Positions 1-49,605 of a DNA stretch of 49,605 bases are shown here, in pieces (positions within the stretch are counted from its first letter, which is position 1; every line of letters begins with the position of its first letter). The stretch spans positions 1 through 49,605 of the forward strand of contig MFPR01000023.1 of NCBI GenBank assembly GCA_001784175.1. The letters are read 5' to 3'. Origin of the DNA: Candidatus Lindowbacteria bacterium RIFCSPLOWO2_12_FULL_62_27. Lineage in GTDB: Bacteria; Lindowbacteria; 2-12-FULL-62-27. Both the position numbers and the translations under genes were made by a program. Under the pieces are notes generated by a model. That model made no database searches. It had not been told where the DNA came from and saw nothing but the letters and a program-made list of their open reading frames with translations.

Positions 1-107
1 AACTTTTCCGATGCCGTTGGCAGTCTCATCTCACCTTGCACCAGATGATTATGACTCACAACCTCGAAAATTCACCCACAGGAAAACCGGAAGAGGCCCT
101 TTTTGGT

Positions 108-175
108 TGTCATTCCCGCGAAAGCGGGAATCCAGAGGCTGTATTCTGGACCCCTGTTTTCGCGGGGGTGACGAG
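108..175. repeat. Intergenic REP/MITE-like palindromic repeat
   Basis: An imperfect palindrome of about 68 bp. The outer arms read TGTCATTCCCGCG on the left and CGCGGGGGTGACGA on the right. An inner short hairpin, CCAGA/TCTGG, lies at 132-149. This class of extragenic element, which translates to the familiar spurious string CHSRESGNP...FAGVT, is scattered through many unrelated bacterial genomes. No transposase is nearby, so it would be a non-autonomous element. The identification rests on recognising the sequence class, not on a search. Confidence 0.7.
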
Positions 176-224
176 AATTACTACGGGAAGCAGAAATCAC
201 ATGACACCCAGACTGGAAACCCCT

Positions 225-310
225 TAACTACGAAAAGACGCGAAACAACGCGAAAGGGGTAAATTTTACTATGAAATTTTTCTCGAACTTTCACGCTCAA
301 TTCGTAGTTA
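225..310. repeat. Short inverted-repeat element with perfect 10-bp ends
   Basis: TAACTACGAA at 225-234 is exactly the reverse complement of TTCGTAGTTA at 301-310. The 66 bases between carry imperfectly matched GCGAAAG-type and CTTTCACGC-type strings, so the whole unit is a degenerate palindrome. It resembles the small AACTACGAAAA-type intergenic repeats of environmental genomes. It lies about 50 bp after the other repeat (108-175), in a gene-free stretch. Confidence 0.5.
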
Positions 311-788
311 AAATATCAATGTTTTTCCCTGGGTATGTAACTCCTTGCAACAGTAAGCGTCTTAATTCGTCGCCATGGGAGGTGTCACGTACACGGTGCC
401 ATGAGCGGATTGCGGTAGAATCTGTATCTGGGGGGGTTATGTTTTGAATCTCTGTTCCCGTCGGAGAGCCATCCCCTCCCGGGACCAGGGAGCGGCCGGG
501 CAGGGCCTCGGATTGGATGCCCGGGCGCCTAAGATTTGCTTTTTGTATATATCTAGGGCATACTTTTGTTTAATTAACAAAGTGCCGATATAACCTATTG
601 ATCCTGATTGAGGGGCAAGCGAGCGGGTGGTCAGCCTGACATTATAAGTGAATCGGGCTGAGTACGTTTGTGAGGGGAACCGTGTTGCTCGGACGGAAGA
701 GCGGGTCTTTCGTAAAAGGTCTGGGGATGGGAACGGGGATAGTCTTACCTGACGCCTTTCTTGTGATTTCAATCACAATAGTTGCCGG
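311..788 (+). other. Gene-free leader region with GC-rich hairpins
   Basis: No reading frame here looks like a protein; the only long one, on the minus strand, has low-complexity R/S/P composition. The region has two adjacent stem-loops: CTCCC (476-480) with GGGAG (488-492), and CCGGGCA (496-502) with TGCCCGG (518-524). A T-rich stretch (TTTGCTTTTTG) begins about 10 bases further on. The second hairpin could end a transcript entering from the left, or be part of the leader of the 2175-aa gene. I see no recognised riboswitch core. Confidence 0.4.
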
Positions 789-3700
789 ATGAGGCTACTT
801 GTGTTTTTTTTATCTATAAAAACCAATAAGAGTTTCAGGGCCGCCGGATTTTTTACGAAATTTTCCGTTTGCCATCCTTTCTTCAGGCTGCTTCTGAAGA
901 CCACACAGATCGGTGTACTGACGGCTTTGTCCCTTGCGATCTTGGTCCAATCTTCCGCCGCGCTGGTTGGCGAGGGTGGGGACCTGAACCTGATTCAGAG
1001 CAACTGGACGGGCGGCGGGGACACGACTCGGGGGACGATCAGCAGTGTCGACTATGAGATCGTCACGACGGTCGGGTATATCGGCGGGGATACGGTCCTG
1101 AGCACCGCGACGCAGGAGACCGCCTTCACGGGCTTTTCGGCGACGCTGAATGCGCCGTTTCCGGACACTTACAAACTTCTCGAAATCACCGCGCCGGCCA
1201 CGGGGCATGAGACGAAGGTCGCGACGATCGTGATCTCCGGCACCAGCGTCCTTTCCATCAGCGACTCGATCATTGCCGTCGTGGACGGCGTGGAGGTCGA
1301 CACGAGCACGACCGACACGAGCGGCTCGTGGACGATCAGCTCCGTGTTGCTGAACGGCACGGACGACGATCTGATGGTGAAGATTCGTGACAAACAGACC
1401 GGCGAGATCCGCGCGCAGGACACGATCACAGTCACCTACGACGGCATCGCTCCCAAAGTCACCGCGATTGCGGACACGTCCGTCAAAAACGGTTCGAACA
1501 AGGGCCAGGTCGCCGCCACCGCCACCTTTTACATCGTCGACACGGGCGCCGGATTCAACGGCACCGGCTCCTGCACGCTCTACTGGCACTTCGACAGCGG
1601 GACCAACATCAATTTCACGGCCGTGGAGCCGAGCGGCTCTCCGGGCACGTACGTGATCGAGGGCACGATCCCGAACCCGGGCGTCGACACGAAAGTTGGA
1701 TTTTGGTGGGGCTGTCATGACGACGCTTTGAACATCATGACCGCGTCGTCTCTGACGCCGAAATATCTTGAATCCGATCCGGGGACGTACACGATCAAGG
1801 CGCCCGCGGCGGCCTCCGGAAATATGATCGCCGACACGCTCGTGATTTACGGGATCATCGACAGTTTCGACGCGACGACGTCTATTGAAGGCGTCATCCT
1901 GTATAATCCGACCGACAGGGCGTTCGATTTGAACGGTTATTCGATTCAGGGGTCCAACGAAAACGACGCGAGCGGATACGTCACTTTCGCGTCCGGGGAT
2001 ACGATTGCCGCCTTTGGATATTTTCTCGTTACGAGTTCGGCGGCAACCGATGCGGACAAAACGATGCCCGATGAGATTACGGATCCTGCCGGCGATTCGG
2101 TGGCGATCCATACCGCCACCGGAGCTCGAGTAGATCTCGTGGGAAATGGGGCCGCCACAGAATACGAGGGAACGGCTCCTACGGCCATGGCAACCAGCAA
2201 TGATGCTCTCATTCGGAAACCCTCTTACAATTTTGTCGGGCATGGACTCAGGCCGGCCGGGGGAGGCGGCGGGATGATCGACACCGACAACAACGCGAGC
2301 AACCTGATGGATGACACGACCCAAAACGGCAACGTGGCATGGCCGAATCGGAATAAGGGCATCACCGACCGGCTGGTGTTTGCCTGTACGGCTCCGACGA
2401 CCGCGGCGCAGAGCGCCAACTTCGGGCTGTCCTGCACTGCGGTGGTTCGATGGAAAGATGTCACGTCTCCGGATTCTGTGGCGAGGGCCTACACGGGATC
2501 GAGCGCTTGGGGAACGATCACGAGCGATGCGGGCACGGTCAACGGTCTGGGCGCCGACAGCTCCTTCACTAACGGCGTTCTCAACAATTATCAACTCAAC
2601 ATCAGCGCCACGCTCGGGACGGTGAGGATCACGATCGCGGACGCATACTGCACCGGGTACGTGGACGTCTACATCAACGCGTCCACGAACGACACCGTGA
2701 CGTTCGACGTGGCGTCGTCCGGCGCGACGCACGAGACCACCGCGGCCTCGGCGACGCTCTCGGGCAACACCGCCGCCGCGTCCGGCGATTCGGTCCAGAT
2801 TTACATCGACAACGTCGCCACCGATTCGCACGTTCTGACCGCCAACGGCGTCTGGAGCATCGTGAACGTGGACTTCAAGGACAAGACCGGCGAGAGCGTG
2901 GCCGCCTACGCGTTTGACGGCGGCGTTTTTCTCGGCGCCGACACGATCACGGTCCACTACGATGCCACCAAACCCCGGATCACGAAAATCGGGGACACCA
3001 CCATCGCGGACGGCGGCACGACCGCGGCCAGCGAGACGATGTTTTTCTACGTCTTTGACACAGGCACCGGCTTCAACAGCGCCGGAGGCTGTACCCTCTA
3101 CTGGCACGTGGACAGCGGCGCCAACACGAACTGGGCGGTGGCGACGGAAAACGACAGCGGCGGCACGGCGACGATCGAGGCGATGATTCCGGTGAGCACG
3201 TTCAATCCTCTCGTCGACACCAAAGTGGGGTTCTGGTGGGTGTGCCGGGACGATCTCGGGAACCTCATGGACTCGGCGTCGCTGTCGCCGTCCTACACCG
3301 ACGCGCGCCCGGGCACGTTCACGGTGGACGTCGCGAGCGTCCGGGACGTGATCATCAGCGAGATCATGTGGGATGGCGACAACAGCCAGGGCGATATGGA
3401 GTATGTGGAACTCTACAACCGCACCGGCGCGAGCGTCAGTCTGAACGGTTGGCGGCTGAGGGACGGTCATGGCACCGGTTCAACCGGATTTGACCTTCGA
3501 TTCGGCGCGGCGGACTCGATCCCCGCCTATTCCTACTACGTGATCTACCAAACGGGCGACGGCGACATCGGCGGCGCGGCGTTTACGGATATCTCAAGTC
3601 ACTTCGACACCACGCACAACGACTGGGACGGAGACAATGACTTGCTGCGCGCCGGCGATTCGCTGACGCTTTTCATCAACTCCACCGGCGTCGAGATCGA

Positions 3701-6700
3701 CTCGGCGCCGTTCTTGACGGGCTGGCCGGCCGGCGGATGGACGGGCACGAACGACACGAACGGCGTTTCGATGGAACGCAAAATGTCCGGCCTCAATTAC
3801 GCGACGGTCGGGTCGGGCGACTCCGAGGCCCAGTGGGACAGCCACAACATGCGCCACGGCAACGGCCGGCCGCATGGCACGCCCGGGCATGTGAACAGCA
3901 TCAACATTCCGAGCCTCACGTCGATCACGCCGAGGAGCCCGGTCGCGTCGTCCGGTCGCGGCAAGTGGACCCTGACGGTGACCAACGGCCGGGACGATTT
4001 TTCAGGCGGCCGCGTCGTTCTCAAAGTCCCGGCCGGCTGGAGCCAGCCGACCAGCACGGCCAACGATCCGGGGTATACGACCGTTTCGGTGAGCAACGGC
4101 ACGATCAACACGACGACGTTTTCCGGGGACAGCATGATCGTCGACCTGACCGCGTGGACGGCCCAGAGTGGAACGCTGGAAATCATCTACGGCGACAATG
4201 CCGGGGGCCGGAACTCTCTGGCGCGGGTGGCGTCGACCTCGAGCGCGACGCCGGTAGAGTTTCAGCTTTTTTATGACACCAGCGGCTCAGTCGTCACCAT
4301 GGCTGGCGACAGCGGGGTGTTTGGCGTGAAATCCGAGACGCTGCCGGTGGTTGAGTATGCCGCGGCGAATCTCCTGGGCGGGGCGATTGACACGAATCCG
4401 TCCGGCAATCCACGCAGTTTCATGAATTCGGAATATACGCTGACCATCACGCACACGGACACGCTGGGGCGCGTCATTTACGGCGCGCACGATTCGGTGA
4501 CGATCAAACCGTTTCTGACTTCGGCGACCGCCGCCTCGGATTCGCACGTGCACGAGGACGCCACGTTTGCCGGTTTCTACGATCCGACGAACAACGACAC
4601 GATTCAGGTCGGCGGGTGGACCGACGAGTACGGCCGGTTTCAGGCAACGCTCCATGTGAGTTCGATCGCCGGCAATGACGCGCAGCTCAACGAATTTCGC
4701 GTGTCATGGGGGGACAACAACAATTCCTCGACGGTTTCCGATTCCGCGCGGTTGCCGGTCCCGGTCATCAATGAAGTCGCGTGGGACGGTTCGGTGGAGT
4801 ATATCGAAGTCTACAACCCGACGCACCAGGTTCAAACGCTGACAGGATTCCAGATCATTTCGGTGAGCAACCTTACGGACAGCGCGACGGCGACCATAGA
4901 AGTCGGCGCCAGCGGCGGCTTCAATAGTGTCTTCAGCTTAAATCCATTTCACTATGTCGTCTTCGTGGATACCGCGGGCACGGCGCCGGACAGTGGCGGG
5001 CAGACCACGGATTCTCGAGAGATCGACGCAGTGACCTTGACCGACAACCCGGCTGAAACGCTGGTTCTACGAAATGCTTCAGCGTCATTTACGGATATGA
5101 TGGGCATTCTCGGCAACAGCGGATACTTCAATGACGCAGACAAAAGCGGGGGACCCGATGAGGGCGTCAGTTATTCGCTGGAGCGTGTCTTCACCAACCG
5201 GTCGGGCAACCAATCCGACAACTGGGCCAGTTCCGACTCGGCGCCCGGCGGAACCGGCGGAGCGGGGACATCCGGTCGGCCGAACGCGAAGTCTCTCTAC
5301 GCCACCCAAGTCGACCGTCTGGACACCGTCATCGGGCGGCCGAACGGGAGCACGATGGACACGGCCCGGGTCACGCTGATTCTGAAGATCGCATCCGGCG
5401 ACACGCAGCCGAACCAGCAGATCGGTGTGCAGGGCGCGATCGCCGAAGGGCCGCGGCACGGGGATTCGAGCTGGTATCTCGTCACGCCGTCCGTGACGAA
5501 CAGTCAGGGCACGGCGGCGATCACGATCTCGGCCAACGGCAACAACACCTCCGGCACGGTTCACATCCGGATCCGGCAGCCCTACGGGGTGACCGACAGC
5601 GCCTACATCGTATTCGACCGCGGCGAAAGCTTCGCCTACATCTTCCAGTCCAGCGAAACGAACATCTCCGACACGTCGGCGAAGAACGCGCTGGTGGTGT
5701 TCGTCAGTTTCAAGGACACCATTTCCGGCATCGACACGAGCATCATGCCGCAGTACCGCTGGAAGGTCGGCGTGAGCGGGACCTACACATCGTACGCGAA
5801 CATGACGTACCACACGGGCGACACGTATCTGGCCCGGATCGACATTTCGCCGGACACCTGGTCCAAAACCCCGCACGACACGATCTACTGGCAATACCTC
5901 TGGCGCGACCGCGCCGGGAACTGGGACACGTCGCCGACCGACGACTCGCGCACGGCCGACTACATCGACAACACGAAGGCTTTCGACACGATTTCCTCGC
6001 CGTCGGCGGGCGACACGCTGAGCGGCTCGAACGCGCTGGTGCGGCTCCTGATCGGCGATGGGGCACGGGACTACTGCACGATCACGGTCAAGTACGACAC
6101 GTACGCCTCAGGGCTCTGGACCAACGCGACGCTGGTGTCGGGATCGGACACCAAAACCAACCTGCGGACGACCCAGGGCGGCGACACGCTGGATTTGCGG
6201 TGGAACACCACGACCGATCTTTCCGGCACCACCATCGTGAGCGTCCGCCTGCGGGTCGAAATCTACGACGGATTCGACACGCGGACGGACACCACGAGCA
6301 ATTTCGGGATCGCCAACGCGACCGGCGCGAACGACCCGCCCTCCGATACGATCGCGCTTCCGGCGGACGGCGAGACCTACGCGGGGAGCGTGACCGTGCG
6401 ATTTTTCCTGGTCGACCCGGACAACCAGTACTGCACGGTGTCGATCCGGTATGCAAAGGACAGCGGGACGGCGTGGTTCCCCGCGACGATCACGGGATCG
6501 ACGAGCAACCTGTACGCGCCGTCGGCCGGGGACACGTTCACAGTCACGTGGAATTCCAAGACCGACCTCGTGGACACGAAAATCGCGAGCGTCAAACTCA
6601 GCGTCACGCCGAGCGACGGCACCGACACCGGCCCCGCCGACACCACGCTGGTGTTCGGGATCGACAATCAGAAACCGGGCGTGATCGACACGGTGACGGC

Positions 6701-7316
6701 CGCGGCGGACGTGGAGGGATCGGACACGGGGGTATACGTGTCGTGGAGCACGTCGTCCGCGTCAGATTCGAAGGGGTACAACATCTACCGATTCAGCGGG
6801 ACGGACAGCGCGCAGTCGTCGAAGGTAAACGTGGGCGTGATCACGGACACGTTCGGTTTCAAGGACTCGTCGGCGGTGCAGGGCGACACGAATTTCTATT
6901 ACGTCGTCGTCGTCGACACCTACGACAACCAGAGCGACAGCTCGATGTCGGCGGAGGCGCCGAACATCGATGTGGTGAAGGACGTGGGGGATTCGAGCAA
7001 CGCGAAGCGTCTGCGGCCCGGCGACACGGTTTCATTTTTGATCACGGTGCGGAACAACGGATTCGCGCCCGCGCGCGGTATCGTGCTGTACGACTACGTT
7101 CCGCAATTTTCCACCTACACCGAATCGGCGGCGGCCACCAGCCTCGAAAGCAACTGGACGATCGAATACCGCGTGGACGGCGCCGGCGGCTCGGACGTGT
7201 GGCAATCCGCGCTGTCCGACACCGCCACCATGCTCCGGTTCACCCGGTCGGCCCGGCTGGAACCGAAGGTTGCGACGGCGTCGGACACGCTGAGGATCAA
7301 GGTGAAAATCCAATAA
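789..7316 (+). CDS. Giant secreted multidomain protein (lamin-tail, Ig-like, Fn3, DUF11-like)
   Basis: Predicted 2175-aa exported protein. A long N-terminal region ends in a hydrophobic signal segment near residues 35-60. An Ig-like block at about 128-335 is repeated at about 638-848; both copies share phrases such as CTLYWH, DTKVGFWW and DTGxGFN. Three lamin-tail-like domains lie near 345-475, 853-1030 and 1328-1500 (phrases ISEIMWDGD, EYVELYN, INEVAWDG, EYIEVYNP). Two copies of a roughly 110-residue domain lie near 1733-1960, then an Fn3-like domain near 1963-2058 (GYNIYRFSG) and a DUF11-like repeat at the end (RPGDTVSFLITVRNNG). No enzyme motif is visible, so a structural, adhesive or envelope role is inferred. 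ATG 789 has no Shine-Dalgarno; GTG 801 is in frame with GAGG six bases upstream and may be the true start. The stop overlaps an ATG of the next frame (TAATG). Asp-Thr pairs are unusually frequent. Confidence 0.85.
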   Translation: MRLLVFFLSIKTNKSFRAAGFFTKFSVCHPFFRLLLKTTQIGVLTALSLAILVQSSAALVGEGGDLNLIQSNWTGGGDTTRGTISSVDYEIVTTVGYIGGDTVLSTATQETAFTGFSATLNAPFPDTYKLLEITAPATGHETKVATIVISGTSVLSISDSIIAVVDGVEVDTSTTDTSGSWTISSVLLNGTDDDLMVKIRDKQTGEIRAQDTITVTYDGIAPKVTAIADTSVKNGSNKGQVAATATFYIVDTGAGFNGTGSCTLYWHFDSGTNINFTAVEPSGSPGTYVIEGTIPNPGVDTKVGFWWGCHDDALNIMTASSLTPKYLESDPGTYTIKAPAAASGNMIADTLVIYGIIDSFDATTSIEGVILYNPTDRAFDLNGYSIQGSNENDASGYVTFASGDTIAAFGYFLVTSSAATDADKTMPDEITDPAGDSVAIHTATGARVDLVGNGAATEYEGTAPTAMATSNDALIRKPSYNFVGHGLRPAGGGGGMIDTDNNASNLMDDTTQNGNVAWPNRNKGITDRLVFACTAPTTAAQSANFGLSCTAVVRWKDVTSPDSVARAYTGSSAWGTITSDAGTVNGLGADSSFTNGVLNNYQLNISATLGTVRITIADAYCTGYVDVYINASTNDTVTFDVASSGATHETTAASATLSGNTAAASGDSVQIYIDNVATDSHVLTANGVWSIVNVDFKDKTGESVAAYAFDGGVFLGADTITVHYDATKPRITKIGDTTIADGGTTAASETMFFYVFDTGTGFNSAGGCTLYWHVDSGANTNWAVATENDSGGTATIEAMIPVSTFNPLVDTKVGFWWVCRDDLGNLMDSASLSPSYTDARPGTFTVDVASVRDVIISEIMWDGDNSQGDMEYVELYNRTGASVSLNGWRLRDGHGTGSTGFDLRFGAADSIPAYSYYVIYQTGDGDIGGAAFTDISSHFDTTHNDWDGDNDLLRAGDSLTLFINSTGVEIDSAPFLTGWPAGGWTGTNDTNGVSMERKMSGLNYATVGSGDSEAQWDSHNMRHGNGRPHGTPGHVNSINIPSLTSITPRSPVASSGRGKWTLTVTNGRDDFSGGRVVLKVPAGWSQPTSTANDPGYTTVSVSNGTINTTTFSGDSMIVDLTAWTAQSGTLEIIYGDNAGGRNSLARVASTSSATPVEFQLFYDTSGSVVTMAGDSGVFGVKSETLPVVEYAAANLLGGAIDTNPSGNPRSFMNSEYTLTITHTDTLGRVIYGAHDSVTIKPFLTSATAASDSHVHEDATFAGFYDPTNNDTIQVGGWTDEYGRFQATLHVSSIAGNDAQLNEFRVSWGDNNNSSTVSDSARLPVPVINEVAWDGSVEYIEVYNPTHQVQTLTGFQIISVSNLTDSATATIEVGASGGFNSVFSLNPFHYVVFVDTAGTAPDSGGQTTDSREIDAVTLTDNPAETLVLRNASASFTDMMGILGNSGYFNDADKSGGPDEGVSYSLERVFTNRSGNQSDNWASSDSAPGGTGGAGTSGRPNAKSLYATQVDRLDTVIGRPNGSTMDTARVTLILKIASGDTQPNQQIGVQGAIAEGPRHGDSSWYLVTPSVTNSQGTAAITISANGNNTSGTVHIRIRQPYGVTDSAYIVFDRGESFAYIFQSSETNISDTSAKNALVVFVSFKDTISGIDTSIMPQYRWKVGVSGTYTSYANMTYHTGDTYLARIDISPDTWSKTPHDTIYWQYLWRDRAGNWDTSPTDDSRTADYIDNTKAFDTISSPSAGDTLSGSNALVRLLIGDGARDYCTITVKYDTYASGLWTNATLVSGSDTKTNLRTTQGGDTLDLRWNTTTDLSGTTIVSVRLRVEIYDGFDTRTDTTSNFGIANATGANDPPSDTIALPADGETYAGSVTVRFFLVDPDNQYCTVSIRYAKDSGTAWFPATITGSTSNLYAPSAGDTFTVTWNSKTDLVDTKIASVKLSVTPSDGTDTGPADTTLVFGIDNQKPGVIDTVTAAADVEGSDTGVYVSWSTSSASDSKGYNIYRFSGTDSAQSSKVNVGVITDTFGFKDSSAVQGDTNFYYVVVVDTYDNQSDSSMSAEAPNIDVVKDVGDSSNAKRLRPGDTVSFLITVRNNGFAPARGIVLYDYVPQFSTYTESAAATSLESNWTIEYRVDGAGGSDVWQSALSDTATMLRFTRSARLEPKVATASDTLRIKVKIQ

Positions 7317-7330
7317 TGAGGAGGTCATCG

Positions 7331-8449
7331 GTGAGACACATCATGGCAATGAAGGCGTACATCGTACTGGGACTTCTAGGACTTCTGACCCCGGCTTACG
7401 GTCTGAGTTTTGACACCATTTACGAAACGCGTGTCGACACGCACGGCGTCTTGATCGTGTGGCAGACCGACACGGCTTCGAACGGCAACATCGAATATGG
7501 CCTCGGGACGGCCGACGCGAACCAGATGTCGATCGAGATGACGATGGCCCTGCAGCATCAGACGTCCATTTACGGGCTTCTCGAGGGCGAGGACTACATG
7601 TTCCGCATCCGCGCCCGGAGCCGGACCGGCGGACAGGCGCAAAGCCCGTGGCACCGGTTTCGGACGCTCGGGATACCGGCCCCGAAGATCCTGGAGGTTG
7701 CCGTGGTGGAGGCGACGCCGGAAGGCGGCACGCTGGTGTGGCGGTCCAACATCCCGACGCGGGGCACGTTCGAGTGCGGCTACGACACGTCCTACGGATT
7801 TCAACAGACCGACGACCGCTACGGGGCCGCCCACGAAGTGATCGTGAAGCGGTTCAATCCGCGCAAGACCATTCACTACCGTGTCCGGGCCGTGGACGAG
7901 CGAGGCCTGGAGGCGCCGGAGCACGCCGGCACGTTTGTGACGGCGGAACGCAACATCGCGGTGGGCGCGAAGGTAACGGGAACATTCACGCGGAACGTCG
8001 AGCCGTCCTACATCAAGGACACCCCGCCGATTCTGGACCGGGTGACCGACGGAGGGCTGGACTACTACACGGGGATGGCGTCGTCCGGCGATCCGAAAGA
8101 CGCGGACCAGTGGGTGGAAATCGATCTCGGAAAAATCGCATTCGTGTCGGACATCGTGACGATGTGGTGGCAGCTTGCGTATCCGAAAAAATTCTCCGTG
8201 AAACTCAGCCTGAACCGGGAAACCTGGCGGGCGCTGGGGGACACGTATGACGCCTCGACGGGCCAGACCGCGAAGAGCCGCAGCGGCGATCCGCTCTGGG
8301 AGCATTTCGCGCAAGCGGGCTCGGTCCTGGCGCGATACGTTCGGATCGACATTCCGCAGGGCGCGCCGTACGAGCGTCGGTTTCCGAAATTCAACTACGT
8401 CACGTTGTTCGAGCTGAAGGTTTATCCGCCGGAGGAAAAACATGATTAG
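7331..8449 (+). CDS. Secreted fibronectin-III / discoidin (F5/8 C-like) protein
   Basis: Predicted 372-aa exported protein. The start chosen is GTG 7331 because a perfect AGGAGG (7319-7324) lies six bases upstream; in-frame ATGs at 7316, 7343 and 7349 are worse placed. An N-terminal signal peptide ends near PAYG. Two Fn3-like segments follow (about residues 25-205; GVLIVWQTD, YRVRAVDERG). The C-terminal 160 residues resemble a discoidin/F5-8 type C fold, with phrases such as DQWVEIDLGKIA and RYVRIDIP typical of carbohydrate- or surface-binding domains. It follows the 2175-aa gene by 14 bases and is probably cotranscribed. A glycan- or matrix-binding accessory role is inferred. Confidence 0.8.
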   Translation: MRHIMAMKAYIVLGLLGLLTPAYGLSFDTIYETRVDTHGVLIVWQTDTASNGNIEYGLGTADANQMSIEMTMALQHQTSIYGLLEGEDYMFRIRARSRTGGQAQSPWHRFRTLGIPAPKILEVAVVEATPEGGTLVWRSNIPTRGTFECGYDTSYGFQQTDDRYGAAHEVIVKRFNPRKTIHYRVRAVDERGLEAPEHAGTFVTAERNIAVGAKVTGTFTRNVEPSYIKDTPPILDRVTDGGLDYYTGMASSGDPKDADQWVEIDLGKIAFVSDIVTMWWQLAYPKKFSVKLSLNRETWRALGDTYDASTGQTAKSRSGDPLWEHFAQAGSVLARYVRIDIPQGAPYERRFPKFNYVTLFELKVYPPEEKHD

Positions 8450-8555
8450 AGCATCCAGTCAACAAAGAGCGGTACTTCCAACCCTATCGTCTGCCGTTCG
8501 GGCGGGCGTTTCCATAGATCGCACAAACTCTTGCCTTTTGAAAGGAGGCAGATTT

Positions 8556-9722
8556 ATGTCACGTCAAAGTTTAAGCGTACTCGTGACGCTGCTTCTGATC
8601 GGCCTGTCGGCGATGCCGGCACTGGCCGTAGGAACCAGCGGCGACACGGCGTACATCTCGAATGGATTTTTCACCTACACCGACACGGTGCCCAACAGTT
8701 ACGGGCGTCTGTCGGTGGCGTACATGAAATCCCAGAACAGCGCGGATTCGAAGTACAAGGGTCCGTCTGCCGGCGACTCGGTGATTGTCGACACTGCGTG
8801 GGACATGACTCAGATTTACAATCTGACTCAGACGTCCGGCGCGGCGGGCGAGACCGTGTCGTTTGTACACTGGATTGAGAACATCGGAAATGCGACGGCT
8901 CGGATCGATTTCGAGACGCGGTTCATCACCGATGCCAACCTCAAGGACACGGACTGGGGGAGGGAGCGGTACACGATCTTCGGCGACGCCGACAAGGACA
9001 GCGCGGTCGACAACGGCGCCAATCGTGACACCACCTACATCCAGCTTCCCCCGGGAAGGTCCATCCAGATCATCGTGCAGGTGTCGATCCCTGACACGGC
9101 GGTGGATGGCGATTCGTCGCACATCATGCTGGCGGTGACGGACAACGCCGTCACGCTGGCGGATGGCGCCCAGGGCGACTCCTGGCAGGCCGGGACGATC
9201 CTGGCGAGCGGGGAGGACAGCCGCGACACGATGGTGGACACGGTGGTTGTTCAGGTCAAGGGACCGAACGTCATTGTGGAGAAGAACGTGTATGAGATGA
9301 CGGCCAACCGGTCTCGACCGGGTGACACCATTGTCTGCGACATCACGTTCGACAATGACGGTTCGGACTCTGCCCGGGGTCTTCAGATCATGGACGCGAT
9401 CCCGCAGTGGTCCTATTTCCAGAAGAACTCGGCAGAAAGCGGGATTTTTCTGGGCAACTCGGCGCAGACGCCGACTGCCACCGCCGACTCCGAGATCACC
9501 GTCCAGTATGACACGGACGCCGCCAGCATAAACGGCCGGGTGGAGTTCCTCGACACGTACGGCAACCACGCGGACACGAACAGGATCGTCACGGCGATCC
9601 GGTGGACGCTCACGACGTATGTCCGTGCCGGTGACGATGACGCGAACGGAACGGTCGAGTTTAACGACAACAACGCCACGGCGGACAACGGACGCGTGCA
9701 GTACCGCGTCGTCATCGAATAA
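8556..9722 (+). CDS. Secreted DUF11-like repeat protein
   Basis: Predicted 388-aa exported protein. ATG 8556 is preferred over an in-frame ATG at 8442 because AAAGGAGG ends seven bases upstream and a clean signal peptide follows directly (cleavage near MPALA). The first half (about 25-230) has an extracellular beta-sandwich look and resembles the N-terminal domain of the 3275-aa neighbour: both have a D-x-DGDS-type stretch, PPxxAVDG/PDTAVDG and LLSAT/MLAVT before the next module. The second half starts NVIVEKNVYE and continues RPGDTIVCDITFDNDG, a DUF11-like module closely matching the C-terminus of the 2175-aa protein. The 106 bases before it hold nothing I recognise. Probably a structural partner of the other secreted proteins. 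Confidence 0.8.
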   Translation: MSRQSLSVLVTLLLIGLSAMPALAVGTSGDTAYISNGFFTYTDTVPNSYGRLSVAYMKSQNSADSKYKGPSAGDSVIVDTAWDMTQIYNLTQTSGAAGETVSFVHWIENIGNATARIDFETRFITDANLKDTDWGRERYTIFGDADKDSAVDNGANRDTTYIQLPPGRSIQIIVQVSIPDTAVDGDSSHIMLAVTDNAVTLADGAQGDSWQAGTILASGEDSRDTMVDTVVVQVKGPNVIVEKNVYEMTANRSRPGDTIVCDITFDNDGSDSARGLQIMDAIPQWSYFQKNSAESGIFLGNSAQTPTATADSEITVQYDTDAASINGRVEFLDTYGNHADTNRIVTAIRWTLTTYVRAGDDDANGTVEFNDNNATADNGRVQYRVVIE

Positions 9723-10708
9723 GGACGGAGGAAAGCGAAGCGCCTGAACAGGGAAGACAAGTAAAGAATGCAAGGAAGTCCTGCGGGGCCTGTGGCCACA
9801 GGTCCTGCGGCGACGTGACATTGGCGGCACGGGGCAAGATCGAAACTCGAGATCGATCTTAAACCCACCGCCGGCCCACTCCTTTCGGGGAGCGGGCAGT
9901 CTCCTTTCGGCGGTGTCCGAACCGGTCCCATCCCGGTTGGACCCGTTATGTTGGAGACGTTCCTTGCAGGCAGGTCTTCCCAATCGGCGCGCGATGCGGA
10001 AGAGTCCGTTGTCGGGCGAGGTTGTCGTATGAGGGGAGGAGTCTGCCCCTGAAGCCTCTACCGGGAACGGGAATGCGGACCGAGTAGTCCGCGCCCGCTT
10101 CGCGTGTTTTCCTCCGAGGCCCGCGGTTTGTCCGCGGGCTATGGAGGAAGTCTTTCAGGCGCGATGATGTCGGCCTTGCGCTGACATCGATCGCACTCAT
10201 GGACCAACGGTCCGGAGGGCAACCTCCGCCGGGTCCTGAGGTGGTTCATGGTCCTCCGCAGGACGGCTTAAAGGGAGCCGGTCCACCCGACCGGCCGCCA
10301 GATCGACATGGCGGCAGCCGGGAGAAGGTTCCCAGGCCGGACAGCGGCGGGACTTCACCACCGACGGTACCTCGGCGGGGATGGCCCTGCGCCAACGGTC
10401 CTGGAGTCAGGCTCGTACCCCCGTCAGCCGCTCCGCCGCCCGAAAGGGTGCGCGCGGGGCCTGACCGGGAACAGCCGCCTCCGGGGAAGTTCATAGGTGA
10501 GCTTGGAGTAAAAGCTCCAAGGCAGATACCCAGGGAGACGAGTCCGCCCGGAACATTCGGGATTCGGGAAGGACCGGACTTTATCCGTCATTTCGGCCCC
10601 GTTCCTTTGGGTGAGGGGGAAGGACCGCCCCCAACGCGGGTTGGAGAAAATCCCATCCGGGGATTTTCTGAAATTGGAGCGTTGGGGACAGGACATCCGT
10701 GTCCGCCC
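9723..10708 (+). ncRNA. Candidate large structured RNA or structured 5' leader
   Basis: A 986-base gap with no convincing protein; its open frames translate to Pro/Gly/Arg-rich sequence. After a purine-rich 60 bases it is packed with perfect stems. Examples: 9836-9843 with 9853-9860, closed by GGCGG (9823-9827) with CCGCC (9868-9872); 9915-9942; 10075-10080 with 10087-10092; TTCCTCC (10109-10115) with GGAGGAA (10143-10149) enclosing 10119-10126 with 10132-10139; an 11-bp helix with one bulge at 10161-10194; 10213-10228 with a GCAA loop; 10277-10295; GTCAGGC (10406-10412) with GCCTGAC (10459-10465) enclosing CCC-GAAA-GGG; 10502-10521; AGTCCG (10541-10546) with CGGACT (10575-10580); CCCCAACGC (10629-10637) with GCGTTGGGG (10679-10687) enclosing a 9-bp hairpin; 10691-10704. 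GNRA loops support the plus strand. No terminator-like T-run precedes the next gene, so it may be that gene's leader. Confidence 0.6.
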
Positions 10709-13700
10709 ATGCGCGGCAGTGTGTTCCGGCGAATGACCGCGCTGTGGATGATGGTCTGCGCCGTGCTGGGTCTGTGGACGGCGCCCGCGCCGGCCGGCCA
10801 TGGGGATACGCACGCGCCCGTCAAGACGGTCATCACGTTTGATACGGTCACGGTGAAGTACATGTGGCCCCTGTGGACCAGCGCCGTGAATCATGACAGT
10901 GACGCTCGATATTCGAACAAGGACTACGAGACGGTCCAGCTTCTGTCGGCGGTCGACGTCACGACGAATCTGGAGACGGCCTACATCGGGCCGCGGGACA
11001 GTGTGATCTTCATAAGACATATTCGGAATCTTGGGAATGGATACGACACGTACCGGGTGCGCGGGGATTCGCAGCCGGGCGTGAATTTTGTCACCGGAAT
11101 CTTTTTGGACGCCGCCGACGGCGACAGCGTGTTTGACGGCAGTGACCCGCCGGCTGCGACGGCGGTGGTGGGCGCGCTCAAGGAGACGGTCGTGCTGGTG
11201 CGCGTCCAAGCGCCGCCAACCGCGGTGGACGGCCAGATCGACACGTTGCTTCTCTCTGCGACGTCCGACGCCGCCGTTCTGTCGGCGGACACCGTGACGC
11301 TGGTGCTGACGCTTGATTCTCAGCCGCCGACCGCCCCGAGCCTGCAGTCGCCGGCGGGCGGATTCGAAACGAACAGCCTGCGGCCGGCGTTCCGATGGGA
11401 CACGTCCGCCGACACGCTGGCCGGTCTGGCCTGGTACCGGTTCGAGCTGGACACGAGCGGCCTGTTCGTGAATCTCGTTCTGTCGGACACGCGGACCGAC
11501 ACGGCCTTCACGCCGGCCGCGGACATGTCCGCCGGCCGGTATTTCTGGCGCGTGCTCGCGGTCGATACGGTCGGCAATGTCAGCCGGTCGAATCCGGATT
11601 CGAACCGCCTCGTCATCGACACAAGCGCCGCCGTGTCGGCGGTCGGGCCGCCGGACGGTCACGAGACGAACGCGGCGGCGGTGCGGTTCGAATGGGCGTC
11701 GACCGAGGCGGAGACGTACACGTGGCAGTTGTCGAAGTCCGCGGCCTTCGCGACGATCGCCGACAGCGCGGTCGACACGCGGGTCACGAGCCTGAACCGG
11801 ACCCTGCCGGACCAGGACACGTACTTCTGGCGCGTGCTCGCGCGGGACACGGCCGGCAATTACGACACGACGGCCGTGCGCGCCCTCCTGCTGGACACCC
11901 TCGTCGGTCAGGTGAGCTTGACGGCGCCGGCCGACGGGCTTGAGACGCAGGCCGCGTCGGTCCCGATCCTGTGGTCCGCCGTGCCGGACAGCGTGGGGAT
12001 CGACTCGTATGCTGTGGAGGTCGCGAAGACCACGGCGTTTTCGGACGTGGTTTTCGCGGACACCGTCGACGGCGTATTCGCGACCGATACGGTCACCGGC
12101 TTGTACAACGACACGTACTTCTGGCGCGTCCGGGCCGTCGACGATCTCGGCAACAGCGGGGCGTATTCGGCCGCGCGCGGATTTGTGACCGACACCAGCG
12201 TCGCCCAAGTCAGCCCGGCCGGTCCGTCGGACGCGCACGAGACGACGAACGCGAGCGTGGTGGTGACCTGGACCGCCGTCGGGGATTCGGTAGGCATCGA
12301 CAGCTACGCGGTGGAGGCGTCGAAGAACGCTGGATTTGAGAGCCTGAGTTTTGTGGACACGGTCGACGGCGCGCTGACGGGCGATACGATCACGGGCCTG
12401 TACAACGACACGTACTATTGGCGCGTTCGGGCCGTCGATGTGCAGGGCAACGGCGGCGCGAACTCGGCGACGCGCGGGTTTGTGGTTGACACCCTCGCCG
12501 GCCAGGTGAATGTGTCGGGCCCGGCGGACGGCCACGAGACGACGAACGTGAACGTGGTCGTCACGTGGACCGCCCTCGCGGACTCGGTGGGGATCGACAG
12601 CTACGCAGTGGAGGCGTCGAAGAGCGCGGCGTTTGCGAGCGTCGCGTTTGCGGACACAGTCGACGGCGCGTTGACGGGCGATACGATCATGGGCCTGTAC
12701 AACGACACGTATTATTGGCGCGTGCGTGCCATCGACGATCTGGGGAACGCAGGCGCGAACTCGACGGCGCGAGGATTTGTGGTCGACACCCAGGTCGAAG
12801 CGGTGAGTGTGACGGCGCCGTCGGACGCGCACGAGACGACGAACGCGAGCGTAGTGGTGAGTTGGACGGCGGTGGGCGCCGACACGGTGGGGATCGACAG
12901 TTACGTCGTGGAGGCGTCGAAGACCGTCGCGTTTGCCGAGGTCGTGTTTGCGGATACGACCGACGGGACGAATACGACAGACACGATCACCGGTCTCTAC
13001 AATGACACGTATTACTGGCGCGTGCGCGCGGTCGACGATCTGGGGAACGCCGGCGCGAACTCGGCGACCCGGGGATTTGTGGCCGACACCCACGTGGGCC
13101 AGGTCAGCCTGTCGATGCCCGCGGACGGCCATGAGACGACGAGCGTGAGCGTGGTCGCCACGTGGACTGCGGTGGCGGATTCGGTGGGGATCGACAGCTA
13201 CGCGGTGGAGGCGTCGCCGAGCGCGGCGTTTTCGATCGTCGTGTTTGCGGATACGACCGACGGGACAACTACGGCAGATACGATCACCGGTCTGTACAAT
13301 GACACCTACTACTGGCGCGTCAGGGCGGTCGACGATCTTGGCAACGGCGGAGCGGTATCGACTGCCCGGGGCTTCGTGGTCGACACATCGATCGGACAGG
13401 TGAGCGTGACGGGTCCGACGGACGGACACGAGACGACCAACGCGAGCGTGGTGGTGACGTGGACTGCGGTGGCGGACTCGGTAGGGATCGACAGCTACGC
13501 GGTGGAGGCGTCGAAGAGCGCGGCGTTCGCCTCTGTCGTGTTTGCGGATACAACCGATGGGACGAATACGACGGATACAATCACCGGACTATACAACGAC
13601 ACATACTACTGGCGTGTCCGCGCGATCGACGAAGCCGGCAATGCCGGCGTCAACTCGGCGGCGCGCGGATTCGTGGTGGACACGGCAGTGGAGCAGGTCA

Positions 13701-16700
13701 GTCTGTCGTTGCCGGCGGATGGACACGACACGACGAATGCAAGCGTCGTCGTGAGCTGGGCGGCCGTTGGAGCGGACAGCGTCGGGATCGACAGTTACGT
13801 GGTGGAGGCGTCCAAGAGCGCGGCGTTCGCGGCGGTCGTGTTTGCGGACACGACCGATGGGGCGAATACGACCGACACGATCACGGGTCTGTACAATGAC
13901 ACGTACTACTGGCGCGTGCGGGCGATCGACGATCTGGGGAATGCCGGCGCAAACTCTGCCACGCACGGGTTTGTGGTCGACACAGCCGTCGGTCAAGTGA
14001 GTGCGACCGGCCCGGCCGACGGCCACGAGACGACGAACGTAAGCGTGGTCGTCACGTGGAGCGCGGTCGCGGACTCGGTGGGGATCGACAGCTACGCGGT
14101 GGAGGCGTCGAAAAGCGCGGTGTTCGCCGGCATGGCGTTTGCCGACACGGTGGAGGGCGCGCTGACGGGCGACACAGTAACGGGTCTGTACAATGACACG
14201 TACTTCTGGCGTGTCCGTGCGATCGACGATCTGGGCAACGGCGGCGCCTATTCGGCCGCCCGCGCCTTCGTTGTGGATACGTCCATCGAGCAGGTTGTGG
14301 CGGTGTCTCCGTCGGACGGGCACGAGACAACGAGCGCAAGTGTCGTGGTGAGCTGGACGGCGGTCGGCGCGGACAGTGTGGGGATCGACAGTTACGTGGT
14401 GGAGGCTTCGAAGTCGGCCGGATTTGTCGCGATCGTGTTTGTGGATACGACGGATGGGACGAATACGGCAGATACGATCACAGGCCTGTACAACGACACG
14501 TACTACTGGCGCGTGCGCGCGGTCGACGACGTGGGCAACATCAGCGCGAACTCATCGACCCGCGGATTTGTGGTGGATACGGCGGTCGCCCAAGTGAGCG
14601 TATCGAGTCCCGCCGCCGGGCATGAAACTACGAACGTGAGCGTCGTTGTTGCGTGGAGCGCGGCGTCGGATTCGGTCGGCATCGACAGCTACGCGGTGGA
14701 GGCGTCGAAGAGCACGGCGTTTGCCGATGTCGTGTTTGTGGATACGACCGATGGGACGAATGCGACAGATACGATCACTGGTCTGTACAATGACACCTAC
14801 TACTGGCGTGTCCGCGCGATCGACGATCTCGGAAACATCGGAGCGGTCTCGACCGCCCGGGGCTTCGTGGTCGACACGTCGATCGGACAGGTGAGCGTGA
14901 CGAGTCCGGCGGACGCGCACGAGACGACCAACGCGAGCGTGGGGGTGACGTGGAGCGCGGTGTCGGATTCTGTGGGAATTGACAGCTACGCGGTGGAGGC
15001 GTCGAAGAGCACGGCGTTTGCCGCGGTCGTGTTTGTGGATACGACCGATGGGACGAATACGACCGATACGATCACCGGGCTGTACAACGACACATACTAT
15101 TGGCGCGTGCGCGCGATCGACGATGTCGGTAACGTCGGCGCCGCCTCCGCAACCCGCGGGGTTTTGGTTGACAGCGGCGCCGGGCAGGTCGCGCTCGTGT
15201 CGCCCGCCACGAACTCGTCGACATCGGATTCCACGCCGACGCTCACGTGGGCCGCGCTGTCCGACAGCGTCGGGATCGATTCGTACGTGATCGAGGTGTC
15301 GCTCAGCGCTTCGTTTGCCTCCTTCGTGTTCACGGACACGGTAGACGGAACGCTGATAAGCGACACTCCGACAGCGCTGGCCGAATCTACGTATTACTGG
15401 CGCGTCCGGGCGATCGACCAGCTCGGGCAGGCCGGCCAGAATTCCGATTCCTTCATCTTCCGGATTGACACGGGCATCTCGCTGACCCTGACCAATCCGC
15501 CGGCCAATCACGACACCAACGCGGCCACCCTCCGGTTTGAATGGGACGCCGACGCCGACACCTTCACGTGGCAGCTTTCCAAGTCCTCGACGTTCGCGAC
15601 GATTTCCGACAGCGTCGTCGACACGCGCGTGACCAGCCTTGTCCGCACGTTGCCCGAGCCTGACACTTTCTACTGGCGCGTCATCGCCCGCGACACCGCC
15701 TCGAATTACGACACCGCCACCGGACGCCGGCTGATCCTGGACACGGCGGTCGAGCAGGTGACCGTGACCGCGCCGGCGGACGGCCACGAAACGACGAACG
15801 TGAGCGTGACGGTGAGCTGGACGGCGATCGGCGCCGACAGCGTCGGGATCGACAGCTACGTGGTGGAGGCATCGAAGTCGGTTGGATTCGCCGAGGTCGT
15901 GTTTGTGGATACAACGGATATGACGAATACGACAGATACGGTCACAGGCCTGTACAACGACACATACTTCTGGCGCGCGCGCGCGGTGGACAATGTTGGA
16001 AACGTGGGTGCGAATTCCACGGCACGCGGCTTCGTGGTCGACACGGCCGTGGGGCAAGTGAGCCTGGCGAGTCCGGCGGACGCGCACGAGACGACCAACG
16101 CGAGCGTGGGGGTGACGTGGAGCGCGGTGTCGGATTCGGTGGGGATCGACAGCTACGCGGTGGAGGCGTCGAAGGGCACGGCGTTTGCCGCAGTCGTGTT
16201 TGCGGATACGACCGATGGGACGAATACGGCAGATACGATCACCGGTCTGTACAACGACACATACTTCTGGCGCGTCCGCGCGGTCGACGATCTCGGAAAC
16301 ATCGGCGCGAACTCGGCCGCCCGCGGGTTCGTGGTCGACACGTCGATCGCGCAGGTGAGCGTGTCGAGTCCGGCGGACGCGCACGAGACGACCAACGCGA
16401 GCGTGGTGGTGACGTGGAGCGCGGTGTCGGATTCGGTGGGGATCGACAGCTACGCGGTGGAGGCGTCGAAGAGCTCGGCGTTCGCCTCGGTCGTGTTTGC
16501 GGATACGCCCGATGGGACGAATACGACAGATACGATCACGGGGCTGTACAATGACACGTACTACTGGCGCGTCCGCGCGATCGACGATGTGGGAAATGCG
16601 GGAGCGAATTCCACAGCGCGCGGCTTCGTGGTCGACACGGCCGTGGACCAGGTGGGTGCGGCCAGCCCGGCGGATGGCCACGAGACGACGAACGCGAGCG

Positions 16701-19700
16701 TGGTGGTGAGCTGGAGTGCGATAGGCGCGGACACGGTGGGGATCGATTCGTACGTGGTCGAGGCCGCGAAGAGCGCCGCGTTTGCGAGCGTGCTCTTTGC
16801 CGACAGCGTGGACGCGGGCCTGACGAGCGACACGATCACGGGCCTGTACAACGACACATACTTCTGGCGCGTCCGTGCGGTCGACGATCTGGGCAACGTC
16901 GGCGCCAACTCGACGGCCCGCGGGTTCGTGGTCGACACCGCGATCGCGCATGTAAGCGCGGCCGCGCCGGCGGATGGGCACGAGACGAACGCGACCCCCG
17001 TGCGTGTGTCGTGGTCCACCGCGAGCGACAGTGTTGGGATTGATTCGTATGCGGTGGAGGCGTCGAAGAGCACGGCGTTTGCCGCGGTCGTGTTTGTGGA
17101 TACGACAGATGGGACGAATACGACAGATACGATCACCGGACTGTACAACGACACATACTATTGGCGCGTGCGCGCCATCGACGATCTCGGCAACAGCGGC
17201 GCCTTCTCGACCGGCCGGGGATTCCTCATCGATACGGCGATCGGACAGGTCGTTCTTGCGACGCCGGCGAGCTACACGATGACGACCGACTCGACGCCCG
17301 CCCTGACGTGGACCGCGCTGACCGACAGTGCCGGCATCGATTCGTATGTGGTGGAAGTGTCGGCCAGCCCGGCGTTCGCGGCGCTGTCGTTCGCCGACAC
17401 CGTCGACGGTACGAAGGCCGCCGACACGACAGCCGTGCTTGCCGATTCCACCTATTACTGGCGCGTGCGCGCGATCGATGCGGTCGGAAACGTCGGCGCC
17501 AATTCCGAATCGTCCGTCCTGCGCGTCGATACCGGCGTGAGCGTGTCGCTGAGCAGTCCGGCGGACGGCCACGAAACGAACAGCGCGACTGTGACGTTTG
17601 CCTGGTCGTCCGCCGATGCGGAGACCTACACGTGGCAGCTTTCCAAGAGCGCCGCGTTCACGACCGTGATCGACAGCGTGGTCGACTCCACCGCGACGGA
17701 AGTTCGCCGGACGCTGCCCGATCAGGACACATTCTTCTGGCGCGTCATCGCGAGGGACACGGTCGGAAACGTCGACACGACCATCCGGCGGATCGTGATC
17801 CTCGACACCCGCGTTGATTCGGTGACGGTGGTTGGCCCCGAAAACGGGCACGAAACCAACGTCGCATACCCGGCGCTGTCCTGGACCGTGCCGGCCGACA
17901 GCGTGGGGATCGACAGTTTCGTAGTCGAGGTTTCCAAGAGCATCGCCTTCACGAGCCTGGCGCTCGCCGACACGATCGACGGCACGCGGACCGGCGACAC
18001 GCTGATCGGCGTGTACAACGACACCTATTACTGGCGCGTGCGGGCCATCGATCGCGTGGGCAACGTGGGACCCAACTCCGACACGCGAGGATTCCTCGTG
18101 GATACGGCGGTCGGAACCGTGACGCTCGTCTCGCCCGTGAGCGGCACGGTGACCAGTGACACGACGCCGACCCTGAGCTGGAACGCGCCGGCCGACAGCG
18201 TGGGCATCGATTCGTACGCGATTGAAGTGTCCGGAAACCTGTCGTTCGCCGCCCTCGTGTTCGCGGACACCGTCGACGGCGCCCTGACCGCCGACACCGT
18301 GACGGCGCTGACCGATTCGGCGTATTACTGGCGCGTGCGCGCCGTGGACGATATGGGGAACTTCGGCCCGTCCTCGGACACGTTCACGCTGTCCATCGAC
18401 ACCGGCTTGAAGGTCACGCTCACCGGCCCGGCCGACGGCCATGAAACGAATTCGGCGGCGGTCCGGTTCTCGTGGACGGCGGACGCCGACACCTTTACCT
18501 GGCAGCTTTCCAAGACCGCTGCGTTCACGACGATCGTCGACAGCGCCGTCGATACGAACGTGTCGAGCCTCGTGCGGAGTCTGCCGCAGGAGGACACGTT
18601 CTACTGGCGGGTGATCGCGAAGGACACGGTATCGAATTCTGACACGAGCGCCGCCCGCGGCCTGATCGTCGACACGTCGGTCCGGCAGGTGACCGCGGCC
18701 GCGCCTGCCGCCGGCCACGAGACGGCGAATACGCAGCCGGTGACGGCATGGAGCGCCGTGGCGGACAGCGTGGGGATCGACAGCTACGCGGTGGAAGTCT
18801 CCAAGGCCGCGGCCTTCACGAGCGTAATCTTTGCCGACACGATCGATGGCGCGATCCTCAGCGACACGCTGACGGGTCTGTACAACGACACGTATTTCTG
18901 GCGCGTGCGCGCGATCGATGACCTGGGCAACGTTGGCCTGCCCTCCGACTCGCGGGGCATCCTCATCGACACCTTCGCGCCGAAGGTCACGCTCTCGGCG
19001 CCGGCGGACCTCCACGAAACAAACAACGCCACGCCGGTGGTGGGCTGGACTGCGGTGTCGGACAGCGCCGGGGTCGACAGCTATGTAGTGGAAGCCGCAA
19101 AGAACGCGGCCTTCACAAGCCTCGTCTTCGCCGATACGGTGGCCGGCGCGCGCACGAGCGATACGCTGGGGAATCTGTACAACGACACCTATTACTGGCG
19201 TGTCCGCGCGATCGATGTGCTCGGAAACGTCGGCCAGAATTCGGACACGCGCAAGATTCTGCTCGACACGCAGGGCGCCTCGGTCAATCTGGCCGGCCCG
19301 GCGAATGGCTCGGTGACGACGGACACGACGCCGACCTTCTCATGGCAGGCGGTCAGCCAGGTCGGGATCGACAGTTTCGTGCTGATGGTATCGCGCGCCT
19401 CGACCTTCCAGCCGCTGGACTTCGTCGACACGGTCGACGGCGCGATCATGAGCGACACGGCAACGATCCTGGTGGAGGACACCTACTACTGGAAAGTCAT
19501 CGCGATCGACAACGCCGGCAACACGCCGGCCTCCGCCGCATGGACGCTCCTTGTCGACACGGCGTCTCCGACCGCCCCGACGCTGGTCGCGCCGGCCTAC
19601 GGGCATGAGACGTCGAACCTGAAGCCGTACTTCACGTGGACGACGTCCTCCGACAAGGTCAGCGGCGTCTATGCCTACCGGCTCGAGATTTCGACCGATT

Positions 19701-20536
19701 CGAATTTCTCGACATATTACCGGATTGACACCTACGTCGTCGGCGCGGGCTTTTCGGCCGCCGCGCTTGAAACGACCACGCGCTTGCTGGGGGTCGACAC
19801 CTATTATTGGCGCGTGATCGCAGTCGACAACGCCGGCAACACGTCAGGTTCGCCGCCGCCGCCGTACAAGCTCAGTCTCGTCGAGCCGAGCGGATCGATC
19901 GCGTTCGACAAGGCCGAGTACAAGGGCGTGAGCGAGCTGGCGCGGATCCTGCTGACCGACGCGCTCGCGAATCTGTCGCCGAACCTGGTCGACCAGGCGG
20001 AGATTACCGTCACGAGCGACGCCGATCTCCTCGGATTCACGATGTTCCTGACGGAGACCGACCTGAACACGAACATCTTCTCGGGAACCATTCAGTTCAC
20101 GAGCGGGATGACCGACAAGACCGCGCGGAAGATCCGCGTGAACCCCGGCAGCGGCGTGACGGTGCGGCGGGTCCAGACCAACGGCGTCGTCATCACGGGC
20201 GGGACCCGCTGGCTGTCGGACTTCGGAACCACGCCGCCGCAGGACGTGAACAAGGCGCGGAGCTGGCCGAACCCGTGGAACCCGACGTCCGGCGAGCCGC
20301 TCATCATCCAGAACCTGCCGGCCGACCCGTCGATGAGCATCGAGATTTACACGCTCGACATGCGAAAAGTCCGGAGCCTCTACAACGGCAGCGGCATCAG
20401 CGTCTCGAACTTCGGCAGCGCCGCCCAGTGGGACGGCCGCAACGACGCGGGCGATTACGTGGCCAGCGGCGTGTACCTCTACGTGATCAAGAGCCAGTTC
20501 GGGACGACGGTCAAGAAGATCACGCTGGTGAAATAG
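10709..20536 (+). CDS. Giant secreted tandem Ig/Fn3-repeat protein with FlgD-like sorting tail
   Basis: Predicted 3275-aa exported surface protein. ATG 10709 starts a normal signal peptide (Arg-Arg, hydrophobic core, cleavage near APAPAG); the open frame extends upstream to 10199 but that part reads as structured RNA. Residues about 30-205 form a beta domain like that of the 388-aa neighbour. Residues about 205-3060 are 29 tandem modules of about 90-105 residues, each with a core like DTITGLYNDTYYWRVRA followed by DLGN. A linker domain follows, then a C-terminal FlgD-Ig/type-IX-like tail: WPNPWNP, IEIYTLDMRKV, WDGRNDAGDYVASGVYLY and terminal KKITLVK. Such tails direct outer-membrane export or anchoring in T9SS bacteria; whether this host has that system is not visible here. 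Likely an adhesin, sheath or S-layer-like fibre. No catalytic motif was seen. Confidence 0.85.
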   Translation: MRGSVFRRMTALWMMVCAVLGLWTAPAPAGHGDTHAPVKTVITFDTVTVKYMWPLWTSAVNHDSDARYSNKDYETVQLLSAVDVTTNLETAYIGPRDSVIFIRHIRNLGNGYDTYRVRGDSQPGVNFVTGIFLDAADGDSVFDGSDPPAATAVVGALKETVVLVRVQAPPTAVDGQIDTLLLSATSDAAVLSADTVTLVLTLDSQPPTAPSLQSPAGGFETNSLRPAFRWDTSADTLAGLAWYRFELDTSGLFVNLVLSDTRTDTAFTPAADMSAGRYFWRVLAVDTVGNVSRSNPDSNRLVIDTSAAVSAVGPPDGHETNAAAVRFEWASTEAETYTWQLSKSAAFATIADSAVDTRVTSLNRTLPDQDTYFWRVLARDTAGNYDTTAVRALLLDTLVGQVSLTAPADGLETQAASVPILWSAVPDSVGIDSYAVEVAKTTAFSDVVFADTVDGVFATDTVTGLYNDTYFWRVRAVDDLGNSGAYSAARGFVTDTSVAQVSPAGPSDAHETTNASVVVTWTAVGDSVGIDSYAVEASKNAGFESLSFVDTVDGALTGDTITGLYNDTYYWRVRAVDVQGNGGANSATRGFVVDTLAGQVNVSGPADGHETTNVNVVVTWTALADSVGIDSYAVEASKSAAFASVAFADTVDGALTGDTIMGLYNDTYYWRVRAIDDLGNAGANSTARGFVVDTQVEAVSVTAPSDAHETTNASVVVSWTAVGADTVGIDSYVVEASKTVAFAEVVFADTTDGTNTTDTITGLYNDTYYWRVRAVDDLGNAGANSATRGFVADTHVGQVSLSMPADGHETTSVSVVATWTAVADSVGIDSYAVEASPSAAFSIVVFADTTDGTTTADTITGLYNDTYYWRVRAVDDLGNGGAVSTARGFVVDTSIGQVSVTGPTDGHETTNASVVVTWTAVADSVGIDSYAVEASKSAAFASVVFADTTDGTNTTDTITGLYNDTYYWRVRAIDEAGNAGVNSAARGFVVDTAVEQVSLSLPADGHDTTNASVVVSWAAVGADSVGIDSYVVEASKSAAFAAVVFADTTDGANTTDTITGLYNDTYYWRVRAIDDLGNAGANSATHGFVVDTAVGQVSATGPADGHETTNVSVVVTWSAVADSVGIDSYAVEASKSAVFAGMAFADTVEGALTGDTVTGLYNDTYFWRVRAIDDLGNGGAYSAARAFVVDTSIEQVVAVSPSDGHETTSASVVVSWTAVGADSVGIDSYVVEASKSAGFVAIVFVDTTDGTNTADTITGLYNDTYYWRVRAVDDVGNISANSSTRGFVVDTAVAQVSVSSPAAGHETTNVSVVVAWSAASDSVGIDSYAVEASKSTAFADVVFVDTTDGTNATDTITGLYNDTYYWRVRAIDDLGNIGAVSTARGFVVDTSIGQVSVTSPADAHETTNASVGVTWSAVSDSVGIDSYAVEASKSTAFAAVVFVDTTDGTNTTDTITGLYNDTYYWRVRAIDDVGNVGAASATRGVLVDSGAGQVALVSPATNSSTSDSTPTLTWAALSDSVGIDSYVIEVSLSASFASFVFTDTVDGTLISDTPTALAESTYYWRVRAIDQLGQAGQNSDSFIFRIDTGISLTLTNPPANHDTNAATLRFEWDADADTFTWQLSKSSTFATISDSVVDTRVTSLVRTLPEPDTFYWRVIARDTASNYDTATGRRLILDTAVEQVTVTAPADGHETTNVSVTVSWTAIGADSVGIDSYVVEASKSVGFAEVVFVDTTDMTNTTDTVTGLYNDTYFWRARAVDNVGNVGANSTARGFVVDTAVGQVSLASPADAHETTNASVGVTWSAVSDSVGIDSYAVEASKGTAFAAVVFADTTDGTNTADTITGLYNDTYFWRVRAVDDLGNIGANSAARGFVVDTSIAQVSVSSPADAHETTNASVVVTWSAVSDSVGIDSYAVEASKSSAFASVVFADTPDGTNTTDTITGLYNDTYYWRVRAIDDVGNAGANSTARGFVVDTAVDQVGAASPADGHETTNASVVVSWSAIGADTVGIDSYVVEAAKSAAFASVLFADSVDAGLTSDTITGLYNDTYFWRVRAVDDLGNVGANSTARGFVVDTAIAHVSAAAPADGHETNATPVRVSWSTASDSVGIDSYAVEASKSTAFAAVVFVDTTDGTNTTDTITGLYNDTYYWRVRAIDDLGNSGAFSTGRGFLIDTAIGQVVLATPASYTMTTDSTPALTWTALTDSAGIDSYVVEVSASPAFAALSFADTVDGTKAADTTAVLADSTYYWRVRAIDAVGNVGANSESSVLRVDTGVSVSLSSPADGHETNSATVTFAWSSADAETYTWQLSKSAAFTTVIDSVVDSTATEVRRTLPDQDTFFWRVIARDTVGNVDTTIRRIVILDTRVDSVTVVGPENGHETNVAYPALSWTVPADSVGIDSFVVEVSKSIAFTSLALADTIDGTRTGDTLIGVYNDTYYWRVRAIDRVGNVGPNSDTRGFLVDTAVGTVTLVSPVSGTVTSDTTPTLSWNAPADSVGIDSYAIEVSGNLSFAALVFADTVDGALTADTVTALTDSAYYWRVRAVDDMGNFGPSSDTFTLSIDTGLKVTLTGPADGHETNSAAVRFSWTADADTFTWQLSKTAAFTTIVDSAVDTNVSSLVRSLPQEDTFYWRVIAKDTVSNSDTSAARGLIVDTSVRQVTAAAPAAGHETANTQPVTAWSAVADSVGIDSYAVEVSKAAAFTSVIFADTIDGAILSDTLTGLYNDTYFWRVRAIDDLGNVGLPSDSRGILIDTFAPKVTLSAPADLHETNNATPVVGWTAVSDSAGVDSYVVEAAKNAAFTSLVFADTVAGARTSDTLGNLYNDTYYWRVRAIDVLGNVGQNSDTRKILLDTQGASVNLAGPANGSVTTDTTPTFSWQAVSQVGIDSFVLMVSRASTFQPLDFVDTVDGAIMSDTATILVEDTYYWKVIAIDNAGNTPASAAWTLLVDTASPTAPTLVAPAYGHETSNLKPYFTWTTSSDKVSGVYAYRLEISTDSNFSTYYRIDTYVVGAGFSAAALETTTRLLGVDTYYWRVIAVDNAGNTSGSPPPPYKLSLVEPSGSIAFDKAEYKGVSELARILLTDALANLSPNLVDQAEITVTSDADLLGFTMFLTETDLNTNIFSGTIQFTSGMTDKTARKIRVNPGSGVTVRRVQTNGVVITGGTRWLSDFGTTPPQDVNKARSWPNPWNPTSGEPLIIQNLPADPSMSIEIYTLDMRKVRSLYNGSGISVSNFGSAAQWDGRNDAGDYVASGVYLYVIKSQFGTTVKKITLVK
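11323..19885 (+). repeat. 29 tandem coding repeats of about 270-310 bp
   Basis: In-frame Ig/Fn3-like modules within the 3275-aa gene. Three kinds can be told apart. Type A contains VGIDSY and LYNDTY. Type B starts with a TSDSTPTLTW-like strand instead of the HETTNAS strand. Type C is shorter, lacks VGIDSY, and has the TFTWQLSKS strand. Order: two opening modules, eleven A, B-C, five A, B-C, one A, B-C, two A, B and a terminal module. Some A copies are nearly identical in DNA (for example near 14890-15090, 16070-16260 and 16370-16560), which indicates recent duplication or gene conversion. Confidence 0.9.
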
Positions 20537-20563
20537 GAGGCGCTATGCTAAGAAGTGACGGCG

Positions 20564-20878
20564 ATGGATAACGAAACGTTTATTCTGCAGGTTCGCGGCA
20601 TGATTTCCGTGCTGGACACGCTCCGGCAGTCGCTCTCGGCCGAAATCCAGAAACTGGATGAAACGGCCAAACGGCTCGAGGACAGCAGCCACCTGGGCAG
20701 CGCCTCGGCGTTCGATTTCGGCCTGGAGGATCAGTCAGCCGCGATGAAACGTGTGAAAAAGGAAATCTCCAAGGCGTCGCGGGAGGTCAAGAGACTCTCA
20801 AAGGACCTCGAAGCCGCGCAATCCAAGAAAATCGCCGAACAGTCCGGATCCCTCACCGACAAGATTGAGGATCAATGA
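20564..20878 (+). CDS. Small coiled-coil protein of unknown function
   Basis: Predicted 104-aa cytoplasmic helical protein; no family recognised. It begins MDNETFILQVRGMISVLDTL. Heptad-like Leu/Ile spacing runs through residues 10-40 and again through 65-95 (VKKEISKASREVKRLSKDL), separated by a Ser/Gly-rich hinge, so a two-helix coiled coil is likely. It lacks a signal peptide or membrane segment. It lies 27 bases after the giant gene and probably shares its transcript. The start is uncertain: GTG 20555 and ATG 20564 are in frame, but the good AGGAGG at 20535-20540 is best placed for a different frame starting at 20545. Its end overlaps the end of gltD on the other strand by 7 bases. Confidence 0.65.
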   Translation: MDNETFILQVRGMISVLDTLRQSLSAEIQKLDETAKRLEDSSHLGSASAFDFGLEDQSAAMKRVKKEISKASREVKRLSKDLEAAQSKKIAEQSGSLTDKIEDQ

Positions 20879-22329
20879 TGAAACGGGCTCGTGGGTAGCG
20901 AGGTGACGCCCATCAGATACTGATCCACGCCTCGCGCGCATTCGCGGCCTTCCCAGATGGCCCACACGACCAGGGACTGGCCGCGGCGGGCGTCGCCGCA
21001 GGCGAAGATGCCCGGGATGCCGGTCATGTAATTTTTGTCATTTTTGACGTTGCCGCGATCTGTCATTTCCACGCCGAGATCCTTGATCAGCGTATTTTTT
21101 TCCGGCCCCAAAAATCCCAGCGCCAGCAAAACGAGATCGACCTCCAGCTCGAACTCGCTGCCCGGAATTTCGATCATCCGGGGCGACTGGCCGTTCTGGT
21201 CGGCTTTCCACTCGACCCGGATCACGTGCATTTTTTGGACGCGGCCGTTTTCTCCGGAAAAACGTTTCGTCAGGATCCCCCATTCGCGCTGTCCGCCCTC
21301 CTCGTGCGAGGAGGAGGTGCGGAAGACCCGGCCCCATTCGGGCCAGGGATTGTGGGTCGCGCGCGTTTCCGGAGGTTTCGGCAAAAGTTCAAACGAGTGG
21401 AGGCTCTTGCAGCCCTGCCGGAGGGACGTTCCGTGGCAGTCGGACCCGGTGTCGCCGCCGCCGAGAATGACCACGCGCTTGTCTTTCGCGGAGATGAAGC
21501 GGTCGTCCGGGATGGCGTCGCCCTGGTTGCGCTTGTTCTGTAGCGGCAAAAATTCCATCGCGAAATGAACGCCCATGAGTTCGCGGCCCGGGATCGGCAG
21601 GTCCCGCGGCTGGGTGGCGCCGGTGGCGATGACGAGCGCGTCGTGACCGCTGCGAATCTCCGCCACCGAGACATTGACGCCGACGTGCGCGTTGGTCCGA
21701 AACTCCACGCCTTCGGCCGCCATGAGTTCGATCCGCCGCTGGACCACCCATTTTTCTAGTTTGAAGTCCGGGATGCCGTACATGAGCAGGCCGCCGACGC
21801 GGTCGGAGCGCTCGAAGACCGTCACCTGATGGCCGGCCTTGTTCAACTGGTCGGCGCAGGCGAGGCCCGAGGGGCCGGACCCCACGACCGCCACGCGTTT
21901 TCCCGTGCGGACTTTCGGCGGGGTGGGTTTGATCCATCCTTCCCGATATCCGTGTTCGGCGATTTCCTGTTCGATCCGCTCGATGGTGACGGGATTGTTG
22001 TATATATTGAGGACGCACGCGTCTTCGCAGGGCGCCGGGCAGATCCGGCCGGTGAACTCGGGGAAATTGTTGGTCGACAAAAGCGACGTCAGCGCCTCCT
22101 TCCAGCGGTTCCGGTATCCGAAATCGTTCCAGTCCGGGATGATGTTGCCGAGGGGGCATCCCTTGTGGCAGAAGGGGATGGCGCAGTCCATGCATCGGCC
22201 GGCCTGTTTCTTGAGGAGACTTTCCGGAAACTTGGTGTGGACATTCTCCCAGTCCTTGATCCGCTCCTGGACCGGCCGGTCGGCCGGCAGCTCGCGTTCC
22301 TCCTCGAGAAATCCGGTGATCTTGCCCAT
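20872..22329 (-). CDS. gltD: Glutamate synthase (NADPH) small subunit
   Basis: 485-aa beta subunit of glutamate synthase. It oxidises NAD(P)H through FAD and passes electrons through Fe-S clusters to the large subunit. Visible features: N-terminal cysteine motif CMDCAIPFCHKGCPLGN near residue 46 and a second one, CPAPCEDAC, near 98, for [4Fe-4S] clusters; an FAD-binding glycine motif GSGPSGLACADQ near 150; an NADPH-binding motif VVILGGGDTGSDC near 287; a C-terminal FAD motif GIFACGDARRGQSLV. Length is normal for the family. It starts 7 bases after the gltB stop, so both subunits come from one transcript. Identification is secure. Confidence 0.97.
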   Translation of the reverse strand: MGKITGFLEEERELPADRPVQERIKDWENVHTKFPESLLKKQAGRCMDCAIPFCHKGCPLGNIIPDWNDFGYRNRWKEALTSLLSTNNFPEFTGRICPAPCEDACVLNIYNNPVTIERIEQEIAEHGYREGWIKPTPPKVRTGKRVAVVGSGPSGLACADQLNKAGHQVTVFERSDRVGGLLMYGIPDFKLEKWVVQRRIELMAAEGVEFRTNAHVGVNVSVAEIRSGHDALVIATGATQPRDLPIPGRELMGVHFAMEFLPLQNKRNQGDAIPDDRFISAKDKRVVILGGGDTGSDCHGTSLRQGCKSLHSFELLPKPPETRATHNPWPEWGRVFRTSSSHEEGGQREWGILTKRFSGENGRVQKMHVIRVEWKADQNGQSPRMIEIPGSEFELEVDLVLLALGFLGPEKNTLIKDLGVEMTDRGNVKNDKNYMTGIPGIFACGDARRGQSLVVWAIWEGRECARGVDQYLMGVTSLPTSPFHH

Positions 22330-22336
22330 GAGCGGC

Positions 22337-26857
<4,521 letters not shown>

Positions 26858-26907
26858 TCCATGGCCCCCAGTCTGAAATTTGAGTTACGTAAGTTTGGTC
26901 GGACATT

Positions 26908-26936
26908 ACCATAACCGATTTGAGGGATTTGGTCAA
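26908..26936 (-). promoter_or_regulatory. Sigma-70-like promoter for gltBD
   Basis: On the minus strand TTGACC (26931-26936) and TATGGT (26908-26913) are separated by exactly 17 bases. The -35 box matches the consensus at five of six positions and the -10 box at four of six. The predicted transcription start is about 40-45 bases before the GTG of gltB. The region is A/T-rich compared with its surroundings. Confidence 0.55.
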
Positions 26937-26961
26937 ATATTCTGGATGAATTTTAAATTTT

Positions 26962-27099
26962 TTACAAGATATCTCTCCATGCCGGATGAAGGCTCTTGAG
27001 AACCGCCGCATCCAGCGTCCAACCGGTCAGGACCGTGGCGCCAAGCAGGATGCTCGCGCCTGCGGTGGTCTGGGAGATTCGTTTGAAGGGTATGTTCAT
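26962..27099 (-). pseudogene. Truncated N-terminus of a membrane sensor protein
   Basis: A 45-codon frame begins ATG 27099 and ends TAA 26962. It starts MNIPFKRISQTTAG and continues with one hydrophobic segment and GWTLDAAVLKSLHPAW. The combination G-W-x-x-D-x-x-x-L-K-S-x-x-P at the end of a first membrane helix is characteristic of the N-terminal membrane region of many bacterial PAS/histidine-kinase/GGDEF sensors, where further membrane helices should follow. Here a stop follows at once and the next 100 bases show no continuation in any frame. Its ATG overlaps the debranching-enzyme stop (ATGA), as if once the next gene of that operon. It could instead be a genuine single-span small protein. 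Confidence 0.55.
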
Positions 27100-29048
27100 T
27101 TTTTTGCGGCGAGGCCGGACATGACCAGAAGCTCCGCGACGCTCCAGGCCTGCGCCACGCAGCCTTTGGGTTCATGAGGCGGATCTCCGTCGAATATTTC
27201 CGATACGGTGCCCATGACGCAATCGGACAGATGGCGCCGAAAGCCGTTGAGGATTCCGCGAAGGTGTTGCCGCGTTTTTGCCGTGCCGCCCTCGACCCGG
27301 ACACACGCGCGGGCGTAGGGTCCGAGAAGCCAGGGCCAGACGGTGCCCTGGTGATAGGCTGCGTCCCGATCGAGCCGCGCGCCCGCGTGACGGCCTTTGT
27401 AATCCGGGTGATCGGGCGACAGCGTGCGCAGTCCCACGGGCGTCAAAAGTTTCCGCCGGACCGCCGCAAGGATTTTTTTTCCGCGCTTGCGATCCTCAAG
27501 GATCGGGTGGGTCAGCGACATCGCGATCAGTTGGTTCGGACGCAAATCCGCGACGGGCGCGCCGTCCGGTCGAAGGCAGTCGTAGAGATGCGATCCGGCC
27601 GGATACCAATAACGCTCCTGGAAAGAAGTTCGACCGCGCCGGGCGAACTCCAGCGCCGATTCGACGAGTTTGCCGGGCCCGCCGAATCGCGTCGACAAAT
27701 CGCAAAAGATTCTCAGCGCGTTGTACCACAGCGCCTGGATTTCGACCGGAAATCCATGTCGGGGCGTCACCACCCAGTCCCCCACTTTGGCGTCCATCCA
27801 GGTCAGTTGTGTTCCCTCCTCGCCGGAAAAGAGGAGGCCGGTATCGGGATCGGCCTTGATGTTGAATCGCGTGCCGGCCAGATGGTGCTGGATGATCGAT
27901 TGAAAAACAGGAAAGAGTTTACGGCGGACGAAGGCATGGTCCCGGCTGTACGCGAGATACTTCCAGCCCGCTTCGAAAAACCAGAGCGAGGCATCCACCG
28001 TGTTGTAGTGCGGTTCCTCGCCGGCGTCCGGATAATGGTTGGGAATCATCCCCTGTGATTCGGCGCCGGCAAAGGCGGCCAGAATGTCCCGGGCCGCTTT
28101 CCATTCACGGCGGACCAGCGTCAGCCCTTCCAGGGAAATCATCGTGTCCCGGCCCCAATCGGTAAACCAGGGATAGCCGGCGACGATGGTCCGTTTGCGG
28201 CCTGGTGTCCGCCGGACCAGAAATTGATCGGCGGCGGCGCTCAGAATTTTTCGGACCGGCGCGGCCGGCGTTCGGCCCTGCGGACGGAGGCGCATCGTGA
28301 AACGTCTCCGCCGTATCTCCGCGTCCCGCCACCGATCCGGCTGCGGACTCCGGACGGGACCATCGGAAAGGATGACCTCGAGAACACCGCCGGGATTCAG
28401 ATCGAACACGATTCGACCGGGCGAATCAAACCACTCTGTGTCCTCCATCCCCTGCCGCGTTTCCCAATCGTATCGGGCGGGCCCGATCACTTTGGGGTCC
28501 GGCACGTAGGCGCCCCTGCTGTGCCACAGCCATGCCGATTCATCGCCTCGTGAGAACACGACTTGGCGATGGTCGAGCGTCTTCGCCGTTACGCCGCCGG
28601 CGGCGGGCATGGCCGAATCGATGGCATGATGGTCTCGAAGGCCCGGCAGGATTCGGAGAGAAAAATGAACGGCGCCGCCACGATCGAGCCGGTACTGAAT
28701 CAGCGTGACATTGTGCTCGTATCGCATCGAGAGCGTTCGAATCAAACGGCAGGTGCGTCCGCCCGCCTCTTGCCATTCGTAGATGAAGGTGGGTAGCGGT
28801 TCAAGGGAAAAATCAACGATCGCCCCCGACGCTGGCCGGTCCGGCGAAGGGTCCAGCAAGACGGCTTGGCTTGCGGTCTCGGCGGACAGGAGCAGCGCCG
28901 CAAACAGCATCCGCCGCTCCACCGGGGGCCGCCTCGCGGCGATCAGCAGTCCATGGTATCGGCGCGAGGGCCGTCCGTCGGCCGCGCCGAAGGCATACCC
29001 CCCCAGCCCGTTGGTGACGAGCCATTCCTTCCGCGTGTCCGGGCGCAA
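27096..29048 (-). CDS. Glycogen debranching enzyme, amylo-alpha-1,6-glucosidase family
   Basis: 650-aa cytoplasmic enzyme of the archaeal/bacterial GDE type (C-terminal amylo-1,6-glucosidase domain, GH133), removing alpha-1,6 branches from glycogen or limit dextrins. The N-terminal domain begins at once with KEWLVTNGLGGYAFG, and PSRRYHGLLIA follows. The C-terminal (alpha/alpha)6-type domain has YPWFTDWGRDTMISLEGL, NTVDASLWFFEAGWKY, LTWMDAKVGDWVVTPRHG and AAYHQGTVWPWLLGPYA, all strongly conserved in this family. Length is normal. The start TTG 29048 is inferred from the family N-terminus; there is no Shine-Dalgarno, and a 54-bp palindrome ends two bases upstream. It complements the phosphorylase at 36069-38279. 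Confidence 0.9.
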   Translation of the reverse strand: MRPDTRKEWLVTNGLGGYAFGAADGRPSRRYHGLLIAARRPPVERRMLFAALLLSAETASQAVLLDPSPDRPASGAIVDFSLEPLPTFIYEWQEAGGRTCRLIRTLSMRYEHNVTLIQYRLDRGGAVHFSLRILPGLRDHHAIDSAMPAAGGVTAKTLDHRQVVFSRGDESAWLWHSRGAYVPDPKVIGPARYDWETRQGMEDTEWFDSPGRIVFDLNPGGVLEVILSDGPVRSPQPDRWRDAEIRRRRFTMRLRPQGRTPAAPVRKILSAAADQFLVRRTPGRKRTIVAGYPWFTDWGRDTMISLEGLTLVRREWKAARDILAAFAGAESQGMIPNHYPDAGEEPHYNTVDASLWFFEAGWKYLAYSRDHAFVRRKLFPVFQSIIQHHLAGTRFNIKADPDTGLLFSGEEGTQLTWMDAKVGDWVVTPRHGFPVEIQALWYNALRIFCDLSTRFGGPGKLVESALEFARRGRTSFQERYWYPAGSHLYDCLRPDGAPVADLRPNQLIAMSLTHPILEDRKRGKKILAAVRRKLLTPVGLRTLSPDHPDYKGRHAGARLDRDAAYHQGTVWPWLLGPYARACVRVEGGTAKTRQHLRGILNGFRRHLSDCVMGTVSEIFDGDPPHEPKGCVAQAWSVAELLVMSGLAAKK

Positions 29049-29049
29049 A

Positions 29050-29103
29050 GTGATATCATGATATCATGATATCATGATAGCTATCATGATATCATGATAT
29101 CAC
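29050..29103. repeat. 54-bp AT-rich palindrome of ATATCATG units
   Basis: The ends GTGATATCATGATATCATGA... at 29050-29071 and its reverse complement at 29082-29103 match over 22 bp with a 10-base centre. The stretch is built from ATATCATG octamers (about three on the left arm, two on the right) and can also pair in a register centred at 29080/29081. It fills almost the whole gap between sixA (stop at 29111) and the debranching enzyme start (29048). No T-run follows, so a normal intrinsic terminator is unlikely. A multi-site operator or an RNA hairpin that hides the next start codon are both possible. Confidence 0.9.
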
Positions 29104-29110
29104 TCTGGGA

Positions 29111-29611
29111 TCACCCGGAGTGGGCCGTCAGCGTTCGCATGATCTTGGTCGGCATGTACCAGAGCATCTCGCCCCGGGACTGGCCCGGCCGCCCGCCGAA
29201 CTCGATGGCCATGACCGCGCCTTTTTTGAACGGCAGGGGATGGTCGGCGCCCAGGAGAAAGGCCGCCAGGTGGCCGAGGTCCGGTTCGTGGCCGACCAGC
29301 ATCACCCTCTCGTCGTCGGACAGGCCGGCCAGCTCCTTGAGCACCAGGGGCGGCGCGCCGCCGGGTGCGAGCGATTCGATCAACTCCGTTTTTTTAAGAT
29401 CCAGCTCTTTCACGAGAATGTCGGCGGTCTGACGCGCGCGTTTGAGGGGGCTCGAGAAGACCCGGCCGGCGCGGAGGCCCGTCCGGACCAGTCCGCGCGC
29501 GGCTTCCTTCATTTTTTCGATCCCCTCCTCCGTGAGCGGCCGGGCTTCGTCCGATCCATCCCAGTCTTCGCGCTCCATGGCAACGGCGTGCCGGACCAGA
29601 TAGAGGATCAT
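29111..29611 (-). CDS. sixA: Phosphohistidine phosphatase SixA
   Basis: 166-aa histidine phosphatase superfamily protein. The catalytic RHG-type motif is LVRHAVAME near residue 5, where His8 would carry the phosphate; the second conserved histidine is in VGHEPDLGHL near 108. SSPLKRARQTADIL near 53 is typical of the SixA branch. SixA removes phosphate from phosphohistidine in phosphotransfer or PTS proteins; the substrate in this organism is not known. It starts 3 bases after the cyclase gene ends, so the two are cotranscribed. Confidence 0.9.
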   Translation of the reverse strand: MILYLVRHAVAMEREDWDGSDEARPLTEEGIEKMKEAARGLVRTGLRAGRVFSSPLKRARQTADILVKELDLKKTELIESLAPGGAPPLVLKELAGLSDDERVMLVGHEPDLGHLAAFLLGADHPLPFKKGAVMAIEFGGRPGQSRGEMLWYMPTKIMRTLTAHSG

Positions 29612-29614
29612 CCG

Positions 29615-31294
29615 TTACAGGACCTCGTAAATCTGAACCGGCTCAGCCACATTTTTCACCCGGATCGGATCAAGCTTTTTGGACGGGAAAATATCCTTGA
29701 TCTCCTGGTAGGTCGACTCGGAGACGAGGATCTGGCTCGCGGCGGCGTTGGCGCAGAGCCTGGAGGCGAGGTTGCAGGCGGCGCCGATGACGGTGTAGTT
29801 CCGGCGGTTGTCGGACCCCATGTTGCCGGCGACGACGCGGCCGGTGTTGATGCCGATGCCCATCCGGATCTCGAATTCGCCGCGCCCGGCGCGCTCCTCG
29901 TTGAATTTCTTCAGCGCCTCCCGTTTCTTGACGCCCGCTCGCACCGCGCGTTCGGCGTCGTCCGCGTGCGCGACAGGCGCGCCAAACAGCGCCATGATTT
30001 CGTCCCCGACGAACTTGTCGACCACCCCGCCCTCCTCGTCGATGCAGATGGCCATGCGGGTCATGTATTCGTTCAGCATGGTGATGACCTGATGGGGCGT
30101 CAATTTTTCCGAGAGCGCCGTAAATCCGCGGAGGTCCGAAAACAGCATGGTGACCTTGCGCTCCTCGCCGCCGAGGGCCCCGCTCTTGAGCATCGCCTCG
30201 GCGATTTCCTTGCCCAGTCCCATGTGGAGCACCGACTGCATTTTTTCCTTTTCCTCGAGGTCCGCGATCATCTCATTGAAGGACGCGGCGAGGTCGCCGA
30301 GTTCGTCCGGAAAGCGCTGGACCACCCGGATCCGGTGTTTGAAATCACAGGCCTCGACTGCCTTGGTCCCCTGCACCAGCGCGCGGATCGGGCGGGTCTG
30401 GCCACGGGCAATCAGATACGAAACAACAATGCTGAAGAGGAGTCCAACGGCTGCGGCCAGCGTGATGCCATTTTTAATGGGCTGGAGACTTTCATGCAGG
30501 ACAGCATCCTTGGAACTCAGAAACAGCATTCCAACCTCCACGCCGGGCAGCACGTAGAATCCACACCGGTGCGTTTCTCCGCGCAAGGACACATCCTGGG
30601 TCGAGCCGTCCCGAAGATCGCTTGTCTCGAGTGATTTCTCCAACAGGGTTCGTTCGCGGCTGTGAAGCGTCGACGCCATCAGCCGGCGGCCATGGGTAAA
30701 CGCGACTTCCATCGAAGATATTCTGCGGATCTCGTCGGCGATGTCCTCGTTGATGTGTCGGCCGGCCAGGAGGATCGCGTTGAGGGAGCGCTGGTCATCG
30801 GCCGCCGAAAACACCGGTACGGCGGCCACCATGACCAGGGCCGAGTCGATCACCTGCACACCCCACGTCCGCCTGGCTTTGAGCGCTTCCTGAATCACCG
30901 GCCAGTCTCGAATGGTCTGACCGGCCGCCTGCGGCTGGTCGGCCCAGTACTGGATCCGGCCTTCTCCATTGGACACAATCAACACATCGCTTCCGAGGGC
31001 GTCCTTGAAATCGCTGAACGAAAACTGGATCGTGGCGTAATCGACGTCGGGCGTTTCCAGGAGCGGCCGAATCTGCGGCGCCTTGGCGATCACCTGAACT
31101 TTGTCGCCCAGCGTATCGAGCCGGAGTTTCAACAGACTCCGGGCGGCATCGCGACCTTCATTGAAGTCGACGGCGAATTTCGCCTCCACGGCCTTGAGCG
31201 CTTCGTTGTACAGGTAATAGAAGGCGCCGCCGAGCACACCGGACAGAACGAGGACGAAAAACAACAGAAACTTGAGCTGAACGGTCAGCCGCAT
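29615..31294 (-). CDS. Membrane-bound class III adenylate/guanylate cyclase with HAMP domain
   Basis: 559-aa signalling protein. Transmembrane helix at about 8-28, an extracytoplasmic double-Cache-like sensor region at about 30-275, a second helix near 283-303, a HAMP linker (about 304-357) and a C-terminal cyclase domain (about 380-559). Cyclase residues visible: first metal Asp in MLFSDLRGFTALSE, Lys and second Asp in DKFVGDEIMALFG, and the Asn/Arg pair in CNLASRL. The position before that, usually IGD in adenylate cyclases, is IGA here, so nucleotide specificity cannot be assumed. It lies between a cupredoxin-like gene and sixA in one minus-strand operon. The ligand of the sensor domain is unknown. 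Confidence 0.9.
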   Translation of the reverse strand: MRLTVQLKFLLFFVLVLSGVLGGAFYYLYNEALKAVEAKFAVDFNEGRDAARSLLKLRLDTLGDKVQVIAKAPQIRPLLETPDVDYATIQFSFSDFKDALGSDVLIVSNGEGRIQYWADQPQAAGQTIRDWPVIQEALKARRTWGVQVIDSALVMVAAVPVFSAADDQRSLNAILLAGRHINEDIADEIRRISSMEVAFTHGRRLMASTLHSRERTLLEKSLETSDLRDGSTQDVSLRGETHRCGFYVLPGVEVGMLFLSSKDAVLHESLQPIKNGITLAAAVGLLFSIVVSYLIARGQTRPIRALVQGTKAVEACDFKHRIRVVQRFPDELGDLAASFNEMIADLEEKEKMQSVLHMGLGKEIAEAMLKSGALGGEERKVTMLFSDLRGFTALSEKLTPHQVITMLNEYMTRMAICIDEEGGVVDKFVGDEIMALFGAPVAHADDAERAVRAGVKKREALKKFNEERAGRGEFEIRMGIGINTGRVVAGNMGSDNRRNYTVIGAACNLASRLCANAAASQILVSESTYQEIKDIFPSKKLDPIRVKNVAEPVQIYEVL

Positions 31295-31315
31295 GGGAGG
31301 CCGAAGGCGGCCCGA

Positions 31316-32020
31316 CTACTCGACGACCGGCAGATTCAAAACGCCCAGCGTCAGTTCCGCCTTCACTTCCTGGGCGTCGTCGGAGATTTCTATGTCTGTC
31401 GCGCTTTCCGGGAACCGCTCGTGCCATGCCACCAATCGGCGCCGGCCGGCGGGCACGCCCAGAATTTTAAAATTGCCTTTCTGGTCCGTCACGGTGAAAT
31501 AGGGATTCTGGAGAACGAGGATATCGGCTTTCATGGTCCGGTGGATGGAGCAGTAAACCGTGATCTGCCCGACCTGGCCGAAGGTGACGGATTTGGTGGC
31601 GCCGGATTTGTAGAGTCCGAGGTCGAAAGGCCTGACCTTGCTGAACGAGAAAACGTTGTGAAAGACCTTGTCGACGTTCGGAAAATCGACCGTGGTGCCG
31701 GCGAGGACCGGCAGGACGGCCGGATGGAAGGTGGCGTTTTTTTGCGTGACCTTGGGATTCTCGGCCGGCGGCTGAAATTCGCCCTTGACTTCCTCGACAT
31801 AAACGACGACATCGACCGCGGCGGTCCTGTAATCCAGCCGCTCGACGCCCTGGACTTTGTAGAGGTCGTCGCTTTTCAGATTCTTCATCTGTTTCTGATA
31901 TTCCGCCTCGGAAAGCTTGGGCTGCGCGCGGACCACGCCGACGATGTCCGCTGATAGGGAAACGTGAGGAAAAAACAGAATAAACCACCAGACCAGAATA
32001 CTCCGCCGTCCGATTGTCAT
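31316..32020 (-). CDS. Secreted cupredoxin-like protein (methylamine-utilisation-protein type)
   Basis: Predicted 234-aa exported protein. ATG 32020 is chosen because it directly precedes a signal peptide (MTIGRRSILVWWFILFF, cleavage near SLSA); a TTG at 32041 would add seven residues. The middle has a plastocyanin-like domain with the likely type 1 copper ligands: His in DKVFHNVFS and Cys, His, Met in YCSIHRTM. The C-terminal 60 residues look like a carboxypeptidase-regulatory-type beta sandwich (GNFKILGVPAGRRRLVAWHE). This domain pair is common in proteins annotated as methylamine utilisation protein, but no methylamine genes are here. Gap to the cyclase gene is 21 bases, suggesting a shared transcript. 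Confidence 0.8.
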   Translation of the reverse strand: MTIGRRSILVWWFILFFPHVSLSADIVGVVRAQPKLSEAEYQKQMKNLKSDDLYKVQGVERLDYRTAAVDVVVYVEEVKGEFQPPAENPKVTQKNATFHPAVLPVLAGTTVDFPNVDKVFHNVFSFSKVRPFDLGLYKSGATKSVTFGQVGQITVYCSIHRTMKADILVLQNPYFTVTDQKGNFKILGVPAGRRRLVAWHERFPESATDIEISDDAQEVKAELTLGVLNLPVVE

Positions 32021-32109
32021 CGGGTTGAACTGAACTACCAATTCCGCACGCTGTCAATATCGTGAGACCGGCTGGGCGGGACCAGTCAAAGATGGAACCC
32101 CCCACCCAG

Positions 32110-32130
32110 CCTCCCCCACAAGGGGGGAGG
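32110..32130. repeat. CCTCCCCC-ACAAG-GGGGGAGG intergenic hairpin repeat
   Basis: A perfect 8-bp stem with a 5-base loop, preceded by CCCCCACCCAG. This matches the widespread intergenic repeat that gives spurious peptide strings such as SLPPCGGGW in many bacterial genomes. Its right arm supplies a GGGGAGGAG sequence just before ATG 32135. Confidence 0.6.
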
Positions 32131-32187
32131 AGAGATGGCCATCGCTGCGTATTGCTCCGATGGAACGCCGCTGTTAGCATTCCCCGC

Positions 32188-34770
32188 ATGAACTTCCTGG
32201 GCAGGCTCTTGGTCGCGGTGATCCTTGGCGGCGTGTGGCCGGGGGTGGTGCGGGCGGCCGACCTCACGGTGCATTACCATCGGCCGGAGGGCGACTATGA
32301 GGGGTGGTCGCTCTGGACGTGGGACGCGGAATCCAAAAAGAGTATCGAGATTCAAAGTTCCGCGCGGGACACGTTTGGGCTGGTGTTTGTTCTGGAGCGG
32401 GAATCGTACGGCGGCGCCGGGGGAATCGGACTTCTGCCGAAATTCCGAAATTGGGAAATGAAAGACGACCCGGACCGTTACTGGTTGCCAGACCTCGGAG
32501 ACCACGTTTATATTCTCTCGGCCGACAAATCCCTCTACGCCGCCATCCCTGATATGAGTCCGCGGGTCGTGAAGGCGATCGTGGAGGATACCGACCGCGT
32601 GCGGTTGGCGCTGTCCGTTGCGGCGCCGCCGGATCAGGTCACGGCGGACCGGGTATCGCTGCAAATGGCCGACGGTCAGAAGTTCCAAGCGACGGCGGTT
32701 CGATCGGACAAGAAGGCGGGGGTGCGCGTTAAAATTCTAGATGCGTTGTTTGACCGGCCCATTCCCTTGGAAATTCTGCCCGGCGCCACGGCAACCTTTG
32801 CCGATTACAAGCCCGGGCCGGTCGTGCCGGGAAAAGTCCTGGACCGGTTTTCCACCGATTTGCCGCTCGGCGCGCTCTACTCAGCCGGCCGCACTGTTTT
32901 CCGAACCTTCGCCCCAACGGCCATCGCGGTCAATGTCCGGCTGTACGATCTCCCCGTCGGCGGCGATCCCAAGGAGCACGCCATGAAATCGATCGGGCGG
33001 GGCGTCTGGGAGGCCACGGTCGAGGAGGATTGCCTGAACCGGTACTACACGTTTTTGGCCCGTCATCCGGAGGGCGAGTTCGAGGTCATCGATCCTTACT
33101 CGAAATGCAACACGGCGCACAACGGCCGCGGGTTGATTTTTGTGGATACGGCGAAGGTGTCGCCCGGGCCGACGTTCGACCCGAAGGACGCGATCATCTA
33201 CGAAATGCATATCCGGGACTTCACGATCGATCCGGCGTCTGGCGTTTCGGCGCTGTCTCGAGGGAAGTATACGGGCCCGGCCGAAGCCGGGACAAGATTA
33301 TCAGGCGATTCTGCGATCCTCACCGGCGTGGACCATCTCAAGGAACTCGGGATCAATGTGGTCCAGATCATGCCATTCCAGGATTTCGACAACAGCGAAG
33401 CCGGCGGAGAGTACAACTGGGGATATATGCCGTTTCATTTTTTCTCGCCCGACGGATGGTTCGCGTCCCGCCAGGACGACGCAAGCCGCGTGCGGGAGGT
33501 CAAACAGATGATCGACGGGTTCCATCGAAACGGTATCAAGGTGGTGATGGACGTCGTCTACAATCATACGGCCGAGGGGAATCCCAATATTCGAATGAGT
33601 TTCAATGGGTTGGCGCCAGGATACTACTACAGGCTCCGGGAGGACGGGTCTTATTGGAACGGATCGGGCTGCGGGAACGAGTTTCGGACCGAGTCTCCGA
33701 TGGGGCGTATATATATACTAGTATGTATAGAACACTGGATGACCGAATACGGCATCGACGGGCTGCGGTTCGATTTAATGGGCTTGATCGATCTCGAAAC
33801 CGTCAAACAGATCGTGGCGCTTGCGCGGAGAATCAACCCCGACGCGTTGATTTACGGCGAGCCTTGGGCCGGCGGAGCCACGGGGGTGGACAAGACGGAG
33901 AAAGGCGACCAGCGCGGTCTGGGGTTTTCAGTCTTCAACGACCATTTCCGGGACGCGATCAAGGGAAGCACGTTTTCGAACGATCCGGGGTTTGTTCAGG
34001 ACGGCCGGGCTCCTGGCAAGATCAAGAAGGGAATCAAAGGCAGCATCGACGATTTCGCCCTATCTCCGATCGAGTCGATCAACTACGTGGAGGCCCACGA
34101 CAACCACACGCTGTGGGACCGGCTGAACAACACGACGCGCGCCCGGCCCGATGTTTCGAGGGAGGACCGGGTCAAGATGGACAAACTGGCCGCGGCGCTG
34201 GTCCTGACCTCCCAGGGCATTCCGTTTTTGCACGCCGGACAGGAAATGCTCAGGACCAAGGAGGGCGAGGACAACACCTACAACAAACCCGATACGATCA
34301 ACCAGATTCACTGGCGGTGGAAGAAGGAAAACAGGGAGGTCTTCGATTATTATCGCGGTCTCATTCAGCTTCGCCGAAAACATCCGATGTTCCGCATGGC
34401 GACCGCCGACTCTGTGCGCCGCAACCTATTATTTCTGGACGATGATCTCGGGATTGCGGTTCCCGCCAAAACGGTCGGCTATGTCCTGCACCGGGGCGAA
34501 AGCGGGGACGAATGGCAGAACGCGCTCGTGGTGTTCAACGCCAATGCCGGAGACACCGACGTAACGGTTCCCGCCTCCGCGTGGCAGCCGGCCGGCGTCG
34601 GAGACGCCGGCACTTGGGGCGCCGGAGGCGCTGACCCGGCCGTCGCCGTCGCCGGCGCGTCGCCGGGATCAGCGGTCGATTCGTCCACGATCCGCGTGGC
34701 CGGCCGGAGCGCCGCTATTTTTTTCAACACGGACGAAACGTTTTTCGAACGCGCCACCCGGCGGCGCTGA
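32188..34770 (+). CDS. Secreted pullulanase / alpha-1,6-glucan debranching GH13 enzyme
   Basis: Predicted 860-aa exported type I pullulanase. ATG 32188 opens a signal peptide (MNFLGRLLVAVILGGVW, cleavage near VRA). An N-terminal pullulanase-associated carbohydrate-binding domain (CBM41-like; HYHRPEGDYEGWSLWTWD) is followed by a CBM48-like domain around 230-330 and the GH13 barrel. Catalytic features: nucleophile in GLRFDLMG, acid/base Glu in YGEPWAGG, and VEAHDNHT. The family motif YNWGYDP reads YNWGYMP here. The C-terminal beta domain has an Ala/Gly/Pro-rich loop. It would cut alpha-1,6 links of pullulan, starch or glycogen outside the cytoplasm. Seven consecutive AT-rich codons at 33709-33729 break the local GC bias. 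Its 3' end overlaps the convergent QueC-like gene by 47 bases. Confidence 0.9.
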   Translation: MNFLGRLLVAVILGGVWPGVVRAADLTVHYHRPEGDYEGWSLWTWDAESKKSIEIQSSARDTFGLVFVLERESYGGAGGIGLLPKFRNWEMKDDPDRYWLPDLGDHVYILSADKSLYAAIPDMSPRVVKAIVEDTDRVRLALSVAAPPDQVTADRVSLQMADGQKFQATAVRSDKKAGVRVKILDALFDRPIPLEILPGATATFADYKPGPVVPGKVLDRFSTDLPLGALYSAGRTVFRTFAPTAIAVNVRLYDLPVGGDPKEHAMKSIGRGVWEATVEEDCLNRYYTFLARHPEGEFEVIDPYSKCNTAHNGRGLIFVDTAKVSPGPTFDPKDAIIYEMHIRDFTIDPASGVSALSRGKYTGPAEAGTRLSGDSAILTGVDHLKELGINVVQIMPFQDFDNSEAGGEYNWGYMPFHFFSPDGWFASRQDDASRVREVKQMIDGFHRNGIKVVMDVVYNHTAEGNPNIRMSFNGLAPGYYYRLREDGSYWNGSGCGNEFRTESPMGRIYILVCIEHWMTEYGIDGLRFDLMGLIDLETVKQIVALARRINPDALIYGEPWAGGATGVDKTEKGDQRGLGFSVFNDHFRDAIKGSTFSNDPGFVQDGRAPGKIKKGIKGSIDDFALSPIESINYVEAHDNHTLWDRLNNTTRARPDVSREDRVKMDKLAAALVLTSQGIPFLHAGQEMLRTKEGEDNTYNKPDTINQIHWRWKKENREVFDYYRGLIQLRRKHPMFRMATADSVRRNLLFLDDDLGIAVPAKTVGYVLHRGESGDEWQNALVVFNANAGDTDVTVPASAWQPAGVGDAGTWGAGGADPAVAVAGASPGSAVDSSTIRVAGRSAAIFFNTDETFFERATRRR

Positions 34771-35401
34771 GCGCACGCCGCCATTCCACGCATTTGTTGC
34801 ACCGGCCGCACGGCCTGCAGCCGGCGCTCGGGCGGAGACAGGAGAAGCAGAGGGAGAGGGGAAGGTGGGCGAACCGGCGGATGAGCCGGCGTTTGGTGAG
34901 TCGCCGGAAAGGCGCCACGATTCGAATGCGCCGGCCGAGCGCCCGGGACGCAATGCGGGAGAAATCAGAAAAAAACTTCGGCGTTGCATCCGCGAAGGGG
35001 TTGGCCGAGAGCGTTCCGATCGCCAGCGTTCGAATTCCGGCCTGAGCACAGTAGACCGCGGTTTTCGACAGCATCAGCAGATTGCGTCCCGGCAGGTAAA
35101 CGGCCGAGTCGCGGCTTCGCGAACCCGGCACGCCCCTTCCGGACAGGCTCCAGTGATCGCCGTAGAGATCGCCGGCGGGCGCGCGGAGCATGACCGGTGG
35201 CAGGAGGTTGGGGCGCTTCAACGTCCGGACCCATCGCCGGAGGGCTTTCCATTCGCCCGGTTCCCACCGAAGGCCAAAGGAGACATAGAGGGGCCGGACG
35301 GCCCCGCGCGCGCGCCGGGCCGCCCATTCGAGGAGGCACGCGCTGTCCATGCCGCCGCTGGCGAGGACGGCCATGTCAGGCCGCCGGTTGAGTGCAGGCA
35401 T
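34724..35401 (-). CDS. QueC-like PP-loop enzyme (7-cyano-7-deazaguanine synthase family)
   Basis: 225-aa protein with the ATP-binding PP-loop LASGGMDSACLL near residue 13. YLPGRNLLMLSKTAVYC and IGTLSANPFADATPKFF correspond in place and pattern to the PARN and IG(V)NAxDxSxYPDCR segments of QueC. A C-terminal cysteine set, CFSC followed by CRPCGRCNKC, would bind zinc. QueC makes preQ0, the precursor of queuosine and other 7-deazaguanines. The substrate loop differs from classical QueC and no queD, queE or queF is adjacent, so the exact product is open. The 3' end overlaps the convergent pullulanase gene by 47 bases; the start lies 54 bases from the divergent thrH. Confidence 0.75.
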   Translation of the reverse strand: MPALNRRPDMAVLASGGMDSACLLEWAARRARGAVRPLYVSFGLRWEPGEWKALRRWVRTLKRPNLLPPVMLRAPAGDLYGDHWSLSGRGVPGSRSRDSAVYLPGRNLLMLSKTAVYCAQAGIRTLAIGTLSANPFADATPKFFSDFSRIASRALGRRIRIVAPFRRLTKRRLIRRFAHLPLSLCFSCLRPSAGCRPCGRCNKCVEWRRALSAAGWRVRKTFRPC

Positions 35402-35407
35402 CTATTT

Positions 35408-35442
35408 CAGATTGCCCTATTGCGCAAACCGCTGTCAATCTG
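35408..35442. promoter_or_regulatory. Inverted repeat between divergent queC-like gene and thrH
   Basis: CAGATTG (35408-35414) and CAATCTG (35436-35442) are perfect reverse complements 21 bases apart, centred in the 54-bp gap between the two divergent start codons. The spacing would put both half-sites on nearly the same face of the helix, as for a dimeric regulator. No regulator is encoded next to it and no consensus is recognised. Confidence 0.3.
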
Positions 35443-35455
35443 TTAGGGAGGCACA

Positions 35456-36079
35456 ATGATTTTCGTAACGGATTTGGAGGGCGTGTTGATCCCGGAGATC
35501 TGGGTGGAGATTGCGGAGAAGACGGGGATTCCCGATCTGCGGTTGACGACGCACGAAGTCGAAGATTTCGAGGAACTGATGTTGATGCGGATTCGCGCGC
35601 TGGCCAAGCACCGGCTTCGCCTGGAGGACATCGTCCGGATCGCCGAAAACGTGATGCCGTTTCCCGGCGCCAACGAATATCTCTCGTGGCTCCGGAAGAA
35701 GGGCCCGATCTTGATTTTGTCCGACACGTTCACCGAGCTGGCCAACGACGTGACGATGCGTCTCGGCGGATTCCCCCTCTTCGCCAACCGATTCAAGGCC
35801 GACGCCCGGGGCAAAATCGTCGGCTATCATCTGCGGATCCGCGGCCGGAAGGACCGCGTCGTCACGGCGCTTCGCGACATCGGCTACACCCTCGTGGCGG
35901 TCGGCGATGGATATAACGACATTTCCATGCTACACACAGCGCATTATCCGATCCTGTTCAATCCCGCGAAAGGTCTGGCCAAAAAACTGGTCGGGCATCC
36001 GCCGATCGTGAAGGACTTTGTGCAATTGAAGAAGGAAATAGAGAAAATAGAAGAGAAGAAAGAGGAAAATGATATTTAA
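35456..36079 (+). CDS. thrH: Phosphoserine phosphatase / homoserine phosphotransferase ThrH
   Basis: 207-aa HAD-superfamily protein. The nucleophile motif is VTDLEGVLIPE, the DLEGVLxPE form typical of ThrH in place of DxDGT; motif II is LILSDTF, and the metal-binding motif is VGDGYNDISML. ThrH hydrolyses phosphoserine and can transfer the phosphate to homoserine, linking serine and threonine synthesis. An AGGGAGG sits a few bases before the ATG. The C-terminus is a charged Lys/Glu tail, where the coding region overlaps the start of the phosphorylase gene by 11 bases. The function in this context is inferred from the family. Confidence 0.9.
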   Translation: MIFVTDLEGVLIPEIWVEIAEKTGIPDLRLTTHEVEDFEELMLMRIRALAKHRLRLEDIVRIAENVMPFPGANEYLSWLRKKGPILILSDTFTELANDVTMRLGGFPLFANRFKADARGKIVGYHLRIRGRKDRVVTALRDIGYTLVAVGDGYNDISMLHTAHYPILFNPAKGLAKKLVGHPPIVKDFVQLKKEIEKIEEKKEENDI

Positions 36080-38279
36080 CCAACTGCAGATCCGAAGCGT
36101 CACTCTTTCCGACTGCAATATCCCGCCTCCCTTCGCGCGGCTCCAAGAGCTGGCCTACAACCTCTGGTGGTCGTGGTCCGCAGAGGCCCGCCGGCTCTTC
36201 AGCCACATTCATCCCGTCCTCTGGAACCTCTACCGCAATCCGGTCGAGCTTCTGATCAACGTCGACCGCGAGCAGTGGAACGCGCTTCAGCAGAGCGATG
36301 ATTTTCTGAGCCAGTATCAGAAGGTGATCCGGGCCTTTGACCGGTACATGAGCGCCGACCGGTCGACGTGGTTCGGGGAGCGGTTTCCGAACTACGCCGG
36401 CAGCCCGGTCGTGTATTTTTGCAGCGAATTTGGATTTAGCGAATCGGTTCATCTGTACTGCGGGGGTCTGGGCATTCTGGCCGGGGACACCTGCAAATCG
36501 ATGGACCATCTGGGCGTGCCCCTCGTGGCGGTGGGCCTGATGTACCGGTGCGGGTATTTCGAGCAGGTCGTGGACATGGACGGGTCGCAGCATCACATTT
36601 ACCGGACGCACGATTTTTCTAGATTTCCCGTGAGCCTCGTGCAAACCCAGGCCGGCCGGGAGCTGCTGATCAAGGTGCCGCTCGGCGACCGTGACATCCA
36701 TTGCCGCGTGTGGAAGGTCCAGGTGGGCCGGGTGCCGGTGCTGCTTCTGGACACGGACGTATTGCAAAACGATCCGTCGGACCGGCCGATCACGAGCCAG
36801 CTTTACGTGACGGGCCGTGAGATGCGGCTGTGCCAGGAGATCGTGCTGGGCATCGGCGGCGTGCGGCTTCTGCAGGAACTCGGAATCACGCCGGCGCTGT
36901 GGCACATGAACGAGGGTCACTCGGTGTTTCTGGCGGTCGAGCGGATCCGGCAGATGATGGAGTCGACGGGATGCTCGCTGGAGGACGCCTGGAAGGACGC
37001 GCGCGCCACCACCGTGTTCACGATTCACACGCCGGTCATGGCCGGCCACGAGGCGTTCGATCTGGAACTCGTCAAAAAATATTTCGGCCTGGAAAAGGCG
37101 CGGCTTGGCCTTTCGATGGAGGATTTTCTCCGGCTGGGATTCGCCTTTCCGGACCGCCCGGAACGCCAGCCGTTCAGCCTGACGGCCCTGGCGATCCGCC
37201 TGTCCTCCGTGGCCAATGGAGTCAGCCGGCTTCACGGGGAAGTCACGCAGAAGACGTGGGGCCATCTGAGGGTCCTGGCGACCGAAGACAACAACGCGCG
37301 CATCGATTCCGTCACGAACGGCGTCCACGTCATGACGTGGCTCGGAACCGACATTCAGGATCTGTACGAGCAATACATAGGACTGGACTGGCCGAATTTC
37401 TGGAAGAACCCCGACGAGTGGCGGCGCCTGATCCAGGCGCTGCCGGACCAGGAATTGTGGGAGGCGCACGAGGCGCAAAAGGCGCGGCTCATGTCGTTTC
37501 TCAAGAAGCGGCTCCTGACCATGTATTCGCGCCACGGCAACAGCCCGGACGAGCTTCGTCGGTGGCAGGCGATGGTGGATCCCAAGTCGCTGTGGATCGG
37601 ATTTGCGCGGCGGTTCGCCGCCTACAAGCGCGCGGGACTGATCTTCTCCGATTTTCAGAGGCTCCGCGCGATCTGCACGAACCCCGACCGGCCGGTCCGC
37701 ATTGTGTTTTCGGGGAAGGCGCATCCGAGCGACCGGGAGGGGCAGGACCTCATCCGGCATCTTTTTGGGATCGTCCAGAACTCGGAACTGAAGGGACACA
37801 TCTTTTTCCTGGAAAATTACGACATGTACGTCGCCCGGCGGCTGGTCCAGGGCATTGACGTCTGGCTCAACAACCCGGTCCGGCCAATGGAGGCTTCGGG
37901 GACGAGCGGGATCAAGGCCGCGATCAACGGCGTGATGAACGTCAGCATCCCGGACGGCTGGTGGTGCGAAGGTTTCAACGGCGAAAACGGCTGGCAGGTC
38001 GGCGACGGCACGGTGTTCGGCGATCCCGGCCACCAGGCGTGGGTCGACGCCTGCGCGCTGTATGACATTCTGGAGAAGGAAGTGGTTCCGGCCTTTTATG
38101 ACCGCGACGAGCGCGGCGTGCCGGCCAAGTGGGTGAAACGGATGAAATCAGCGCTCACGTCGATCACTCATGATTTTTCCGCGGCACGGATGGTGCGGGA
38201 CTACGTCGAAAAGATTTACGCGCAAACCGATATTTGGAAGGCGGAAGCGCCGCGCCGCGTCTCCGCCCGGATTGCCTGA
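36069..38279 (+). CDS. glgP: Alpha-glucan (glycogen/maltodextrin) phosphorylase
   Basis: 736-aa GT35 enzyme of the shorter alpha-glucan phosphorylase branch, releasing glucose-1-phosphate from alpha-1,4-glucan with pyridoxal phosphate. Visible: N-terminal LAYNLWWSWSAEARRLF typical of this branch, WHMNEGHSVFLA, FTIHTPVMAGHEAF, RFAAYKRAGLIF, FSGKAHPSDREGQDLI, and the PLP region MEASGTSGIKAAINGVMN whose Lys would hold the cofactor. The start overlaps thrH by 11 bases and has a GAGG-type ribosome site in the thrH tail. It ends 12 bases from the convergent glnB. It fits with the debranching enzyme at 27096-29048 and the GH13 enzymes. Confidence 0.95.
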   Translation: MIFNQLQIRSVTLSDCNIPPPFARLQELAYNLWWSWSAEARRLFSHIHPVLWNLYRNPVELLINVDREQWNALQQSDDFLSQYQKVIRAFDRYMSADRSTWFGERFPNYAGSPVVYFCSEFGFSESVHLYCGGLGILAGDTCKSMDHLGVPLVAVGLMYRCGYFEQVVDMDGSQHHIYRTHDFSRFPVSLVQTQAGRELLIKVPLGDRDIHCRVWKVQVGRVPVLLLDTDVLQNDPSDRPITSQLYVTGREMRLCQEIVLGIGGVRLLQELGITPALWHMNEGHSVFLAVERIRQMMESTGCSLEDAWKDARATTVFTIHTPVMAGHEAFDLELVKKYFGLEKARLGLSMEDFLRLGFAFPDRPERQPFSLTALAIRLSSVANGVSRLHGEVTQKTWGHLRVLATEDNNARIDSVTNGVHVMTWLGTDIQDLYEQYIGLDWPNFWKNPDEWRRLIQALPDQELWEAHEAQKARLMSFLKKRLLTMYSRHGNSPDELRRWQAMVDPKSLWIGFARRFAAYKRAGLIFSDFQRLRAICTNPDRPVRIVFSGKAHPSDREGQDLIRHLFGIVQNSELKGHIFFLENYDMYVARRLVQGIDVWLNNPVRPMEASGTSGIKAAINGVMNVSIPDGWWCEGFNGENGWQVGDGTVFGDPGHQAWVDACALYDILEKEVVPAFYDRDERGVPAKWVKRMKSALTSITHDFSAARMVRDYVEKIYAQTDIWKAEAPRRVSARIA

Positions 38280-38291
38280 TCCTGGGCGGCT

Positions 38292-38633
38292 TTAACCGAT
38301 CGCGATTCCTCCCGTTTCGCCGGTCCGGATCCGGATGCACTCCGGAAGGTCCAGCACGAAAATCTTGCCGTCGCCGATCTGACCCGTCCGCGCGCCGCCC
38401 ATGATGGCGTCGATGGTCGGCTTGACGAACGCCTCGTTCACGGCGATTTCCAGTTTCACCTTTTTCAGGAGGCTCCCGGCCTCCTTGTGGCTGCGGTACA
38501 CTTCCGAAATGCCCTTCTGACGTCCCCGCCCCAGGATATTCGAAACCGTGACAAGATGAATTTCCCTTTCCGTCAATCGGTCCAGCACCTCGTCCAGGCG
38601 GTCCGGCTGAATGACGGCCACGATGTATTTCAT
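38292..38633 (-). CDS. glnB: Nitrogen regulatory protein PII
   Basis: 113-aa PII signal protein that binds ATP/ADP and 2-oxoglutarate and controls Amt, glutamine synthetase modification or other nitrogen targets. The T-loop RQKGISEVYRSHKE has the same length as in E. coli GlnB, but position 51, the uridylylated Tyr in enterics, is Glu; Tyr46 is present. The B-loop/C-terminal signature TGQIGDGKIFVLDLPE and RIRTGETG is intact. It follows amt by 17 bases, the usual partner arrangement (glnK/amtB-like). I use glnB as a family name; glnK is equally possible. Confidence 0.93.
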   Translation of the reverse strand: MKYIVAVIQPDRLDEVLDRLTEREIHLVTVSNILGRGRQKGISEVYRSHKEAGSLLKKVKLEIAVNEAFVKPTIDAIMGGARTGQIGDGKIFVLDLPECIRIRTGETGGIAIG

Positions 38634-38650
38634 GCCCGATTCGCCTCCTT

Positions 38651-40006
38651 CTATTCCAGCAGCGTGTAGCCGGCCTCACGGTGTTGGGTGAGGTCGAGTC
38701 CGATGCGTTCATCCTGCTCGGCGGCCCGAAGGCCCACGAGGACGTCGACGAGTTTGAGGAGGATGTACGACACCACGAACGAGTAGACGGTCGTGACGAG
38801 AACGGCTTTGAGCTGAATCCATACCTGCGCGGCGTTTCCGTAGAAGAGCCCGTTGGCGCCGGCCGGATTGACGGCCTGGGTGGCGAAGAGACCGGTCGCG
38901 AGCGCGCCCCAGATTCCGCCGATCCCGTGGACCCCGAAGGCGTCCAGCGAGTCGTCATAGCCGAGCTTGACCTTCGCGAAGGCCACCATGAGATAGCAGA
39001 AGACGGCGGCGCCGATGCCGATCCAGATCGAGCCGATGGTGTTCACGAACCCGGCCGCGGGCGTGATGGCGACGAGTCCGGCCACCGCGCCGGTGATCAT
39101 GCCGAGCAGCGTCGGCCGCGCGTTGAACATCCAGTCGAGGAGCGCCCATGTGAATCCGGCCGCTGCCGCGGCCACGTGGGTCACGACGAAGGCGTTGGTG
39201 GCGAGTGCGCCGGCGCCGAGGGCCGAGCCGGCGTTGAATCCGAACCAGCCGAACCAGAGGAGGCCTGCGCCGAGGACGGCGAACGGCAGGCTGTGGGGCG
39301 GCGAGATCGCGTGCGGATATCCGATGCGCTTGCCCAGAACGAGGGCCGCCGCGAGCGCCGCGATTCCGGCGTTGATGTGCACCACCGTCCCGCCGGCGAA
39401 ATCAAGCGCCCCGGCCGTCCGCAAAAATCCCCCGACGCCCCACACCCAGTGGCAGACCGGATCGTAGACGAGGGTGGCCCATAAAAACGAAAACAGGCAG
39501 AATGCCGAGAATCTCATCCGCTCTGCAAACGCACCCAGAATCAGCGCGGGCGTGATGATGGCGAACATCGCCTGGAAAATCATGAACGCCTGGTGCGGGA
39601 TCGTGGCGGCATAGTCGGGATTGGGGCTGGCGCCGACCGACCGGAGCCCCACCCAGTCCAGGTTTCCGATGATCCCGTTCACGTCCGGCCCGAAGCAGAG
39701 ACTGTATCCGAACAGCACCCACTGGAGGCTGACCAGACAGATCATCATGAAGCACTGCATCAGGATCGACAGCACATTCTTGCGCCGGACCAGGCCGCCG
39801 TAGAAAAACGCCAACCCCGGCGTCATGAGCAGCACCATCGCCGAGCTGACCAGGACCCAAGCCGTGTCACCGGTGTCCACCGCGGGCGCCGCGGGGGCGG
39901 CCGCGGGCGCGGCAAGCTCATCCGCGGAAACATGCGTCGCGTAGACCACCATGGCCAGGAACACGACGAAGAACCAGAAGGGAAACCCAGTGACCAGCTT
40001 TTTCAT
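38651..40006 (-). CDS. amt: Ammonium transporter (Amt/MEP/Rh family)
   Basis: 451-aa polytopic inner-membrane protein with an N-terminal signal-like segment and an Ala/Pro-rich stretch, then about 11 hydrophobic helices starting TAWVLVSSAMVLLMTPGLAF. The twin pore histidines are recognisable in GGTVVHINAGIAAL and FGVHGIGGIWG. FFYGGLVRRKN and AFAERMRF are family signatures. The C-terminal tail (ERIGLDLTQHREAGY) is the region that couples the subunits and contacts PII. It lies between glnA (13 bases upstream) and glnB (17 bases downstream) in one operon. Confidence 0.96.
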   Translation of the reverse strand: MKKLVTGFPFWFFVVFLAMVVYATHVSADELAAPAAAPAAPAVDTGDTAWVLVSSAMVLLMTPGLAFFYGGLVRRKNVLSILMQCFMMICLVSLQWVLFGYSLCFGPDVNGIIGNLDWVGLRSVGASPNPDYAATIPHQAFMIFQAMFAIITPALILGAFAERMRFSAFCLFSFLWATLVYDPVCHWVWGVGGFLRTAGALDFAGGTVVHINAGIAALAAALVLGKRIGYPHAISPPHSLPFAVLGAGLLWFGWFGFNAGSALGAGALATNAFVVTHVAAAAAGFTWALLDWMFNARPTLLGMITGAVAGLVAITPAAGFVNTIGSIWIGIGAAVFCYLMVAFAKVKLGYDDSLDAFGVHGIGGIWGALATGLFATQAVNPAGANGLFYGNAAQVWIQLKAVLVTTVYSFVVSYILLKLVDVLVGLRAAEQDERIGLDLTQHREAGYTLLE

Positions 40007-40019
40007 GCGCGCATCTCCT

Positions 40020-41471
40020 TCAGCAGTCGTAATAGAGGTGGAACTCGGCCGGGTGCGGCCGCAGTTTCACAAAATCCGCCTCCTTCTTTCGCTTGTAGGA
40101 AATCCACGTCTCCAGAAGGTCCTCCGTGAACACGTCGCCCTTCAGCAGGAATTTGTGGTCTTTCTCCAGGTTCGACAGCGCCTCGTCGAGCGACCCCGGT
40201 ACCTGCGGGACTTTCGCCGCCTCCCCGGGCGACAGCTCGTAGATGTCCTTCTCCAGCGGCTTGCCCGGATCGATCTTGTTCTGAATCCCGTCGATCCCCG
40301 CCATGAGCAGCGCCGCAAACGCGAGGTAGCCGTTGCAGGACGGGTCGGGCGGCCGGTATTCGATTCGCTTCGACTTGGCCTCCGCCACCGGATCCATCGC
40401 CGTGTAGGTCGGAATCCGGACGGACGCGCTGCGGTTCCGTTTCGAGTACGCCAGATTCACGGGCGCCTCGTAGCCGGGCACCAGCCGCTTGTAGGAGTTG
40501 GTGGTGGGGCTGCAGAATCCGCAGAGGGCCGGCGCGTGTTTGAGGAGCCCGCCGACGTACCAGAGCGCGAGTTTCGACAGGCCGGCGTATCCCTTGGCGT
40601 CGTAGAAAAGGTTCGTGGCGCCCTTCCAGAGACTCTGGTGGGTGTGCATCCCGTTTCCGTTGTCGCCGAAAATGGGTTTCGGCATGAACGTGACGGTCTT
40701 CCCTCGCTCCCGCGCGATGTTCTTGACCATGTACTTGTACGCGATCAACTGATCCCCCGCCGCCGTCAGAGGCTTGGCGCCGAGACCCAGCTCGCACTGT
40801 CCCGCCGTCGCGACCTCGTGATGGTGCAGGTAACACGACACGATCCCGATCGCGCGGCATCGCAGCATCAAATCCGAGCGGAAGTCCTGCAGGGTGTCGA
40901 CCGGCGGGCACGGAAAGTATCCCTCCTTGTAGCGTACTTTGCTGCCGAGGTTGGGCTGTTCGTCCCGGCCGGTGTTCCAGACGCCCTCGCCGGAATCGAT
41001 CCGGTAGAAGGTGCCGTTGGTTCCAAGATCGTATTGAACATTATCGAATACGAAAAATTCCGCCTCCGGACCCCACAGGGTGCCGGTCGCGATGCCGGTC
41101 TTGGCCAGATACGCCTCGGCCTTCATCCCGACGTGCCGCGGATCCCGCGTGTAGAACCTCTCGCTGATCGGGTCCTTGATGTTGCAGATCAACACCAGGG
41201 TCGGATGTTTGAGCATGGGATCGATGAACGCCGAGTTCGGATCGGGCATGAGCAGCATGTCGGACTCGTGGATCGCCTGAAAGCCGCGAATGGACGATCC
41301 GTCAAACCCGACGCCGGCGGTGAACGTCTTTTCCGACAGCTCGCTGATGTGGTTCGACACGTGCTGCCAGGTGCCCAGAAGGTCGGTAAAGCGGTAGTCG
41401 ACGACCTCGGCCTTGGCCTTTCTCGCCATGGCAAGCGCGTCTTTCGGTGTTTTTTTGGTTGTCTTCTCCAT
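40020..41471 (-). CDS. glnA: Glutamine synthetase type I
   Basis: 483-aa enzyme making glutamine from glutamate, ammonia and ATP. ATG 41471 is chosen because AGGAGGG lies 10 bases upstream; the frame is open to 41513 but that would place the ribosome site inside the gene. Conserved segments: GFDGSSIRGFQAIHESDM, GPEAEFFVFD, LHHHEVATAGQCEL, FGDNGNGMHTHQSLW and NRSASVRIP. The adenylylation loop is present (Tyr in KDIYELSPGE), which marks the GSI-beta type and suggests covalent control, although no adenylyltransferase is in this window. It is followed by amt and glnB and preceded by an Lrp/AsnC regulator on the same strand. Confidence 0.97.
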   Translation of the reverse strand: MEKTTKKTPKDALAMARKAKAEVVDYRFTDLLGTWQHVSNHISELSEKTFTAGVGFDGSSIRGFQAIHESDMLLMPDPNSAFIDPMLKHPTLVLICNIKDPISERFYTRDPRHVGMKAEAYLAKTGIATGTLWGPEAEFFVFDNVQYDLGTNGTFYRIDSGEGVWNTGRDEQPNLGSKVRYKEGYFPCPPVDTLQDFRSDLMLRCRAIGIVSCYLHHHEVATAGQCELGLGAKPLTAAGDQLIAYKYMVKNIARERGKTVTFMPKPIFGDNGNGMHTHQSLWKGATNLFYDAKGYAGLSKLALWYVGGLLKHAPALCGFCSPTTNSYKRLVPGYEAPVNLAYSKRNRSASVRIPTYTAMDPVAEAKSKRIEYRPPDPSCNGYLAFAALLMAGIDGIQNKIDPGKPLEKDIYELSPGEAAKVPQVPGSLDEALSNLEKDHKFLLKGDVFTEDLLETWISYKRKKEADFVKLRPHPAEFHLYYDC

Positions 41472-41546
41472 TGAATCTGAACCCTCCTGTTGAGTTTTTG
41501 GTTGTGCCTTCACTGCCTGTATATGCGAATCGACGCCCGCCGGACC

Positions 41547-42053
41547 CTACGGCGGATCCGGCAGGCGCCGAATATTCTCTTTGATGACGTTCAAAATAAG
41601 CTGCGTTTCCGTCCGCTCCACGTGCGGCAGGGCCTGCAGGTATTTCAGAAACCGGTCGAGAATGCTGCGGTCCCGGAACCGCGCGATCACGGTGGCGTCG
41701 GTGCCGCCGGTGTGGTCGTAGACGGCGAACACGTGCGGATTTTCGGATACCCGCCGCTCGACCTCGAAGAGCTTGCCCTGCGTGACCTTGATCTGGATCA
41801 GGACGGAAAAGACGTAACCGAGTTTTTCGAAGTCGATCTGCGCGCGGGCGCCGTGGAAGACGCCCTCGCGTTCCAGGGTCCGCAGCCGGTGGGCCACGGT
41901 CGCCGTCGAGAGGCCCAGCCGCGCGGCGATCTGGCGGAAGGACATCCGCGCGTCCGCCAGGAGCACATCGACGATCCGGAGATCCTCCGGATCGACCGAT
42001 GCCGCCTCTTTCCCGTTTCGACCTGCCCGGTCCTTCCGTTTCCGACCCCTCAT
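41547..42053 (-). CDS. Lrp/AsnC family transcriptional regulator
   Basis: 168-aa DNA-binding protein. After a basic N-terminal extension (residues 1-20), a winged helix-turn-helix lies at about 22-70 (RMSFRQIAARLGLSTATVAH, then RLRTLEREGVFHGARA). The C-terminal RAM ligand-binding domain spans about 80-155 (VFAVYDHTGGTDATVIARFR). Members respond to amino acids or related metabolites. It lies 75 bases upstream of glnA on the same strand, so it probably controls its own operon of glnA-amt-glnB; this is inference from position. A strong promoter sits so close to its ATG that the transcript would have almost no leader. Confidence 0.9.
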   Translation of the reverse strand: MRGRKRKDRAGRNGKEAASVDPEDLRIVDVLLADARMSFRQIAARLGLSTATVAHRLRTLEREGVFHGARAQIDFEKLGYVFSVLIQIKVTQGKLFEVERRVSENPHVFAVYDHTGGTDATVIARFRDRSILDRFLKYLQALPHVERTETQLILNVIKENIRRLPDPP

Positions 42054-42062
42054 GGTCGCGGG

Positions 42063-42091
42063 AGAATACGTGCGTTTAGATCATTTGTCAA
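42063..42091 (-). promoter_or_regulatory. Sigma-70-like promoter of the lrp-glnA-amt-glnB operon
   Basis: On the minus strand TTGACA (42086-42091, full consensus) and TATTCT (42063-42068) are 17 bases apart. The -10 box ends nine bases before the ATG at 42053, so the transcript would be leaderless or nearly so. The A/T-rich stretch just upstream (42092-42135), with the interrupted inverted repeat TTTCA/TGAAA, is a candidate Lrp operator and also serves the divergent MFS gene. Confidence 0.6.
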
Positions 42092-42185
42092 GAAAAAAGT
42101 TAAATTTTTTGTCATTCGTTTCAAAATTCATGAAAACGGTGTCTAAATGTATGCGCGGGACGCCGGTTGACTTCGCCCTGCCCCA

Positions 42186-43559
42186 ATGCTAGACCTCGCC
42201 GTCATGATGGCAACGACAGAGCCGAAGGACGGCGAACTCAGGGAGAGGAGCCTCTTTTACTCGCTCCGCGACGGCATGGCATGGTCCGTCATGGTGGGAT
42301 TCGGCGACCACTATCTCGGCGCCTTTGCCCTGCTGCTTTTGGCGACCCCCTTTCAGATGGGCCTTTTGGTGGCGCTGCCGCCGATCACGGGCGCTCTGTT
42401 TCAGCTCTGGTCGGCCCGCCTGACGGACCGGAGCGGGCGGCGGCGGAACATCATCGTGACGTCGGCGGGACTGCAGAGCCTGGTGTGGATCCTGATCTTT
42501 CTTGTGCCGATGTCCGTCCCGCGCGAGTGGGCGGTGCCGTTCATGATTTTTTTCGTCGTCTGTTTCGTGGTCGGCGGCCATTTCACCGTGCCGCCCTGGT
42601 ACAGCTTGATGGGGGACCTGGTGGACCCGTCCCATCGGGGCGACTATTTCGGCCGGCGCAACCGGATCTGCCAGTTTTTCACGTTCGTTTCCGTCGGGCT
42701 GGCCGGGCTGGTCCTTCATTATTTTGAGAAACTCGGTCCCGGCGCCCGGCCGTACGGATTCATGGTCATTTTCGGCGTCGCCTGCGCGGCGCGGCTGATT
42801 TCGACGGTCTATCTGTCCCTTCAATACGAGCCGCCCTACGCGCCGCCGCCGAGGGAGAAACAGATCGGGTTTCCGGAATTTCTCCGGAGCCTGGGCAGCT
42901 CCAATTTCGGCCGGTTCGGCGTCTTCTCGGCCGCCATGAGTTTTGCCGTCCATCTTTCGGCGCCGTTTTTCGTGGTGTATCTGCTTCGCGATCTCGGATT
43001 GAATTACATCCGGTTCACGATCGTCACATCGATGGTGGTTCTGGCGCACATTCTGACCCTGGTCTTCTGGGGCCGGGCCGCGGACCGGTTCGGGAACAAG
43101 TGGGTCCTGACGACCTGCGGCCTGATCTTCAGCGTCGGTCCCCTGTGCCTGCCCCTCTCCACTGAATTCTGGTTCATAGTGGCGTTTCAGTTTGTCATGG
43201 CGGTGGCCGGCGCCGGCTTCAACCTCGCGAGCGCGAACTACCTGTTTGACGCCGCGCCGCCGCCCCAGCGCGCGCGATACGTCGCCTTCATTCACGTCTT
43301 GAACGCCTCCGGCGTTTTTCTGGGAGGCCTTGCGGGCGGATGGCTTGCCGGGCGGATGCCGCCGGCAATTGCGTGGGGCCCGGTCCATTTTAATCTTGCG
43401 TCGGGACTGCTCATGCTCTTTCTGATCTCCGGCCTCCTGCGTCTGGTCATCCTGGCGGCGTTCCGGTCCAGGTTTCAGGAGCTGCGGTCCGTCGATCCGG
43501 CGCCCCGGCCGGTTCATCTGTTCCGCCTGGCCGTCGTGGAGATGTTTTCGTTCAAATGA
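42186..43559 (+). CDS. MFS transporter, possible maltodextrin/sugar importer
   Basis: 457-aa inner-membrane protein of the major facilitator superfamily with about 12 hydrophobic helices. The loop between helices 2 and 3 has the MFS-type basic motif SARLTDRSGRRRN, repeated in degenerate form in the second half as GRAADRFGNKW. Its gene overlaps the next, a cytoplasmic GH13 amylase, by ATGA, which suggests that it imports the substrate of that enzyme. That substrate assignment is inference. The start may be ATG 42186, 42204 or 42207; none has a clear ribosome site. Confidence 0.85.
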   Translation: MLDLAVMMATTEPKDGELRERSLFYSLRDGMAWSVMVGFGDHYLGAFALLLLATPFQMGLLVALPPITGALFQLWSARLTDRSGRRRNIIVTSAGLQSLVWILIFLVPMSVPREWAVPFMIFFVVCFVVGGHFTVPPWYSLMGDLVDPSHRGDYFGRRNRICQFFTFVSVGLAGLVLHYFEKLGPGARPYGFMVIFGVACAARLISTVYLSLQYEPPYAPPPREKQIGFPEFLRSLGSSNFGRFGVFSAAMSFAVHLSAPFFVVYLLRDLGLNYIRFTIVTSMVVLAHILTLVFWGRAADRFGNKWVLTTCGLIFSVGPLCLPLSTEFWFIVAFQFVMAVAGAGFNLASANYLFDAAPPPQRARYVAFIHVLNASGVFLGGLAGGWLAGRMPPAIAWGPVHFNLASGLLMLFLISGLLRLVILAAFRSRFQELRSVDPAPRPVHLFRLAVVEMFSFK

Positions 43560-44914
43560 ACGCGATCAAGTGGCCGAACGAGGTCGTCTACCAGATTTTT
43601 CCGGACCGGTGGTGCAACGGCGATCCTTCGAACGATGTGCGAACCGGCGAATACGTCCGGCATGGCGAGCCGGTGCGGAAAAGCACGAGCGTCGCCCATC
43701 TCACGTCGCCGCGCCTGCACCAGCGGTGTTTTTATGGAGGAGACCTGGCGGGGATCATCCGGACCATTCCCTATCTGGTCGACCTCGGGGTCACTGTTGT
43801 GTATCTCACGCCGATTTTCTCTGCGGGAAGCACGCACAAATACGATGCCGACGACTATTTCACGATCGACCGGCACTTTGGCAGCCGGCAAGTGTATGAA
43901 GAGCTGGTTCGAGCCCTTCATGCGGCCGGAATCAAACTCGTGCTGGACGGCGTGTTCAACCACACATCGTTCGACCATCCGTGGTATCGGGACCCGGCGC
44001 GGCGCCGGCGGTTTTACTGCATGAAAACCCGCGAGGAGCCGATGACCTGGATGAACGGCCGGTCTCTTCCCAAACTGAATCCGGAGCGGCCCGAGGTTCA
44101 GCGTGAGCTTCTGCGGGTCATCGAGGCCTGGCCGGAGATTGACGGGTGGCGTCTGGACGCGGCGCATCTTTTGCCGGTGACGTTTCTCATAAAGCTGAAA
44201 CGGAAAGTGGAGTCCCTGGGCCGGACCCGCATCGTGATCATGGAGGACTGGACCGATTCGTCGGGGCATTTTCAGGACCGCATCTGCGACGGCGTGACGA
44301 ATTTCCTGTTTCGCGACGCCGTCGAGCGGTTCCTTGTGGAGGATTGTTCGCCGGAAACGCTGCTCAAACGGCTGTCGGCTTGGATTCACCGCTATCCATG
44401 GCCGAACGTCGTCCAGTCCTGGAACCTTCTCGACAATCACGACACCTTCCGGCTCTACAGCCGGGTCGGCCGGCAGACGGACCGGTTCAAAATCGCGCAG
44501 GTCCTGCAGTTCACGCTGCCGGGGACGCCCATGATCTATCAGGGCGACGAAATCGGAATGACGGGGAAAACCGATGCGGAGTCGCGTGCGCCGATGATCT
44601 GGGATCAGAGCCGCTGGAATGCGGAGATTCTGGCGCACACGCGGTTTCTGACCGGCCTTCGCCGCCGCCATCCGGTCCTGTCGCGCGGGCGGTGGCGGCC
44701 GCTGCTCGCCGTGAACGCGAATCGCGTTCTGGCCTATGAACGCCGCGCGCCCTCGGGGGCACGCGCGGTCGTCGCGATCAACGACGGCTACGCGCCGTTC
44801 GATCTGCGCCTTCCGCCGGTCCGGACGCGCATCCCGCCACATGCGTATGGTCTGTGGATTTCGGACGCCGGCGCCCGCGGGCGGCTGATCTGTTCGTGGC
44901 GAAAGGAGGGATGA
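43556..44914 (+). CDS. Cytoplasmic GH13 alpha-amylase / cyclomaltodextrinase-type enzyme
   Basis: 452-aa glycoside hydrolase with no signal peptide. Barrel start VVYQIFPDRWCNG, then LGVTVVYLTPIFSAGSTHKY (region I/V type), DGVFNHTS (region I), DGWRLDAAH with the catalytic Asp nucleophile, IVIMEDWTD with the Glu acid/base, and LLDNHDTFR with the third acidic residue. A short C-terminal beta domain follows. The YQIFPDRW start and small size fit neopullulanase, maltogenic amylase or cyclomaltodextrinase relatives lacking the N-terminal extra domain. It overlaps the MFS gene and the GGDEF gene by 4 bases each (ATGA), so the three are translationally coupled. Confidence 0.9.
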   Translation: MNAIKWPNEVVYQIFPDRWCNGDPSNDVRTGEYVRHGEPVRKSTSVAHLTSPRLHQRCFYGGDLAGIIRTIPYLVDLGVTVVYLTPIFSAGSTHKYDADDYFTIDRHFGSRQVYEELVRALHAAGIKLVLDGVFNHTSFDHPWYRDPARRRRFYCMKTREEPMTWMNGRSLPKLNPERPEVQRELLRVIEAWPEIDGWRLDAAHLLPVTFLIKLKRKVESLGRTRIVIMEDWTDSSGHFQDRICDGVTNFLFRDAVERFLVEDCSPETLLKRLSAWIHRYPWPNVVQSWNLLDNHDTFRLYSRVGRQTDRFKIAQVLQFTLPGTPMIYQGDEIGMTGKTDAESRAPMIWDQSRWNAEILAHTRFLTGLRRRHPVLSRGRWRPLLAVNANRVLAYERRAPSGARAVVAINDGYAPFDLRLPPVRTRIPPHAYGLWISDAGARGRLICSWRKEG

Positions 44915-45795
44915 CGTTGGCGGAGGAGGGAAAGGAGAAGGCTGCAGGCGAGGAGCTGGAGATCGTCGAGGACCTCGGCAAGGACGTCGTCGAGGTGCTG
45001 GCGATGGACAAGGTCGCGGACACGCCGGCGATTTCGGAGACGATCCGCCAGGCGGTCGAAAAGCGCGAGACCCGGCTTTTCCACGATCTTGTCTACGCCC
45101 TCTGCCAACTCGACCTGCCCGAAAAGCTCGCGCAGCAGCGGTGGGAGGAGATTCTGAAGCACAAGTACCTTATGAGCGAAAAGATGGGCCGGAACGTCGG
45201 CATTCACGTCGCGGCCCTCGACTATTTCCAGAACATCACCAAGGAACTCAAATACGTCACCATGATGGACGTCTACCGCTATCACCAGACGCAGCAGGAC
45301 GCGGTGACCGACTGGCTGACCGGGATATACTTGAAGAATCACTTCTACAATATATTGGAAAAGGAGATCACGAGAGCGCAGCGCCTCGATGACCGGCTGT
45401 CCGTCTTTTTCTTCGACATCGACCATTTCAAAATCTACAACGATACGCACGGCCATCTCGCCGGGGACGCGCTCCTCAAGGAATTTGTCGAAGTCGTGTC
45501 CGCGTCCATTCGGCACTACGACATCATCGCGCGGTACGGCGGAGAAGAGTTTGTGATCCTGTTTCCGTCGACGAACAAACCGACCGCGGCGAAGATCTCC
45601 AACCAGATCCGGCAACTGGTCGAAGATTACCCTTTCCCGGGCGAGATGGTGCTCCCGGCCCACGTCCTGACGATCTCGGGCGGCCTCGCGGAATTTCCGG
45701 TCGACGGCGCCGACGTCCAGACGCTGCTCGCCGCCGCCGACAAGGCGCTCTACCGGTCCAAACAGGAGGGCCGCAACCGGGTGACGGTGTGCTAG
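44911..45795 (+). CDS. GGDEF-domain diguanylate cyclase with novel helical N-terminus
   Basis: 294-aa soluble protein. The C-terminal GGDEF domain (about 125-294) has the active-site motif RYGGEEF and an RxxD product-inhibition site RHYD five residues before it, plus DIDHFKIYNDTHGHLAGD for metal and substrate, so c-di-GMP synthesis is expected. The N-terminal 120 residues are acidic then helical (ETIRQAVEKRETRLFHDLVY) and match no sensor family that I recognise. ATG 44911 overlaps the GH13 stop (ATGA); TTG 44917 has a better-spaced AGGAGG. It ends with a 4-base convergent overlap with purB. Its place in a sugar operon suggests that c-di-GMP output responds to glucan use. Confidence 0.88.
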   Translation: MTLAEEGKEKAAGEELEIVEDLGKDVVEVLAMDKVADTPAISETIRQAVEKRETRLFHDLVYALCQLDLPEKLAQQRWEEILKHKYLMSEKMGRNVGIHVAALDYFQNITKELKYVTMMDVYRYHQTQQDAVTDWLTGIYLKNHFYNILEKEITRAQRLDDRLSVFFFDIDHFKIYNDTHGHLAGDALLKEFVEVVSASIRHYDIIARYGGEEFVILFPSTNKPTAAKISNQIRQLVEDYPFPGEMVLPAHVLTISGGLAEFPVDGADVQTLLAAADKALYRSKQEGRNRVTVC

Positions 45796-47075
45796 ATTTT
45801 CCCCATCTTTCTGACTGCGTTTATCCAGAAAACCGATTCCGAAAAATCACGGAGTTCCACCGGAGGAAAAATTCTGCGCATGGTGGGATCGGCGCGGATG
45901 GCAGAGAGAAAATCCCGGCGAGTTTCGGCGGCCGTCAGGGCCAGCCGCTGGACGAGGTCGTAGGCGGCGTTGCGGGACCAGCCTTTGAGGACGAGTCGGT
46001 TCAGGATGTAGCCGCTCCAGTAGACGCCGCCCGCGCGGTTCAGATTCTCGCGGATCCGGGTTCCGTCGATCCGAAGGCCCTTCACGACCTTTTTCATGAG
46101 ATGCATCATGTAGTGGACGAGCGAGGTCTGGTCCGGCAGCGTGATACGTTCCGTGCTGCTGTTGGTGAGGTCCCGTTCGTGCCAGAGGGCGACCGTTTCC
46201 ATCTGCGCGATCGAGAGGCTGCGGACGATGCGGGCCAGGCCGCAGATGCGTTCGGACAGCATCGGGTTTTTCTTGTGCGGCATCGCCGACGATCCGCGCT
46301 GGCCTTTCCCGAAGCCTTCCTGAATTTCGCCGATTTCGGTTTGGTGGAGCATGCGGATTTCGAGCGCGAAGTGTTCGAGACTCGATGCGAGAAGCGCGAG
46401 GGCGGAGCTGACCTGCGCGAAGAGATCGCGGGGCAGGATCTGGGTGGCGTCGCGCGCGGGCTCCAACCCCAGCCGCCGGAGGACCCATGATTCGTCCTCC
46501 GGGCTGACAAAGACATTCATTCCGACCGCGCCCGAGAGTTTCCCCACGCGCGCCAATTCCCGGGTTTCGTCCAGATGGTTGAGCCGCCGGGCAAGTTCGG
46601 AATAATAGACATGGAATTTGTATCCAAGCGACATCGGCTCCGCGAAAACGCCGTGCGTGCGGCCCATGATGAGGACTTTGGCGTTGGCGCGGATCAGCGG
46701 CCGAATGTCCGCCAGAAGTTCCCGTCCCGACCGCACAATCTCGCGGAGGGCATCCTGGACGGTGAGGCTGAGCGCCGTATCGACCACATCCGAGGATGTG
46801 AGTCCGAAATGAATCCACCGTCCCGCCGGCCCAATCGATTCTTCGACGTTGGTGACGAAGGCGATCACGTCATGCTGAAGTTGTTCCTCCAGCCGCGCGA
46901 TCTTGCTTGGAGAAAAGCGGGCCTTTCGGACGATCCGGCGTCGCTCGGCGGCCGAAACGATTTTTTTCCGGTGCAATAAATCAATGACGGCGAGTTCCAC
47001 CCGCAGCCAAGTCCGGAATTTATGCCCGTCGCTCCACAGCGTTTTCAGCGGCTCCAGCCAATAGCGTTCGATCAT
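45792..47075 (-). CDS. purB: Adenylosuccinate lyase
   Basis: 427-aa fumarase/aspartase-superfamily enzyme acting twice in purine synthesis: SAICAR to AICAR, and adenylosuccinate to AMP. Conserved regions: HDVIAFVTNVEE and IHFGLTSSDVVDTAL in the N-terminal half, GRTHGVFAEPM with a catalytic His, and the signature GSSAMPHKKNPMLSERI on the flexible loop that carries the catalytic Ser. The length is normal. Its start overlaps the purN stop by 4 bases (ATGA), making purM-purN-purB a translationally coupled operon. The 3' end overlaps the GGDEF gene by 4 bases. Confidence 0.96.
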   Translation of the reverse strand: MIERYWLEPLKTLWSDGHKFRTWLRVELAVIDLLHRKKIVSAAERRRIVRKARFSPSKIARLEEQLQHDVIAFVTNVEESIGPAGRWIHFGLTSSDVVDTALSLTVQDALREIVRSGRELLADIRPLIRANAKVLIMGRTHGVFAEPMSLGYKFHVYYSELARRLNHLDETRELARVGKLSGAVGMNVFVSPEDESWVLRRLGLEPARDATQILPRDLFAQVSSALALLASSLEHFALEIRMLHQTEIGEIQEGFGKGQRGSSAMPHKKNPMLSERICGLARIVRSLSIAQMETVALWHERDLTNSSTERITLPDQTSLVHYMMHLMKKVVKGLRIDGTRIRENLNRAGGVYWSGYILNRLVLKGWSRNAAYDLVQRLALTAAETRRDFLSAIRADPTMRRIFPPVELRDFSESVFWINAVRKMGKI

Positions 47076-47683
47076 GCGCGAACCTCATGATGGATCCGGA
47101 CGTTCCGCCCGTCAAGGACCTCCAGGCAATCCGCCGCCATCAGATTCACCGACTCGATCAGAATCTCATGCTCGAACCGGAGAATGCGCGCTGATAACAG
47201 CTCCTCGGTGTCACCGTCGTACACCGGCACGACGCGCTGCAGAATGACGGGCCCGGCGTCGACGCCCTCGGTGACGAAATGCGTCGTGCAGCCCGTGTAC
47301 CGCACGCCATAGTCCAGCGCCTGTTTCTGCGCGTGAGTCCCCGGAAAGGCCGGCAAGAGCGCCGGGTGGATGTTGAGGATTCGGTGGCGGAAGGCGCCGA
47401 TGAGCCGGGGGGTCAGGATTTTCATGAACCCGGCCAGAACGATAAAATCGACGCCCCGGTCTTTGAGGATTTCGATACAGCGTCCTTCGGCCGCGTCCGC
47501 ATTTTTCCATGGCACGGTCTCGACGGGCGCGCCGTAGCTTCCGGCGACTGCGACGCCCCGCGCGTCTGATTTGTTGCTGATCACGACCGCCGGCCGCGCA
47601 TGGAGCGCGCCGTCGCGGTGGGCCTTGAGGAGCGCCTCCATGTTCGTGCCGCGGCCGGAAATGAAAATGGCGAAGGATTTCAT
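47072..47683 (-). CDS. purN: Phosphoribosylglycinamide formyltransferase
   Basis: 203-aa enzyme transferring a formyl group from 10-formyltetrahydrofolate to GAR, the third step of purine synthesis. ATG 47683 is used because the family sequence starts there (FAIFISGRGTNMEALL); the open frame upstream to 47866 lies inside purM. Active-site features: catalytic Asn-His in ILNIHPALLPAFPG, TGCTTHFV with the second His, and Asp in VDAGPVILQ. It overlaps purM at 47680-47683 and purB at 47072-47075 through ATGA junctions. Confidence 0.96.
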   Translation of the reverse strand: MKSFAIFISGRGTNMEALLKAHRDGALHARPAVVISNKSDARGVAVAGSYGAPVETVPWKNADAAEGRCIEILKDRGVDFIVLAGFMKILTPRLIGAFRHRILNIHPALLPAFPGTHAQKQALDYGVRYTGCTTHFVTEGVDAGPVILQRVVPVYDGDTEELLSARILRFEHEILIESVNLMAADCLEVLDGRNVRIHHEVRA

Positions 47684-48726
47684 GCCGCAAGCCGCACGCG
47701 CGCCGCGCCGGTTTTTCTCTCGATCCCACCGAGCCGGACCGCGCCCGGAAAATGGGCGCTGATCGCCGAAAGCGCCGATTCCTCGCAGATGGCGACGAGC
47801 CCGAATCCGCAATTGAAAATGTGGAGCATGTCCTCCCACGAAAGGTTCGCGCGCCGGCTGAACCACCGGAAGAGTTCCGCGGATTCGACATCAAACGCTG
47901 ACCGGCTCAGCACGATCCCACAGTCGGCCGGTACGGCCCTCGGGACATTTTCGTAATATCCGCCCCCGGTGATGTGCGCGAGGCTGGAGACAGTGATCTG
48001 TTTTATCCGTATTTTTTCGATGACGCCCGTATAGAGGCGTGTCGGCTCCATGAGAAACTCCTTCAGAGACCGCCGCCGCCCCGACAAGGACAGCCTTTCG
48101 CTCAGCCGGGCGGACGTTCGAGACAGAACCTTTCGGATCAGCGAGTATCCGTTGCTGTGAAATCCGCTCGACGGAAATCCGACCAGAATCTGTCCGGGCC
48201 GCACACGCTCCGGCGACAGAATATCGGCCGGCTTGACCCACCCGATGCCGAAGCCCGCAAGATCAAAGTGGCCGCGGGCGTACAGGCCGGGGAGTTCCGC
48301 CGTTTCGCCGCCCAGAAGCGGCATGGCGCAGGCGTTGCATGCGTCGACGATCGACGCGAGGATGGTGCGATAGACCGCCGGCGCCAGTTTTCCGGTCGCG
48401 TAATAATCGAGAAACGCGGACGGCTGCGCGCCGGACGTGATGAGATCGTTGTAGATCATTCCGACGAGGTCCTGCCCAAGGCCCCCGCACATCCCCGTTT
48501 CGATCCCTAGAAGGATCTTGGTCCCCACGCCGTCGGTGCTCAGCGCGACGTAAAGGTCTTCCGAAGAAATCGCCGCGGGAATCCGAACGAGCTGACAGAA
48601 ATAATTTTTTGGAAGAAGAGGGCTGGCTGGAAATTTCTGGATAAAGCGCCCGATGAGCCGGCCGGCGAGTTCTGCATCGACGCCGGCATCCGCGTAGGCG
48701 GCCATCCGAGTTCGCCGCTTTAACAT
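47680..48726 (-). CDS. purM: Phosphoribosylformylglycinamidine cyclo-ligase (AIR synthetase)
   Basis: 348-aa enzyme closing the imidazole ring (FGAM to AIR), step five of purine synthesis. ATG 48726 gives the usual N-terminus followed by MAAYADAGVDAE; an ATG at 48705 is also possible. Motifs: VALSTDGVGTKILLG, DLVGMIYNDLITSGAQPSAF, MPLLGGETAELPGLY, GFPSSGFHSNGYSLIRKV and LAHITGGGYYENVPR. The length agrees with the family (about 345). The frame is open upstream to 49095 but that sequence is antisense to thyX and non-conserved. It is the first gene of the purM-purN-purB operon. Confidence 0.96.
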   Translation of the reverse strand: MLKRRTRMAAYADAGVDAELAGRLIGRFIQKFPASPLLPKNYFCQLVRIPAAISSEDLYVALSTDGVGTKILLGIETGMCGGLGQDLVGMIYNDLITSGAQPSAFLDYYATGKLAPAVYRTILASIVDACNACAMPLLGGETAELPGLYARGHFDLAGFGIGWVKPADILSPERVRPGQILVGFPSSGFHSNGYSLIRKVLSRTSARLSERLSLSGRRRSLKEFLMEPTRLYTGVIEKIRIKQITVSSLAHITGGGYYENVPRAVPADCGIVLSRSAFDVESAELFRWFSRRANLSWEDMLHIFNCGFGLVAICEESALSAISAHFPGAVRLGGIERKTGAARVRLAA

Positions 48727-48828
48727 GGGTTCGCCCGCCTTTCCCCAAACGTTGCCATTGCCGGCGCGGGATAGTGCCTTGAAACTGAAGTCTAAGCAAC
48801 GATTCCGCCGGCGAAAGATCATTTGTGC

Positions 48829-48858
48829 TTGACGTTCAAGCCCGATGCTGTTTCTATA
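48829..48858 (+). promoter_or_regulatory. Sigma-70-like promoter for thyX
   Basis: TTGACG (48829-48834) and TCTATA (48853-48858) are 18 bases apart, in the gap between divergent purM and thyX. The predicted start would give a leader of about 35-40 bases before ATG 48902, where a GGGAGGGGG ribosome site is present. The rest of the 175-bp gap shows no other clear element. Confidence 0.45.
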
Positions 48859-48901
48859 CGCGCAGTTTGGTTGGAGTGTGTCCAGTTCGGGGGAGGGGGA
48901 A

Positions 48902-49605
48902 ATGATCGCCGAGGAAAAAGTTCTGGATGGGGGCTTTGTGCGCCTCCTGGAAGTCATGGGAGACGACCTGTCGGTGGTGCAGGGCGCGCGGGTGTCGTAC
49001 GGGCAGGGCAGCAAGGGCGATGAGAAGGACCGGAAGCTCTTGCGGTATTTGTACACGCACCGGCACACGTCGCCTTTCGAGATGGTGGAGTTCAAGTTTC
49101 ACATCCGATGCCCGATCTTTGTCGCCCGGCAATGGATGCGGCACAGGACTTGGAACTACAACGAGTATTCGATGCGGTACTCGCCGGCCATCACCGACTG
49201 CTACGTGCCGACGGCGTGGCGCGCGCAGGACGAAAAAAACAAGCAGGGGTCGGCCGTGCCGCTGGCGGACTTGGACAACCGCGCGCTTCTGGAAAAATAC
49301 AGGAACCACTGCGCCGCCGCCTTCGCGCTGTACGAAGAACTCATGTCCCACGAGGTCGCCCGCGAGATGGCGCGGATGGTCATCCCGGTCAGCACCTACA
49401 CCGAATTCTACGCGAAGGTCGATCTCAACAATCTGCTGAAATTTCTGCTTCTCCGCGACGACCCGCACGCCCAGTGGGAGATCCAGGAATACGCGCGCGC
49501 GATCAAAACCATGATCCAGTCTCATGTACCGTGGACCATCGAAATCTATGAGGAGATGCGTCAGAACGGAAATGGAAGTCCCAGTATCCCCCCTCTCCCG
49601 CCTCT
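48902..49605 (+). CDS. thyX: Flavin-dependent thymidylate synthase (3' end beyond the window)
   Basis: At least 234 residues are visible, and the frame is still open at the window edge. ThyX methylates dUMP to dTMP using FAD, NADPH and methylenetetrahydrofolate. The ThyX motif is present as RHRTWNYNEYSMRY near residue 80; it is preceded by HTSPFEMVEFKFHIRCP and FVARQWM and followed by the arginine-containing segment VAREMARMVIP. DLNNLLKFLLLRDDPHAQWE is also typical of the family. The ATG has a strong purine-rich ribosome site three bases away. Presence of ThyX suggests that the organism may lack ThyA. It is divergent from the purine operon. Confidence 0.95.
   Translation, partial: MIAEEKVLDGGFVRLLEVMGDDLSVVQGARVSYGQGSKGDEKDRKLLRYLYTHRHTSPFEMVEFKFHIRCPIFVARQWMRHRTWNYNEYSMRYSPAITDCYVPTAWRAQDEKNKQGSAVPLADLDNRALLEKYRNHCAAAFALYEELMSHEVAREMARMVIPVSTYTEFYAKVDLNNLLKFLLLRDDPHAQWEIQEYARAIKTMIQSHVPWTIEIYEEMRQNGNGSPSIPPLPP

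Follow-up and report, generated by a model that had tools for sequence, protein, structure and literature searches.

Palindromes inserted in frame within protein-coding genes are known mainly from Rickettsia, where the Rickettsia palindromic elements (RPEs; Ogata et al. 2000, 2002), about 150 bp in length, reside in unrelated genes; similar insertions outside Rickettsia have been called conceivable (PMC10969869). REPs are shorter (20-40 bp) and mainly extragenic, with some located inside genes (PMC3733652). Here we analyze a locus of Candidatus Lindowbacteria bacterium RIFCSPLOWO2_12_FULL_62_27 that contains one copy of a palindromic element for which RPEs are the closest parallel in behavior. 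Like the RPEs, this element is a dispersed palindrome found in frame in unrelated coding genes, to which it would add a peptide insert. It differs from them in its length of 78 nt, in its two hairpins, in the use of five different reading frames across its hosts and in the identity of these hosts, which belong to candidate phyla far from Rickettsiales. The resemblance is a functional analogy, and we do not claim membership in the RPE family.

Folding and composition of the locus

The window, that is, the whole stretch of 49,605 nucleotides that was analyzed, is contig C23 of the 4.39-Mb genome (G000) of this bacterium, and its phylum is represented by three genomes in the collection examined. 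The first-pass annotation had reported, at positions 9723-10708, a dense array of helices without a credible protein and had proposed a single undescribed structured RNA of about 0.9 kb. The helices and the fold excess are confirmed: the minimum free energy of the plus strand is -531.8 kcal/mol (z -9.67), none of the 20 shuffled sequences folds equally well, and the excess on the minus strand is weaker (z -7.29). Among 103 tiles of 480 nt covering the window (mean z -0.64, sd 1.56), the most extreme one (10081-10560, z -8.0) overlaps this region. Because the z score of the region lies far below the tile average, the helix density is real and exceptional, and the shuffled-folding control that the annotation had called for, together with the tile comparison, rules out GC-content chance as the source of the helices. 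The Rfam covariance models, those of OLE, GOLLD and ROOL included, recovered no family at gathering score in 9723-10708, and only chance-level matches at E values up to 10; a plasmid search yielded no match.

The fold excess is distributed unequally, with z -8.9 for 9723-10198 versus -4.5 for 10199-10620, and we are fairly confident that the region is a composite of an intergenic spacer with an RNA of ~190 nt (hereinafter module A), the 5' end of a giant protein gene and one copy of a mobile palindrome (Table 1). A single ~0.9-kb non-coding RNA of the OLE/GOLLD/ROOL type would be in line with the strong overall fold excess and its bias to the plus strand, the conserved hairpins and the outlier position among the tiles, but appears highly improbable given that the second half is conserved as a protein and that its alifold z scores are -1.4 to -3.1, compared with -11.1 for module A. 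Furthermore, the 3' hairpin is a dispersed repeat, Rfam provides no match, and in a sister genus module A occupies another spacer whereas the homologous spacer lacks it. Covarying non-coding structure does not extend along the whole length: strong consensus-fold scores were obtained at 9770-9968 and 10627-10704 only, and 10199-10620 is coding. The nested helices reported at 10406-10465 and 10541-10580 are real but fall in the coding part, and that at 10629-10687 belongs to the dispersed repeat. The first-pass annotation detected genuine structure, yet it fused three distinct entities and overlooked a protein; the most valuable of the three, the palindromic element, lies at the edge of its coordinates.

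Table 1. Features of the region and its surroundings (positions in the window)
Feature	Coordinates	Strand	Description	Basis
Upstream secreted-protein gene	8442..9722	+	426 aa, weak DUF11-like stretch	
Spacer	9723..10198	+	Genuinely intergenic, with a strong tendency to form hairpins (z -8.9)	
Module A	9770..9968	+	Structured RNA candidate, ~190 nt, outer helix and hairpins P2-P5	Shared with G002:C35 6377-6201(-)
P2	9787..9804	+	Apical GUGGCCAC, two compensatory pairs	
P3	9836..9860	+	Identical in both genomes, 9-nt loop AACUCGAGA	
P4	9867..9914	+	ACCGCC/GGCGGT here, CCCGCC/GGCGGG in G002	
P5	9915..9942	+	10-bp stem with a single bulge, loop UCCCAUC (7 nt), compensatory changes in four pairs	
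Two strong hairpins	10109..10194	+	10109-10149 and 10161-10194	
Giant protein gene	10199..20536	+	3445 codons, from conserved ATG 10199	
N-terminal extension (very probable)	10199..10708	+	170 codons, Pro/Gly/Arg-rich, before signal-peptide-like segment	Frame-specific protein conservation
Palindromic element	10627..10704	+	78 nt = 26 codons, in frame PPPTRVGENPIRGFSEIGALGTGHPCP	Covariance models

The homologous locus of the sister-genus genome G002 (groundwater MAG JACQOF01), on contig C35, consists of secreted-protein genes, a spacer and a giant gene, and a paralogous locus is present in the window's own genome on contig C19. Paralogs of the upstream secreted-protein gene adjoin giant genes in both genomes. 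No counterpart of the two strong hairpins at the 3' end of the spacer was seen in G002. Upstream of the cluster, positions 789-7316 of the window encode a protein of 2175 aa in which three stretches resemble lamin-tail domains. Contigs C6, C13, C19, C40, C23 and others of the window's genome contain giant open frames, the longest of 9114 codons, in which one extracellular-type domain is repeated very many times; the giant gene of the window is one of these frames.

A palindromic element within host genes

The element consists of the helix at 10629-10687 and a second small hairpin. A covariance model built from nine initial copies, which show compensatory changes, detected about 60 copies in G002, 6-9 in the window's genome and one weak match in G001. 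Compensatory changes occur in 16 of the 23 pairs across 62 aligned matches, and 92.6% of the cells are paired in this alignment, which was fitted to the model, compared with 26-57% in slid controls. Seven G002 copies from different loci do not differ at any of the 78 nt, which speaks for recent spread. The 52 distinct copies are 78 nt (45 copies), 81 nt (4), 75 nt (1), 45 nt (1) and 77 nt (1) long; the length is divisible by three in 51 of them, and the lone 77-nt copy is found in the G002 spacer upstream of the ATG of the giant gene. Five of the six frames are nearly stop-free, with a mean of 4.7 open frames versus 3.5 in shuffles. At one locus (L129, 2951-2995), an internal deletion has reduced the element to 45 nt, still a multiple of three, with its two ends preserved.

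Most copies are located in long frames whose composition is of the coding type to either side of the copy, and a few are intergenic or at gene ends. The element is inserted in frame within conserved, unrelated genes. For the ValRS of G002, residues 1-517 and 569-655 of the query match residues 79-592 and 610-692 of the chain of a solved relative, in which the insert segment is missing; the insert is similarly missing from the solved relative of pyruvate dehydrogenase E2 (query 2-101 and 127-301 versus chain 363-465 and 467-642). The gap within a histidine kinase ATPase domain measures 39 residues versus 13 in the solved relative, a difference of exactly 26, and that in a receiver domain 38 versus 9. 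Further hosts identified by NCBIfam are RecF, CbiB, RibF, LeuS, RecG, YgfZ and a glutaredoxin/thioredoxin-reductase fusion, as well as LeuD in the window's genome; the matched stretches flank or span the insert, as judged from individual alignments inspected in part. Other hosts, named by eye, we take to be SMC, transketolase and additional proteins. One 1012-aa ORF of G002 (L125, contig C13) carries two copies, at residues 386-413 and 660-686, and reads each of them in a different frame.

In the samples searched, matches were confined to the window's phylum and to G290, a genome from a two-genome phylum that contains four 72-nt (24-codon) relatives, two of them adjacent. One relative lies in frame in a histidine-kinase-like ORF, named by eye, and one (L149, G290 contig C11) is likewise in frame, close to the beginning of an ORF which, also by eye, is presumably Cas8e/CasA-like. 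We found no description of the 78-nt family in the open-access library searched.

Could the element be an ordinary REP-like extragenic repeat, its intragenic sites merely reflecting spurious frames in GC-rich DNA? Similarly to the REP/RAYT systems (PMC3733652), it is a short dispersed palindrome with a few copies between genes or at gene ends, and Y1 (RAYT-type) transposases are present in all three genomes of the phylum. Nevertheless, we give this reading hardly any credence, because about a dozen host proteins contain conserved domains on both sides of the insert in the same frame, the lengths are divisible by three and open frames are in excess. The element moreover differs from REPs in its 78-nt size and mostly intragenic location, and no element was found within ~1.5 kb of any of the six Y1-transposase loci examined. 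Mobilization by RAYT was rejected as well, given that Y1 genes exist but none of the six examined is flanked by the element. An attC/integron-like reading of the terminal hairpin was considered, but the copies are dispersed and in genes, which makes it improbable.

The preferred reading is a mobile, translatable palindrome. The element would spread through the genome as a hairpin-forming sequence, as the identical dispersed copies suggest, perhaps moving as a folded single strand by means of a transposase acting in trans. Selection may have favored frames free of stops, as well as lengths in multiples of three. Being exactly 26 codons long and without stops in five of six frames, the element can be tolerated inside genes; if translated, it would add a 26-residue peptide to the host protein rather than truncate it.

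The spacer RNA candidate and the probable N-terminal extension of the giant protein

Comparison of the two available sequences indicates that module A is probably a previously undescribed structured RNA. To this extent the earlier proposal of such an RNA stands, at ~190 nt instead of 0.9 kb and as one part of a mosaic. The G002 copy is located upstream of a neighboring gene (L020, 6377-6201, minus strand), in a spacer other than the one homologous to 9723-10198, from which module A is absent. The four hairpins common to both genomes include 31 pairs, 8 of which are variable (7 compensatory changes and 1 one-sided) and none broken; sliding the partners destroys the pairing. These counts lean towards the structure that was drawn by hand on the same two-sequence alignment, with alifold as the independent test: against column shuffles, the two-sequence consensus fold has a z score of -11.1, and a stretch of the giant gene used as control scores -0.1. 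The P4 loop holds an extra hairpin in the window's genome.

The P3 loop contains a 6-nt palindrome, CUCGAG, between A residues (AA-CUCGAG-A). Palindromic kissing-loop dimers (PMC7357161) also present a six-nt palindrome flanked by purines in an apical loop; the likeness concerns the loop sequence layout alone, implies no homology and is best treated as a lead. OLE, GOLLD and ROOL (PMC12286853) are, like the candidate, structured bacterial RNAs, and P3 could conceivably form a symmetric palindromic kissing loop; module A differs from them in its ~190-nt size and lack of an Rfam match, and half of the originally proposed region is coding.

Module A is present in a single copy in each of the two genomes. 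Its covariance model, run on 386 sampled genomes, detected only these two (a match in G201 at E 0.03 was taken as chance), and a second, overlapping sample of 384 genomes provided nothing new. The P3 motif was not found in viral contigs, and neither ARAGORN nor Rfam assigned module A to tRNA, tmRNA or a riboswitch class. A twister- or T-loop-like appearance of P5, noticed by eye, was dismissed for want of Rfam support.

The occupation of different spacers in the two genomes, and the position of module A here inside the apparent loop of another helix, would also fit an element that is mobile or in decay and has no function as an RNA. We consider this the less probable interpretation, though a serious one, in view of the single copy per genome, the compensatory changes with no pair broken and the complete conservation of P3. 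As a functional RNA, module A would most likely serve the secreted-protein/giant-protein gene cluster, either as a cis-acting leader or as a small RNA, and might dimerize via the palindromic P3 loop. Beside module A, the G002 spacer contains two further palindromic repeats, of the CACAGAG and GTCATTCCCGCG types (L020, 6550-6400 and 6150-6060); spacers of this type of gene cluster collect palindromes.

The statement that the region holds no credible protein proved wrong: the ORF at 10199-20536 spans the second half without a stop, and the sister genus conserves its frame, with a homologous ORF that has the same start (TCATGGACC) and is open into the giant gene. In the aligned extension, 60 of the 105 residues in frame 0 are identical between the two genomes; with permuted substitutions, this frame yields p 0.0005, whereas p exceeds 0.6 in each of the two remaining forward frames. 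The five internal indels relative to G002 (24, 9, 27, 3 and 72 nt) are all multiples of three. As judged from this protein-level conservation of a frame, which the first-pass annotation had itself named as evidence against its RNA, 10199-10708 is very probably a translated N-terminal extension of the giant protein, found in these two genomes only.

A stretch of 170 residues ahead of a signal peptide is unusual. One may ask whether the giant gene starts instead at ATG 10709, which opens a good signal-peptide-like segment, with 10199-10708 as an untranslated leader that is merely coding-like. No clear Shine-Dalgarno sequence precedes ATG 10199, and the GC3 of the extension is atypical (0.60 versus 0.85 for the giant gene body and 0.78 for the upstream gene). 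This alternative is nonetheless unlikely: the conservation is frame-specific, every indel spans a multiple of three, both genera keep the frame open, G002 has no ATG directly ahead of the signal-like segment, and the reading frame of the palindromic element within the extension recurs among its copies in well-supported genes. Apart from its being translated, the coding half may be under some RNA-level constraint because its mRNA shows excess folding relative to synonymous shuffles (z -3.6 and -4.3), but a value of -3.8 is also attained by the upstream gene; the alifold z scores given above show conserved folding beyond the protein to be weak there.

Implications

Mobile DNA within essential genes is normally destructive. 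Taken jointly, the observations incline us, by a modest degree, to a picture in which a family of selfish palindromes adapted to translation (26 codons, no stops in five frames, a covarying hairpin) has come to occupy, in frame, dozens of often essential genes of a candidate phylum and has a relative of 24 codons in another phylum. In the same picture, the giant surface-protein locus next to one copy is regulated by an RNA of ~190 nt whose kissing-loop hairpin is invariant. Module A itself is a new RNA candidate, small and open to testing. For annotators, the locus serves as a caution that dense helices can stem from translated palindromes. If the joint picture is true, protein-coding palindromes arose or moved well outside Rickettsiales. 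A mobile palindrome that is translated into 26 extra residues of tRNA synthetases, RecF, RecG and histidine kinases would illustrate one way in which new protein segments originate, and what has been a peculiarity of Rickettsia would become a more general strategy open to comparison between hosts.
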